DNA of 64,000 bases from Actinomucor elegans (lineage: Eukaryota; Mucoromycota; Mucoromycetes; Mucorales; Mucoraceae), in assembly GCA_026027325.1 (NCBI GenBank), contig JAMSLZ010000001.1, positions 4,931,974 through 4,995,973 on the forward strand, in the 5' to 3' direction. Each line of letters starts with the position of its first letter. Position 1 is the stretch's first letter. Shown one piece after another: positions 1 to 64,000 of the stretch. The notes beneath the pieces were generated by a model. It made no database searches. It was not told the origin of the DNA and worked only from the letters and a program-made list of their open reading frames with translations. Position numbers and translations under genes: made by a program.

Positions 1-100
1 CAAATATAATTATTGTAGAGTAAGTAATAACGTCCAATAAATCAAGTTTTCATATGTTCACTTCTGATAACAATTTTTATTTTTATTTTTATTTTTTTAG

Positions 101-865
101 TGGTGATTGTGTTTCGCACTGCTCAAAGGAAATGATGACTTGCAACGAAACATTATTTGGTAATGTTTCTGAATCCTCTCCATTATCATCACTGTCGTCA
201 TCATCAATATACGGCCGTAAAATCGATATGCTTCTTGTTACCGAAGTTCAAGAAATGCAACGGGTGGAACTTTGCTCCAATGAATGGAAACGAAAGGGGG
301 TCACAGAGTCTATTGTATTAAAACAGCAGAGTAAGAACCTCCGAGTAAATGCTGCTATTCTGTTGCAACTCTATCATTCAAACGATAAGATTAAGCAGCT
401 AATGGCTATGGATTGCATTGGTGAGCAACTTGTATTTATGGGCCATACAGTAAGGTTTTATTCACAAAAATTAAAATAGGTAATCAAGCCTACCTTTATC
501 TGCTTGAAATGAGAGATGATTTCTTTGTAGCAAAATTGTATAAAAAAATCACACTCCCAACCAACATGGTTGAACTTAAAGCATTCAAACAAAGTATGTG
601 TGCGCTATTTACGTGGAAGGTAAATGCCATTTTTATGCTTATCTATAGCGACTATTTATTGAAACCGTTTTAGAACATGCTGAAAAAAACGATCAAGACT
701 TTAAACAAAACAATGGCACCAGTCTTTGATGATAGCTTGGTAGGTGTAGTTCGCTGTCCAAATGAACTTGAAGAAGCAAAAGAAAAAGAAGAAGATATCA
801 GAGTGGTTGTTTTCAGTCCAAAAATTAGGCGCTTAAGCAAGAGTTCAAACAAAGAAATAACTTAA
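101..865 (+). CDS. Hypothetical spliced gene, 5' end outside window
   Basis: I read three exons: 101-420, 480-619 and 674-865 (stop). The bases before 101 look like an intron tail, with a CTGATAAC branch-like motif, a T-rich tract and TAG. Intron 421-479 starts GTGAGC and ends AATAG; joining there keeps the frame and gives ...MAMDCI-GNQAYLYLLE... . Intron 620-673 starts GTAAATG and ends TTTTAG. The product has the core GRKIDMLL...ELCSNEWKRKG...QQSKNLRVNAAIL and a Glu/Lys-rich C-terminus. It resembles, from memory, a large family of uncharacterised Mucorales proteins; no catalytic motif or membrane segment is visible. An ATG at 54 would start inside the presumed intron tail, so I do not use it. 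Function unknown. Exon limits are inferred from splice consensus and frame only. Confidence 0.6.
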
Positions 866-1340
866 TTTTAATAAAGTAAATGAAATACTCAAACAAGGAA
901 TTATATATCATTTTCGACAGATCAGTTTTAACTGAAAAATATAAGATGGATAGATGGTTAAACTGAGGGTAAAAGGAATAAGACTTTGATCAACCCTTTT
1001 ATTAAAAGATGAGGGAAGCTTCATGGCAAAATACAATCTCCTTTTTATATCCATCAGTTCATGACGTAATCAAGGGTGCATTCAATTCACATCTATGAGT
1101 AACATCACCATTAGAGTTTAAGCCGTTTTAAAACTTGTCTTATAATTATATATGACTCGTAAGTGTATACAGGAGCAAGAGGTACTATATTGTATAGATA
1201 CAACTAGATCAATTACATTCTCAAATAAAACAGATGTGCATGATGATTATTTCAAACGCAGATTCTGATAGGAAAAAAAAAAAAAGGTTTGTTTCCCTCC
1301 AGGTGAAAATATGTTCCCTTTTGCCTTCACATTTATTTCA
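866..1340. other. Intergenic, no gene seen
   Basis: AT-rich spacer between the spliced gene and the tandem array. I see no open frame with coding character, no RNA gene and no clear terminal repeat. A run of 13 A lies at about 1,274-1,286. Confidence 0.6.
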
Positions 1341-4010
1341 GATGTTGCATTGTCAATATTGATGCAGTTAGGGAGTCTACTGGCGCGTATCACGTTCCAG
1401 TATTATGGTTCTTTGGAATCATCCCAAGTGAAAGTAATATTAAAATGTGCGCGTATTACGTTCACATGGTTTATTATGAGTAGCGTGAAACTGCATTTAC
1501 ATTATTATTGTCTTGAAAGAGGTAATGTAGATAAAAATTGCCATTTGAAAATTTCCAGGAATCTAATTCTCATTATACTCATTATAGATGTTGCATTGTC
1601 AATATTGATGCAGTTAGGGAGTCTACTGGCGCGTATCACGTTCCAGTATTATGGTTCTTTGGAATTATCCCAAGTGAAAATAGTATTAAAGTGTGCGCGT
1701 ATTACGTTCACATGGTTTATTATGAGTAGCGTGAAATTGCATTTACATTATTATTATTGTCTTGAAAGAGGTAATGAAGATAAAGATTGCCATTTGAAAA
1801 TTTCCAAGAATCTAATTCCCTTGCTATGCACTCATTTTTAATATTACATTGGCAAAGTTAATGTTGATGCAGTTAGGGAGTCTACTGGCGCGTATCACGT
1901 TCCAGTATTATGGTTCTTTGGAATTATCCCGAGTGAAAATAGTATTAAAGTGTGCGCGTATTACGTTCACATGGTTTATTATGAGTAGCGTGAAACTGCA
2001 TTTACATTATTATTATTGTCTTGAAAGAGGTAATGAAGATAAAAATTGCCATTTGAAAATTTCCAGGAATCTAATTCTCATTATACTCATTATAGATGTT
2101 GCATTGTCAATATTGATGCAGTTAGGGAGTCTACTGGCGCGTATCACGTTCCAGTATTATGGTTCTTTGGAATTATCCCAAGTGAAAATAGTATTAAAGT
2201 GTGCGCGTATTACGTTCACATGGTTTATTATGAGTAGCGTGAAATTGCATTTACATTATTATTATTGTCTTGAAAGAGGTAATGAAGATAAAGATTGCCA
2301 TTTGAAAATTTCCAAGAATCTAATTCCCTTGCTATGCACTCATTTTTAATATTACATTGGCAAAGTTAATGTTGATGCAGTTAGGGAGTCTACTGGCGCG
2401 TATCACGTTCCAGTATTATGGTTCTTTGGAATTATCCCGAGTGAAAATAGTATTAAAGTGTGCGCGTATTACGTTCACATGGTTTATTATGAGTAGCGTG
2501 AAACTGCATTTACATTATTATTATTGTCTTGAAAGAGGTAATGAAGATAAAAATTGCCATTTGAAAATTTCCAGGAATCTAATTCTCATTATACTCATTA
2601 TAGATGTTGCATTGTCAATATTGATGCAGTTAGGGAGTCTACTGGCGCGTATCACGTTCCAGTATTATGGTTCTTTGGAATCATCCCAAGTGAAAATAGT
2701 ATTAAAGTGTGCGCGTATTACGTTCACATGGTTTATTATGAGTAGCGTGAAACTGCATTTACATTATTATTGTCTTGAAAGAGGTAATGTAGATAAAGAT
2801 TGCCATTTGAAAATTTCCAGGAATCTAATTCTCATTATACTCATTATAGATGTTGCATTGTCAATATTGATGCAGTTAGGGAGTCTACTGGCGCGTATCA
2901 CGTTCCAGTATTATGGTTCTTTGGAATTATCCCAAGTGAAAATAGTATTAAAGTGTGCGCGTATTACGTTCACATGGTTTATTATTAGTAGCGTGAAACT
3001 GCATTTACATTATTATTGTCTTGAAAGAGGTAATGTAGATAAAAATTGCCATTTGAAAATTTCCAGGAATCTAATTCTCATTATACTCATTATAGATGTT
3101 GCATTGTCAATGTTGATGCAGTTAGGGAGTCTACTGGCGCGTATCACGTTCCAGTATTATGGTTCTTTGGAATTATCCCAAGTGAAAATAGTATTAAAGT
3201 GTGCGCGTATTACGTTCACATGGTTTATTATGAGTAGCGTGAAATTGCATTTACATTATTATTATTGTCTTGAAAGAGGTAATGAAGATAAAGATTGCCA
3301 TTTGAAAATTTCCAAGAATCTAATTCCCTTGCTATGCACTCATTTTTAATATTACATTGGCAAAGTTAATGTTGATGCAGTTAGGGAGTCTACTGGCGCG
3401 TATCACGTTCCAGTATTATGGTTCTTTGGAATTATCCCGAGTGAAAATAGTATTAAAGTGTGCGCGTATTACGTTCACATGGTTTATTATGAGTAGCGTG
3501 AAACTGCATTTACATTATTATTGTCTTGAAAGAGGTAATGAAGATAAAGATTGCCATTTGAAAATTTCCAAGAATCTAATTCCCTTGCTATGCACTCATT
3601 TTTAATATTACATTGGCAAAGTTAATGTTGATGCAGTTAGGGAGTCTACTGGCGCGTATCACGTTCCAGTATTATGGTTCTTTGGAATTATCCCGAGTGA
3701 AAATAGTATTAAAGTGTGCGCGTATTACGTTCACATGGTTTATTATGAGTAGCGTGAAACTGCATTTACATTATTATTGTCTTGAAAGAGGTAATGTAGA
3801 TAAAAATTGCCATTTGAAAATTTCCAGGAATCTAATTCTCATTATACTCATTATAGATGTTGCATTGTCAATATTGATGCAATTAGGGAGTCTACTGGCG
3901 CGTATCACGTTCCAGTATTATGGTTCTTTGGAATTATCCCAAGTGAAAGTAATATTAAAATGTGCGCGTATTACGTTCACATGGTTTATTATGAGTAGCG
4001 TAAAACTGTA
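1341..4010 (+). repeat. Tandem array, 11 units of 246-259 bp
   Basis: The phrase GATGCAGTTAGGGAGTCTAC (last copy GATGCAATTAGGG) recurs at 1361, 1607, 1866, 2115, 2374, 2623, 2869, 3115, 3374, 3630 and 3876. Spacings are 246, 259, 249, 259, 249, 246, 246, 259, 256 and 246. Two linker types join the units. Type a ends CTCATTATAGATGTTGCATTG; type b contains CTTGCTATGCACTC and GGCAAAGTTAATG. Remaining length change is one extra TTA triplet. Units are almost identical, so expansion or homogenisation is recent. The 246- and 249-bp units are multiples of three and create long open frames (330 aa from 2,357) that repeat one module and look like by-products. Each type-a linker resembles a short intron (GTAATG...TATAG), so the unit may derive from an exon-intron pair. 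Confidence 0.9.
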
Positions 4011-4668
4011 TCAAGGTTGCTATTGCATTTAAGTTTAGAATCTACAAGTTAGATTGCCGGCGATTGTCTCAATTGAAAACACCAAGGATTCTAAATTGCG
4101 AGTGGCTAGACTAGTAGCACCTAGCTTAATTGTTTGAAGGGTGAAGAATAAAGCAACCATAACTTGCACATGTATGTTTATGCATTTATAAAGGATGTTA
4201 TATCCGGTGCTAAAGACGAAGGATATAATTTAAAATACAATAATAAAAGAATAGACAGTAAATGGAATCAGCTATCCTGATAGTAAAAGTTATTCTAATG
4301 TTTATTCACAATTCAAAATCAAGTCTTCTTTATATACATTTCATCAGAGCTTAACAGTGTAGCATTCTTTTTTTTTATGGAGGCAAAGCTCATGTTTATT
4401 AGGTGACGAATAAATCAAGCCACAGTGATTGTTTTTGGTTTTTAAATTTTTTTTTTTTCTATGTAAAAGGGTTTGTTGTATACGAATGGGGTTAGTCAAC
4501 AAGGTTAGATATGAAAATGTGGAAGCGGTAGCGGATGTTGTATTCCACCTACTATTTTGCATCGACATAATAGTAAGGAATCAACTGTTCATTTATGTCA
4601 TACACGGACTCTATCTGATAACCCAATCAGATTAACGAGGCCTGCATAAATACAAGCGATGTGTCATC
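4011..4668. repeat. Flank with block X fragments
   Basis: About 4,199-4,356 (from TTATATCCGGTGCTAAAGAC to GTGTAGCATTC) is a direct copy of 26,693-26,850. It also matches, inverted, 13,861-13,959 plus 14,324-14,395. About 4,535-4,668 matches, inverted, 27,062-27,190. No convincing gene is seen; the open frames here are short and lie in repeat DNA. Confidence 0.7.
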
Positions 4669-5230
4669 TGCGGTAAAATTAAAATATAAAAGCAGGTAGT
4701 AAGTCGATTATAACTTGGTTATAGTTTATTCAACTTAAATGTGATTAATTATTTCTAACTAGTTTTTCTAGCTTGTATTTATACTCGTTGAATTGTGACT
4801 GAAGGTTATTTACTTGTGTTCATATAAAAAGTATAAGAAGGACGTATCTCTGTTTAAGGACTGTATCGCTGTATAAGGTAATCAATGATGCTTTAGTATG
4901 TATGTGCTACAGCTAGGGCGCACAGGCCTCTAGTCTGTCTGTACTTCAATTATGTGGCTATTTCACCACATGCTCCCCCACTAGAGTCAGTGCACACTGA
5001 GTCGACATTAGTAAAGAATAACAAGAAGTTGTATCTACGTGTTATGTTGTTTTTTGTTCTCCAGTGATTCCATTTTACCAGGTTTATTTTTACTGTAGTA
5101 TGATATCAACTGCTGAGATACAATTTCCAAGGCATAACTGCGTGACAGTATATTATTATATTTTTTTGTTTAGTTTTGTATATTGACCGGGCAAGTGAGA
5201 ACTTAATGTTTCTTTCACTGTTGCGTGTCA

Positions 5231-8200
5231 TTACTTCCTGCTTCTTTTACTGCGTCTAGTCTGTGATATGGGATGATTTAAATCAGTTACCTCACCAGTT
5301 CGCATTCTCTTATTATTCGACACATTATCAGATTTTTGATCAGTAATTGTGTTCTTAGTTGGTGATTTGGTATGAGTTTTCTTTTGGTAAGTGTCTTTCA
5401 ACCTTTCCTTTGCTAATCGCTTTGAATGTCTAACCTTTTCCCAATACTTTTCGATAGTGGCAGGAGACGAAAATGCATCAACTGAGATCCAGTCATTTTC
5501 TCGTTCACCATAGCCTACCCATTTTACAAGATATAACCTTTGGCCATTTTCATCTTTATGGTCTCGTATCTCCTCGACTTCAAACAGTTCTTCTTCTATA
5601 GCAGATTCGTCAATAGATACGACTTTGAGTTCTGAGGGTACATATTCACGATGTAATAGTTCATTCGACTCGTCCTTCAATACATAGGTGCCAGCACGTG
5701 TCTTTCGAACTACAGTATATGGCCCATCATATAGAGGCGATAACGATGTTGGTCGACCACCTTGTAATTTGACCATTACAGGAGTGTCTATTGGGATATC
5801 AATAATGCGATGCTTCTTGTTGAAATCCTCATTGTACTTTTCGACGATCTTACGTGTTCTCTCTTCAACAGCAGGAAATACAACGTCAGCCATGTAGTCA
5901 GCTCTCTTTACCAGTTCTTTTACTGATACAGGATTCTTTTTGCCCTTCATTTTAGGATCATGATTTGTGCTCAAGTCTACTTGTCTAGCAAACATTAACG
6001 AAAATGGTGTACTAGCAGTGCGATCTCTTACTTTGATATTGCAGCATAATTGTACAAGTCCTAGCCTCTCGTCCCAGTTACTTGTATCATTACCACAGAG
6101 TTTCCGCAGTGTGTTTTTCACCATCTGCACGGATCTTTCAGCAGCACCATTGGATTGAGGATAATAAGGTGTAGAGAATCGGTGCTGGATGCCCAAGGTA
6201 TTGGTTAATGTATGCATCAATCCGTTCCTGAATTCCCTTCCGTTATCGCTACCAATGATGTCAGGTAATCCATAGTCAGCAAAGATATTAATCAAGGCTT
6301 TAGCTACGGTATCACTTTGTTTGTTGGGTATAGGTCTAGTGATAATATATTTGGTGCAAATATCGACAAGTACTAGCCCATATATGTTACCAGCCTCAGT
6401 TACAGGAAGTGGTCCAAAGAGATCCATTGTTACATGACTGAATGGTTCGAATGCAACTATAGATTTTTGTGGATTGAAACCCTTCTTGGATACATTGTGA
6501 AGTGCACATTCTTTGCAGCGTGAAAGGATATCTTTACAGTCAGCGTAGATGGTATTCCAATGTAACCCCTGGTAAGTGTGGATGTGCTTTACTACACTCT
6601 CAATACCGAAATGTCCAAGTGCATGTGCATCGTGGATTATTTGATCTCTCTCGTGGGCTGGAGGACAAGCATACTCTGTTCCTTTAGATTTGAAGTCTTT
6701 ACTATTAAGCTTCACCGCGAGGATGTTCAAACGTTTATCTTTCGAGTAGATCTTCTTTTTATGAATAAATCTATCTTTGTCATTGTTAGATGAAGCTCTT
6801 CTTAGTAAGATGCATTTCTCTAATCGTTTAATATTGCGATCCTGCTCCCCCTCCAGCGTTTGGTCTTCAATAATAGGAGGGTAAACGCGAGATAGTGCAT
6901 CAGGTAGTTTATTGGCAATGCCTTTTAAGTGAACTACATTCAGATTGAATTGTCCAATAACATCCATATAAGATTGTAATGTACTGTTCAACGTGGTAGA
7001 CGTGAACATGTAAGTAAGAGCCATATGATCAGTGAGCACCTCGATAGGTAATGGATGCCCCCATAGCAAAGGTCTAAATCTGATCAATCCGAATACAATT
7101 GCAGCAGTTTCGCGTCTATTGGTGGACCAATTGCGCTCAGCCGAATTGAGAGACTTGCTAATGAAAGCAATGTGTACAGTTCTATTAAATTCATCTCTTT
7201 GAGTGAGTGCACAAGCTATCCCATATACAGATGCGTCTGTCTCCAGATAAAATTTCTTGGATAGATCAGGCTGGTGAAGCACGGCATTAGACACAAGAAT
7301 CTGTTTAATCCGATTGAATCGATCAGTATGTAAAGACGTCCATTTGGTTTGTACATCCTTATCATTACGTAGTTGATCTAAAGGTGCAGCTACTTTACTA
7401 AGCATAGGACAGTAATCCCTTAAATGAGAAATCACACCCATAATACTTCGTACTTGTGCAGCGTTTTTAGGAATTGGCCATTTATCAATGTTTGAAAGTC
7501 GTCTGTGATCGATCTTTGTAATGCCAGGTCCAACAATAAAGCCCAATAAATATAAAGCCGTTCGAAACCATGTGCATTTGTCGGGATTGATCTTCAAATT
7601 TACAGAAGTCAATCTTTCGAGCACTGTGTTTATCAATTTAATATGTTCTTCTATCGTTTCACTATAGAGTACACAATCATCTACATATGTTTCTACTCCT
7701 TCTAAGTCTCCCAAGAGGATGTTCATGACCCTGCAGTATTGGCTTGTAAGAAAGCTTAATCCGAAGGGCGCGTGGCACCATTTGTAGTTTATATGATTAT
7801 AAGAGAATGATAATACTTCTCTACTAGCCTCATCAACAGCGAAAGAGTAATAAGCCTGTTTGAGATCAATTTTAGACATGATTTTTGCCTTTTTTGAGAC
7901 TCTATCGAAGATCTCAGTAATTTTTGGTACAGCAAAATTTTCTTGTAAGTCTTCTGAAATAGATGCGTTGATTTTTCTCAAATCACAACAAATGCGTAGC
8001 TTTGTGAGTTTGTCATTTTCATCCTTTTTAGGTACAGCTAATAATGGTGAATGAAATCTAGCGCTAGGCTTGGATTTTTCAACTATACCGTTGTCCAACC
8101 ACTCTTTGAGTTGTTTCTCTATTTCTGCTTTCGCATGAACAGGTAATGGGTATTGTCTTACATAGCAATTAGCGCCACTTTTCATCGGAATCTTCACAAT

Positions 8201-10357
8201 TGATTCAGGTATAGTGCATACCGCTTTAGGTTTTATAGTAGCATTTTTGTTAATTGAAGCCTGAATCATTTTCATATACTCTTTTCTTTGTTCAGTGTTT
8301 CCATATAGTGCATTGTCAGGGTCATAATGCTTGTCATTATCGAAGTTAACGTTTTCAAACTGTTTACTTTCTTTTGCAATGTCATTAGGCCAGTTAAAAG
8401 CAACGCCTCCAAGATAGATATTCATCTTTGGTAATATATCAGTACCTAAGAGTACGTCAAATTCAGTTTCCATAACGTCACTAAATTCTACGACTTCAAA
8501 AGCATGTTTAAAGGATATATTATTTGTGTATGTAACAGTCATAGGTCGTGTTTTACCGATCCTTTTAGCTTTACTATTTTTGCCTTCGTTATTGAGTGCT
8601 AAAAAATTTAGATAACCATTCACTTTGTTTATGTGTATATCAGAAAAGTCTTTATTCAATATCTTTTTATTAATACAAGCTACATCACTCCCGCTATCCA
8701 CCTTGGCAACGAGTCTACGACCCTCTATATAAATGGGTGTCATTAGATTAAATGTACTTCTTGTATTATGTGATTTATCATCATCGAACTTACAGTCATA
8801 GTTGAGGTCTTCAAGAGCCTCTTTTACCTTCTTGTCTTCCTCCTCGGAAGCAGAAGTGTTGGCACCATTATTGGCCCTAATGGCCAGCACAGAAGGTCCA
8901 TTGTTGGCCCTCATTGCTTGATGGTACTCAGCACAAGAGTGCCCACGGAACCAAGGTTTCTTGCAGTAACGACAGGCATTGTTACCGTTTGCCCTAAATG
9001 GTGCATTGGTATTACCCAAGAAAGTGATAGACCTTGGCCCGGAAGAAGTAACAAAACCAGAACGAGGGGACGTGGTAGCGGTAGTGGAGGGAGACCCAGC
9101 AGAAGAAGAGGTTGGTTTCTTGGAAATGCTGAAACAATTCTTCTCATCGTGATTCGAACGACTGCCTCCATGTCTTGGGCAAAAGAACGACCCAGAAGTG
9201 CGTCTTCTACCTGTGCTAGCGCCAGAACCAGCACCAAAACCATCAGCCTTGCGTTTTCCCTTGTTGATCGCAGGGAAAGCGTTACCAGTAGTCGTACCAC
9301 TGCCAGAAGCACGAGCATCCACCTCATTGGCCAAATTGCCAGGTACTTGGTGACCATACACGTTTAGTGCAGCAGTAGCAATGTCACTTACAATCCAAGT
9401 GGTTGAATTCTTGCCATTCGAATGCAGCAAAGTGTTGATAGATGGTTGCCAAGATTGAGGGAAAGCGCACAAGAAAGTGTCAGCAATAGTGGAGTCAAAT
9501 TTGCTATAACCGGCCTCACTTGCAGCACGCGAAAAACGAAGGTTGAACCCATTAACAGTTTCATTAGGCTTGATTCGCATGTTCATCACACGTCGACGAG
9601 CATCCAGTTTATCTTGAATGCCTCCAAAAGTGGACAAAAAAAGTTGGCGTGCATCTTCCCAAGTGGACTGCGCAAAGAGATCACCATTCATCCAGGTATC
9701 ATAGTCCAATGCCAAAGTAGTTTCAATACATTGCTTCCAAATTTTTTCAATCTTATGTCCAGAAGAAGATATCGTTTTTTCAAACGTACGTAAGAAATGT
9801 TCAACTGAATCATAAGATTCTTCACCGGGATAGTATGTCGTGTCGCCTTTGAGTTGGAACTTAGGCAAATCGCTTGGCGTAAGACGGAAGGTAAACTTGG
9901 CATTACCATCAGACTCACCGTGGTCTTCAGTGGATACAACAACAGGAGTCTTAGTTTCTTTGACAATAGTGGACTTGATGACATCAATATGTCTGTTGTA
10001 GGTGCTGATAGTTCCGATGAGCTGCTCCAGAGCTCGCTCAAATTCCCCAGATTCATTGCCCAAATGACCAGCCCCAACACCCTCCAAGAGGTTTACATAC
10101 CGTTGAATTACCTCTGCTCTGCGTGCAGTGAGAGACTTGATGGCGCCTTGAGTATCAGGTCCAGCAGAGGCAGCGCCTTGTTCAGTAGCAAGAGATAAGC
10201 CTTGGATGGATACAATTTCATCCAAGGGAGGAGAGATATCACCAATGTTGCGTGTTTCAATACCGTCCATACCTTCATTACATTGATCAGCAATAGCACC
10301 GTTCACAGGGGATCCAGGCATAGTAACAGGAGTAGAAGAAGAGTTGTTTTGAGACAT
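5231..10357 (-). CDS. Ty3-1 Gag-Pol polyprotein with C-terminal chromodomain
   Basis: Single 1,708-aa frame. Gag spans about residues 150-350. Two zinc motifs follow: C393-x2-H-x6-H-x4-C408, then C462-x2-C-x7-H-x-C475. The aspartic protease has VDSGS with D554. Reverse transcriptase has YVDD at 891-894, and RNase H has TDAS with D1041. Integrase shows an N-terminal HHCC zinc region (about 1242-1287) and the core triad D1312, D1371, E1407 (35 residues between the last two). A GPY/F module (YDGPYTVV) is near 1543. A chromodomain at about 1590-1645 (EVEEIRDH...YLVKWVGY) is followed by a basic tail. All catalytic residues are present and no stop or frameshift is seen, so the copy could be active. 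ATG 10357 is chosen because it follows the 5' LTR by 25 bp. Known for chromoviruses: the integrase chromodomain can direct insertion to methylated-H3K9 heterochromatin. Confidence 0.95.
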   Translation of the reverse strand: MSQNNSSSTPVTMPGSPVNGAIADQCNEGMDGIETRNIGDISPPLDEIVSIQGLSLATEQGAASAGPDTQGAIKSLTARRAEVIQRYVNLLEGVGAGHLGNESGEFERALEQLIGTISTYNRHIDVIKSTIVKETKTPVVVSTEDHGESDGNAKFTFRLTPSDLPKFQLKGDTTYYPGEESYDSVEHFLRTFEKTISSSGHKIEKIWKQCIETTLALDYDTWMNGDLFAQSTWEDARQLFLSTFGGIQDKLDARRRVMNMRIKPNETVNGFNLRFSRAASEAGYSKFDSTIADTFLCAFPQSWQPSINTLLHSNGKNSTTWIVSDIATAALNVYGHQVPGNLANEVDARASGSGTTTGNAFPAINKGKRKADGFGAGSGASTGRRRTSGSFFCPRHGGSRSNHDEKNCFSISKKPTSSSAGSPSTTATTSPRSGFVTSSGPRSITFLGNTNAPFRANGNNACRYCKKPWFRGHSCAEYHQAMRANNGPSVLAIRANNGANTSASEEEDKKVKEALEDLNYDCKFDDDKSHNTRSTFNLMTPIYIEGRRLVAKVDSGSDVACINKKILNKDFSDIHINKVNGYLNFLALNNEGKNSKAKRIGKTRPMTVTYTNNISFKHAFEVVEFSDVMETEFDVLLGTDILPKMNIYLGGVAFNWPNDIAKESKQFENVNFDNDKHYDPDNALYGNTEQRKEYMKMIQASINKNATIKPKAVCTIPESIVKIPMKSGANCYVRQYPLPVHAKAEIEKQLKEWLDNGIVEKSKPSARFHSPLLAVPKKDENDKLTKLRICCDLRKINASISEDLQENFAVPKITEIFDRVSKKAKIMSKIDLKQAYYSFAVDEASREVLSFSYNHINYKWCHAPFGLSFLTSQYCRVMNILLGDLEGVETYVDDCVLYSETIEEHIKLINTVLERLTSVNLKINPDKCTWFRTALYLLGFIVGPGITKIDHRRLSNIDKWPIPKNAAQVRSIMGVISHLRDYCPMLSKVAAPLDQLRNDKDVQTKWTSLHTDRFNRIKQILVSNAVLHQPDLSKKFYLETDASVYGIACALTQRDEFNRTVHIAFISKSLNSAERNWSTNRRETAAIVFGLIRFRPLLWGHPLPIEVLTDHMALTYMFTSTTLNSTLQSYMDVIGQFNLNVVHLKGIANKLPDALSRVYPPIIEDQTLEGEQDRNIKRLEKCILLRRASSNNDKDRFIHKKKIYSKDKRLNILAVKLNSKDFKSKGTEYACPPAHERDQIIHDAHALGHFGIESVVKHIHTYQGLHWNTIYADCKDILSRCKECALHNVSKKGFNPQKSIVAFEPFSHVTMDLFGPLPVTEAGNIYGLVLVDICTKYIITRPIPNKQSDTVAKALINIFADYGLPDIIGSDNGREFRNGLMHTLTNTLGIQHRFSTPYYPQSNGAAERSVQMVKNTLRKLCGNDTSNWDERLGLVQLCCNIKVRDRTASTPFSLMFARQVDLSTNHDPKMKGKKNPVSVKELVKRADYMADVVFPAVEERTRKIVEKYNEDFNKKHRIIDIPIDTPVMVKLQGGRPTSLSPLYDGPYTVVRKTRAGTYVLKDESNELLHREYVPSELKVVSIDESAIEEELFEVEEIRDHKDENGQRLYLVKWVGYGERENDWISVDAFSSPATIEKYWEKVRHSKRLAKERLKDTYQKKTHTKSPTKNTITDQKSDNVSNNKRMRTGEVTDLNHPISQTRRSKRSRK

Positions 10358-11113
10358 AGTAGTTAAGTTTAATCGAAAAAAATGCGGTAAAATTAAAATA
10401 TAAAAGCAGGTAGTAAGTCGATTATAACTTGGTTATAGTTTATTCAACTTAAATGTGATTAATTATTTCTAACTAGTTTTTCTAGCTTGTATTTATACTC
10501 GTTGAATTGTGACTGAAGGTTATTTACTTGTGTTCATATAAAAAGTATAAGAAGGACGTATCTCTGTTTAAGGACTGTGTTGTAAACGCTCATAATTATA
10601 TTAGTAAGAGAGGGTGATTACCAAACGAGGTCTCAGATTTAATTTATACTAATAATACATAATATTTTATTTTACACTTCATAGGGAAATGCTTAACATT
10701 TTTTGTTTTTTAAGCTTTTAATATGACCAATAAATATATCAAAAAGTATTTAAATAATTACTATTACTAATTTCTAAAATAATTCTTTTTTTCATATTTT
10801 TATCATAAATTCTACTTTTTCCTTTATTTTCAATATTTTATTTTGTTTTTCTATTAAAACTATTTAATTTTATATATCAAGTAATAGATAATAAAAATAT
10901 TAATTAAAAATATATAATAACAATAAAATTATATTTAAAATGTTTCTCATATGATGAATATAATGAAAATTTATTAGAAATAGATATTGTGAAGGAAGAA
11001 ATAAAAAACTTAGAAAATAAAAATTTAATTTAGATAATAATTATCAGCATGATATAAATGTTAAAATTAATGGAATATATATTGAAAAATTTAATTTAGA
11101 AAATATATTTAAA

Positions 11114-11410
11114 TTATAATTTAAGTTTTTTCATGATGGGTGCGATTTCATCAAGTATCATATTATTCTTATTATCTAATGTTTTTCTTTTTATACCTTT
11201 GTTTTTATCTTTATTATATGTCTTAAATTCATATACTTTTCTTAATCTTTTATTTGAACCATTTTTTTTCATGTAGATTTCATAACACCCATCTTTTTGC
11301 TTTATTTTGTATTCTGCTAAATCATATTTTTTCATATCTTTTATAATTATACTTCGTTTAATATTGTATTTATATTTATCATCTACAATAATATTAAATA
11401 TTTCATCCAT
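11114..11410 (-). CDS. Small accessory ORF of Merlin (98 aa)
   Basis: 98-aa Lys/Asn-rich protein lying downstream of the transposase on the same strand (272 bp gap). The only other Merlin here (51,106-53,024) carries a homologous frame at 52,654-52,949 in the same relative position. Shared words include KYNIKRS, KIKQKDGC and KKNGSN...VYEFKTYN. Third-position drift with retained protein similarity suggests it was once under selection. No recognised domain; the charge suggests nucleic-acid binding, which is inference. Canonical Merlin elements usually encode only the transposase. Confidence 0.65.
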   Translation of the reverse strand: MDEIFNIIVDDKYKYNIKRSIIIKDMKKYDLAEYKIKQKDGCYEIYMKKNGSNKRLRKVYEFKTYNKDKNKGIKRKTLDNKNNMILDEIAPIMKKLKL

Positions 11411-11681
11411 TTCTTTTTTATATTATTACTTTTTCAATTTTTTTTATTTTTTTATAATAGATATATTTAATCCCACTCATAATGTAATACCCAATTGTCT
11501 CTGATCTATTACATAATCATTGTGTCTTAAATAGGCTAGTTTACTGACTTAGTCAGGTCCTTGTAATAAGAATAATGAATATCAAATATGCATTTCACAT
11601 TTATAACTATCAATATATTTTCTATCATATTTTTAATAAATATAAAAATTCAATTTTTTGCATTTTTTATGTAAATTAAAA

Positions 11682-12563
11682 TTAATCCTTTAAAAACTTT
11701 TTCCATACGTTATACTCTCTATTTTTCTTACGCCATTGATATTCTTTTAAATACAATACTATATCTTTTTTATTTCTATTTCGTGGTATTATACTTTGCT
11801 TTAAGCCATTCCATGTGCCTTCAATTGTATTTGTATGCACACCTGTATTTGGATCTTTAAAATGCTTTGAATGATTTACAGTTAAATGTTTGTATCCTAT
11901 ATTTTTCAAGTTATTATACCCTTTCCATAAATCCGTATATATTGTTGTACCTTTTTTTACATATCTTTTTATAATTAAATCAATATTATCAACATTTCTT
12001 TCTTCAATGGGTAATAAAAACATTTTTTTGTTTTCATTTTTTATTTTATTTTTTAGCATACTTCTTTCGATACCACCAATTACCCAAGCACCTTCTACCT
12101 TATGCCCCTTATTATATTTTCTTTTTGCAATTTTACTTTCATCGATTTCTACAATTTTATTTCTACCTCCAATTTTAATATTTCTGTTACCTAACAATTG
12201 TTTATTTTTCAAGTATTTTCTGAATATTTTATTGTATGATGACACTGTATTTTTGCTAATTTGCAAACTTGATGCTATAAAGGAAGAAGGTGCTTTTCCA
12301 AGAAAAAGATATAATATGTGTAATTGAGTATTTAAAGGTAAAGTTAAATTATTAAAAATTGTTCCTTTCAATGGTGATATTGCTTTCCTACATTTATAAT
12401 ATCTACAAACATATAATTTTTTATTTAAGTTTAATTTAGTTTCATGTTCACATTTATTACACTTTATATGTTTATTAACGTAATCATTACTAATTAAATA
12501 TAATAGTGCTTCTTTTTCATCGTCGAATATTTTTTTTAAAGATTTATATGGTTCTATAAACAT
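11682..12563 (-). CDS. Merlin transposase (IS1595/ISXO2-like DD36E)
   Basis: I place the start at the ATG at 12561-12563 (MFIEPYKS, 293 aa), where the second Merlin copy also begins. The frame is open further upstream into the terminal repeat, with an ATG there (12,690), but that would lie inside the inverted repeat. A zinc ribbon (CNKC...CRYYKC) and a helix-turn-helix-like segment precede the catalytic core. Numbered from the start used here, the acids are D141 (EIDESK), D211 (IYTDLWKGY) and E248 (NTIEGTWNGLK), with 36 residues between the last two, as in Merlin/IS1016. No internal stop or frameshift is seen, so this is the better candidate for an active copy. Confidence 0.9.
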   Translation of the reverse strand: MFIEPYKSLKKIFDDEKEALLYLISNDYVNKHIKCNKCEHETKLNLNKKLYVCRYYKCRKAISPLKGTIFNNLTLPLNTQLHILYLFLGKAPSSFIASSLQISKNTVSSYNKIFRKYLKNKQLLGNRNIKIGGRNKIVEIDESKIAKRKYNKGHKVEGAWVIGGIERSMLKNKIKNENKKMFLLPIEERNVDNIDLIIKRYVKKGTTIYTDLWKGYNNLKNIGYKHLTVNHSKHFKDPNTGVHTNTIEGTWNGLKQSIIPRNRNKKDIVLYLKEYQWRKKNREYNVWKKFLKD

Positions 12564-13343
12564 CTGCAATTTTATTAAATCCTTTTTATTTTTAATTTTA
12601 ATTTGTAAAAAAAATTCAATTTTTTCATATAACAATAAAATTTGTGGTAGTAGGAGTTTCAATATGGACCTGAGAGTTCCTTTGGGATACATCCGTAAGA
12701 GAATACTGTACAGATAGAAAATCGTATAGATATCCTTATATATAGCTGCAGAAGTGTATAAAGCATTATTACCAAGAACCAGAATGTAAATGACTGTATT
12801 TGATTATGTTAAAATATCTTTATTTATATATCACTCTGAGCAAGAAGTAGACGCTAATTGATAAATACTATCTCTCACACCAAATATTACATTCAATACT
12901 ATTACCTTTGGATATATTGATCCCGACACTCCTCGCCGCTAATCTTGGTCCGCTCATTTGGTTATTATCCCTGGTCTTCTTTATACGCAGTCCAACCTTG
13001 TTCCTGGCAAATCGTAATATGAATTTAGAATCAAGTACCGATCGAGGAAAAGTATATAAGAGATGCGTTTTATCACCTTTGGACCAGGAATCAATTCTTG
13101 ATCTCTAATAAAAAACTATCCACAGTTTTAAAAGTATTTCTATCTTCCAAAATCTTTATCTACCACCTTTACAACAGACTGTATCGCTGTATAAGGTAAT
13201 CAATGATGCTTTAGTATGTATGTGCTACAGCTAGGGCGCACAGGCCTCTAGTCTGTCTGTACTTCAATTATGTGGCTATTTCACCACATCATCCTTAGAA
13301 CTATTAGCCAATAATCATTACAAGAAACACGCAGCATCATACT

Positions 13344-13707
13344 TGTTATATCGAATATAATAAAGACTGTAAAAATAACCAGACTGATAAAACGAATTGA
13401 TTTATTAAAGCATTAAAATGATGAGCTATTTATACAAAATTGAAGTTCGGATTTAACTTGATATTATAGACGATTGAGTTAGTCAAAGACTGTGCTCATG
13501 GAGTTAACAAGGATTTATAGTAATCCATTCTAGTACGACTTTATATTCGGTGATAGATAGTTTATGAAGGTTAGTTGCACTAAGCATTGATTTCCATATA
13601 TATCTCTTAACCGACGTTACAAAGCTGTCAAAGCACAAGCTGAGTATAAGCATTGTCGAACATTAACCTGATTGGTGACGGACACTGAACAAGTCATGTT
13701 TACAACA
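13344..13707 (-). repeat. Ty3-3 solo LTR (TSD ATACT)
   Basis: 364 bp, TGTTATATCG ... TTTACAACA as written on the plus strand. Target duplication ATACT at 13339-13343 and 13708-13712. A minus-strand TATA box (TATAAATAG) and an AATAAA lie inside. The homologous empty site is in the inverted copy near 27,008-27,013. Confidence 0.93.
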
Positions 13708-13959
13708 ATACTATCGAGTAGTATCGAGTGTATCTCAAGATAAGACCTGAATATCGAATAACGCGTGGGTTATACAATTACAACAATGCATGGTTGAAAG
13801 GCTTATTAGTGGCTGCTGGGATTGGACTCCGTTGTACGGCCATGCGTGCTGATAGATATTGAATGCTACACTATTAAGCTCTGATGAAATGTATATAAAG
13901 AAGACTTGATTTTGAATTGTGAATAAAGATTAGAATAACTTTTACTATCAGGATAGCTG

Positions 13960-14323
13960 TGTTATATCGAATATAATAAAGACTGTAAAAATAACCAGAC
14001 TGATAAAACGAATTGATTTATTAAAGCATTAAAATGATGAGCTATTTATACAAAATTGAAGTTCGGATTTAACTTGATATTATAGACGATTGAGTTAGTC
14101 CAAGACTGTGCTCATGGAGTTAACAAGGATTTATAGTAATCCATTCTAGTACGACTTTATATTCGGTGATAGATAGTTTATGAAGGTTAGTTGCACTAAG
14201 CATTGATTTCCATATATATCTCTTAACCGACGTTACAAAGCTGTCAAAGCACAAGCTGAGTATAAGCATTGTCGAACATTGACCTGATTGGTGACGGACA
14301 CTGAACAAGTCATGTTTACAACA
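13960..14323 (-). repeat. Ty3-3 solo LTR (TSD AGCTG)
   Basis: 364 bp, same family and orientation as the previous one. Target duplication AGCTG at 13955-13959 and 14324-14328. The matching uninterrupted sequence AATCAGCTATCC occurs at 26,760 and 4,266. Confidence 0.93.
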
Positions 14324-14395
14324 AGCTGATTCCATTTACTGTCTATTCTTTTATTATTGTATTTTAAATTATATCCTTCGTCTTTAGCACCGGAT

Positions 14396-15087
14396 ATAAC
14401 AGACAGGTTCTTAATCATATCAGCTTTCAATTCTGCCGCACCCCCATGTAAGCGGCCATATTGGCGAGGTAGGCCAGTAATGGAGATCTTCAAGATCTCG
14501 GAATCACTCGAAAGGGAAAAGAAGCCCCAAAATATCTTTTCGAACGATGGAAGTTTGAGGCCTTCAGTACAGAGCTTGTCGGCCATCACTGCTGATAAAA
14601 GGAATTCCGCAAATAAACGACGTCCATCGAGGCGAGGTTTCTCAGCCAAGCCCCAGAGGTGCTCATTCTTATTGCAAACAGCCGAAAACTCTTGAAAGAA
14701 GATCGTTTGGTTTTCGACATTCGTAATGTCAACAAAGACCGATTCCGGGATGGTGCCTTTCAGGAACGGGTTGGGTGTTGGGATCACAACAAGCCCAGAT
14801 GAGGAAGTGTGATTAGACTCTACAATGGTTGAAGGACATAGTAGCGAGGTTTTGTTAATGTCGGTGGTTCGACATACGTTAGCCCACGATCTCGGGGCTA
14901 TAGGTTTGTGTGTTATTCCAGAAGTTGCCTTAGAGGGCATATTGGAGTAAGTGAAAAAAGACAGTATAGCATTCAATCTATCAGCACGCATGGCCGTACA
15001 ACGGAGTCCAATCCCAGCAGCCACTAATAAGCCTTTCAACCATGCATTGTTGTAATTGTATAACCCACGCGTTATTCGATATTCAGG
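14396..15087 (-). pseudogene. Fragment of an unrecognised ORF, possibly non-LTR element ORF1
   Basis: An open frame runs on the minus strand from 15,108 into the neighbouring solo LTR. Only the part between the block X arms is likely original. It contains LFAEFLLSAVMADKLC and DSEILKISITGLPRQYG followed by a GGAAELKADMIKNL helix. The latter is weakly like an RRM of LINE ORF1 proteins, but I cannot confirm this. The N-terminal residues come from an element LTR and the C-terminal residues from the solo LTR, so the present protein is a chimera and probably not functional. Confidence 0.35.
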
Positions 15088-15734
15088 TCTGTGGTGAAAT
15101 AGCCACATAATTGAAGTACAGATAGACTAGAGGCCTGTGTGTTATATCGAATATAATAAAGACTGTAAAAATAACCAGACTGATAAAACGAATTGATTTA
15201 TTAAAGCATTAAAATGATGAGCTATTTATACAAAATTGAAGTTCGGATTTAACTTGATATTATAGACGATTGAGTTAGTCAAAGACTGTGCTCCTGGAGT
15301 TAACAAGGATTTATAGTAATCCATTCTAGTACGACTTTATATTCGGTGATAGATAGTTTATGAAGGTTAGTTGCACTAAGCATTGATTTCCATATATATC
15401 TCTTAACCGACGTTACAAAGCTGTCAAAGCACAAGCTGAGTATAAGCATTGTCGAACATTGACCTGATTGGTGACGGACACTGAACAAGTCATGTTTACA
15501 ACATTGCCCCCTTCTAGACAGTTGCTTATACTAAGAGTGTTTGCATGTTGTTACTAGGTGTAGTCTATAATGTGCATAAGTTAATAGGAAGTTACATACT
15601 TCGGTGCGTGTCCTTTCGCCTTGTAATGAACTGATCGTAGTTATTCCTCGATAAAAACCTTATGTAAAAAACCCGTAGGATAAAAGTGAAGGAAAAGAAG
15701 AATAACAAACAAGACTGTATAAAAAGTCTATGAT

Positions 15735-18700
15735 CTATTGTTGGTTTCTACTGCGTTTGTTCCGAGTAGCTATCTTACGTGTATTGACTGTCATAGGAGC
15801 CTTACGTTTCTTGGAAGAGGATTGCTTATGATCAGCATTGCGACGTCCCCAATATATTTCAATTGGTTTCTTTGAATCAAAGTGTGATGGAGGTTCCCAT
15901 GTATCATCTTCATCGTTTGGATATCCTTTCCATTTGACTCTGTATAAATAATTACCAGGTGAACCCGAATGATCAATGACTGCTTGTATTTCAAAGTGAT
16001 CTTCTTTAAGCTTTTGATATTCTTCAGTAGATATATTATCTGAGGAGATGAATATAATATGCGATGTAGGTACATCTCTAGACAAGAGAGTACCCGCTTT
16101 ATCTTTCAAGATATAGCTACCGTTCTTTGTGATTCCATGTATATAAAATGGACCGAGATTACGCGCATCTAATTTGCTTAATCGTGTTACATTCTTAATC
16201 ATAACTTTACTTCCAACAGGAAACTGCTTAGTTACAATCCTATGCGTTTTTACGAATCTGTCGTGATCACGTTCTTGCGTATCTCTTATGCGTTTAGACA
16301 ATGCTGGTATAACGACTTCATTGACAAATTTGAATTTTTCATCAATCATTTTCGTGTCAGTTTCTTCTAGTTGCAATACAGGTTTAGTATTTGAGTAGTC
16401 TTCAAAGCCATTTGGTTGTCTATTGAATAACACTGTATAAGGACGAGACTTATGTAACCGTGCGTATTTACAATTCATAGCGTATTGACAATAATTCAAA
16501 TAATAATCCCAGTCGGCGCCTTTACCGCGTAATTCCTTAACAATTGTACGTTTTGCCAAACCGACATATGCTTCGTTTACCGAGTTACCCGTAGGAGAGT
16601 ATGGTAATGAAAGTCTTCGATCAATGCCACTCATCTCAATCATTTTTGCTACAATATCAGCTGTGAACTCTGCACCATTATCCGAATTCAAGATCTTTGG
16701 AAAGCCAAATAACGAGAATATAGATAAAAGTTCGGCAGCGATAGTCGTACTATGTTTATCAGGTAGTGCTCTAAGAACAGTAAACCTTGAATAATAGTCT
16801 ACCATGACTAACATAAAGTTATTGCCGCGGGAAGAGGTGACATCAAACGTACCTAAATCCATACACCAATGATCAAGTGGTTGATCAGGCAATACAGATT
16901 TTGGTGGGTGATAACCAACTTTGGATATGTTGAACCTATTGCATTCAGTACATTCGCCCAAGATTCGTTGAATATCTTTTCGCATGTTTGTCCAGTGAAT
17001 ACCATCATGGTGTAATTGGTTCTCGATGCTTTGTAAACCATAATGTCCTAAAAGGTGTGCTTTAAATACGAGATTATCACGTTCATTTTTAGGTGGTGTA
17101 ATATAATCAGCAAACTTTAATGTTCGAAGAATCAGGTCTTCATCGTCATTAGAAGTTTGTTGTGGAGATATAGTAGCGCAAGTATCATTACTCTGATCAG
17201 TAAGTAATATTGGTACTGTTGAAGAAGAAGCTAAGAGAGAAGTATTATTTTTATAAATACTAGGGCGTGACTGTTGAGCAAATTGCTTTTTGCTTTTAGC
17301 CATAGATCCCTTTTCACCATCTTTCAAGCTTTTCTTTTTGTTTGAAATGCTACCAACATCACCAAGCGCGACTATATCGAGACAACTACCCCCCTCCAGA
17401 ACATTAATCGGTTGATCCTCGTCCGTATAAAGGCGTGAGAGAGCGTCAGGAATAAGATTTTTGAATCCAGGCAGGTGAACTGTATTGAACGTATAGCCAA
17501 AAATACCCTCATACCAACCAGCCATTAAAGCATTAGGTACTTCTTGAGTCTGCAAGTAAATGAGACTTTTATGATCAGTATGCAACGTAAAGGGAATGAG
17601 ATACAGCCACTTGTGGAATTTCGCAAATGCATAAACGACAGCTAACAATTCACGTTTGGTAGTGCTATAGTTGCGTTCGGAAACACTAAGCTTTCGAGAA
17701 GCCAAGGCAACAAACTTAACTTCATTATCGATAATTTGATACAGCATAGCACCAATACCAGACACACTTGCATCTGTTGCAACATGAAATCGTTGACCGA
17801 TAACTGGAGGCGAGATAACAGGAGCATTGGCCAGAGCGTATTTAAGAGCTGCAAAAGCTTGTTCATGTTTGTTTGACCAGACTTTAGTAATATCTTTTAC
17901 GTTACGTAGGTCATCTAAATCAGCAGCGAGTTTAGCAAAGAAAGGAATGGATGAACGGAAGAAGTTCATAAACCCGAGAAACTGTTGGATATGACGTCCA
18001 GTAGTCATTTTAGGCCAGCTTTCTAAGCTTGCTACTTTGCGAGGATCAGGGATCAGTTTACCTTTTATCAACGACCAACCCAATATGTGTATGCTCTGTT
18101 GAGCGAATACGATCTTATCAGGATTCAGTACGAGATTAGCACTAGTAAGACGTTTGATCACTTCAGCAACGCAATCTGCATGATATGATAGCGGAGGAAA
18201 TGTAGAAACAACGATGTCATCTACATACACGTTGACGTAAGGAAGATCTTCAAAGAGTGTTGTCAAATTGCGTTGGACGACCGATCCAACGAAACTTATG
18301 CCATAGCACGCTTTGATAAAGCGCATCTGCCGATTGGTATAGGGACAAGTAAAGGACAGTTTCTCGCGATCTTCATCAGCAACTTTAAAACTTGTAAAGC
18401 AAGCATGAATGTCCAATATAGTGTGGATTGGAGCAGAGCCAATACGTTGATGTATTTCTGAGATGAGAGGTAGTTGTTGTCTATCATTTACAATCAGCAA
18501 TTGGTTAACTAGACGAACATCACAAACCACTCTAGGTTTAGCATACGTGTAATTACCGAATGAGTCCTTCTTTTTGACGCAAAGGATTGGACTATTCCAC
18601 GATGTATGAGAAGGAGCTCTTTCAATGACACCTTCCTGTAACCATGTTTCTATTTGGTCAAGGACCGCAGAACGATATGCTTCAGGCAATGCGTATTGTT

Positions 18701-18899
18701 TTCTGTAAGCAACACTTCCAGGCTTCGTTTTGAGATGAATAATAGCACCCGGTAAATTGCAGTATGTACTTTTCATATCAATAGAAGAATTGACCTGTAA
18801 CAACTTGTTTATTTTATCAAGTAAAGGCTTTCGCTCAGTAATCGTTCCGTATGGATTATCATTTGGTTTGACCTGATCAGGATCAATTGGGTCTGGGAG
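15735..18899 (-). CDS. Ty3-3 Pol: RT, RNase H, integrase, chromodomain
   Basis: The frame is open from just after a TGA at 18900-18902 and is the same frame as the protease piece upstream. Numbering from a TTG at 18803 gives 1,022 aa: RT YVDD at 193-196, RNase H TDAS with D344, integrase HHCC region about 582-621, and core triad D649, D708, E744. A chromodomain at about 936-988 (VIDHSGS...YRVKWKGYPND..DTWEP) is followed by a basic tail. No ATG stands at a sensible place, so expression would need readthrough of the TGA. The catalytic residues survive. Either the stop is a recent nonsense mutation or it is suppressed; I favour mutation because Ty3-1 and Ty3-2 read straight through here. Confidence 0.88.
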   Translation of the reverse strand, partial: LPDPIDPDQVKPNDNPYGTITERKPLLDKINKLLQVNSSIDMKSTYCNLPGAIIHLKTKPGSVAYRKQYALPEAYRSAVLDQIETWLQEGVIERAPSHTSWNSPILCVKKKDSFGNYTYAKPRVVCDVRLVNQLLIVNDRQQLPLISEIHQRIGSAPIHTILDIHACFTSFKVADEDREKLSFTCPYTNRQMRFIKACYGISFVGSVVQRNLTTLFEDLPYVNVYVDDIVVSTFPPLSYHADCVAEVIKRLTSANLVLNPDKIVFAQQSIHILGWSLIKGKLIPDPRKVASLESWPKMTTGRHIQQFLGFMNFFRSSIPFFAKLAADLDDLRNVKDITKVWSNKHEQAFAALKYALANAPVISPPVIGQRFHVATDASVSGIGAMLYQIIDNEVKFVALASRKLSVSERNYSTTKRELLAVVYAFAKFHKWLYLIPFTLHTDHKSLIYLQTQEVPNALMAGWYEGIFGYTFNTVHLPGFKNLIPDALSRLYTDEDQPINVLEGGSCLDIVALGDVGSISNKKKSLKDGEKGSMAKSKKQFAQQSRPSIYKNNTSLLASSSTVPILLTDQSNDTCATISPQQTSNDDEDLILRTLKFADYITPPKNERDNLVFKAHLLGHYGLQSIENQLHHDGIHWTNMRKDIQRILGECTECNRFNISKVGYHPPKSVLPDQPLDHWCMDLGTFDVTSSRGNNFMLVMVDYYSRFTVLRALPDKHSTTIAAELLSIFSLFGFPKILNSDNGAEFTADIVAKMIEMSGIDRRLSLPYSPTGNSVNEAYVGLAKRTIVKELRGKGADWDYYLNYCQYAMNCKYARLHKSRPYTVLFNRQPNGFEDYSNTKPVLQLEETDTKMIDEKFKFVNEVVIPALSKRIRDTQERDHDRFVKTHRIVTKQFPVGSKVMIKNVTRLSKLDARNLGPFYIHGITKNGSYILKDKAGTLLSRDVPTSHIIFISSDNISTEEYQKLKEDHFEIQAVIDHSGSPGNYLYRVKWKGYPNDEDDTWEPPSHFDSKKPIEIYWGRRNADHKQSSSKKRKAPMTVNTRKIATRNKRSRNQQ

Positions 18900-19277
18900 T
18901 CAATGGCCAATTTGTTCAAAGTGTGAACTAACAAGACCAGTGATACCAATGTTCAATTGAGGTAAGATGTCAAGACCAAAGCAAATAGGAACATCTTCAT
19001 GAGTAAAGAAAGGAAAAACTTCAAAAGTATGGTAAAAAGATTTTTTATTATAGAATACTTTTAGAGTGCAAGACCCTATTCTACTGATCGCATTATTGAC
19101 GTGGCCAAGCTGGATTGTGCCTTCTTGCTTCACCAAAGGAATAGGTGGAACAAGTGAGTTAAAAAACTCTGGCGTAACCATAGAAAAGCTCGAACCCGAA
19201 TCGATCAAACTGTAGGTAGTAATATTCTCTATAATAGCCGGTACAAAGAGAGAATTAGAAACCTGTCTTGGTGGCAA
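18900..19277 (-). CDS. Ty3-3 protease piece
   Basis: Aspartic protease region with IDSGSSFSMV near the N-terminus and FGLDILPQLNIGITG towards the C-terminus, matching the protease regions of Ty3-1 and Ty3-2. It overlaps the end of gag by 49 nt in the -1 frame and is separated from RT by one in-frame TGA (18900-18902). I see no X XXY YYZ slippery heptamer in the gag frame at the overlap, so a one-base indel is the simpler reading. Confidence 0.8.
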   Translation of the reverse strand: MPPRQVSNSLFVPAIIENITTYSLIDSGSSFSMVTPEFFNSLVPPIPLVKQEGTIQLGHVNNAISRIGSCTLKVFYNKKSFYHTFEVFPFFTHEDVPICFGLDILPQLNIGITGLVSSHFEQIGH

Positions 19278-20836
19278 TGAAAATCTTTGTGATACTTACA
19301 AGCTTGTGCCTGCGCGGCGACCAGAAGCGATTCTTCATCTGAAATATCCATATCATTGATGCGTTGTGTGGCAACAGCCACAGCAGAAGAAGAAGAAGCA
19401 TTGGTTGATCCAGCAGAAGAAGCAACAGAAGTATTAGTCTCGACGGTAGTGGAAACCGGAGCACGAGGAGCAGCAGAAGAAGTAGTAGTAGTAGTGCGAG
19501 AGGCAGAAGAGGAAAAACGTTCGGGCGACGTGGACATAGCTCTCATTACCAGATTACTGGCAGATTTACCAACACCATTCACTGCAGCAGATGAATCACA
19601 GCGATGTGATGGGTTCCAATTCTTAGCGCCACAACGACGGCAGTCACCAGGACCAGGCTTGGGTACACCTCCCAGTTTAGCAGCGCGACAAGAGTCCGTG
19701 CTATGCGTAGTCGATCGGTGGAAAGAACAGAACAAACCTTTCTTTTCTCTTGTACTAGACGAAGAAGAAGGTTTTGATGCGTACTTCGAGGCAGCAGCAC
19801 CATTAGGAAACGATGACGACGATGGTTCATCAGAAACCTTTGACTTTTTCGTGCCAAGAGATTCCCTTTGATCGTCACCAGTACGCTTGTTAGCACGCAT
19901 AGAAGCCAAACGACTGTCCAAGTTACGAGCCACAGCGCAAACATACTCGAGATTCTGCGTCTGAGTTTCAGTTCCCATATTCATAGTATATGCCATACGT
20001 TCTTGGAATGAGTCAGGCAATCCACGCAAGAAGGTAGATATTAACAAGAACGAATCATTCAAGTCAGCACGACGACGTAACGCGTTAAAGCGGTCAATAT
20101 ACTGTTCAATTGTCTCGGTTGACCGTTTAGTAACGGCCATGAGCTCGTTAGCAGCAGTAGAGCGATCTACATTTGCATTCACACCAAACTTCTTCAAGAA
20201 GGCATCTTTCACAATGGACCAAGTAGCAGCAACACCAGGCACAAAGAAGGTTTCTTTTAAGAATGTTTGATGATCCTCGTTTAAGCAACAGTACTTGAGT
20301 AGGCGAGCACCATTGACGTCCAAGTCAAGACCATGACACTCTACAACGACTTCGAAGCGAGAAAGACAAGTACGCAAGTCAGTGAAGATGGTAGACTTGT
20401 TGTCAGAAACCATACCAACCCATTGGATAATAGGTAAGTCATTGGGCACAAACTCAGTACGTAACATAGTACTCTTAGTAGGACCCAGAGAAGCAGAAGC
20501 AGGACTAGCAGCAGAGCTACCAAGGGATTCTTCCATAGCCAGAAGAGATTCCTTGAATAACGTCAAATCCTTTTGTCGAAGAGCAAGATCACCACGAAGT
20601 TTCTTGGCAGCTTCTTCAGAGAGAACACCAGGAGTCACCAACTGGATAGTCATCTTGGCGATTTGAGCAGAGGCTTGACGGATAGCGTCCTTGATCACCT
20701 CAACGGAGTCAGATACGGATAAACCGTCATCACAGTTGTTCATCTCTACGTCTTGATCAGCAGAGGATTCAACAGCAACAGGAGGATTAATGACAGCGTC
20801 ATTAGAACCAGAAACAGTGGAGATAGGAGCAGACAT
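19229..20836 (-). CDS. Ty3-3 Gag
   Basis: 535 aa. The conserved Gag region is about 135-310. Two zinc motifs follow: C370-x2-H-x4-H-x4-C383 and C399-x2-C-x8-H-x-C413. This CHHC plus CCHC pair is also in Ty3-1 and Ty3-2, which marks the three as one clade. The last residues (after CKYHKDFHCHQDR) appear to be out-of-frame sequence, since the protease homology continues in the -1 frame. Start ATG 20836 follows the 5' LTR by 54 bp. Confidence 0.88.
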   Translation of the reverse strand: MSAPISTVSGSNDAVINPPVAVESSADQDVEMNNCDDGLSVSDSVEVIKDAIRQASAQIAKMTIQLVTPGVLSEEAAKKLRGDLALRQKDLTLFKESLLAMEESLGSSAASPASASLGPTKSTMLRTEFVPNDLPIIQWVGMVSDNKSTIFTDLRTCLSRFEVVVECHGLDLDVNGARLLKYCCLNEDHQTFLKETFFVPGVAATWSIVKDAFLKKFGVNANVDRSTAANELMAVTKRSTETIEQYIDRFNALRRRADLNDSFLLISTFLRGLPDSFQERMAYTMNMGTETQTQNLEYVCAVARNLDSRLASMRANKRTGDDQRESLGTKKSKVSDEPSSSSFPNGAAASKYASKPSSSSSTREKKGLFCSFHRSTTHSTDSCRAAKLGGVPKPGPGDCRRCGAKNWNPSHRCDSSAAVNGVGKSASNLVMRAMSTSPERFSSSASRTTTTTSSAAPRAPVSTTVETNTSVASSAGSTNASSSSAVAVATQRINDMDISDEESLLVAAQAQACKYHKDFHCHQDRFLILSLYRLL

Positions 20837-21254
20837 ATTGAATAGTAAGTGTATAATAAACCAAAAAGTAGCAGATAAGGTTAAAAAAAATGTTATATCG
20901 AATATAATAAAGACTGTAAAAATAACCAGACTGATAAAACGAATTGATTTATTAAAGCATTAAAATGATGAGCTATTTATACAAAATTGAAGTTCGGATT
21001 TAACTTGATATTATAGACGATTGAGTTAGTCAAAGACTGTGCTCCTGGAGTTAACAAGGATTTATAGTAATCCATTCTAGTACGACTTTATATTCGGTGA
21101 TAGATAGTTTATGAAGGTTAGTTGCACTAAGCATTGATTTCCATATATATCTCTTAACCGACGTTACAAAGCTGTCAAAGCACAAGCTGAGTATAAGCAT
21201 TGTCGAACATTGACCTGATTGGTGACGGACACTGAACAAGTCATGTTTACAACA

Positions 21255-21564
21255 CAATTGACAGAGTTCTCAATGGTAATTCATTGTTTTAGGCTGTTGA
21301 ATCCTTTGAACTAATCAGCTTTTCATATTACTCAGCCTTCCAGATTATTCAGATATCGAATACATTTTAATGGATCCTTATGATTTCTAATCAAGCTAAT
21401 TCCTTTCCAAGTCAGTCATACCTGTCAGTAAGCTTACTTTCCAGAAAGCTCTTTGGACATTAGTAAGGATTACTAATGGATAAATGGTAAAGTACGCTTA
21501 TAAAACAGTTAAATAGCTCAAATCATTCAATCACTTTTCTTTATAATATATTTACTTTATAGCT
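21255..21564. other. Upstream region of the 325-aa gene
   Basis: Unique-looking spacer between Ty3-3 and the gene start. A TATA-like TATAATATA lies at 21542-21550, too close to the ATG for a standard promoter. No repeat family seen elsewhere in the window is recognised here. Confidence 0.5.
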
Positions 21565-22647
21565 ATGTCAAACAACAACAACAATAATTGGAGCGTCTAC
21601 TTTGAGAAGATTGAACAAGAAATCTTAATCAACCGTCGTTTAATTCAAGATTTGATCCAAATATTAGCACCTCTATTTCCTCGAGAAGCTTCGAGGGTTT
21701 CATCTAACGAAGAAATTGAACAAGCACTTGACGATGGTACAATCATATCTGAAGCATGTTACTACATTCAGTTTTATTAACCTCTTAGCTTGTCATATAT
21801 AGCTGAACGAGAAGCAATTGCAAATGCTTTGAATCCTAATTTACGTAGTAAACGGTCAATCCCAAAAGTGCTAGAAGAAGCAAAAGTGCGTTATCAACAA
21901 AAGGCAACCAAGACAAATGTCACCCCTTCTGCACCATTAAGGTTGTATGCCCTCTTGAAACACCTCAAGTATATAAAAGGCCAACAAAATGAACTGACCG
22001 ATGATGATGTTCAACCGCAATACAATACGTTGAAATACTTGGCAAGAGATGTCTTGAAAGACATGGAAAGGGCAAATATAAATATTGTTGGTAAAACTTG
22101 GAGTGAAATTGGCGAAGAGGATACCAGCATTCAAGAACGTTATGCTTTGCTTTTGGAGAAACGTGCTTTAGATGTGGGCTTGCATCTGCATCTCTGTGTA
22201 GAGATGTGGGCTGCCAAGTTACTTTTATCTGAAGCACTCAAAAACAAGAAGACTGTACGTACCAGAAGTAATTCTGCTGAAGAAGGTGAAAGTCAACAAA
22301 ATCAAGAATCTGTTGAAGACAATGAGATTGAATCGTTCTTCAGGTTAGATGCTTTTTTATTTCTGTTTTTATATCTTTATTAATATGCTTGTTATGCAAA
22401 TAGTGTGGATAATCAGCATATCCTTGTTGATCGTCTAGCTACTTCTGTTGCTCCAGTTGGTCTTGCATCTCCAATCACTAGCTTGTTGGATCTACATTCT
22501 GCTCGCTCATCAACGAAAAGAAAAGCCATTACGGTTCAACCTGACGTTGGTGAAGATGAGGAGGCTGGATCTGACAATCGTTCCAAAGAAGCGGATTCCA
22601 ATAAGCGTAAACCACGCTCTAAGAAAAATACAAAAAAAACGAAATAA
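21565..22647 (+). CDS. Hypothetical three-exon gene, 325 aa
   Basis: Exons 21565-21757, 21803-22343 and 22404-22647 total 978 nt, exactly 326 codons including the stop. Introns are 45 bp (GTTACT...ATATAG) and 60 bp (GTTAGA...CAAATAG). The protein has an N-terminal helical part, a core KYLARDVLKDMERAN...TWSEIGEEDTSIQERY followed by LEKRALD...LHLC, an acidic stretch, and a Lys/Arg-rich C-terminus suggesting a nuclear protein. Decayed relatives at 28 kb and 54 kb share the core (ARDVVQTMIKEL...GMSFKDIAKI.TSIQERYC...DLHLC), so this is a multicopy subtelomeric family. From memory, similar uncharacterised proteins are common in Mucorales. No enzymatic motif recognised. Coding is less AT-rich than the DNA transposons beside it. 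Confidence 0.75.
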
Positions 22648-23076
22648 ATATAGATGTTTTTTTATTGGTTTAAGTAGCTGACGTAGCATTTTTCTGCGGC
22701 TTTTCAGTATTAAGAAAAACTTTTTTACACCAATCTTGAGTTTCTTTCTTTTTTTTCGTTTGCTAAATTGGCACATTAAACGTAAGGTTTCTTGACATTT
22801 GTCACTCTTATTGCGCACAACACTTTAACTGAAGCTTCTGTATAATAGGAATTAACCTCAATGTCAGCTTGTAATTGTGTTTTTTTTTCCAAGCTTTCGA
22901 ATATCTCCCTCGTTCTTAATGTCGTAATTATCTATAAATACGTCGTCATTCATACTGCTTATGTTCTTATACTGACTTGTATTCTTAAATACTTATACCA
23001 CTTCAGTAATACTTATAGCCAGTAATGCCATATGGCTTTTGAACCTTTACTATTAGTTTTAAAGCTAATAACCATT
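22648..23076. other. 3' flank, no gene seen
   Basis: Downstream region of the 325-aa gene, running up to the transposon A target duplication (ATT, 23074-23076). No supported feature. Confidence 0.5.
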
Positions 23077-25512
23077 GAGCTACATTACATATCATTAATA
23101 ATTAATATATATATTATAATTATTTTCATATTATTAAATTAAAATTATATAGCTTTCTTTATTTATCAAGTTGTAAGTTGCTAAAAAACTTACGGCGTGC
23201 TTTTTAATCAATTTTAAAAGAAAAAAATTGTCGCACAACAGGGTTTCGATCTGGTGTGAAATATTATGAAAAAAAAAAGTTTAATTGTATTGAAAAGTAA
23301 TATAAAAGTTTAATCTTTATAAGTTTTGCATAATTATTGCAATTTCTTATTTTTACGTTAATTACCAAACTTTCAAAAATTACAATAAAAAAGTGTTAAA
23401 CAAAAAAAATATAATTACAAAAAACACTATTTAATTTAAAAACTAATTTTTATTTTTTTTTATTTTTAACGTTGCTCTTAGACATTGATAGAATCCCAAT
23501 AATTCTTTAGAATATCTTTTGTTTGAAAGTCACTTTCTTTAATCCAACTGTTTACTTGTTTTTTATAATTTCTCCATTTTACCTCATATTCATATTCATT
23601 ATTTATTTTTCTATGTTGTATTATATATTGTATCTCATATACATTTTTATCAGTACTAGTATTATTATCATCATTATCAATTTGCATTTTATTTTTAGTT
23701 AAGCTGATTTTAAAATTATTATCAGATAAAAGTTTATTTAGAAGATCATCCTGTAAACTTTTCATATTCATTATATTTTCTTTTTTATATACCGCCTTTA
23801 TTGATTTAGTTTCGATATTAAAATCCTTAATAGTATCAAAAAAATCAAAATCTTTTTCCATCCATAGTTTATAATAAGATTTTTCTTCTATATTATTATT
23901 TTCTACAAAGTTTTTGATATTAAATAAAACTAATGCTAATTTAATCTGAATGTTATATGTTTTTTCTTTTGTAATTCTTGCATTGGCTTTGTAGCTAAAT
24001 CTTTTGAATATATTTGAAAATTTTGCAAAAAAAGTTTCAATGGTACTTCTATATGATCCTAATTGTTTATTAAAATTTAATTCATCAACATCTAAATCAA
24101 TATTTTTTCTTTTTTTATTGGAAAACAAAAGTTATTTTCTGTAATATGTAATCCTACATTATTATATTTTTTTAAAATTTCATCTAATACATTTTCATAC
24201 AATCCATCATAGCATAAACAATCTGTTAGTTTAAAAAATTTCATTAAATTTATATTATTAATAAACATATTATCGTCATTATTAAATTTACACGGTAATG
24301 ATTCTGAAACATAGATGATATATCCTGCTGAATCTATAATAAATTGGGTGTTTAATGCATTTTTCTTTAATTTATAAGAATATAAATCTTTTTTATTTAA
24401 ATCAATATCTTCAATTACTATTCTATTATGTCTTCCATCTAAAAGTAATGTACAATGTTCAAAATTTTTAGGATTGTATAATTTACTATATAATAATCTA
24501 GTAATGCTGTTGCTAAAACAATAAAACATCGTATTATTAACCCAATTTTCTAAAAAATCTATATTATCAATAAAAACAGATTTATAAATTCTATAAAAAG
24601 AATCATTCTCATCATAAATTTTCATATCATTAATGGAACAACCATCTACTAATAATTTTAAAATCAAAATTCCTTTTTCTACATTATATACTGGTGATGG
24701 CATTTTAATTTTACTACAAATTTCTGTTAAAAATACAAATATAGGAATTGCACCTAATAGTTCATATAATTCTTTTTTTATATTTTGAATGTTAATAAAA
24801 TTTCCTATTTTACTTCTATGATATTGTTTTTCAATATTAGATTTATATGTATTATCTAAAAATTTCCAATAATTTGTTTTAATCTCTTCATATTCATTTT
24901 CTAATAGTTCCTCTATTTCAATTGTCATAAGATGTTCTTATTTTTATTTATATAATAATTCAATTTTTTAGAAAAAAGTAATTGAGTTTGAATTAATGTT
25001 ACAGAAATGATTATAATTATAATTATTTTAATATTAAACATTCAAACATTTGGCAAAAAAAAAATAAAAATTGATACTATGAATCAAAAACAAAGAGCAA
25101 TTTTTATATAAGAGCTACATTACATATCATTAATAATTAATATATATATTATAATTATTTTCATATTATTAAATTAAAATTATATAGCTTTCTTTATTTA
25201 TCAAGTTGTAAGTTGCTAAAAAACTTACGGCGTGCTTTTTAATCAATTTTAAAAGAAAAAAATTGTCGCACAACAGGGTTTCGATCTGGTGTGAAATATT
25301 ATGAAAAAAAAAAGTTTAATTGTATTGAAAAGTAATATAAAAGTTTAATCTTTATAAGTTTTGCATAATTATTGCAATTTCTTATTTTTACGTTAATTAC
25401 CAAACTTTCAAAAATTACAATAAAAAAGTGTTAAACAAAAAAAATATAATTACAAAAAACACTATTTAATTTAAAAACTAATTTTTATTTTTTTTTATTT
25501 TTAACGTTGCTC
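23077..25512 (-). mobile_element. Transposon A, copy 1: DDE-chromodomain element with direct terminal repeats
   Basis: 2,436 bp. Direct terminal repeats 23077-23477 and 25112-25512 (401 bp each) flank a 1,634-bp core. Each repeat begins GAGCTACATT and ends AACGTTGCTC as written, so its ends are a short imperfect inverted repeat (GAGCWACRTT). Target duplication ATT lies at 23074-23076 and 25513-25515. The transposase stop codon (23478-23480) directly abuts the repeat. This is an LTR-like layout around a DNA transposase. Confidence 0.93.
23478..24928 (-). CDS. Transposon A transposase with C-terminal chromodomain, -1 frameshift
   Basis: Two overlapping frames, 24092-24928 (278 aa) and 23478-24128, join by a -1 shift into about 483 aa. 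The first has catalytic D164 (LLLDGRHNR) and D241 (CYDGLYEN). The second has E31 of its frame (YRSTIETFF, near residue 298 of the fusion) and the NIQIKLALVLFNIKN segment typical of DDE_Tnp_4. A chromodomain occupies about the last 53 residues (VYEIQYIIQHR...YEVKWRNY...NSWIKESDF). The heptamer A AAA AAA (24116-24110 on the minus strand) sits in the zero frame at the overlap. The 3-bp target duplication and motifs place it near PIF/Harbinger/IS5. Transposon B's homologue reads through this point in one frame. So the shift is either programmed or a shared lesion. Confidence 0.82.
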
Positions 25513-26460
25513 ATTAAGTAAGTGCAATGATTACTAATCCATTAATTTCTTTGTATATTAATCTAATACTGTTATAATAGATTTAGTTGTGTATATATAC
25601 AAGACGAAGACTATTAAAACTGTAGCCCAGTGAATTATAATTGATTGTGTCTGATATAGTGTTGGTAAGTCTGTAGCAATAGCGAGTTTCATTCAAGAAT
25701 CTAATCATTACTTTAGGAAAAGATGATTAAAATATACTATTATACAAGCTCGTGGGCCATTCTTCTAAAGGTTAGTTCAAATATAGTCTTGAAATATTGT
25801 TTCATCAACGATAACTGACATTATTTATACAGTTATTTGCTTAATTCATTTACCTGTTACTTGCCAGTGGGACATAAATTATTTTATACTTGTATGACAA
25901 TAAGGTAAGTTAAATACTGTTCGTGTGTGATAGAAAGCTGGTTATTGTACATTCAGCTATTGAAGGCTAGTGTGTATTAGAGTAATATCTGTTGAAGTTA
26001 TATATTATATAAATAAAAAAAATAGCAATTAAATTATTATCTGAATAACCAAAATGACTATAATATTATTAGTAGTGTATTGTGAATATATGATAGAAAA
26101 CTAATAATAATATTGATTATAAATCATCAATATGGAGGGATTAATCCATACTATTATTGACTGGAAACCACTACTATTATACAATTTACCCATAATAATA
26201 TTGAAGGAAAACCCCTAATACTATAGTATTTACCCATAATATTATCGAATAAGAGTCACTAATATTATCAACCGCCGAAAAAACACTGCCTAGAAATTGA
26301 CAATAATTATTAGCAGAACTATAGTCGATTTTACCCCTAATATTATCAACTTTTGGGCAAAAAACCGACAATATTTTCGCCATAGTGAGAATAGTCGTGT
26401 AGTGAATTACGTGATGATCACAACGATGTTATCCGTCATGAAGCAATCATTAGTCCACGT
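25513..26460. other. AT-rich spacer with ATATTATT motifs
   Basis: No gene supported. At about 26,180-26,350 the phrase ACCC(A/C)TAATATTATC, or ACCCATAATAATATTG, recurs three times within loosely repetitive DNA, which may be a degenerate tandem or MITE relic. Confidence 0.5.
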
Positions 26461-26692
26461 TGTTGTAAAGGTAGTAGATGGGAATTTTGAAAGATAGAAA
26501 TACTTTTAAAACTGTGGATAGTTTTTTTATTATAGATCAAGGATTCATTCACTGGAGGTCATACAGATACTCGCTGTTGTAAACATGACTTGTTCAGTGT
26601 CCGTCACCAATCAGGTCAATGTTCGACAATGCTTATACTCAGCTTGTGCTTTGACAGCTTTGTAACGTCGGGTAAGAGATATATGTGGTGTT
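26461..26692. repeat. Truncated Ty3-2 and Ty3-3 LTR fragments
   Basis: 26461-26574 is the TGTTGTAAAGG end of a Ty3-2 LTR, diverged and cut off. It abuts 26575 to about 26,687, the TGTTGTAAACATG end of a Ty3-3 LTR in plus orientation, also cut off. Confidence 0.8.
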
Positions 26693-27190
26693 ATATCCGG
26701 TGCTAAAGACGAAGGATATAATTTAAAATACAATAATAAAAGAATAGACAGTAAATGGAATCAGCTATCCTGATAGTAAAAGTTATTCTAATGTTTATTC
26801 ACAATTCAAATCAAGTCTTCTTTATATATATTTCATCAGAGCTTAATAGTGTAGCATTCAATATCTATCAGCACGCATGGCCGTACAACGGAGTCCAATC
26901 CCAGCAGCCACTAATAAGCCTTTCAACCACGCATTGTTGTAATTGTATAACCCACGCGTTATTCGATATTCAGGTCTTATCTTGAGATACACTCGATACT
27001 ACTCGATAGTATGATGCCGCGTGTTTCTTGTAAGGATTATTGGCTAATAGTTCTAAGGATGACACATCGCTTGTATTTATGCAGGCCTCGTTAATCTGAT
27101 TGGGTTATCAGATAGAGTCCGTGTATGACATAAATGAACAGTTGATTCCTTACTATTATGTCGATGCAAAATAGTAGGTGGAATACAACA
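26693..27190. repeat. Block X, uninterrupted copy
   Basis: Runs TTATATCCGGTGC ... GCACGCATGGCC ... ATAGTATGATGCC ... AAGGATGACACATCG ... GTAGGTGGAATAC. It is the inverted counterpart of the 13.3-14.4 kb and 4.54-4.67 kb sequences without three insertions: solo LTRs ATACT and AGCTG, and Ty3-1 at TCATC. It is therefore a natural empty site. Confidence 0.82.
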
Positions 27191-27928
27191 AAATATAAAG
27201 TTAAAAGAAGGAGAAATAAATCTGTATCAAGAAAAAATAAAAAATCAAAAAAATTAGAAATTAATACGAACATAGATTCTGAAAATACAAATCGCTTTAA
27301 TGAACTTTCCGATGAAAACGCTTCATGCAATAGTAATTGTTCAAAAAATAATGATGAAAGAAATTATAACATAAATCAAGGCAAAAATGAATCTCATATG
27401 GAAAATAATGTAAATATTGAAAAAGACAATGGTGAAAATGGTAATTTTTTTAAATGTAAAAATAAAAATTGTACTTTTGAAATAGATAAAAAGGACACTT
27501 ACTGTAATATATGTGTTAATTATGTTCGAAATTGTGTAAAATGTGATAAAGAATTTGCTAGTGAAATAACTATCTTAGATATATGCGATAATTGTGACTA
27601 TACAGATAATGAATCAACTAATTTTGCATCTAATGATAATATATCTAAAAATAATGTAACAAACTACATTGATTCAACCAATACAAATATAAATAGAAAA
27701 GATATAATAAAAGAAGATATTGTTAATGAAATCTCAAAACTATTAGAAATAGCAACATTTACTATAAATACTCTTAAAGAAATATTTGATTTGGTGAATA
27801 AAGGAAATCCTAAAAAAGTTTTTAATAAATTAATAAAAATCACAAATAATGTAAGCAACTTAAATAAAATACCAGAAGATTTTAATAATATAGTTACTAA
27901 TATAATAAATATTTTGGATAAAATATAG
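27158..27928 (+). CDS. Cys-rich Asn/Lys-rich ORF, 256 aa, unknown
   Basis: The first 11 residues (MSMQNSRWNTT) come from block X and also start an unrelated minus-strand frame at 4,568, so the true start is probably elsewhere. The body has a basic stretch (KVKRRRNKS..RKNKK), then a likely zinc-binding segment with CxxxxC, CxxC, CxxC and CxxC spacing (CKNKNC, CNIC, CVKC, CDNC), then an amphipathic helical C-terminus. Its AT-rich codon use matches the DNA transposons rather than the 325-aa gene. The last 90 codons are duplicated at 53,768-54,038. Possibly an orphaned transposon accessory gene; function unknown. Confidence 0.45.
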   Translation: MSMQNSRWNTTKYKVKRRRNKSVSRKNKKSKKLEINTNIDSENTNRFNELSDENASCNSNCSKNNDERNYNINQGKNESHMENNVNIEKDNGENGNFFKCKNKNCTFEIDKKDTYCNICVNYVRNCVKCDKEFASEITILDICDNCDYTDNESTNFASNDNISKNNVTNYIDSTNTNINRKDIIKEDIVNEISKLLEIATFTINTLKEIFDLVNKGNPKKVFNKLIKITNNVSNLNKIPEDFNNIVTNIINILDKI

Positions 27929-28022
27929 ATATATAATTATTTATGTTTAAGATGGATAATGTACTTTGAAATTTTGTAAATAAGAATTTATGTCAGTTAT
28001 CTTCCTCATTAACCCAGCAGAA

Positions 28023-28660
28023 TTACTGCAATCGCCAGCAAAAGGAGATTCTCGTACTTGAACCACAGAAGCAAAGCAATGCTGATTTAACACACTGTTT
28101 ATATATATAAAAAAAATATGTGAATAAAAAGGCTGTTGAGCAATAAATTGCAAATGTCCCATACCTGAACTCAGATTCATTTTCTAAATCAATAGAAACA
28201 TCACTTCTTTCAGCTTCGTTGTGATAAAATACATTACCTGTTAAACCAGAGGCAGACATAGAAGCGGTAGAGATGGAAGCTTTACTCTTTAAACCGTTGT
28301 TCTTGTTTTTCAATGCTGCAGTGATCAAAAGCTTTGCATAAATGCAAATCGATATGATTCTCATCCAAAGCCTTCTTTCCAAGATGACAATAGCGTTCTT
28401 GAATGCTAGTACCAATTTTGGCGATATCTTTGAACGACATACCGTCAACGTATTCACTAGTATTCTTCAATTCCTTAATCATTGTCTGCACGACATCTCT
28501 TGCTGTCATGCGCAACTGATTATTGACATACCGTCAGCATATTCACCAGTTTTTTCAAGCTCTTGATCATCGATTTCACGACATCTCTTGCTGCCATACG
28601 CAACTGGTTATAGAGGTCATTGACTTCCTCATCACCTACAGTTGCGTTCCGCTTTCGCTC
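28023..28660 (-). pseudogene. Decayed relative of the 325-aa gene
   Basis: Core words ARDVVQTMIKELKN, GMSFKDIAKIGTSIQERY and DLHLC match the intact gene at 21,565. The frame then shifts, continuing as AKLLITAALKNKN. A later intron-like gap (GTATGG...AAATCAG, about 28,081-28,172) corresponds to intron 2 of the intact gene. Compared with the 54-kb copy, this copy has an extra partial repeat of about 90 bp around 28,510-28,600 (CAACTG...ACATCTCTTGCTG...CATACCGTCAGC). Upstream it is cut by a Ty3-1 LTR fragment. Confidence 0.7.
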
Positions 28661-28667
28661 TTCCAGC

Positions 28668-28714
28668 TGCGGTAAAATTAAGATAAAAGCAGGTAGTAAG
28701 TCGATTATAACTTG
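28668..28714. repeat. Ty3-1 LTR fragment
   Basis: TGCGGTAAAATTAAG to ATAACTTG, 47 bp; an identical junction recurs at 54,696-54,742. It is followed by TGTTATA, the first bases of an LTR-D. Confidence 0.8.
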
Positions 28715-28721
28715 TGTTATA

Positions 28722-29370
28722 CTGCATGCGAAAAAAGGGTTTCAATGTTTTATAAATTAACCTTTTTCTCTTTACACAGCTGCCTAAAATAAAACTATGC
28801 GGTTGATGTTGGTATCAGTAGAGGGCTAAAACTTTGGCCTTTCTTCCTATAGGTTTTCCTTTACTGCGAACTCTATTTAAAACTACGGAGCTAAGGCGAA
28901 TTTGAGAAATTTTGATTTTTTGATTTTTCAAAATTCGTCATTACTTAGCGTCGCATAAAATTATTTTAAATTGAGCTATCGAAGAAATTTAAAACATGTT
29001 CCAAAACGATGGGACGTTCTTTATGAATAGGAAAATTAAAATAAAGAATAAAAGAAGCTGGCTCGTCCTGTCCAAATGGAATATTTTCATCACTTTTTTT
29101 TTTATAAAAAATTAACATCATGATTCGTTCTATTACTAAAGATAAGCAAGACACTCTCAAGTCACTGTTGTCAACAAACACTCCATACTCAAGAATCCAG
29201 AAACAACTACCAAATATTTCTCTAGCCACTATTAGTAGATGTAAAGCAAAGTTTTTTCCTACTACGAAGCCTGCTATCACTGGAAGGCCATGTTCAATAA
29301 GCAATACAACAAAGAAATACATTCGAAATAAGATGAAAACCGGTCAATTCAAATCACCACAAGATATAAA
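28722..29370 (+). mobile_element. Tc1/mariner-like element, 5' part
   Basis: Starts CTGCATGCGAAAAAAGGG directly after the TA of an LTR-D start (TGTTATA), as expected for TA-targeting Tc1/mariner. It is cut off at 29371 by a Ty3-3 solo LTR. A related inverted copy lies at about 35,925-36,633 and ends CGTTTACAG|TA. Confidence 0.7.
29120..29370 (+). pseudogene. Tc1-like transposase N-terminus
   Basis: MIRSITKDKQDTLKSLL...YSRIQKQLPNISLATISRC...GRPCSISNTTKKYIRNKM is the paired helix-turn-helix DNA-binding region of Tc1-type transposases. The catalytic DDE part is missing because the element is cut by the LTR at 29371; the frame then runs into LTR sequence. Confidence 0.75.
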
Positions 29371-29734
29371 TGTTGTAAACATGACTTGTTCAGTGTCCGT
29401 CACCAATCAGGTCAATGTTCGACAATGCTTATACTCAGCTTGTGCTTTGACAGCTTTGTAACGTCGGTTAAGAGATATATATGGAAATCAATGCTTAGTG
29501 CAACTAACCTTCATAAACTATCTATCACCGAATATAAAGTCGTACTAGAATGGATTACTATAAATCCTTGTTAACTCCATGAGCGCAGTCTTTGACTAAC
29601 TCAATCGTCTATAATATCAAGTTAAATCCGAACTTCAATTTTGTATAAATAGCTCATCATTTTAATGCTTTAATAAATCAATTCGTTTTATCAGTCTGGT
29701 TATTTTTACAGTCTTTATTATATTCGATATAACA
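29371..29734 (+). repeat. Ty3-3 solo LTR without TSD
   Basis: Complete 364-bp LTR in opposite orientation to the others. Flanks ATAAA and TGAAA do not match: the left is Tc1-like element, the right is a truncated A terminal repeat. This is a recombination junction rather than a simple insertion. Confidence 0.88.
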
Positions 29735-29954
29735 TGAAATATTATGAAAAAAAAAGTTTAATTGTATTGAAAAGTAATATAAAAGTTTAATCTTTATAAG
29801 TTTTGCATAATTATTGCAATTTCTTATTTTTACGTTAATTACCAAACTTTCAAAAATTACAATAAAAAAGTGTTATAGCAAAAAAAATTATAATTACAAA
29901 AAACACTATTTAATTTAAAAACTAATTTTTATTTTTTTATTTTTAACGTTGCTC
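29735..29954 (-). repeat. Truncated A terminal repeat
   Basis: Matches the part of the 401-bp A repeat from TGAAATATTATG to the AACGTTGCTC end; the other about 180 bp are missing at the LTR junction. Confidence 0.85.
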
Positions 29955-31457
29955 ATTAGGAATAGAATATGAAATAGATTAGAATAAAAAATAAATGTTA
30001 GATAATTGATTAGACCGAGAAACAGAAAGACAATAAAAAAAAAAAGAAAAAAGTTAAAAAAGAAACAGGCATAAATTCAAGACATTAAGATTATAAGTAA
30101 GGATTATGAATGGAGATAATGTTTGAAGCATGATTAGGAGCAACGTTAAAAATAAAAAAAAATAAAAATTAGTTTTTAAATTAAATAGTGTTTTTTGTAA
30201 TTATATTTTTTTTTGTTTAACACTTTTTTATTGTAATTTTTGAAAGTTTGGTAATTAACGTAAAAATAAGAAATTGCAATAATTATGCAAAACTTATAAA
30301 GATTAAACTTTTATATTACTTTTCAATACAATTAAACTTTTTTTTTTCATAATATTTCACACCAGATCGAAACCCTGTTGTGCGACAATTTTTTTCTTTT
30401 AAAATTGATTAAAAAGCACGCCGTAAGTTTTTTAGCAACTTACAACTTGATAAATAAAGAAAGCTATATAATTTTAATTTAATAATATGAAAATAATTAT
30501 AATATATATATTAATTATTAATGGTATGTAATGTAGCTCTAGAACATAGATAGATTTAGGATAGAATGATAATAAAAAAAATGATTTAAGATTAGTACTA
30601 AGAAGATAATTAAAATAAAAACAAAGAAAAAAGATAAGATAAACAAGAAAACTAAGGAGATAGTTAATAAAAAAAAAAATAAAAAATAAAAAAATAAAAT
30701 AAAAATTAGGGATAAATTAAGAAATATACGAAAAAATATAGTTAGAGATAAGAATGGATTAGAATATAATTAAGATTAAAAAATAAAATAAAAAAAAATA
30801 GATATGGATAGGATTACGATTAATAATATGGTTAAAACTAGAGATAGAATTAGGATTAATGATAAAAATTAAAATGAAGGACAATAAATGGGATAGACAT
30901 AAAAACAGCATAGGATTAGAAGTAAAATCAATGTTAATATTTATATAAGAATATAACAGGAAAAATTAATAATAACAAAAACAAGCCAGGAACACAATAT
31001 AGAAAAAAAAAAAAAAAGAATAGGATTAGGTATAAATTGAAGAACAAGAATATAGTATAAAAGCTTAATTAATATTAGAAACAGGGATAAAAACAAAAAG
31101 TACAATAAGGATTAAGATTTAAGAGCAGCGTTAATATTAAGATATGAGATAAGTTAGGATTCACATAGTAACATGAGGGATAAGGATAGAGATAAATTAG
31201 GACTATATAAAGGAACGATATTAGGGTAATAAAAATAAGGGATAGAAAATTAAGATAAAATATAGGATAAAGGTCATGATGAGAACAAGGGATATGATCA
31301 AGATTAGGATTTGAATTAAAATTAGACTAGATCAGGATAAGAAATAATAAGATTCAAATGAAAGAATAGATTAAGAACAAAGTTAAAGATAAGATAGGGT
31401 TAATATTAAAATTAGAATTATGAATATAATTAGGATTAAGACAAAATCATGTTAGAG
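29955..31457. repeat. Degenerate telomere-like A/G-rich DNA
   Basis: Outside the solo A repeat, the plus strand is strongly A/G-rich with recurring words GGATTA, GATTAAG, AGGATTAG and TTAGGGATA. It looks like decayed TTAGGG-type DNA in the same orientation as the terminal telomere. No gene supported. Confidence 0.6.
30138..30539 (+). repeat. Solo A terminal repeat (TSD TAG)
   Basis: 402 bp from GAGCAACGTT to ATGTAGCTC, complete at both ends, flanked by TAG at 30135-30137 and 30540-30542. It carries no coding sequence. It is either the product of recombination between the two direct repeats of a full element or an independently mobile MITE. Confidence 0.92.
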
Positions 31458-31766
31458 TGTTATAGAATAGAGACTATTGTATGAATAATAACTTATTCAT
31501 TATCAATCTCATCTTTACGGAAGCACTTACGAGTTGATATGTTTAAGATTCATGTATCAGATGGATATATATCTAGAACATAGACCTATAACATAACATC
31601 TTCTTAAATCCTCTTTACCACACTTAGATAGACGATTAGTATAAATAGGTCTAGTTTAGACATAGTTATAGGATATTCATCTTTATACTCATCTTTGTTA
31701 ATAAAGCACAGTCACAAAAAGTACTCTTTTTAGTCTTCTTTATTATTTCACTGTGCAAACACAACA
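31458..31766 (+). repeat. LTR-D solo LTR (TSD TAGAG)
   Basis: 309 bp, TGTTATAG ... ACACAACA, with TAGAG at 31453-31457 and 31767-31771. It has a TATA box (TATAAATAGG, 31640-31649) and an AATAAA near the 3' part. No full-length partner element is in this window. Confidence 0.9.
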
Positions 31767-32480
31767 TAGAGCAAGAATCAAGCACAGGATTATAAATATG
31801 AATATGATAAGGTTAACATTAAACTTAATATTAGGAATGGAATCAAGAAAAAGAGTCAGTATTAAGATATAGGGTGAAAATTAAGACCAAATATATGGTT
31901 AAAACAGAGCCATGGATAGAGATAAGAATATGATTAAGGATAAGTTAAGATTAGAGATAGGAAAAAGGAGCAAAATGTATAGACAAATTAGGATAAGATA
32001 AGATGAAGGTTAGGATTAAACAAAGATAGAAATAAGATTAAGAGAAGGATTAGTATTAGAATTAAAAATAGGAATATGAACAAAGCCAAAGGAAGAGTAA
32101 GATTAGGAATAAGAATAAAGTTAATAGCAAGATTAGGATTTAGAATAAAATATGATAGAATTAGAGATAAGATAGATATAGGTTTAAAACAAAAATATAA
32201 AGAGATTAAAATTAAGTTAGAATAAAAATACAGAGATAGGGAATGAAGAATAGTAATACTATCATGATTATAGATAGGGAATAAAAGTAGGATTATGAAT
32301 AGGATTAGTGATTAGATTAAATTTAGGACAAGGAAAAATAAGAATTAGGATCAAATAAACAACAGTGTTAGGAAATAGGAATATGATAGGTTAAAATTAG
32401 CAGTAGGACGGGGATAGAATTAAGAGTAAAGTAAGATCATGAATAAGGTTAAGATAAGTGATAAAGTTAAGCTTAGGATT
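31767..32480. repeat. Degenerate telomere-like A/G-rich DNA
   Basis: Continuation of the A/G-biased block interrupted by LTR-D, with words such as AGGATTAG and AGATTAGG. No gene supported. Confidence 0.55.
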
Positions 32481-34816
32481 GACGGATATCTACAATTAAT
32501 ATATCTTTTAAATCTATTGTATATGTCCTATTTTTTTTTAATATATCCATATATTTTATAATTTATAACTTTTTTTCATGAATTAAAATTATTATTAAGT
32601 ATAATAAACATTATCAAGAAGGCAACTGTTCCATTTTGCATGAAAAAGCAATATTATATTTATGCTTTCTCCTAATATACGTACCAAATTTATATGAAAC
32701 AAGATGTCCGTCTTCTATAACATTTTAAATTAGTTACTTACTATTCCAATATATATTAATACAATCAAAACTATTAAATTTACTGTAATGTATCCATGAA
32801 TTATCCTCATCACTGTAGTTTTGCCATTTCACAAGGTAATAACTATCTTCGACTATTAACCCTTTATGATCCAAAATAGTTTCAATTTCATAACTTTCAT
32901 TATTATCTATATCTATTTCCAAGTCCATTTTCTCATTATTATAAATATTATTATTTTTAAAATGAGCAATATTTGATAATTCTAATCCTAAAAATTGTTG
33001 CTGTAATAATTTCATTTTATCTAAATTGTTTATTCTTTCATTTAACTTTGGAAGTGATTTATAATTTTCATTATTATTCAAAATATCATTTTGTATTTAA
33101 AATCAAAGCTATCATTAATCCAATATGAATGAAAATCACTATGTTCTATATTGTTTAGTTTAATATATTTTTTAAATTAAAAAGGACACATGCAATTTTT
33201 AGTTGAATATTATATATATTTATATTAGTAGTTAAAAAAGGTTTTTTGTTATTTAATCTTTTAAAGATACATCCCAAATCTGAGAAAGTTTTTTCCATTT
33301 TAGACCGAAAACTTCCAAATTGATCGTTATAATTTATTTCAATTTCATTTAAGTTTATATTTTTATCTTTTCTGATAGGATATACGAAGTTATAGTCATT
33401 TAGATCAGAACTATTTATTATATTATCTACGTATAGGCTATATCCTCCATCTAATGCAATACAATCCATCAAATTTAGTTTATTTTCAATATTCATATTT
33501 ATAAGCATAGATCCATCATTATTAGTACTACATGGTTGACTGTCTGATACAAATAATACCATACCATTTGTATCTATTGCAACTTGTGTTCTAAACCCAT
33601 TTTTTTTAAGTTTGTAACTATAATATATGGATTTATCTTCTGCACCATATACCATACCTCTTTTATCATGGCCGTCTAAATGTATTGTTACTTGATTAAA
33701 CAAATCTGGATTCTCTATCATTCCATTTAAAAGTCTAATTTTTATATTTGAAAACATGTTTTGTAAAGAAAAACTTAAAATCTTATTTAATTTTAACATT
33801 CTATCTGATGAATAAAATTGTCTGTATATTTGATGAAAAGTACTTTTTGATATATAATCATCCATATCTTCAATTGATATATTCTCTACTATAAAATATA
33901 ATATCAATAAGCCTTTTTCTATATTATTATATGGTCCTCTATAATCTCTATCTCCAAATAATATAACTAGGAAGAAATAAACAGGTATTATTCCTAACTT
34001 TTCTAATAAAATCTTTTTAATTTCTTTGATCTTTTAATAGATATAATCTTTTTAGTGTGATATTTTTTTTGTTCAATCTCTGGCCAACCATAATTTAAAA
34101 ATTTCCAATAATCATTTGTTAGAATCTGATACTCCATTAATAAAGTATCCTTAACATTATTAATATTATCCATTTGTTCTTTTTTATATTGAGATAAATT
34201 CAATTTTTTATAACTTAAAATAAAATTAATAATAATATATATACATTATTATGTTTTAGAAAACATTTTTTATTTTGAAAAGTTTGAAGTAATTCTAAAA
34301 TTTATTAATTTTATATTTTGCTTAGTCAGCAAAATTGTAAAATCAATTATTTTTTTGAACTTTTTATTAATAGACAGATTTATAAATATTTTGTGTTACA
34401 CAAAATATAATAAATCCTAATTGTTTTAAAGAAATAGAAAATATAAAAAGTTCACAAATTGTGAACATTTTTAATTTTCATGGAATGACAAACAAATTGA
34501 TAATTTGAAAAGAATTGTAGTGTTAAGCTGATTTTATAATTCAGAATTTTATAGCAACAGAAACATTTCTCTATGGTTATAGTAGACGGATATCTACAAT
34601 TAATATATCTTTTAAATCTATTGTATATGTCCTATTTTTTTTTAATATATCCATATATTTTATAATTTATAACTTTTTTTCATGAATTAAAATTATTATT
34701 AAGTATAATAAACATTATCAAGAAGGCAACTGTTCCATTTTGCATGAAAAAGCAATATTATATTTATGCTTTCTCCTAATATACGTACCAAATTTATATG
34801 AAACAAGATGTCCGTC
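32481..34816 (-). mobile_element. Transposon B: second DDE-chromodomain element with direct terminal repeats
   Basis: 2,336 bp. Direct terminal repeats 32481-32712 and 34585-34816 (232 bp each, near identical) start GACGGATATC and end AGATGTCCGTC, a short inverted repeat. Target duplication ATT at 32478-32480 and 34817-34819. The repeat is unrelated in sequence to that of transposon A, but the architecture is the same. It is inserted in telomere-like DNA. Confidence 0.92.
32734..34203 (-). pseudogene. Transposon B transposase-chromodomain, broken into three frames
   Basis: N-terminal piece 34003-34203 (TNDYWKFLNYG, as in A: KTNYWKFLDNT). Catalytic piece 33155-33907 has D78 (HLDGHDKR), D153 (ALDGGYS) and E205 (FRSKMEKTF). 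C-terminal piece 32734-33081 holds a chromodomain (YEIETILDH...YYLVKWQNYSDEDNSWI). Stop codons or frameshifts separate the pieces, so this copy is dead. The region equivalent to A's frameshift (YPIRKDKNINLNE) reads in one frame. Protein similarity to A is clear but distant, so A and B are old sister families. Confidence 0.85.
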
Positions 34817-35390
34817 ATTAGAGAGAGATTAAAGTTAAGGTTACATAATAGTTAGGATAGAACTAGATAAAGTTACAGATAAGATTAGGATTAAGAACAG
34901 GAACAAGGCTAGACTTATGAACAAAGTTAGAGTAGTACCCTGAGGGCTAGGGCTAGGGTTTGCACAAGGCATACCTCAGGTTTATAACACTGGTAGGCTG
35001 AAAGAGCTAATCACACCACATGCGAAAGGGTAATACCCGGGCTAGGGCTAGGGCTAACCCTAGGGTTTACGCTAGGGATACCTTTGGTCGATAAAACCTA
35101 GGGCTAAGAGAGAGCTGACTACACCACAAAGGCTAAGGGGTAATACCCGGGCTAGGGCTAGGGCTAACCCTAGGGTTTACGCTAGGGATACCTTTGGTCA
35201 ATAAAACCTAGGGCTAAGAGAGAGCTGACTACACCACAAAGGCTAAGGGGTCTACCTTCAGGGCTAGGGCTAGGGTTAAGATTAGGGATACCCTAGGATA
35301 ATAATTGGTTGGGAGTAAAGTTAGCGCATTGCTAGAATTAGAAGATAGTAAGTAATAGCGAAAGCTAAAGTTATATTAGGGTCGTTGTTG
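34817..35390 (+). repeat. Subtelomeric satellite relic, 98- and 110-bp units
   Basis: One 98-bp-type unit (from GTAGTACCCTGAGG near 34,934) is followed by two 110-bp variant units (TAATACCCGG at 35,031 and 35,141). All contain GGGCTAGGGCTAGGG, a telomere-like word. Flanked by degenerate A/G-rich DNA. Confidence 0.8.
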
Positions 35391-35924
35391 TATTCATGGC
35401 TTATTCAGTGTCCGTCATCAATCAGTCGATATTCGACAAGGGTTATACTCAGCTTTGAGATGTTTCCTGAGATGTTCGTAATTAGTTGGGTACGTGTATA
35501 ATTAACGAGAAAACAATAGAGAGACTCATTCTACCACTGCCAGCCTTTTGTTATTAATTGGCTGGGTAGTGAGTAATGATACAGAATTAAATTATAATAA
35601 TATTATAACCTAATTTATATACTTTTAATTTTTAATATAACTATAGAAATAACTTATTGTTTTAAATACCTTAATAAATTATATACTGTATAAAACATTT
35701 TATATATCGTTTTATTTTTAATTAATACTATTTTTGTAAATAATTATAAATTTATAAATAGCATTAATTATATTTTAATAATTTTATATGTATGAGTGAA
35801 ATTTTTATTTTTCAAAACATATTTCATAATTTTTTTTCTTTAAAAAATCAATTAAAAAAGCACGTAGTAAGTTATTTTTGTAACTTACAACTACAATATA
35901 CTAATAAACGTGACTCATAGAATG
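35391..35924. repeat. Old LTR and A-repeat relics
   Basis: About 35,388-35,465 resembles the TGTTGTAAACATG end of the Ty3-3 LTR, diverged (TTCATGGCTTATTCAGTGTCCGTC). About 35,815-35,900 resembles the A terminal repeat around AAAAAGCACG and its GTAAGTT...AACTTAC hairpin. No gene. Confidence 0.55.
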
Positions 35925-36633
35925 AAGCATTAACTGAATGCTCCTCATTGCCATATTAATTCCAACTGAAATAAGATAAAAGCCTTTATATCTTGTGGTG
36001 ATTTGAATTGAACGGTTTTCATTTTATTTTGAATGTATTTCTTTGTTGTATTGCTTACTGAACATGGCCTTCCAGTGCTAGCAGGCTTCGTAGTAGGAAA
36101 AAATTTATCTTTATATCTACTAATAAAGTGGCTAGAGAAATATCTGCTAGTTGTTTCTGAATTCTTGAGTATGGAATGTTTCTTGACAACAGTGACTTGA
36201 GAGTGTCTTGCTTATCTTTAGTAATAGAACGAACCATGATGTTAATTTTTTTTATAAAAAAAGGTGGTGAAAATATTCAATTTGGACAGGAAGAGCCAGC
36301 TTCTTTTATTCTTTATTTTAATTTTCCTATTCATAAAGAATGTCCCATTGTTTTGGACCATGTTTTAAATTTCTTCGATAGCTCAATTTAAAATAAGTTT
36401 ATGCGATGTTAAGTAACGACATGTTTTGAAACATCAAAAAATCAAAATTTCTCAACTTCTCCTTAACTCCCTAGTTTTAAATACAGTTCAGAATGAAGAA
36501 AAACCTATAGAAAAAAATACCAAAGTTTTAGCTCTCTATTGATACTAACATCAACTGCATAGTTTTATTTTAGACAGCTATATGAAGAGAAAAAGATTAA
36601 TTTATAAAACATTGAAACCCTTTTTTCGTTTAC
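35925..36633 (-). mobile_element. Tc1/mariner-like element, decayed inverted copy
   Basis: Contains the transposase N-terminus on the minus strand (36055-36237, MVRSITKDKQDTLKSLLS) with a frameshift after SLATL, plus the same leader as at 28,722-29,119. It ends CGTTTACAG next to TA. No catalytic domain remains. Confidence 0.68.
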
Positions 36634-36647
36634 AGTAGCTGCAGAAG

Positions 36648-36955
36648 TGTTATAGAATAGAGACTATTGTATGAATAATAACTTATTCATTATCAATCTC
36701 ATCTTTACGGAAGCACTTACGAGTTGATATGTTTAAGATTCATGTCTCAGATGGATATATATCTAGAACATAGACCTATAACATAACATCTTCTTAAATC
36801 CTCTTCACCACACTTAGATAAACGATTAATATAAATAGGTTTAGTTTAGACATAGTTATAGGGTTTTCATCTTTATATTTATCTTTGATAATAAAGCGCA
36901 GTCTAAAAAATATTTCCTTTGGTCTTCTTTATTATTTCATTGTGCAAACACAACA
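36648..36955 (+). repeat. LTR-D copy without TSD
   Basis: TGTTATAG ... ACACAACA, complete ends, closely related to 31458-31766. Flanks AGAAG and GCTTC do not match. Confidence 0.85.
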
Positions 36956-37340
36956 GCTTCTAGATCCATTCATCATTACTTGGCATAAACATTACCAGCA
37001 GTAATAATACAAGGAGCTGCTAGAATTATGGCTTGCTCAGTGTCCGTCACCAATCAGGTCAATGAGAATCCATTAAACTCCATTATTGTATATATTTTTT
37101 TAATTTTGTATTAGTTTTTAAGGTGTAAGTTGCAAAAAAACTTGCACCGCGACTCTTTATGGTTCTTTCTCTTAGAGAAAGGTTCTCGTACATATGTGGC
37201 TGGTACGAAACTAGGGGTATTTTAAATCCGAAGTATAATTATAATTATATTAATATATAAAATTAGAAGTGAAAAAAATAAAAAAAAATAATAGATACAT
37301 CTTTTAATTTGAATTGTTCTTCAATGCTCGACAAGATGCT
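36956..37340. repeat. LTR fragments and hairpin
   Basis: 37,023-37,063 matches a diverged Ty3-3 LTR piece (GGCTTGCTCAGTGTCCGTCA). About 37,112-37,138 is a hairpin (GTGTAAGTTGC ... ACTTGCACC). About 37,318-37,340 is another LTR-like piece into which Ty3-2 inserted. No gene. Confidence 0.55.
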
Positions 37341-40300
37341 TGTTGTAAAGGTGGTAGATAAAGATTTTGGAAGATAGAAATACTTTTAAAACTGTGGATA
37401 GTTTTTTATTAGAGATCAAGAATTGATTAACTGGTCAAAAGGTGATAAAACGCATCTCTTATATACTTTTTCTCGGTCGGTACTTGATTCTAAATTCATA
37501 TTACGATTTGCCAGGAACAAGGTTGGACTGCGTATAAAGAAGACCAGGGATAATAACCAAATGAGCGGACCAAGATTAGCGGCGAGGAGTGTCGGGATCA
37601 ATATATCCAAAGGTAATAGTATTGAATGTAATATTTGGTGTGAGAGATAGTATTTATCAATTAGCGTCTACTTGCTCAGAGTGATATATAAATAAAGATA
37701 TTTTAACATAATCAAATACAGTCATTTACATTCTGGTTCTTGGTAATAATGCTTTATACACTTCTGCAGCTATATATAAGGATATCTATACGATTTTCTA
37801 TCTGTACAGTATTCTCTTATTAATATAATTATGAGCGTTTACAACATTATCCTCCACCAGAATCAAACAAACTTGTATTGATTCGGCAAGTGCGTCAGTT
37901 CCACCAAATAGTACATTCATGCGGCTGAGTTTTGATTAACACGCTCAGGTATACCTCCTTTTACGCACCAATTCAGGGTCTTTTCTTGCATCGTGGCTTT
38001 TCTTGGTTCTTGTTTCATAACTTGCCTACTTATTCTATCTTTCTTTTCTTGTTTGAACGTCTATTCAGTATTCTCTCTTCTCTACTCGTAGTGGCTGCAA
38101 TATTTGCTCTTTTGTTTTTCGACATCTCGATCGCTACATTTGACATCTCATTCCCATTGCATTTAGGAATCTTGGAAGTTCCAACTTTTTTGCGTCTGTT
38201 AGGTTCAGAGTTTTGAATTGACTGTTCGACTCTAGTTTGCTCTAAACGTCGTAATTCTCTTTGCTTATTCCAGTACCGTTGAATGATAGTTGGATCGGTG
38301 AAATCACTTGCTTTTTGCCAAGTATTTTCTTTCTCAGAATAACCTTTCCACTTAATCAAGTATTCTCGATGACCTTCTTCACCTCGATGATCACGGATAC
38401 CTTCGACTTCGTAGTATTCTTCTTCGATACTAGACTCATCCAGGGTAACTACTTTCAATTCCGACGGTACATAGTTTCGGGATAATAATTCATTCTGTTC
38501 ATCCTTTAGTTCATACGATCCACCAGTATTTCTTCGAACAACAGTGTAAGGTCCCTCATAAATCGGAGCTAACTTACTAGATCGATTCTGTAATCTGATC
38601 ATGACATGCGTTCCAACTGGAATGTCGACAAGAACACTCTTTTGATTGAACTTTTTGTTATATTCCTCATTTATCTTCTGAGTTCTTTCGAGGATGGCTG
38701 GGAATACGATCTTATCCATGTAATCTACGCGTTCTTCCAACTCTCGCATGGTCATAGACTCAATGGGTAGTTTGAACTTCTTCTCGTTCCCGTAGTCATC
38801 AGGTAAGTTGACTCTACGTGCAAACATCAAGGAGAAGGGAGAACTCATAGTTTTTGCTTTAATGTGTCGGTTCATGCAGAGCTGTATGATAGGAAGATAA
38901 TACGCCCAACTATGACTGTCTGACTTCATCATTTTTCTTAACGTGTTAGTTGCGGTACGAACTGCATTTTCCGCTGCTCCATTTGCTCGAGGATGATATG
39001 GCGTAGTGTATCTTCTATCAATTCCTAGGTTCTTCGAAATACTGTTCATCACAGCATTCTTGAACTCTAGACCATTATCAGACTGGCAAATACGTGGAAC
39101 ACCAAAATCACCATAGACTTTGACCAACTCTTTTGCAACAGTATCGGATTGTTTGTTCTTCAGAGGTCTGAGAATAACGAATTTCGAACAAATATCTGTT
39201 ATAACCAACATGTAAACATATCCTTCTTCAGTTACGTCAAAAGGTCCAGCCAAGTCGATAGCAATATGATCAAATGGTCGGTTGGCTACAACATTAGATA
39301 ATGGGTGATAACCTCTCTTACTGATGTTGTGCTTTTGACATTCAACACACGAACTAACAATGTCTTTTGCTTCTGCGTAGATATTCGCCCAATGGAGACC
39401 TTGTGAATGTAAATCTCGCACAATTGCTTGCGATCCAAAGTGTCCAAATGCATGCGCTTCTTTCAACAGAGCATCTCTCTCTTCTTCAGGAGGAGTCATA
39501 TAGTCAGTCAGCTCATCTTTTCTTTCAACTAGTTTAGTCGCGAGTACGTTAATCGTTTTATCTCGGCTAAATCGCTTTTTTCTAATGATGGCTTTCTTTT
39601 TAGGGCTTCGTCTGATGATTTTGCTCGTAACACTATCCTCCACCAGTTTGTTTTCATCTTCTAAAGGTGAATACAAACGGCTCAGAATATCAGGCAATTT
39701 GTTCAATATACCGGGGATGTGCACTACATCAAAATCAAAATCCAGAAGAGTCTCGATCCATCCAATTAACATGGGATTTGCGATCTTTTGCGTATGTAAG
39801 TATACTAGTGCCTTGTGATCTGTAAATACAGTGAACTTTTTGCCCCATATATACTTGCGAAACTTCAGTAATGCTAACACGACTGCATACAATTCTCTTT
39901 TAGTAGTGCTCCAACGGCGTTGTGAAGGTGACAAGGAGCTCGATACAAATCCTATGTAAAGATCTTGGCCGGCCTCATTCTTTTGAAACAACACTGCCGC
40001 GACACCATAAAGTGATGCGTCTGTAGCTACGTAAAACTGTTTTGACAAATCCGGATAATGCAGCATCATCTTCGACTGCAAAATCTCTTTGATAGTTTCA
40101 AAGCTCTTAGTGTGACGATCGGTCCACAGCTCTTCCACATTCTCTGCATTCACTAAACTGGTGAGTGGTTCTGCTACTCTGGAAATCATCGGAACGAATT
40201 CTCTCAGGTAATTGACCAAACCCATAAATTGCTGGATGTGTTTCTTATTTTTATTTGGAAGTGGCCACTTTGAAACATTGGTAAGTTTTGATTGATCCAC

Positions 40301-43300
40301 ACGAACTCCTGAAGCGTCCACTACAAATCCCAACATACGAACTGAATGTTGAAACCATGAACACTTGGATTCTTTCAGGATTAAATTTGCGGAATTTAAT
40401 CTGTCAATCACAAACTTTACATCTTTTGCATGCTGTTCGATACTTTCACTGGCAACAATACAGTCATCCACGAAGTTCTGAACGCAATCAATACCTTCAA
40501 ACAAGGTTGCCATGACCTTTTGAAATTGCGAGGTTAGCATTTTCACTCCAAAGCACGCTTTTTGAAAGGAAAAGCCATTGCCATTATAAGTAAACGATAA
40601 CTTGTGTACATCCTCGGGTGCCACTTTGAATCGATGATATGCATTCGACAAATCCAAAGTTGTAAACACTTTTTTACCGGCCAAGTTATCAAAGATATCC
40701 TTAACCAAAGGTACGGGAAAATTGAATGTTGGAGGTAGAATTTGATTCAACGATCTCACATCTAAACACGCTCTATGGCTCACAATCTCACCATCTTTGT
40801 TACGTTTAGGAACAAGCAGTAATGGACTGTTGAATGACGTGTTTACTCGGGATCGAATGATTGTACCTGTTTCCAACCATTCTTTTATTTGCTTATCGAG
40901 AACTGGTCTTAATGCATAAGGGATGGGGTATTGACGTCTATACGCCGTTGCACCCTCTTTCGTAGGTAATCGAACAATGGATTCAGGCAAAGGACATGAA
41001 GATGTTATGGGTATGCTCTGATTAATCTCTAGTGATTCTTTAATTATACTCATGAACTCTGCTCTTTGCTCAGGCGTACCAGCAGGCGAATTGTCAGGTT
41101 CATGTTTTCTTTCACGTTCAATGTTCAAGTTTTCAAAAATAGCTTCATCACTCAAGGCAGCGTCAGAATGTGCATGATCATCTTTGATGCGAAAAGCCAC
41201 TCCAGTTAATCCGATATTCATTTTGGGAAGAATATCTGTGCCAAGAAGAATATCAAACTCGAATCCGTCGTTAAAGTTCATTACTTCAAATGAGTGTTTG
41301 AACTTAATGCCATTTGCATACTTTATTTCCAAAGGATCGGTGATACCAATTCTCTTTGCAGTATTTTGATGAGACAAGAAATTATAAGAACCAGGTAATT
41401 TATGTACTTTATTTATATGAAGTTTATTCTTCAAAGAAGACAAACTAACAAAGCTACAACTACTTCCTGTATCTACGCGTCCCAGGAGACGTTCAGACTC
41501 TACAATCAACGGTGTACATAAATTAAATGCGTCATTAGCCTTTAATTTGTCACTCTTCTTGTTCTCATTCAGGTACTTACATTGATAGCTCTGATTCTCA
41601 ATCTCGGAGTCGGCCATCTCCAAGTCCTCTTGAACTTGCTGCTCAATTGACTTCTCACTCGAGGAAGCCGCAGGCATCACAGCCAAGACAGTACTGCTAC
41701 TACTGCTTTCAGCAGCACCACAACGATGACCAGGACGCCATGGAGACACACCACAAGTCCAACACTCTTTACCCTTCGCCTTCTTCACAGAAGGAGGGCG
41801 TTCAGCTCTTCTCTTAGCGAGAAAACAATCCTTGGTGTCATGGGTCGCATTGTTACCATGATGGATGCACGAAAAGGGTTTCGCCACCTTACTCGCCTTT
41901 TGCACCCGACGAGCTGCATTCTTGTGATGATGGTGATAGGGGGCCTTTTCTTTGCGTCGCTCAACAACAGGCGCACCAGGAAGAAGAGAAACAGCCTCAT
42001 TATACGACGTATGGTCGTCACCAAGAATATCACGACCAATCTGTGCGATTTGATCGACAGTGTATTCAGCATTCTCACCAGAAGATCCAGCCTTCACTGA
42101 ATTCATTGCAACTCTGATCAGCGTCTGAACAGGTTTAGTCAGCGAGGCCAAAAAACGATCAGCTACTCTAGGACACTCTCTAGGTAGGCCTGCATCAAAC
42201 ATTGCTGTTTGAAAACGCTTAGCATAGTCGCCCACCGACTCATTGTTTTCCATTACCATGGTAAACACAAGGTCAGTATATCTTCTCAACACAAGGGAAG
42301 AACCGTGCTGCTTCTTAAACTCTCTACGAGCATCTGCCCATAGGGTACAACCTCTACTCAGCTCATCTTTCACCCATGCTTTATCGCCATGGGGAAGGCA
42401 AAGGGGTAAGAAGTTCTTCCACACCTCATCAATGGACATGGAAGAAGACTCAACTACATCCTCAAATTCTCTCAAAAAATGCTCAACAGACTCGAAGGCT
42501 TCGTAACCTGGAAAAGGTTTGACAGCCGAGGTCAAGAGTTGGAACTTGGGCAAGTCGCGACGATTCAATGTCAAACCAGTAGGTGGCTTAACACGATCAA
42601 CCTCACCGATCAATGAACTGCACTCTTGGATCTCACGGAGCATCCTCTTGGAGCGTTCAAGGGCCAACAAGGCTTCATCAGCCGCTACGTCATCTCTGAC
42701 TACACGAGCACGACTAAACGCTTGAAGGTATCGGGTAATATCTGCACGGAGCCCGGCGATATTTGTGTCAATCAGTTGTGGGTCAGTCATGTCAGCAACA
42801 GCATGCTCAGCCGACTCAGACAACAAAGAACTAGCACCAGGAGACTTGATAAACTCATCAAGGTTGCTTGACAAGGTCGATTCATCAAACATGGGGGTGT
42901 CAGGGTTAACACCACAGTTGGCAGAAGAAGAACCAGAAACGTTGTTGGAAGCCATATCGATAAAAGTAAGGAAAATAGGACAGTAATTAAAAGTAAAAAA
43001 TGTTGTAAAGGTGGTAGATAAAGATTTTGGAAGATAGAAATACTTTTAAAACTGTGGATAGTTTTTTATTAGAGATCAAGAATTGATTAACTGGTCAAAA
43101 GGTGATAAAACGCATCTCTTATATACTTTTTCTCGGTCGGTACTTGATTCTAAATTCATATTACGATTTGCCAGGAACAAGGTTGGACTGCGTATAAAGA
43201 AGACCAGGGATAATAACCAAATGAGCGGACCAAGATTAGCGGCGAGGAGTGTCGGGATCAATATATCCAAAGGTAATAGTATTGAATGTAATATTTGGTG

Positions 43301-43506
43301 TGAGAGATAGTATTTATCAATTAGCGTCTACTTGCTCAGAGTGATATATAAATAAAGATATTTTAACATAATCAAATACAGTCATTTACATTCTGGTTCT
43401 TGGTAATAATGCTTTATACACTTCTGCAGCTATATATAAGGATATCTATACGATTTTCTATCTGTACAGTATTCTCTTATTAATATAATTATGAGCGTTT
43501 ACAACA
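37341..43506 (-). mobile_element. Ty3-2 copy a: full chromodomain Ty3 retrotransposon
   Basis: 6,166 bp. 3' LTR 37341-37846 and 5' LTR 43001-43506 (506 bp each, identical as far as I compared). Target duplication ATGCT at 37336-37340 and 43507-43511. The LTR read on the minus strand is TGTTGTAAACGC ... CCTTTACAACA, with a TATATAAG box (plus strand about 37,458-37,466). The polypurine tract complement TTATCCTCCACC abuts the 3' LTR. The leader is 45 bp. A second copy at exactly +19,656 shows no difference that I noticed. Confidence 0.97.
38030..42955 (-). CDS. Ty3-2 Gag-Pol polyprotein with chromodomain (copy a)
   Basis: Single 1,641-aa frame. Gag is about 130-320. Zinc motifs: C363-x2-H-x5-H-x4-C377 and C398-x2-C-x8-H-x-C412. 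Protease RVDTGSS with D495. RT FVDD at 828-831 (F in place of the usual Y). RNase H TDAS with D979. Integrase HHCC about 1168-1206, core D1234, D1293, E1329. GPY/F module (YEGPYTVV) near 1466. Chromodomain about 1512-1563 (YEVEGIRDH...YLIKWKGY). Basic tail. All domains are intact and LTRs match, so it is a likely recently active element. It is more GC-rich than the surrounding DNA transposons. Confidence 0.96.
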   Translation of the reverse strand: MASNNVSGSSSANCGVNPDTPMFDESTLSSNLDEFIKSPGASSLLSESAEHAVADMTDPQLIDTNIAGLRADITRYLQAFSRARVVRDDVAADEALLALERSKRMLREIQECSSLIGEVDRVKPPTGLTLNRRDLPKFQLLTSAVKPFPGYEAFESVEHFLREFEDVVESSSMSIDEVWKNFLPLCLPHGDKAWVKDELSRGCTLWADARREFKKQHGSSLVLRRYTDLVFTMVMENNESVGDYAKRFQTAMFDAGLPRECPRVADRFLASLTKPVQTLIRVAMNSVKAGSSGENAEYTVDQIAQIGRDILGDDHTSYNEAVSLLPGAPVVERRKEKAPYHHHHKNAARRVQKASKVAKPFSCIHHGNNATHDTKDCFLAKRRAERPPSVKKAKGKECWTCGVSPWRPGHRCGAAESSSSSTVLAVMPAASSSEKSIEQQVQEDLEMADSEIENQSYQCKYLNENKKSDKLKANDAFNLCTPLIVESERLLGRVDTGSSCSFVSLSSLKNKLHINKVHKLPGSYNFLSHQNTAKRIGITDPLEIKYANGIKFKHSFEVMNFNDGFEFDILLGTDILPKMNIGLTGVAFRIKDDHAHSDAALSDEAIFENLNIERERKHEPDNSPAGTPEQRAEFMSIIKESLEINQSIPITSSCPLPESIVRLPTKEGATAYRRQYPIPYALRPVLDKQIKEWLETGTIIRSRVNTSFNSPLLLVPKRNKDGEIVSHRACLDVRSLNQILPPTFNFPVPLVKDIFDNLAGKKVFTTLDLSNAYHRFKVAPEDVHKLSFTYNGNGFSFQKACFGVKMLTSQFQKVMATLFEGIDCVQNFVDDCIVASESIEQHAKDVKFVIDRLNSANLILKESKCSWFQHSVRMLGFVVDASGVRVDQSKLTNVSKWPLPNKNKKHIQQFMGLVNYLREFVPMISRVAEPLTSLVNAENVEELWTDRHTKSFETIKEILQSKMMLHYPDLSKQFYVATDASLYGVAAVLFQKNEAGQDLYIGFVSSSLSPSQRRWSTTKRELYAVVLALLKFRKYIWGKKFTVFTDHKALVYLHTQKIANPMLIGWIETLLDFDFDVVHIPGILNKLPDILSRLYSPLEDENKLVEDSVTSKIIRRSPKKKAIIRKKRFSRDKTINVLATKLVERKDELTDYMTPPEEERDALLKEAHAFGHFGSQAIVRDLHSQGLHWANIYAEAKDIVSSCVECQKHNISKRGYHPLSNVVANRPFDHIAIDLAGPFDVTEEGYVYMLVITDICSKFVILRPLKNKQSDTVAKELVKVYGDFGVPRICQSDNGLEFKNAVMNSISKNLGIDRRYTTPYHPRANGAAENAVRTATNTLRKMMKSDSHSWAYYLPIIQLCMNRHIKAKTMSSPFSLMFARRVNLPDDYGNEKKFKLPIESMTMRELEERVDYMDKIVFPAILERTQKINEEYNKKFNQKSVLVDIPVGTHVMIRLQNRSSKLAPIYEGPYTVVRRNTGGSYELKDEQNELLSRNYVPSELKVVTLDESSIEEEYYEVEGIRDHRGEEGHREYLIKWKGYSEKENTWQKASDFTDPTIIQRYWNKQRELRRLEQTRVEQSIQNSEPNRRKKVGTSKIPKCNGNEMSNVAIEMSKNKRANIAATTSREERILNRRSNKKRKIE

Positions 43507-43908
43507 ATGCTTATACTCAGCTTGTGCTTTGACAGCTTTGTAACGTCGGTTATGCGGTAAAATTAAAAAATAAAAGCAGGTAGTAAGTCGATTATAACTT
43601 GGTTATAGTTTATTCAACTTAAATGTGATTAATTCTTTCTAACTAGTTTTTCTAGCTTGTATTTATACTCGTTGAATTGTGACTGAAGGTTATTTACTTG
43701 TGTTCATATAAAAAGTATAAGAAGGACGTATCTCTGTATAAGGTAATCAATGATGCTTTAGTATGTATGTGCTACAGCTAGGGCGCACAGGCCTCTAGTC
43801 TGTCTGTACTTCAACTATGTGGTTATTTCACCACAGGTTAAAAGATATATATGTAAATCAATGCCTAGTGCAACTAACCTCCATAAACTATCTATCACCG
43901 AAGATAAG
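43507..43908 (+). repeat. Ty3-3 LTR fragment split by a Ty3-1 solo LTR
   Basis: 43507-43552 and 43836-43908 are consecutive parts of a diverged Ty3-3 LTR (ATGCTTATACTCAGC ... AACGTCGGTTA, then AAAGATATATATG ...). Ty3-2 copy a also inserted in this LTR. Confidence 0.82.
43553..43835 (-). repeat. Ty3-1 solo LTR (TSD GGTTA)
   Basis: 283 bp, TGCGGTAAAATT ... TTTCACCACA as written, with an internal deletion of about 19 bp relative to the 302-bp LTR (after GTATCTCTG). Target duplication GGTTA at 43548-43552 and 43836-43840. Confidence 0.92.
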
Positions 43909-43911
43909 TCG

Positions 43912-44070
43912 TGCGATAAAATTAAGATAAAAGCAGGTAGTAAGTCGATTATAACTTGGTTATAGTTCATTCAACTTAAATTTATTAATTCTTTCTAACT
44001 AGTTCTTCTAGCTTGTATTTATACTCGTTGAATTGTGACTGAAGGTTATTTACTTGTATTTATGAAAATA
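43912..44070 (-). repeat. Diverged Ty3-1 LTR fragment
   Basis: TGCGATAAAATTAAGATAAAAG to about GGTTATTTACTTGT, then unrelated sequence. No target duplication can be assigned. Confidence 0.75.
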
Positions 44071-44119
44071 GTATTAATTGTATTAAATAATATACTTTTA
44101 ACATTTTTTTCTTTTTTTA

Positions 44120-44620
44120 TTTTGTAAAAAAGTCTTGTGAATTAAAATGTTTCTCAAAAATATTGGCCTAAAATATAACATGCTTATTAAATTAAAATCG
44201 CGTATTTTGATTAGCCTTGAAGAGTTGGACCTGCAAAATGGCAAAAGCTTACTTTTGGTAGCACCATGGCTCGGATTCAAGGATGAATGCTACAAACGAC
44301 GTTGGTAGTAGTAATAAGGCAACCGGCAGAAGAAACACCTTATCTGAAGATAACATTGCTTGGATTATTAAAAAAAAAACTAATCATGGAATACGACAAC
44401 AGAAGCATTACTACATTGTTGGTAGAAAACGCTACCCATGGGTTTGCTTGGGGGCCGAGGAATTGGATAGTATACATATGACGGTGTACCAATGCGTTAG
44501 TAGCCTATTTAGAATCAACAGAACACTAACCTGGTAATGAAGGACTGAAAAATATCGACAAGTTTTGTACAGGGGCGATGAATTCATTGATGTTACTGTG
44601 GTAAAAATATAGGAAAACAT
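44120..44620 (+). pseudogene. Degraded ORF shared with 55.6-55.95 kb
   Basis: Best frame 44283-44537 (84 aa, with LSEDNIAWIIKKK). A diverged copy at about 55,620-55,930 keeps the order of words (AGAGTT, CCCTGCAAAATG, AAGGATGAAT, GAAGATAACAT). The remnant has no recognised domain; it may be a decayed transposon ORF. Stops and indels differ between the copies. Confidence 0.4.
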
Positions 44621-44774
44621 AGAAAAAAATCGACTACATCTTGGTTATAGTTTATTCAACTTGACTTCAATTGGTTCATACAAACTTTTGTTTCGAAGTT
44701 GTATTTTTACTTGTTGGATTGTGGCTAATAGTTATTCACTTGTGCTCGCATTAGGAGTTCAAGAAGAGTGCATC

Positions 44775-45105
44775 TCTTATAGAATAGAGGCTATTGTATA
44801 AATAATAAATTAAGTATTATTGATATTATCTTTACGGAAGAACTTATGAGTTGGTATGTTTAAGATTCATGCCACAGATGGATATATATATGTATAACTA
44901 GACGATACACCTGGAACATAACATATTCTTAAATATAATATTCTCCACATTTAGCTATATTATTAATATAAACAGGTTTAGATCAGGTATACTTTGCGAT
45001 CTTTATATTTATATTGGTTTATAATAATAAAGCATAATGTTAAAATTAATATTCTTAGTGCTTATTATTATGATTATTATAACTGTGTTAATACAACACA
45101 TATTA
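44775..45105 (+). repeat. Diverged LTR-D relic
   Basis: Resembles LTR-D from TTATAGAATAGAGGCTATTG through TTTAAGATTCATG and a TATA-poor middle to TACAACACA, with many substitutions. An old copy. Confidence 0.65.
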
Positions 45106-46177
45106 ATTTTAAATGCTAAAGTTAGGAACATAATTTAAACTTAAGAAAATAAAATCGCGATTACTGTAAAAAGAAAAAATAAATAATAGGCACATATGAA
45201 TCAGGAAAATACAAAAGTAAGCAATATCAAGATAGAAAAAAAGGAATAACAGGAATGGCATAAATATGAAAGATAATAATATGACGAGGATAAAGACAAA
45301 AGTTAATAATAAAAACGAATAAAATAGTAAAACTTATTATACATTATATAACTATAATGAATATGCAGGGATAAACGAAGGCTAAGGTAATATTTAAAGA
45401 TAAAAATCAAGGATAGAAATAAATATAATATTAAATTAAATCGAGGTTAAAAATAATAATAAGATTAGAGATAAAATTAACGATAAAAAAAAAGGCTAAC
45501 AGTAAATTTCAAATTAACAGTTAATAATGAGGAACTATAATTATCTTAAAAATACAGCAAATATTTTAAAAGTACAATAAGAGTATTATATAAAACATTT
45601 TTATAGAGGAATAGTTATTATCTTTAATATATTTTAATAATTCTAAAGATATATAAAACATATTATAAAATATAAAGTTTTTGTTTTTTTATATCAATTT
45701 AAAATCTTTCATAATAATAATTTATTGTATCATTATAAAAGTTACTGTATCGCTAAATATAAAAAATGGTCAGTGAGGGAGTCTGACGTGTGAAGGTAAG
45801 CAAAGTGCAACCTTCTGGACTGTGTGTGTGGTATCATGATATTCAGAGGTTGTGAATATGCTTGATACGTGATAGTGGAGCAGATAGTTCCTCATAGTTA
45901 TTTTTTCTGGTATAAATACTTCTCAAATAAATAATAATAGTATCATTAAAATTATGTTTGTATCATTAAATAACAAAAACGATCATGAACTGAGTCTGAC
46001 ATGGGAAGGTAAGCAAAGTGCAAAAAATTCTGGACGATGTGAATGGTATCATGATGTTATGGAGTTGTGAATATGCATGATACGTGATAGTGGAGCAGAT
46101 AAATACTCACAAGCGAAAAGACACAAAAAGACAAAAAATCAGAGAAAGATACGGCGACAAAAAAGCAGTTACCAAAA

Positions 46178-46208
<31 letters not shown>

Positions 46209-46616
46209 TAGAGCAATATATTGGAAAAAATTAAGATTAGAGATAAGAATAGACCAGACTAAGATTATTATTAAGAATAGAATTAAAAATATAATTGAGA
46301 ATTAAAAAAAAAAGAAAAGATTGAATAGGACAATATATAGAGGACTAGGGAGACGATAAGGGACAAAGATAAGGTTAGAATTAGAGATAAGAATACGATT
46401 AAGATAAAACACAGAATTAGGATTATGATTACGAATAGAGTTAACGACATGAACAATAATACAAATATTAAACTTAAGATTAATAAAATAATTTAAGAAT
46501 AGAAAATGAGGAATACAATCATAATTAAGAATAAGATGAGTAATAAGAACAAAAATTAGAAAGAGGATTAGAATAAAAAATAGAAATATATATAAATGAA
46601 AACCAGAATAACAGCG

Positions 46617-46658
<42 letters not shown>

Positions 46659-46756
46659 GATTTAGGGAACGAAGCAGGATTAGGATTAAGATTTGGGACC
46701 GAAATAAATGAGAGTTAGGATTAAAGCAACATCAGGAATAAGGTTAGGATTAGAGT
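45106..46756. repeat. A/G-rich degenerate telomere-like DNA with short dispersed repeat
   Basis: Mostly A/G-biased with GATTAGG, GATTAAG and AGGATTAG words, and an A run of 40 at 46617-46656. Two related copies of a dispersed repeat (GAGTCTGAC...GAAGGTAAGCAAAGTGCA ... ACGTGATAGTGGAGCAGATA) lie at about 45,770-45,890 and 45,985-46,102; the same family is inserted at 54,787-55,069. No gene; a Lys-rich frame at 46,084 is a poly-A artefact. Confidence 0.6.
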
Positions 46757-47873
46757 CAGGGTAGTACCCTGAGGGCTAGGGCTAGGGTTTGCACAAGGCA
46801 TACCTCAGGTTTATAACACTCGTAGGCTGAGAGAGCTAATCACACCACATGCGAAAGGGTAGTACCCTGAGGGCTAGGGCTAGGGTTTGCACAAGGCATA
46901 CCTCAGGTTTATAACACTCGTAGGCTGAGAGAGCTAATCACACCACATGCGAAAGGGTAGTACCCTGAGGGCTAGGGCTAGGGTTTGCACAAGGCATACC
47001 TCAGGTTTATAACACTCGTAGGCTGAGAGAGCTAATCACACCACATGCGAAAGGGTAGTACCCTGAGGGCTAGGGCTAGGGTTTGCACAAGGCATACCTC
47101 AGGTTTATAACACTCGTAGGCTGAGAGAGCTAATCACACCACATGCGAAAGGGTAGTACCCTGAGGGCTAGGGCTAGGGTTTGCACAAGGCATACCTCAG
47201 GTTTATAACACTCGTAAGCTGAGAGAGCTAATCACACCACATGAGAAAGGGTAGTACCCTGAGGGCTAGGGCTAGGGTTTGCACAAGGCATACCTCAGGT
47301 TTATAACACTCGTAGGCTGAGAGAGCTAATCACACCACATGCGAAAGGGTAGTACCCTGAGGGCTAGGGCTAGGGTTTGCACAAGGCATACCTCAGGTTT
47401 ATAACACTCGTAGGCTGAGAGAGCTAATCACACCACATGCGAAAGGGTAGTACCCTGAGGGCTAGGGCTAGGGTTTGCACAAGGCATACCTCAGGTTTAT
47501 AACACTCGTAAGCTGAGAGAGCTAATCACACCACATGAGAAAGGGTAGTACCCTGAGGGCTAGGGCTAGGGTTTGCACAAGGCATACCTCTGGTTTATAA
47601 CACTCGTAAGCTGAGAGAGCTAATCACACCACATGAGAAAGGGTAGTACCCTGAGGGCTAGGGCTAGGGTTTGCACAAGGCATACCTCTGGTTTATAACA
47701 CTCGTAAGCTGAGAGAGCTAATCACACCACATGAGAAAGGGTAGTACCCTGAGGGCTAGGGCTAGGGTTTGCACAAGGCATACCTCTGGTTTATAACACT
47801 CGTAAGCTGAGAGAGCTAATCACACCACATGAGAAAGGGTAGTACCCTGAGGGCTAGGGCTAGGGTTTGCACA
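46757..47873 (+). repeat. 98-bp subtelomeric satellite, left part
   Basis: GTAGTACCCTGAGG recurs every 98 bp from 46761 to 47839 (12 starts). Each unit carries GGGCTAGGGCTAGGGTTT, variants of TTAGGG. Sub-variants (GCGAAA or GAGAAA; CGTAGG or CGTAAG; CTCAGG or CTCTGG) occur in runs, indicating local homogenisation. The array is interrupted by transposon A copy 2 and resumes in phase. Confidence 0.97.
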
Positions 47874-50307
47874 GAGCAACGTTAAAAATAAAAAAAAATA
47901 AAAATTAGTTTTTAAATTAAATAGTGTTTTTTGTAATTATATTTTTTTTGTTTAACACTTTTTTATTGTAATTTTTGAAAGTTTGGTAATTAACGTAAAA
48001 ATAAGAAATTGCAATAATTATGCAAAACTTATAAAGATTAAACTTTTATATTACTTTTCAATACAATTAAACTTTTTTTTTCATAATATTTCACACCAGA
48101 TCGAAACCCTGTTGTGCGACAATTTTTTTCTTTTAAAATTGATTAAAAAGCACGTCGTAAGTTTTTTAGCAACTTACAACTTGATAAATAAAGAAAACTA
48201 TATAATTTTAATTTAATAATATAAAAATAATTATAATATATATATTAATTATTAATGGTATGTAATGTAGCTCTTATATAAAAATTGCTCTTTGTTTTTG
48301 ATTCATAGTATCAATTTTTATTTTATTTTTTGCCAAATGTTTGAATGTTTAATATTAAAATAATTATAATTATAATCATTTCTGTAACATTAATTCAAAC
48401 TCAATTACTTTTTTCTAAAAAATTGAATTATTATATAAATAAAAATAAGAACATCTTATGACAATTGAAATAGAGGAACTATTAGAAAATGAATATGAAG
48501 AGATTAAAACAAATTATTGGAAATTTTTAGATAATACATATAATCTAATATTGAAAAACAATATCATAGAAGTAAAATAGGAAATTTTATTAACATTCAA
48601 AATATAAAAAAAGAATTATATGAACTATTAGGTGCAATTCCTATATTTGTATTTTTAACAGAAATTTGTAGTAAAATTAAAATGCCATCACCAGTATATA
48701 ATGTAGAAAAAGGAATTTTGATTTTAAAATTATTAGTAGATGGTTGTTCCATTAATGATATGAAAATTTATGATGAGAATGATTCTTTTTATAGAATTTA
48801 TAAATCTGTTTTTATTGATAATATAGATTTTTTAGAAAATTGGGTTAATAATACGATGTTTTATTGTTTTAGCAACAGCATTACTAGATTATTATATAGT
48901 AAATTATACAATCCTAAAAATTTTGAACATTGTACATTACTTTTAGATGGAAGACATAATAGAATAGTAATTGAAGATATTGATTTAAATAAAAAAGATT
49001 TATATTCTTATAAATTAAAGAAAAATGCATTAAACACCCAATTTATTATAGATTCAGCAGGATATATCATCTATGTTTCAGAATCATTACCATGTAAATT
49101 TAATAATGACGATAATATGTTTATTAATAATATAAATTTAATGAAATTTTTTAAACTGACAGATTGTTTATGCTATGATGGATTATATGAAAATGTATTA
49201 GATGAAATTTTAAAAAAATATAATAATGTAGGATTACATATTACAGAAAATAACTTTTGTTTTCCAATAAAAAAGAAAAAAATATTGATTTAGATGTTGA
49301 TGAATTAAATTTTAATAAACAATTAGGATCATATAGAAGTACCATTGAAACTTTTTTTGCAAAATTTTCAAATATATTCAAAAGATTTAGCTACAAAGCC
49401 AATGCAAGAATTACAAAAGAAAAAACATATAACATTCAGATTAAATTAGCATTAGTTTTATTTAATATCAAAAACTTTGTAGAAAAAAATAATATAGAAG
49501 AAAAATCTTATTATAAACTATGGATGGAAAAAGATTTTGATTTTTTTGATACTATTAAGGATTTTAATATCGAAACTAAATCAATAAAGGCGGTATATAA
49601 AAAAGAAAATATAATGAATATGAAAAGTTTACAGGATGATCTTCTAAATAAACTTTTATCTGATAATAATTTTAAAATCAGCTTAACTAAAAATAAAATG
49701 CAAATTGATAATGATGATAATAATACTAGTACTGATAAAAATGTATATGAGATACAATATATAATACAACATAGAAAAATAAATAATGAATATGAATATG
49801 AGGTAAAATGGAGAAATTATAAAAAACAAGTAAACAGTTGGATTAAAGAAAGTGACTTTCAAACAAAAGATATTCTAAAGAATTATTGGGATTCTATCAA
49901 TGTCTAAGAGCAACGTTAAAAATAAAAAAAAATAAAAATTAGTTTTTAAATTAAATAGTGTTTTTTGTAATTATATTTTTTTTTGTTTAACACTTTTTTA
50001 TTGTAATTTTTGAAAGTTTGGTAATTAACGTAAAAATAAGAAATTGCAATAATTATGCAAAACTTATAAAGATTAAACTTTTATATTACTTTTCAATACA
50101 ATTAAACTTTTTTTTTCATAATATTTCACACCAGATCGAAACCCTGTTGTGCGACAATTTTTTTCTTTTAAAATTGATTAAAAAGCACGTCGTAAGTTTT
50201 TTAGCAACTTACAACTTGATAAATAAAGAAAACTATATAATTTTAATTTAATAATATAAAATAATTATAATATATATATTAATTATTAATGGTATGTAAT
50301 GTAGCTC
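47874..50307 (+). mobile_element. Transposon A, copy 2
   Basis: 2,434 bp. Direct terminal repeats 47874-48273 and 49908-50307 (400 bp each) around a 1,634-bp core. Target duplication ACA at 47871-47873 and 50308-50310; removing the element and one ACA restores the 98-bp satellite perfectly, which proves the boundaries. Opposite orientation to copy 1. Confidence 0.97.
48458..49907 (+). pseudogene. Transposon A transposase-chromodomain, copy 2
   Basis: Nearly identical to copy 1 but one A is missing near 48,542 (ACATATAATC against ACATATAAATC in copy 1), which breaks the N-terminal frame. The long frame then restarts only at an internal ATG at 48,682. The catalytic acids and chromodomain are kept. 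It has the same -1 overlap; here the zero-frame heptamer is A AAA AAG (49269-49275). The stop TAA at 49905-49907 directly abuts the terminal repeat. Confidence 0.85.
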
Positions 50308-50990
50308 ACAAGGCATACCTCTGGTTTATAACACTCGTAAGCTGAGAGAGCTAATCACACCACATGAGAAAGGGTAGTACCCTGAGGGCTAGGGCTAGGG
50401 TTTGCACAAGGCATACCTCAGGTTTATAACACTCGTAAGCTGAGAGAGCTAATCACACCACATGAGAAAGGGTAGTACCCTGAGGGCTAGGGCTAGGGTT
50501 TGCACAAGGCATACCTCTGGTTTATAACACTCGTAAGCTGAGAGAGCTAATCACACCACATGAGAAAGGGTAGTACCCTGAGGGCTAGGGCTAGGGTTTG
50601 CACAAGGCATACCTCAGGTTTATAACACTCGTAAGCTGAGAGAGCTAATCACACCACATGAGAAAGGGTAGTACCCTGAGGGCTAGGGCTAGGGTTTGCA
50701 CAAGGCATACCTCAGGTTTATAACACTCGTAAGCTGAGAGAGCTAATCACACCACATGAGAAAGGGTAGTACCCTGAGGGCTAGGGCTAGGGTTTGCACA
50801 AGGCATACCTCAGGTTTATAACACTCGTAAGCTGAGAGAGCTAATCACACCACATGAGAAAGGGTAGTACCCTGAGGGCTAGGGCTAGGGTTTGCACAAG
50901 GCATACCTCAGGTTTATAACACTCGTAGGCTGAGAGAGCTAATCACACCACATGCGAAAGGGTTTACCTTCAGAGCTAGGGTTAGGGCTA
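50308..50990 (+). repeat. 98-bp subtelomeric satellite, right part
   Basis: Starts in phase after the ACA duplication. GTAGTACCCTGAGG at 50374, 50472, 50570, 50668, 50766 and 50864, then a variant end (GGGTTTACCTTCAGAGC). With the left part this makes about 18 units. Confidence 0.96.
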
Positions 50991-51233
50991 GAGACAGGGA
51001 TACCTTAAAGTTAAAATGTATTTAACTTGGGGATAATGTAAAGTAAAGAAATATTAATCGTAGGGCTAGAGGCAATGAAAAATACAGCCCAGAATTATTG
51101 AAGGCGGATGTATCCCAAAAGAACTCTCAGGTTTATTATTAAAACTCCGAAATCATTTTAATTTTTGTTTTATACAAAATTGAATTTTGTTTTATATTTA
51201 AAATATAACTTAAAAAGGTTTTTATAGAACTAT

Positions 51234-52113
51234 ATGTTTATAGAACCATACAAATCTTTGAAAAAAATATTTGATGATGAGAAGGAAGCACTATTGTATT
51301 TAATTGAAAACAACTATGTTAACCATTATGAAAAGTGTTTAAAATGTAACCATGATATTAAATTAAATATAAATAAAAAATTATATGTTTGCAGATTTTA
51401 TAAATGTAGAAAAGCTATATCACCTTTAAAAGGTACAATATTTAATAAATTAACATTATCATTAAATATACAATTACATATACTATATTATTTTCTTGGA
51501 AAAGTGCCATGTTCATTTACTGCATCAACATTAGGAATATCAAAGAATACTGTGTCATCTTATAATAAATTATTTAGAAAACATTTAAAAAATAAGCAAT
51601 TATTAAGTAATAGAAATATTAAAATTGGGGGTAGAAATAAAATTGTAGAAGTAGATGAAAGTAAAATAGCTAAAAGAAAATATAATAGAGGTCATAGAGT
51701 AGAAGGTGCATGGATTATTGGAGGTGTAGAAAGAAGTATGTTAAAAAATAAAATAAAAACGAAAATAAAAAAACTTTTTTTGTCCCTATTAAAGAAAGAA
51801 ATATTGATAATATAGATTTAATTATTAAAAAATATGTAAAAAAAGGAACCACAATATATACAGATTTATGGAAAGGATACAATAATTTAAAGAATATAGG
51901 ATATAAACATATGACTGTAAATCATTCCAAAAATTTTAAAGATCCAATAACAGGTGTACATACTAATACTATTGAAGGTACTTGGAATGGATTAAAACAG
52001 AGTATAATACCCAGACATAGAAACAAAAAGATATATTATTGTTTTTAAAAGAATATCAATGGAGGAAAAAAAATAGGGAATATAATTTATGGAAAAAGTT
52101 TTTGACAGATTAA
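51234..52113 (+). pseudogene. Merlin transposase, copy 2
   Basis: Starts MFIEPYKSLKKIF at 51234. The zinc ribbon and first catalytic Asp (VEVDESK) are in the first frame, which ends at 51815 after a frameshift in an A/T run (about 51,760-51,785). The rest continues in another frame with IYTDLWKGY and NTIEGTWNGLK, and a second one-base loss near 52,030 (AAACAAAAAGATATA). Not functional. Confidence 0.88.
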
Positions 52114-52653
52114 AGTTTATATATAACTTGATTAAATACAATTTGATTTTTTTATAAAAATGTAATATGACACGAAATATATTAAACTTAAAATGCATTT
52201 TGAAAGTTTATTTCAATTATTAATATGATCTGATCATGTTATTAAACTGATTTATTAAATATTATATAGTTATTTTATTATAAACCTAAAAAATTTGTAT
52301 ATAAGTATATTTGAATGATTATCTTTAATAAAATAATTCATTTCATATTGTTCTAATAATTATTCTTATATTACATACATTGATTATAAATTTAATGAAT
52401 CTTACATCGTTGAATATACTTTTCAAGAAAAGATTTATTAATCAATAATATATATAACTTTTATTTTAATTATTTTCAATAATTATATTATAGATTCCTT
52501 TTTTTAATATACATATTATTATAATATAGATTTATTTTCTAGTAAAATTAACTTTTCTAATATGTTCTCGGCGTTACTTAATAGTATGAATTGGATTAGA
52601 TATAATGTCAACATAAAAAATTTAAAAATTGAAAACAATTATATAGAAAAATA

Positions 52654-52949
52654 ATGAACATATTAGATTTAATAGCCGATGATAACTTTAAATATAATAT
52701 TAAAAGAAGTATGATTGTAAAAAAATAAAAAAATATGATTTAAGTGAATTTAAAATTAAACAAAAAGATGGGTGTTTTGAAATTTATATTAAAAAAAATG
52801 GATCAAATAAAAAAATAAAAAAAGTTTATGAATTTAAAACATATAACAAAAGTAAAAAAAGCAAAAGAGTATATGAAAACAATGAGGAAGATATATTTAA
52901 TAATGTTAATAACAATATTGTACCTGTTCTTAAAAAAATAAAATTATAA
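52654..52949 (+). pseudogene. Merlin accessory ORF, copy 2
   Basis: Homologue of the 98-aa ORF in Merlin copy 1, in the same place after the transposase. It starts MNILDLIADDN, is broken by a frameshift near 52,725 (run of A) and continues with KIKQKDGC, KKNGSN and VYEFKTYN to LKKIKL and stop. Confidence 0.65.
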
Positions 52950-53262
52950 ATTTATAAAATAAAATAATCTTAAAACAATATATTCTATTATCACGTGATG
53001 TGAGAGCTCGTTTGATAATCATCCTTGAAGGCTATAGAGAGTGATATAGAAATGCTCAGAGAAAGGCTAAGGATGCTAGGGTTCTTCAATCTTTGCCAGA
53101 GATGGTACGTGAAGGCTATGCTTATTCTGTCAAATATAATAAAGGGTGTAAAATAAGCAGGGTAATAAAACTAGTTGACTTATTGAGTGCAAGAATTGGA
53201 TAGATGACATTGGCTAAAAAGACAGCAACCGCATAAAAACACACCTTATAAGGGTAGAATTC

Positions 53263-53767
53263 TGTTGTAAACGCTCATGATTATATTGATAAGAGAATAC
53301 TGTACAGATAGAAAATCGTATAGATCTCCTTATATATAGCTGCAGAAGTGTATAAAGCATTATTACCAAGAACCAGAATGTAAATGACTGTATTTGATTA
53401 TGTTAAAATATCTTTATTTATATATCACTCTGAGCAAGTAGACGCTAATTGATAAATACTATCTCTCACACCAAATATTACATTCAATACTATTACCTTT
53501 GAATATATTGATCCCGACACTCCTCGCCGCTAATCTTGGTCCGCTCATTTGGTTATTATCCCTGGTCTTCTTTATACGCAGTCCAACCTTGTTCCTGGCA
53601 AATCGTAATATAAATTTAGAATTAAGTGCCGATCGTGAAAAAGTATATAAGAGATGCGTTTTATCACCTTTTGACCAGTTAATCAATTCTTGATCTATAA
53701 TAAAAACTATCCACAGTTTTAAAAGTATTTCTATCTTTCCAAATCTCTATCTACCACCTTTACAACA
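53263..53767 (+). repeat. Ty3-2 solo LTR without TSD
   Basis: 505 bp, TGTTGTAAACGC ... CTTTACAACA, inverted relative to the full elements and diverged from them. Flanks AATTC and GTAAC do not match; the right flank starts inside the copy of the Cys-rich ORF, so this is a rearrangement junction. Confidence 0.88.
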
Positions 53768-54749
53768 GTAACAAACTACATTGATTCAACCAATACAAAT
53801 ATAAATAGAAAGGATATAATAAAAGAAGATATTGTTAATGAAATCTCAAAGCTATTAGAAATAGCAGCATTTACTATAAATACTCTTAAAGAAATATTTG
53901 ATTTGGTGAATAAAGGAAATCCTAAAAAAGTTTTTAATAAATTAATAAAAATCACAAATAATGTAAGCGATTTAAATAAAATACCAGAAGATTTTAATAA
54001 TATAATTACTAATATAATAAATATTTTGGATAAAATATAGATATATAATTATTTATGTTTAAGATGGATAATGTACTTTAAAATTTTGTAAATAAGAATT
54101 TATGTCAGTTATCTTCCTCATTAACCCAGCAGAATTACTGCAATCGCCAGCAAAAGGAGATTCTCGTACTTGAACCGCAGAAGCAAAGCAATGCTGATTT
54201 AACACACTGTTTATATATATAAAAAAAAATATGTGAATAAAAAGGCTGTTGAGCAATAAATTGCAAATGTCCCATACCTGAACTCAGATTCATTTTCTAA
54301 ATCAATAGAAACATCACTTCTTTCAGCTTCGTTGTGATAAAATACATTACCTGTTAAACCAGAGGCAGACATAGAAGCGGTAGAGATGGAAGCTTTACTC
54401 TTTAAACCGTTGTTCTTGTTTTTCAATACTGCAGTAATCAAAAGCTTTGCATAAATGCAAATCGATATGATTCTCATCCAAAGCCTTCTTTTCCAAGATA
54501 AGACAATAGCGTTCTTGAATGCTAGTATCAATTTTGGCGATATCTTTGAACGACATACCGTCAACGTATTCACTAGTATTCTTCAATTCCTTAATCATTG
54601 TCTGCACGACATCTCTTGCTGTCATGCGCAACTGGCTATAGAGGTTATTGACTTCCTCATCACCTACAGTTGCGTTCCGCTTTCGCTCTTCCAGCTGCGG
54701 TAAAATTAAGATAAAAGCAGGTAGTAAGTCGATTATAACTTGTGTTATA
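53768..54749. repeat. Segmental duplicate of 27,658-28,721
   Basis: Carries, in order, the last 90 codons of the Cys-rich ORF (to 54,038), a decayed relative of the 325-aa gene on the minus strand (about 54,150-54,695), the 47-bp Ty3-1 LTR fragment (54,696-54,742) and the start of an LTR-D. It lacks the about 90-bp internal duplication present at 28.5 kb and lacks the Tc1-like insertion. Confidence 0.85.
54150..54695 (-). pseudogene. Decayed relative of the 325-aa gene (54-kb copy)
   Basis: Core MRMTARDVVQTMIKELKN ... GMSFKDIAKIDTSIQERYC ... DLHLCKAF on the minus strand, then a frameshift to the AVLKNKNNG continuation, and an intron-like gap as in the 28-kb copy. N-terminus is missing where a Ty3-1 LTR fragment cuts in. 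Confidence 0.7.
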
Positions 54750-55327
54750 GAATAGAGACTATTGTATCAATAATAACTTATTCATTGAGGAACAAACTAC
54801 TCCACTACAATGTATCATGGATTTTCACAACCCAAGAAAATCAAGATACAACACCCACAGTCCAGAAGGTTGCACTTTGCTTACCTTCACACGTCAGACT
54901 CCCTCACTGACCATTTTTTATATTTAGTGAGACAGTAACTTTTACAATGATACAATAAATTATTATTATGAAAGATTTTAAATTGATATAAAAAAAAAAC
55001 TTTATATTTTATAATATGTTTTATATATCTTCGGAATTACCAAAATATAATAAAGATAGTGACTAATCCTCATTATCAATTTCATCTCTACGGAAGTACT
55101 CATGAGTTGATATGTTTAAGATTCATGTCTCAGATGGATATATATCTAGAACATAGACCTATAACATAACATCTTCTTAAATCCTCTTCACCACACTTAG
55201 ATAGACGATTAGTATAAATAGGTTTAGTTTAAACATAGTTATAGGATCTTCATCTTTGATAATAAAGCGCAGTCTCAAAAAGTGCTTCTTTTGGTCTTCT
55301 TTATTATTTTATTGTGCAAACACAACA
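54743..55327 (+). repeat. LTR-D split by a MITE-like insertion
   Basis: LTR-D pieces 54743-54786 and 55070-55327. The insert 54787-55069 (283 bp, GAGGAACAAACT ... GACTAATCC) is flanked by TCATT at 54782-54786 and 55070-55074. The insert is related to repeats at about 45,620-46,100. Confidence 0.8.
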
Positions 55328-56996
55328 CGGTGCTTGATTCTAAATTCATATTATGATTTTCCAGGATCCAGGTTGGACTGGGTATAGTGAAGGCGAGGTG
55401 AAACATTTGATGTTATTTGAAAATAGTTAAATAAAAATTATAATAAGGATTTCCTACATATTAGGGTATAGATTTATTAGAGCTCTGAAATAAGAATAGA
55501 AAAATCAAATTATTGGATTTGGTATTTTCAAAAAAAATATTGCCTCAATTTATAGTTTAGCTTCTAATTTTATTGAATAAAATACACTGCTTTATAGCTC
55601 ATGATTCACTTTTTATTCATTTCCGAATTAAATCAAAATTCACATATTTTTGATTAGTCTCGAAGAGTTCGCCCTGCAAAATGTCGAAGGCTTACCTTTA
55701 GTAGCAATATGACTCAGGCGCAAGGATGAATACTACAAAAGACGCAGGTGGTAGCAATAATGCAGCTGGCAGAATAAACTTCTCTGAAGACAACATGACT
55801 GAGATTATCAAAAAAAAAAACTAATTACAGTGCAACAGAAGTGTTACTACATTATTAGTAGTAAATGCTACCTATGGTCCAGATATCGGTCACTGATATT
55901 ACATGGGAACCGAGGAATTCGATGGCATATATACCTGTGCACCTGCTGTGTTTGAATAATGAAATAAGAAAGAGGACTAAAAAGAGTACTTTTTGAGGCT
56001 GTGATTTATTATCAAAGATAATTATAAAGATGGAGATCCTATAAACTTTGTCTAAACTAATCGTTTATCTAAGTATGGTGAAGGGGGTTTAAGAAAACGT
56101 TATGTTCTAGATATATATTTCAATATGAGACATGAATATTAAATATATCAACTCATAAATACTTCCGTAGAGATGAGATAGATAATGAATAAGTTATTAT
56201 GCATACAATACTCTATATTCGATATCAATATTGACGATCAATTATTATAAGAAAGAGAAAACCATTATTATTAAAGTTAAAATTCAAATATAATATTTTA
56301 AATTAGTTAATATAATTCTATTTATTTTTAACAATTATGATATTTTATATATTATCCCAAAAACATTTTGATGGTAATATTAGATTTTGATAAACATATT
56401 TTGATTTAGAATATGATTAAAGAACGCAATAATGACAATCATATAATGTTTTATACAATTCTGAAATTATTTGTAGCAGTCTTATTTTTTTAAGTATTTA
56501 TTCAATATAACAATCAATCCTCATTATGATCAATATTAAACATAGGCTAGAAAACAGATAATAGGAATAGAACAAAATTAAGAATAAAATACAGTATATA
56601 ATAGATAAAAGACATGGAGAAGTGTCTCCAAATAAATAAACTATATAAAAATCATATTTGTAAAAAAACATATAATAAATAAAAACATAAATGTAATGTT
56701 GTTTCTTTATCCATAAACAAAGAGTTGATTACCTGGCAGAAAATATTATATAACATAAATATATAATAAATTATTAAATTCTAGTTTTTTTTTTTTTTTT
56801 TTATTAATTTTAAAATATGAATTATATTATTTTAAATTATGACGAATATCATGAATTTAAAAATAAGCAAAAGAGTAGTAATTATAGATGTATATATATA
56901 TAAAAGAAAACAATAAATTATTAGATATAAAAAAAAAAAAAAAAAAAAAATAAAAAATTAAGATATGGCACATTATTAGAATTAAAAATAAGTTAG
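55328..56996. repeat. Fragment-rich spacer
   Basis: 55,328-55,400 is a Ty3-2 LTR piece (CGGTGCTTGATTCTAAATTC). 55,620-55,930 is a degraded copy of the 44.1-44.5 kb ORF region. About 55,978-56,220 is an old inverted LTR-D. 56,220-56,996 is AT-rich with a T run near 56,786-56,802 and an A run near 56,932-56,950. No gene supported. Confidence 0.6.
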
Positions 56997-59900
56997 TGTT
57001 GTAAAGGTGGTAGATAAAGATTTTGGAAGATAGAAATACTTTTAAAACTGTGGATAGTTTTTTATTAGAGATCAAGAATTGATTAACTGGTCAAAAGGTG
57101 ATAAAACGCATCTCTTATATACTTTTTCTCGGTCGGTACTTGATTCTAAATTCATATTACGATTTGCCAGGAACAAGGTTGGACTGCGTATAAAGAAGAC
57201 CAGGGATAATAACCAAATGAGCGGACCAAGATTAGCGGCGAGGAGTGTCGGGATCAATATATCCAAAGGTAATAGTATTGAATGTAATATTTGGTGTGAG
57301 AGATAGTATTTATCAATTAGCGTCTACTTGCTCAGAGTGATATATAAATAAAGATATTTTAACATAATCAAATACAGTCATTTACATTCTGGTTCTTGGT
57401 AATAATGCTTTATACACTTCTGCAGCTATATATAAGGATATCTATACGATTTTCTATCTGTACAGTATTCTCTTATTAATATAATTATGAGCGTTTACAA
57501 CATTATCCTCCACCAGAATCAAACAAACTTGTATTGATTCGGCAAGTGCGTCAGTTCCACCAAATAGTACATTCATGCGGCTGAGTTTTGATTAACACGC
57601 TCAGGTATACCTCCTTTTACGCACCAATTCAGGGTCTTTTCTTGCATCGTGGCTTTTCTTGGTTCTTGTTTCATAACTTGCCTACTTATTCTATCTTTCT
57701 TTTCTTGTTTGAACGTCTATTCAGTATTCTCTCTTCTCTACTCGTAGTGGCTGCAATATTTGCTCTTTTGTTTTTCGACATCTCGATCGCTACATTTGAC
57801 ATCTCATTCCCATTGCATTTAGGAATCTTGGAAGTTCCAACTTTTTTGCGTCTGTTAGGTTCAGAGTTTTGAATTGACTGTTCGACTCTAGTTTGCTCTA
57901 AACGTCGTAATTCTCTTTGCTTATTCCAGTACCGTTGAATGATAGTTGGATCGGTGAAATCACTTGCTTTTTGCCAAGTATTTTCTTTCTCAGAATAACC
58001 TTTCCACTTAATCAAGTATTCTCGATGACCTTCTTCACCTCGATGATCACGGATACCTTCGACTTCGTAGTATTCTTCTTCGATACTAGACTCATCCAGG
58101 GTAACTACTTTCAATTCCGACGGTACATAGTTTCGGGATAATAATTCATTCTGTTCATCCTTTAGTTCATACGATCCACCAGTATTTCTTCGAACAACAG
58201 TGTAAGGTCCCTCATAAATCGGAGCTAACTTACTAGATCGATTCTGTAATCTGATCATGACATGCGTTCCAACTGGAATGTCGACAAGAACACTCTTTTG
58301 ATTGAACTTTTTGTTATATTCCTCATTTATCTTCTGAGTTCTTTCGAGGATGGCTGGGAATACGATCTTATCCATGTAATCTACGCGTTCTTCCAACTCT
58401 CGCATGGTCATAGACTCAATGGGTAGTTTGAACTTCTTCTCGTTCCCGTAGTCATCAGGTAAGTTGACTCTACGTGCAAACATCAAGGAGAAGGGAGAAC
58501 TCATAGTTTTTGCTTTAATGTGTCGGTTCATGCAGAGCTGTATGATAGGAAGATAATACGCCCAACTATGACTGTCTGACTTCATCATTTTTCTTAACGT
58601 GTTAGTTGCGGTACGAACTGCATTTTCCGCTGCTCCATTTGCTCGAGGATGATATGGCGTAGTGTATCTTCTATCAATTCCTAGGTTCTTCGAAATACTG
58701 TTCATCACAGCATTCTTGAACTCTAGACCATTATCAGACTGGCAAATACGTGGAACACCAAAATCACCATAGACTTTGACCAACTCTTTTGCAACAGTAT
58801 CGGATTGTTTGTTCTTCAGAGGTCTGAGAATAACGAATTTCGAACAAATATCTGTTATAACCAACATGTAAACATATCCTTCTTCAGTTACGTCAAAAGG
58901 TCCAGCCAAGTCGATAGCAATATGATCAAATGGTCGGTTGGCTACAACATTAGATAATGGGTGATAACCTCTCTTACTGATGTTGTGCTTTTGACATTCA
59001 ACACACGAACTAACAATGTCTTTTGCTTCTGCGTAGATATTCGCCCAATGGAGACCTTGTGAATGTAAATCTCGCACAATTGCTTGCGATCCAAAGTGTC
59101 CAAATGCATGCGCTTCTTTCAACAGAGCATCTCTCTCTTCTTCAGGAGGAGTCATATAGTCAGTCAGCTCATCTTTTCTTTCAACTAGTTTAGTCGCGAG
59201 TACGTTAATCGTTTTATCTCGGCTAAATCGCTTTTTTCTAATGATGGCTTTCTTTTTAGGGCTTCGTCTGATGATTTTGCTCGTAACACTATCCTCCACC
59301 AGTTTGTTTTCATCTTCTAAAGGTGAATACAAACGGCTCAGAATATCAGGCAATTTGTTCAATATACCGGGGATGTGCACTACATCAAAATCAAAATCCA
59401 GAAGAGTCTCGATCCATCCAATTAACATGGGATTTGCGATCTTTTGCGTATGTAAGTATACTAGTGCCTTGTGATCTGTAAATACAGTGAACTTTTTGCC
59501 CCATATATACTTGCGAAACTTCAGTAATGCTAACACGACTGCATACAATTCTCTTTTAGTAGTGCTCCAACGGCGTTGTGAAGGTGACAAGGAGCTCGAT
59601 ACAAATCCTATGTAAAGATCTTGGCCGGCCTCATTCTTTTGAAACAACACTGCCGCGACACCATAAAGTGATGCGTCTGTAGCTACGTAAAACTGTTTTG
59701 ACAAATCCGGATAATGCAGCATCATCTTCGACTGCAAAATCTCTTTGATAGTTTCAAAGCTCTTAGTGTGACGATCGGTCCACAGCTCTTCCACATTCTC
59801 TGCATTCACTAAACTGGTGAGTGGTTCTGCTACTCTGGAAATCATCGGAACGAATTCTCTCAGGTAATTGACCAAACCCATAAATTGCTGGATGTGTTTC

Positions 59901-62900
59901 TTATTTTTATTTGGAAGTGGCCACTTTGAAACATTGGTAAGTTTTGATTGATCCACACGAACTCCTGAAGCGTCCACTACAAATCCCAACATACGAACTG
60001 AATGTTGAAACCATGAACACTTGGATTCTTTCAGGATTAAATTTGCGGAATTTAATCTGTCAATCACAAACTTTACATCTTTTGCATGCTGTTCGATACT
60101 TTCACTGGCAACAATACAGTCATCCACGAAGTTCTGAACGCAATCAATACCTTCAAACAAGGTTGCCATGACCTTTTGAAATTGCGAGGTTAGCATTTTC
60201 ACTCCAAAGCACGCTTTTTGAAAGGAAAAGCCATTGCCATTATAAGTAAACGATAACTTGTGTACATCCTCGGGTGCCACTTTGAATCGATGATATGCAT
60301 TCGACAAATCCAAAGTTGTAAACACTTTTTTACCGGCCAAGTTATCAAAGATATCCTTAACCAAAGGTACGGGAAAATTGAATGTTGGAGGTAGAATTTG
60401 ATTCAACGATCTCACATCTAAACACGCTCTATGGCTCACAATCTCACCATCTTTGTTACGTTTAGGAACAAGCAGTAATGGACTGTTGAATGACGTGTTT
60501 ACTCGGGATCGAATGATTGTACCTGTTTCCAACCATTCTTTTATTTGCTTATCGAGAACTGGTCTTAATGCATAAGGGATGGGGTATTGACGTCTATACG
60601 CCGTTGCACCCTCTTTCGTAGGTAATCGAACAATGGATTCAGGCAAAGGACATGAAGATGTTATGGGTATGCTCTGATTAATCTCTAGTGATTCTTTAAT
60701 TATACTCATGAACTCTGCTCTTTGCTCAGGCGTACCAGCAGGCGAATTGTCAGGTTCATGTTTTCTTTCACGTTCAATGTTCAAGTTTTCAAAAATAGCT
60801 TCATCACTCAAGGCAGCGTCAGAATGTGCATGATCATCTTTGATGCGAAAAGCCACTCCAGTTAATCCGATATTCATTTTGGGAAGAATATCTGTGCCAA
60901 GAAGAATATCAAACTCGAATCCGTCGTTAAAGTTCATTACTTCAAATGAGTGTTTGAACTTAATGCCATTTGCATACTTTATTTCCAAAGGATCGGTGAT
61001 ACCAATTCTCTTTGCAGTATTTTGATGAGACAAGAAATTATAAGAACCAGGTAATTTATGTACTTTATTTATATGAAGTTTATTCTTCAAAGAAGACAAA
61101 CTAACAAAGCTACAACTACTTCCTGTATCTACGCGTCCCAGGAGACGTTCAGACTCTACAATCAACGGTGTACATAAATTAAATGCGTCATTAGCCTTTA
61201 ATTTGTCACTCTTCTTGTTCTCATTCAGGTACTTACATTGATAGCTCTGATTCTCAATCTCGGAGTCGGCCATCTCCAAGTCCTCTTGAACTTGCTGCTC
61301 AATTGACTTCTCACTCGAGGAAGCCGCAGGCATCACAGCCAAGACAGTACTGCTACTACTGCTTTCAGCAGCACCACAACGATGACCAGGACGCCATGGA
61401 GACACACCACAAGTCCAACACTCTTTACCCTTCGCCTTCTTCACAGAAGGAGGGCGTTCAGCTCTTCTCTTAGCGAGAAAACAATCCTTGGTGTCATGGG
61501 TCGCATTGTTACCATGATGGATGCACGAAAAGGGTTTCGCCACCTTACTCGCCTTTTGCACCCGACGAGCTGCATTCTTGTGATGATGGTGATAGGGGGC
61601 CTTTTCTTTGCGTCGCTCAACAACAGGCGCACCAGGAAGAAGAGAAACAGCCTCATTATACGACGTATGGTCGTCACCAAGAATATCACGACCAATCTGT
61701 GCGATTTGATCGACAGTGTATTCAGCATTCTCACCAGAAGATCCAGCCTTCACTGAATTCATTGCAACTCTGATCAGCGTCTGAACAGGTTTAGTCAGCG
61801 AGGCCAAAAAACGATCAGCTACTCTAGGACACTCTCTAGGTAGGCCTGCATCAAACATTGCTGTTTGAAAACGCTTAGCATAGTCGCCCACCGACTCATT
61901 GTTTTCCATTACCATGGTAAACACAAGGTCAGTATATCTTCTCAACACAAGGGAAGAACCGTGCTGCTTCTTAAACTCTCTACGAGCATCTGCCCATAGG
62001 GTACAACCTCTACTCAGCTCATCTTTCACCCATGCTTTATCGCCATGGGGAAGGCAAAGGGGTAAGAAGTTCTTCCACACCTCATCAATGGACATGGAAG
62101 AAGACTCAACTACATCCTCAAATTCTCTCAAAAAATGCTCAACAGACTCGAAGGCTTCGTAACCTGGAAAAGGTTTGACAGCCGAGGTCAAGAGTTGGAA
62201 CTTGGGCAAGTCGCGACGATTCAATGTCAAACCAGTAGGTGGCTTAACACGATCAACCTCACCGATCAATGAACTGCACTCTTGGATCTCACGGAGCATC
62301 CTCTTGGAGCGTTCAAGGGCCAACAAGGCTTCATCAGCCGCTACGTCATCTCTGACTACACGAGCACGACTAAACGCTTGAAGGTATCGGGTAATATCTG
62401 CACGGAGCCCGGCGATATTTGTGTCAATCAGTTGTGGGTCAGTCATGTCAGCAACAGCATGCTCAGCCGACTCAGACAACAAAGAACTAGCACCAGGAGA
62501 CTTGATAAACTCATCAAGGTTGCTTGACAAGGTCGATTCATCAAACATGGGGGTGTCAGGGTTAACACCACAGTTGGCAGAAGAAGAACCAGAAACGTTG
62601 TTGGAAGCCATATCGATAAAAGTAAGGAAAATAGGACAGTAATTAAAAGTAAAAAATGTTGTAAAGGTGGTAGATAAAGATTTTGGAAGATAGAAATACT
62701 TTTAAAACTGTGGATAGTTTTTTATTAGAGATCAAGAATTGATTAACTGGTCAAAAGGTGATAAAACGCATCTCTTATATACTTTTTCTCGGTCGGTACT
62801 TGATTCTAAATTCATATTACGATTTGCCAGGAACAAGGTTGGACTGCGTATAAAGAAGACCAGGGATAATAACCAAATGAGCGGACCAAGATTAGCGGCG

Positions 62901-63162
62901 AGGAGTGTCGGGATCAATATATCCAAAGGTAATAGTATTGAATGTAATATTTGGTGTGAGAGATAGTATTTATCAATTAGCGTCTACTTGCTCAGAGTGA
63001 TATATAAATAAAGATATTTTAACATAATCAAATACAGTCATTTACATTCTGGTTCTTGGTAATAATGCTTTATACACTTCTGCAGCTATATATAAGGATA
63101 TCTATACGATTTTCTATCTGTACAGTATTCTCTTATTAATATAATTATGAGCGTTTACAACA
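56997..63162 (-). mobile_element. Ty3-2 copy b: full retrotransposon next to the telomere
   Basis: 6,166 bp. 3' LTR 56997-57502, 5' LTR 62657-63162. Target duplication GTTAG at 56992-56996 and 63163-63167. I see no difference from copy a along the whole element; only the flanks and target duplication differ, so this is a separate insertion, not an assembly repeat of the flanks. About 750 bp separate it from the telomere array. Confidence 0.97.
57686..62611 (-). CDS. Ty3-2 Gag-Pol polyprotein with chromodomain (copy b)
   Basis: 1,641 aa, identical to the copy a translation: Gag with CHHC and CCHC zinc motifs, protease (D495), RT (FVDD 828-831), RNase H, integrase (D1234, D1293, E1329), GPY/F and chromodomain. 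Intact. Identity of both LTRs and coding region argues for very recent transposition or gene conversion. Confidence 0.96.
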   Translation of the reverse strand: MASNNVSGSSSANCGVNPDTPMFDESTLSSNLDEFIKSPGASSLLSESAEHAVADMTDPQLIDTNIAGLRADITRYLQAFSRARVVRDDVAADEALLALERSKRMLREIQECSSLIGEVDRVKPPTGLTLNRRDLPKFQLLTSAVKPFPGYEAFESVEHFLREFEDVVESSSMSIDEVWKNFLPLCLPHGDKAWVKDELSRGCTLWADARREFKKQHGSSLVLRRYTDLVFTMVMENNESVGDYAKRFQTAMFDAGLPRECPRVADRFLASLTKPVQTLIRVAMNSVKAGSSGENAEYTVDQIAQIGRDILGDDHTSYNEAVSLLPGAPVVERRKEKAPYHHHHKNAARRVQKASKVAKPFSCIHHGNNATHDTKDCFLAKRRAERPPSVKKAKGKECWTCGVSPWRPGHRCGAAESSSSSTVLAVMPAASSSEKSIEQQVQEDLEMADSEIENQSYQCKYLNENKKSDKLKANDAFNLCTPLIVESERLLGRVDTGSSCSFVSLSSLKNKLHINKVHKLPGSYNFLSHQNTAKRIGITDPLEIKYANGIKFKHSFEVMNFNDGFEFDILLGTDILPKMNIGLTGVAFRIKDDHAHSDAALSDEAIFENLNIERERKHEPDNSPAGTPEQRAEFMSIIKESLEINQSIPITSSCPLPESIVRLPTKEGATAYRRQYPIPYALRPVLDKQIKEWLETGTIIRSRVNTSFNSPLLLVPKRNKDGEIVSHRACLDVRSLNQILPPTFNFPVPLVKDIFDNLAGKKVFTTLDLSNAYHRFKVAPEDVHKLSFTYNGNGFSFQKACFGVKMLTSQFQKVMATLFEGIDCVQNFVDDCIVASESIEQHAKDVKFVIDRLNSANLILKESKCSWFQHSVRMLGFVVDASGVRVDQSKLTNVSKWPLPNKNKKHIQQFMGLVNYLREFVPMISRVAEPLTSLVNAENVEELWTDRHTKSFETIKEILQSKMMLHYPDLSKQFYVATDASLYGVAAVLFQKNEAGQDLYIGFVSSSLSPSQRRWSTTKRELYAVVLALLKFRKYIWGKKFTVFTDHKALVYLHTQKIANPMLIGWIETLLDFDFDVVHIPGILNKLPDILSRLYSPLEDENKLVEDSVTSKIIRRSPKKKAIIRKKRFSRDKTINVLATKLVERKDELTDYMTPPEEERDALLKEAHAFGHFGSQAIVRDLHSQGLHWANIYAEAKDIVSSCVECQKHNISKRGYHPLSNVVANRPFDHIAIDLAGPFDVTEEGYVYMLVITDICSKFVILRPLKNKQSDTVAKELVKVYGDFGVPRICQSDNGLEFKNAVMNSISKNLGIDRRYTTPYHPRANGAAENAVRTATNTLRKMMKSDSHSWAYYLPIIQLCMNRHIKAKTMSSPFSLMFARRVNLPDDYGNEKKFKLPIESMTMRELEERVDYMDKIVFPAILERTQKINEEYNKKFNQKSVLVDIPVGTHVMIRLQNRSSKLAPIYEGPYTVVRRNTGGSYELKDEQNELLSRNYVPSELKVVTLDESSIEEEYYEVEGIRDHRGEEGHREYLIKWKGYSEKENTWQKASDFTDPTIIQRYWNKQRELRRLEQTRVEQSIQNSEPNRRKKVGTSKIPKCNGNEMSNVAIEMSKNKRANIAATTSREERILNRRSNKKRKIE

Positions 63163-63916
63163 GTTAGAATAAGGCGATGATTAAAAATCAAATGTTATAT
63201 TAACATTAATATTAAGAAGAAAATAAGACAAGGATTAGGAACAAGACCATAATTAAGAACATGATTAAAATAAATATTAGAATTAAATAAGATTTGATAT
63301 ATAAAAAAAAAAAAAAAAGAAAAAAAAAAAAAAAAAAAATGAAGAGGATAAGATTAGGATAGGATTAGAACAGAGTGAAACTGAGTATGAGACATATGAT
63401 TAGGGCTAATATTAAGATTAAGATTGGAATTAAAATTAGGGTTAAACATAGTTAAGATTAAGATAAAACATAAGATAATTCTTGGATTTAGGATTAGTGT
63501 TAGGAATAAATTAGAAATAGGATTATGATTAGGACTAAGATAAAGTTATAATTATAATTATCTTACGGATAAAATCAAGATAAAAAAAATTAAGACTAAG
63601 AATACGTTAGAAACAGGATTAAGATTAAAAATGATTTAAGAATAAGATTAGGTTTAAATTAGGGTGAAGACAAAAATATAAGATAAGATAGATTTAGGAT
63701 AAGAAATAGATTTAAGCCTAAGTGTAGGTTAGTATTAAGCTTGAGCATAGAGTCAGATAAGGTTAAAATTAAGGTTAAAGTTAGAATATGATTATGATTA
63801 AGATCAAATCAAGGGTAGGTTCAGGATTATAAATAAAAGTAGAATAGGGACAGGAACAGAGCTAAAGTAAATATTATGGTTAAAATTTAGGATAATGGTT
63901 ATAAAAAGATTAAAAT
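63163..63916 (+). repeat. Subtelomeric A/G-rich degenerate repeat
   Basis: Plus strand is A/G-rich with frequent GATTAGG, GGATTAAG, TTAGGGTTA and similar words, and A runs at about 63,303-63,339. It grades into pure TTAGGG. No gene. Confidence 0.7.
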
Positions 63917-64000
63917 AGGGTTAGGAATAGGGTTAGGGTTAGGGTTAGGGTAGGTTAGGGTTAGGGTTAGGGTTAGGGTTAGGGTTAGGGTTAGGGTTAG
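63917..64000 (+). repeat. Telomere, (TTAGGG)n
   Basis: GGGTTAGG AATAGGG followed by continuous TTAGGG, with one slip (AGGGTAGGTTAGGG at about 63,949-63,960), to the window edge. The G-rich strand points right, so this is a right chromosome end. Confidence 0.98.

Follow-up and report, generated by a model that had tools for sequence, protein, structure and literature searches.

Probable composite-like DNA transposons with LTR-like direct repeats around a DDE_Tnp_4/chromodomain transposase gene in Actinomucor elegans

The window, by which we mean the whole stretch of 64,000 nucleotides that was analysed, is located at an end of contig C1, at 4.93-5.00 Mb, in an Actinomucor elegans assembly of 36.5 Mb in 27 contigs. 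It holds two full copies of a transposase element, F0. Copy 1 occupies positions 23077..25512 on the minus strand between the target-site duplications (TSDs) ATT/ATT. Its left direct repeat (LTDR; 23077..23477, plus strand) and its right direct repeat (25112..25512, plus strand) are both 401 bp long and identical, and they enclose an internal region (INT) of 1634 bp (23478..25111, minus strand) whose first base on the plus strand is T and whose last is A. Each F0 repeat is bounded by short inverted ends, starting with GAGCTACATT and finishing with AACGTTGCTC, and is thereby itself laid out as a mini-transposon. The INT carries the transposase gene, whose frame is broken in copy 1, with the 5' part at 24092..24928 and the 3' part, which holds the end of the DDE_Tnp_4 match and the chromodomain, at 23478..24131 (both minus strand). 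Copy 2 (47874..50307, plus strand; L056), a full element of another subfamily, is inserted with the TSD ACA/ACA in a 98-bp satellite, which contains GGGCTAGGGCTAGGG (flanks in window 47600-50600). When the flanks of copy 2 were joined, they matched the adjacent satellite units at 100% over 117 bp, restoring the empty site. The positions of both copies, their common structure, the 401-bp repeats and 1634-bp core, the short inverted ends, both TSDs and the restoration of the satellite had all been given in a preliminary description of this DNA, and they were confirmed exactly.

A solo F0 repeat (L035) is present at 30138..30539 on the minus strand, with the TSD TAG on the plus strand (CTA on the other) and the haplotype CCCG. 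A full element of another family, L061, follows at 32481..34816 (minus strand, TSD ATT), and its two 232-bp direct repeats (32481..32712 and 34585..34816, minus strand) are identical. The window also contains open frames of tandem units of about 80 amino acids (ILMQLGSLLARITFQYYGSLE...) at 1311-3349, as well as frames at 11682-12692 and 51234-51815 that resemble a small transposase of another kind, with CxxC near the N-terminus; a frame similar to these was seen in L079, adjoining an L061-family element. Two frames about 20 kb apart, read by eye as gypsy-type polyproteins (38030-42955 and 57686-62611) have identical translations of 1641 amino acids with an apparent terminal chromodomain. Rfam found nothing in the window.

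The F0 gene is split across frames in both window copies; in 11 F0 copies outside the window it forms a single open frame of 486 amino acids from stop to stop. In copy 1, the two Pfam matches to DDE_Tnp_4 (19 and 17.8 bits) lie under the curated cut-off of 24.8, whereas the Chromo match lies above its own. Across the families described below, PF13359, which we take to be the Harbinger-type Pfam domain, was matched in 12 of 12 at an E-value of 0.01 or better (in L060 above the cut-off), and no other transposase family matched more than two of the 12. The NCBIfam IS5 model gave a weak match for L060, far below cut-off, and none for two others. In Foldseek only the chromodomain match reached an E-value of 0.001 or better; a Harbinger-type structure was absent from the Foldseek and VIA-align lists, an absence from which we draw no conclusion. 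The F0 gene takes up 1452 bp of an INT of 1635 bp, leaving about 180 bp outside it, and its stop codon abuts the downstream repeat. Outside F0, no second INT ORF was detected among up to three longest ORFs of at least 150 amino acids per locus, and the only frame found in the INT was that of the transposase, with no reverse transcriptase frame. Judged from their sequences, these are DDE_Tnp_4/chromodomain transposases of a lineage with relatives in Mucoromycota, and the protein is a putative binder of the repeat ends on which it presumably acts.

Genome-wide there are 20 full F0 copies. A search with the outer ends of the F0 repeat returned 95 matches, 40 of them from the full copies and 55 unpaired at full-copy spacing; the 55 comprise, among others, a truncated copy, a piece at a contig end and nine matches to a variant with two mismatches that occurs mostly near contig ends. 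An identical 3-bp TSD flanks 18 of the 20 full copies, the exceptions being L041 and L054, the latter compatible with a 4-bp duplication, AATA. Of 21 solos whose flanks are distinct, 19 have a 3-bp TSD as well (it fails in L036 and L082). These solos are a non-random sample of the 55, chosen by similarity to copy 1 or, in three cases, as end variants; L080 is a truncated repeat. Among 39 F0 flank pairs compared, no full copy and solo shared a site. Empty sites were sought for 51 insertions with matching TSDs (18 F0 copies, 18 solos and 15 others) by joining the flanks with a script. Sixteen of the 51 matched an uninterrupted relative, ungapped, at 98% or more over at least 113 of 117 bases, in comparison DNA amounting to a small part of the genome; they include an L061 element inside an L060-family transposase gene. 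The data show both full units between 3-bp TSDs and sites that lack the unit.

Within a copy, the left and the right repeat keep pace with each other. In the 20 left-right pairs of F0 (an extra solo beside L049 was left out of this comparison) there were 2 substitutions in total, both in L057. Random re-pairing of left and right repeats gave a mean of 42 substitutions, and none of 100,000 shuffles was as low as 2. This holds for substitutions only, since A/T-run lengths vary within pairs (a mean of 1.45 indels within pairs versus 1.51 between copies). F0 comprises two subfamilies of ten copies each. Four substitutions set them apart in the left repeat and recur unchanged in the right one, the INT adds four of its own, and no site tells left repeat from right. 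When one pair was compared per family in the ten families with direct repeats, nine had no substitution (F0 represented by L041) and L078 had one in 261 positions. Because the pairs are alike while the repeats differ between subfamilies and families, the repeat changes over time, and does so as a pair. Like the ends of LTR elements, the pair undergoes renewal or conversion, though no reverse transcriptase is encoded.

Such renewal might need no special transposition step. A plain cut-and-paste composite whose repeats are kept alike solely by gene conversion or unequal crossing-over is a possibility of some weight, although we lean away from it. Closely spaced direct repeats convert readily, and both the many solos and a tandem dimer are expected products of unequal crossing-over. 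The dimer, L073 (repeat-INT-repeat-INT-repeat), has AGT/AGT outside and INT junctions inside, and its empty site was found at 100%. F0 copies L040 and L041, both near contig starts, have a common right flank over 200 bp but differ in the left one, which points to recombination of copies or of chromosome ends. On the other hand, not one of the 20 full F0 copies combines two repeats of different type at the four diagnostic sites, and conversion leaves unaccounted for the persistence of both repeats, with intact inner ends, throughout a clade of eight families.

That clade belongs to a survey of this one genome, in which the N-terminal part of the transposase, used as a query, had at least 139 matches with 32-100% identity and the sequence surroundings of 13 distinguishable transposase families were read. 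Long direct repeats with short inverted ends border the gene in 10 of the 13 families (F0, L059, L061, L062, L063, L065, L066, L069, L071 and L078). Repeat length ranges from about 220 to 402 bp, and the repeats of different families have only short matches in common, yet the transposases are clearly homologous. All 15 copies of repeat-bearing families other than F0 in which both ends were read have a 3-bp TSD. There were 98 outer ends for L059 (37 INT-linked pairs, 25 unpaired) and 61 for L061 (by manual count, 19 pairs and 23 unpaired). The three remaining families differ. In L060 the two units measure 282 bp, have inverted ends of about 67 bp and stand in opposite orientations, so that the units are direct in 10 of the 11 unit-bearing families. 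The L064 family, to which L068 also belongs, has terminal inverted repeats (TIRs) of about 200 bp, and neither of its copies shows a clear TSD. L070 is plain, about 2.15 kb in length and devoid of long repeats, and its two copies have the TSDs ATA and TTG at junctions read by eye. As L064 and L070 lack direct repeats, these are not required for mobility in the lineage. In L064, a sequence with TIRs of about 195 bp and an ORF of 194 amino acids (1-1205) adjoins the long-TIR transposase element, and in L068 part of the same sequence (2837-3339) lies on the opposite side of the element; neighbour and element are possibly one larger two-part mobile unit.

A tree was built from the transposases of these families and 13 outside relatives picked from 120 listed. 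Eight direct-repeat families fall into one supported clade (99/97), with L069 and L061 outside it, and the orientation counts are therefore not independent. Shuffling the labels gave values as low in 500 of 500 cases, so that the direct label is not especially clustered on the tree, in a comparison with only three rows that lack it. Relatives with DNA context were absent from the viral contigs and genome contigs searched, so the layout was checked in the window's own genome only.

The survey of families was the kind of test that the preliminary description had called for, and its outcome favoured that description. It bears on whether a transposase gene was inserted by chance between two MITEs and recently amplified, the case that the preliminary description had named as fatal to its reading. 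A single repeat does resemble a MITE, with its short inverted ends and TSD. However, a chance pair does not fit a layout found in 10 of 13 families, with unrelated repeats, direct in 10 of 11 unit-bearing families and common to the supported eight-family clade, and we regard it as highly improbable. We consider a mobilisation like that of LTR retrotransposons, through an RNA intermediate and with reverse transcriptase supplied by resident gypsy-type elements, to be hardly credible. Alike terminal direct repeats and solos with TSDs are what it predicts, and gypsy-type polyprotein frames, read by eye, are present in the same window. Against it, the INT has no reverse transcriptase frame, the repeats begin with GA or GG and not TG in 11 of 11 unit-bearing families, the INT begins with TGG in gene direction in one of 11 (L066), the F0 stop codon abuts the downstream repeat and therefore leaves no polypurine tract, and every element encodes a DDE transposase of its own and is flanked by a 3-bp TSD. 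Internal content, repeat termini and transposase thus already contradict it. An F0-type element is probably a composite-like class II transposon, repeat-gene-repeat, which its own transposase would move as one unit.

How far a single repeat can act by itself was addressed through the solos and the incomplete copies. At the four diagnostic sites the solos carry the haplotypes TCTA, TCTG, CCCG and TCCG, including one-step neighbours of the full-copy TCCG. CCCG occurs in 7 of the 21 solos and in none of the 20 full copies, a hint that favours use of either repeat end, as the preliminary description had proposed. That proposal was nevertheless not borne out, because solos are also explicable by recombination and clean loss of a single repeat was seen in none of the five incomplete or odd copies examined. 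In the L059 family, an L069-family element adjoins the broken INT of L074, L075 and L076 both run into other sequence, and L077 has a mutated end instead; L086, of the L061 family, is truncated inside the repeat. That the single repeat also moves alone as a nonautonomous transposon, many solos being MITE-like insertions and not recombination scars, is nearly as probable as its opposite. The TSDs of 19 of the 21 solos and the CCCG haplotype are in keeping with it, and KolobokP solos are argued to do likewise in part, in the accessible part of the source (PMC9587614). The five copies without a cleanly excised repeat speak against it; moreover, full copies with CCCG may have existed and disappeared, and the solo sample is biased by its choice according to similarity to copy 1 or as variants. 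The first base of the INT is T in 11 of 11 unit-bearing families and the last is A in 10 of 11; at equivalent positions of the outer junctions of 39 F0 insertions there is T in 12 and A in 11. Inner and outer junctions look different, although the families are related and the p-values for this contrast are therefore too favourable.

For the renewal of the pair we propose a model in which the chromodomain DDE transposase would bring together the two outermost ends, left and right, to insert the element, and the mobile form would be a circle with one repeat (repeat plus INT). Integration of this circle would copy the repeat and yield a renewed, identical pair, as proposed for IS26-type elements, with solos, dimers and direct orientation as by-products. 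By this analogy, renewal through a one-repeat circle may well take place, although we stop somewhat short of expecting it. It takes first place in our ranking, since direct and identical repeats follow from the mechanism itself and the same route is on record as a proposal for IS26-type elements. Close behind comes a route in which the repeats simply recombine or convert each other, to which we assign a lesser but substantial likelihood. Against the circle, direct repeats with 1.6 kb between them could be homogenised by recombination too, which would likewise yield dimers and solos, and integration with one repeat would not give the inverted units of L060. The lack of direct repeats in L064 and L070, the indels within pairs, the tree shuffles and the Foldseek result also weigh against our overall reading. 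No circle or replicative product was seen in the assembled DNA. The stronger version of the circle model, in which a DDE_Tnp_4 transposase replicatively integrates the one-repeat circle as a eukaryotic counterpart of IS26-type pseudo-compound transposons, every copy being born with identical repeats and a 3-bp TSD, is rather unlikely; it would yield LTR-like ends with no reverse transcription and would have evolved independently of KolobokP.

These families add a lineage in which the KolobokP layout goes with a different transposase and leaves no space for a nuclease. This suggests that a DDE transposase may be all that the layout requires, and that reverse transcription is not proved by terminal direct repeats being identical. 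The layout, known in animals from KolobokP and now seen in an unrelated fungal lineage, seems to have arisen twice, and this twofold origin hints at a common way of renewing ends. Since direct, inverted, long-TIR and plain relatives occur side by side, the step from plain to LTR-like composite elements is traceable and testable here.

Several known systems offer partial likenesses. LTR retrotransposons have terminal direct repeats alike within a copy, and solos, as do the elements described here, which differ from them in their termini, in having a DDE_Tnp_4 transposase and in lacking a reverse transcriptase. In IS6/IS26 pseudo-compound transposons, for which replicative integration of a one-unit circle has been proposed, a passenger likewise lies between two direct mobile units with an outer TSD; according to the accessible part of the source (PMC7986276), those units are always direct; here they are direct in 10 of 11 unit-bearing families and inverted in L060. 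A difference is that the bacterial repeated unit encodes the transposase, which here is the passenger in the INT. The PHIS groups comprise PIF/Harbinger, ISL2EU, Spy, Pangu and Nuwa, with the TSD rules TWA, AT, none, ANT, CWG and TNA, and have a second ORF with Myb/SANT or YqaJ that is absent in Spy (PMC4482050, as far as accessible). The transposase domain (PF13359), short TIRs starting with G and a 3-bp TSD, as in most of these groups, agree with our families, and by its sequence the domain points tentatively to the PHIS superfamily. The families differ in having a single gene with a chromodomain and long direct repeats, and they follow no group TSD rule (among 50 TSDs, TWA fits 2, ANT 14, TNA 3 and CWG 1). 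The PIF/Harbinger type named in the preliminary description was not adopted, in view of these TSDs, of the need for a reference tree and of an F0 INT without room for the usual second gene.

The closest likeness is to KolobokP, which was reported from seven animal phyla and described as different from all other DNA transposons (Kojima and Bao, 2022; PMC9587614); our statements on it follow the accessible part of that report. Both have an LTDR-INT-LTDR layout, repeats with their own short inverted ends, a transposase within the INT, and solos and multimers with an outer TSD (here 19 of 21 solos and the dimer L073). Of the preliminary reading, a transposase element with LTR-like ends stands, with the layout in 10 of 13 families, while its status as a distinct class does not, as KolobokP precedes it; the same layout in KolobokP also contradicts the statement that long direct repeats mark reverse-transcribing elements. 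No further report of the layout was found in the literature searched, which was made up mostly of freely accessible papers and did not extend to Repbase. KolobokP differs in its repeats (about 450 or 660 bp versus about 220-402 bp) and in its Kolobok transposase, which has C/DxxH between the second D and the last E; our DDE_Tnp_4 plus chromodomain proteins lack a conserved C/DxxH, no column between D231 and E289 having H in at least six of 12 families. KolobokP further encodes a His-Me nuclease, a homing endonuclease invoked to explain multimers and upkeep, although some KolobokP lack it too, whereas in F0 the spare 180 bp or so of INT leave no room for one and no nuclease gene was seen. The lineage described here also has inverted-unit, long-TIR and plain relatives. 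It is not a member of KolobokP but a second case, in which the same architecture was apparently reached independently.
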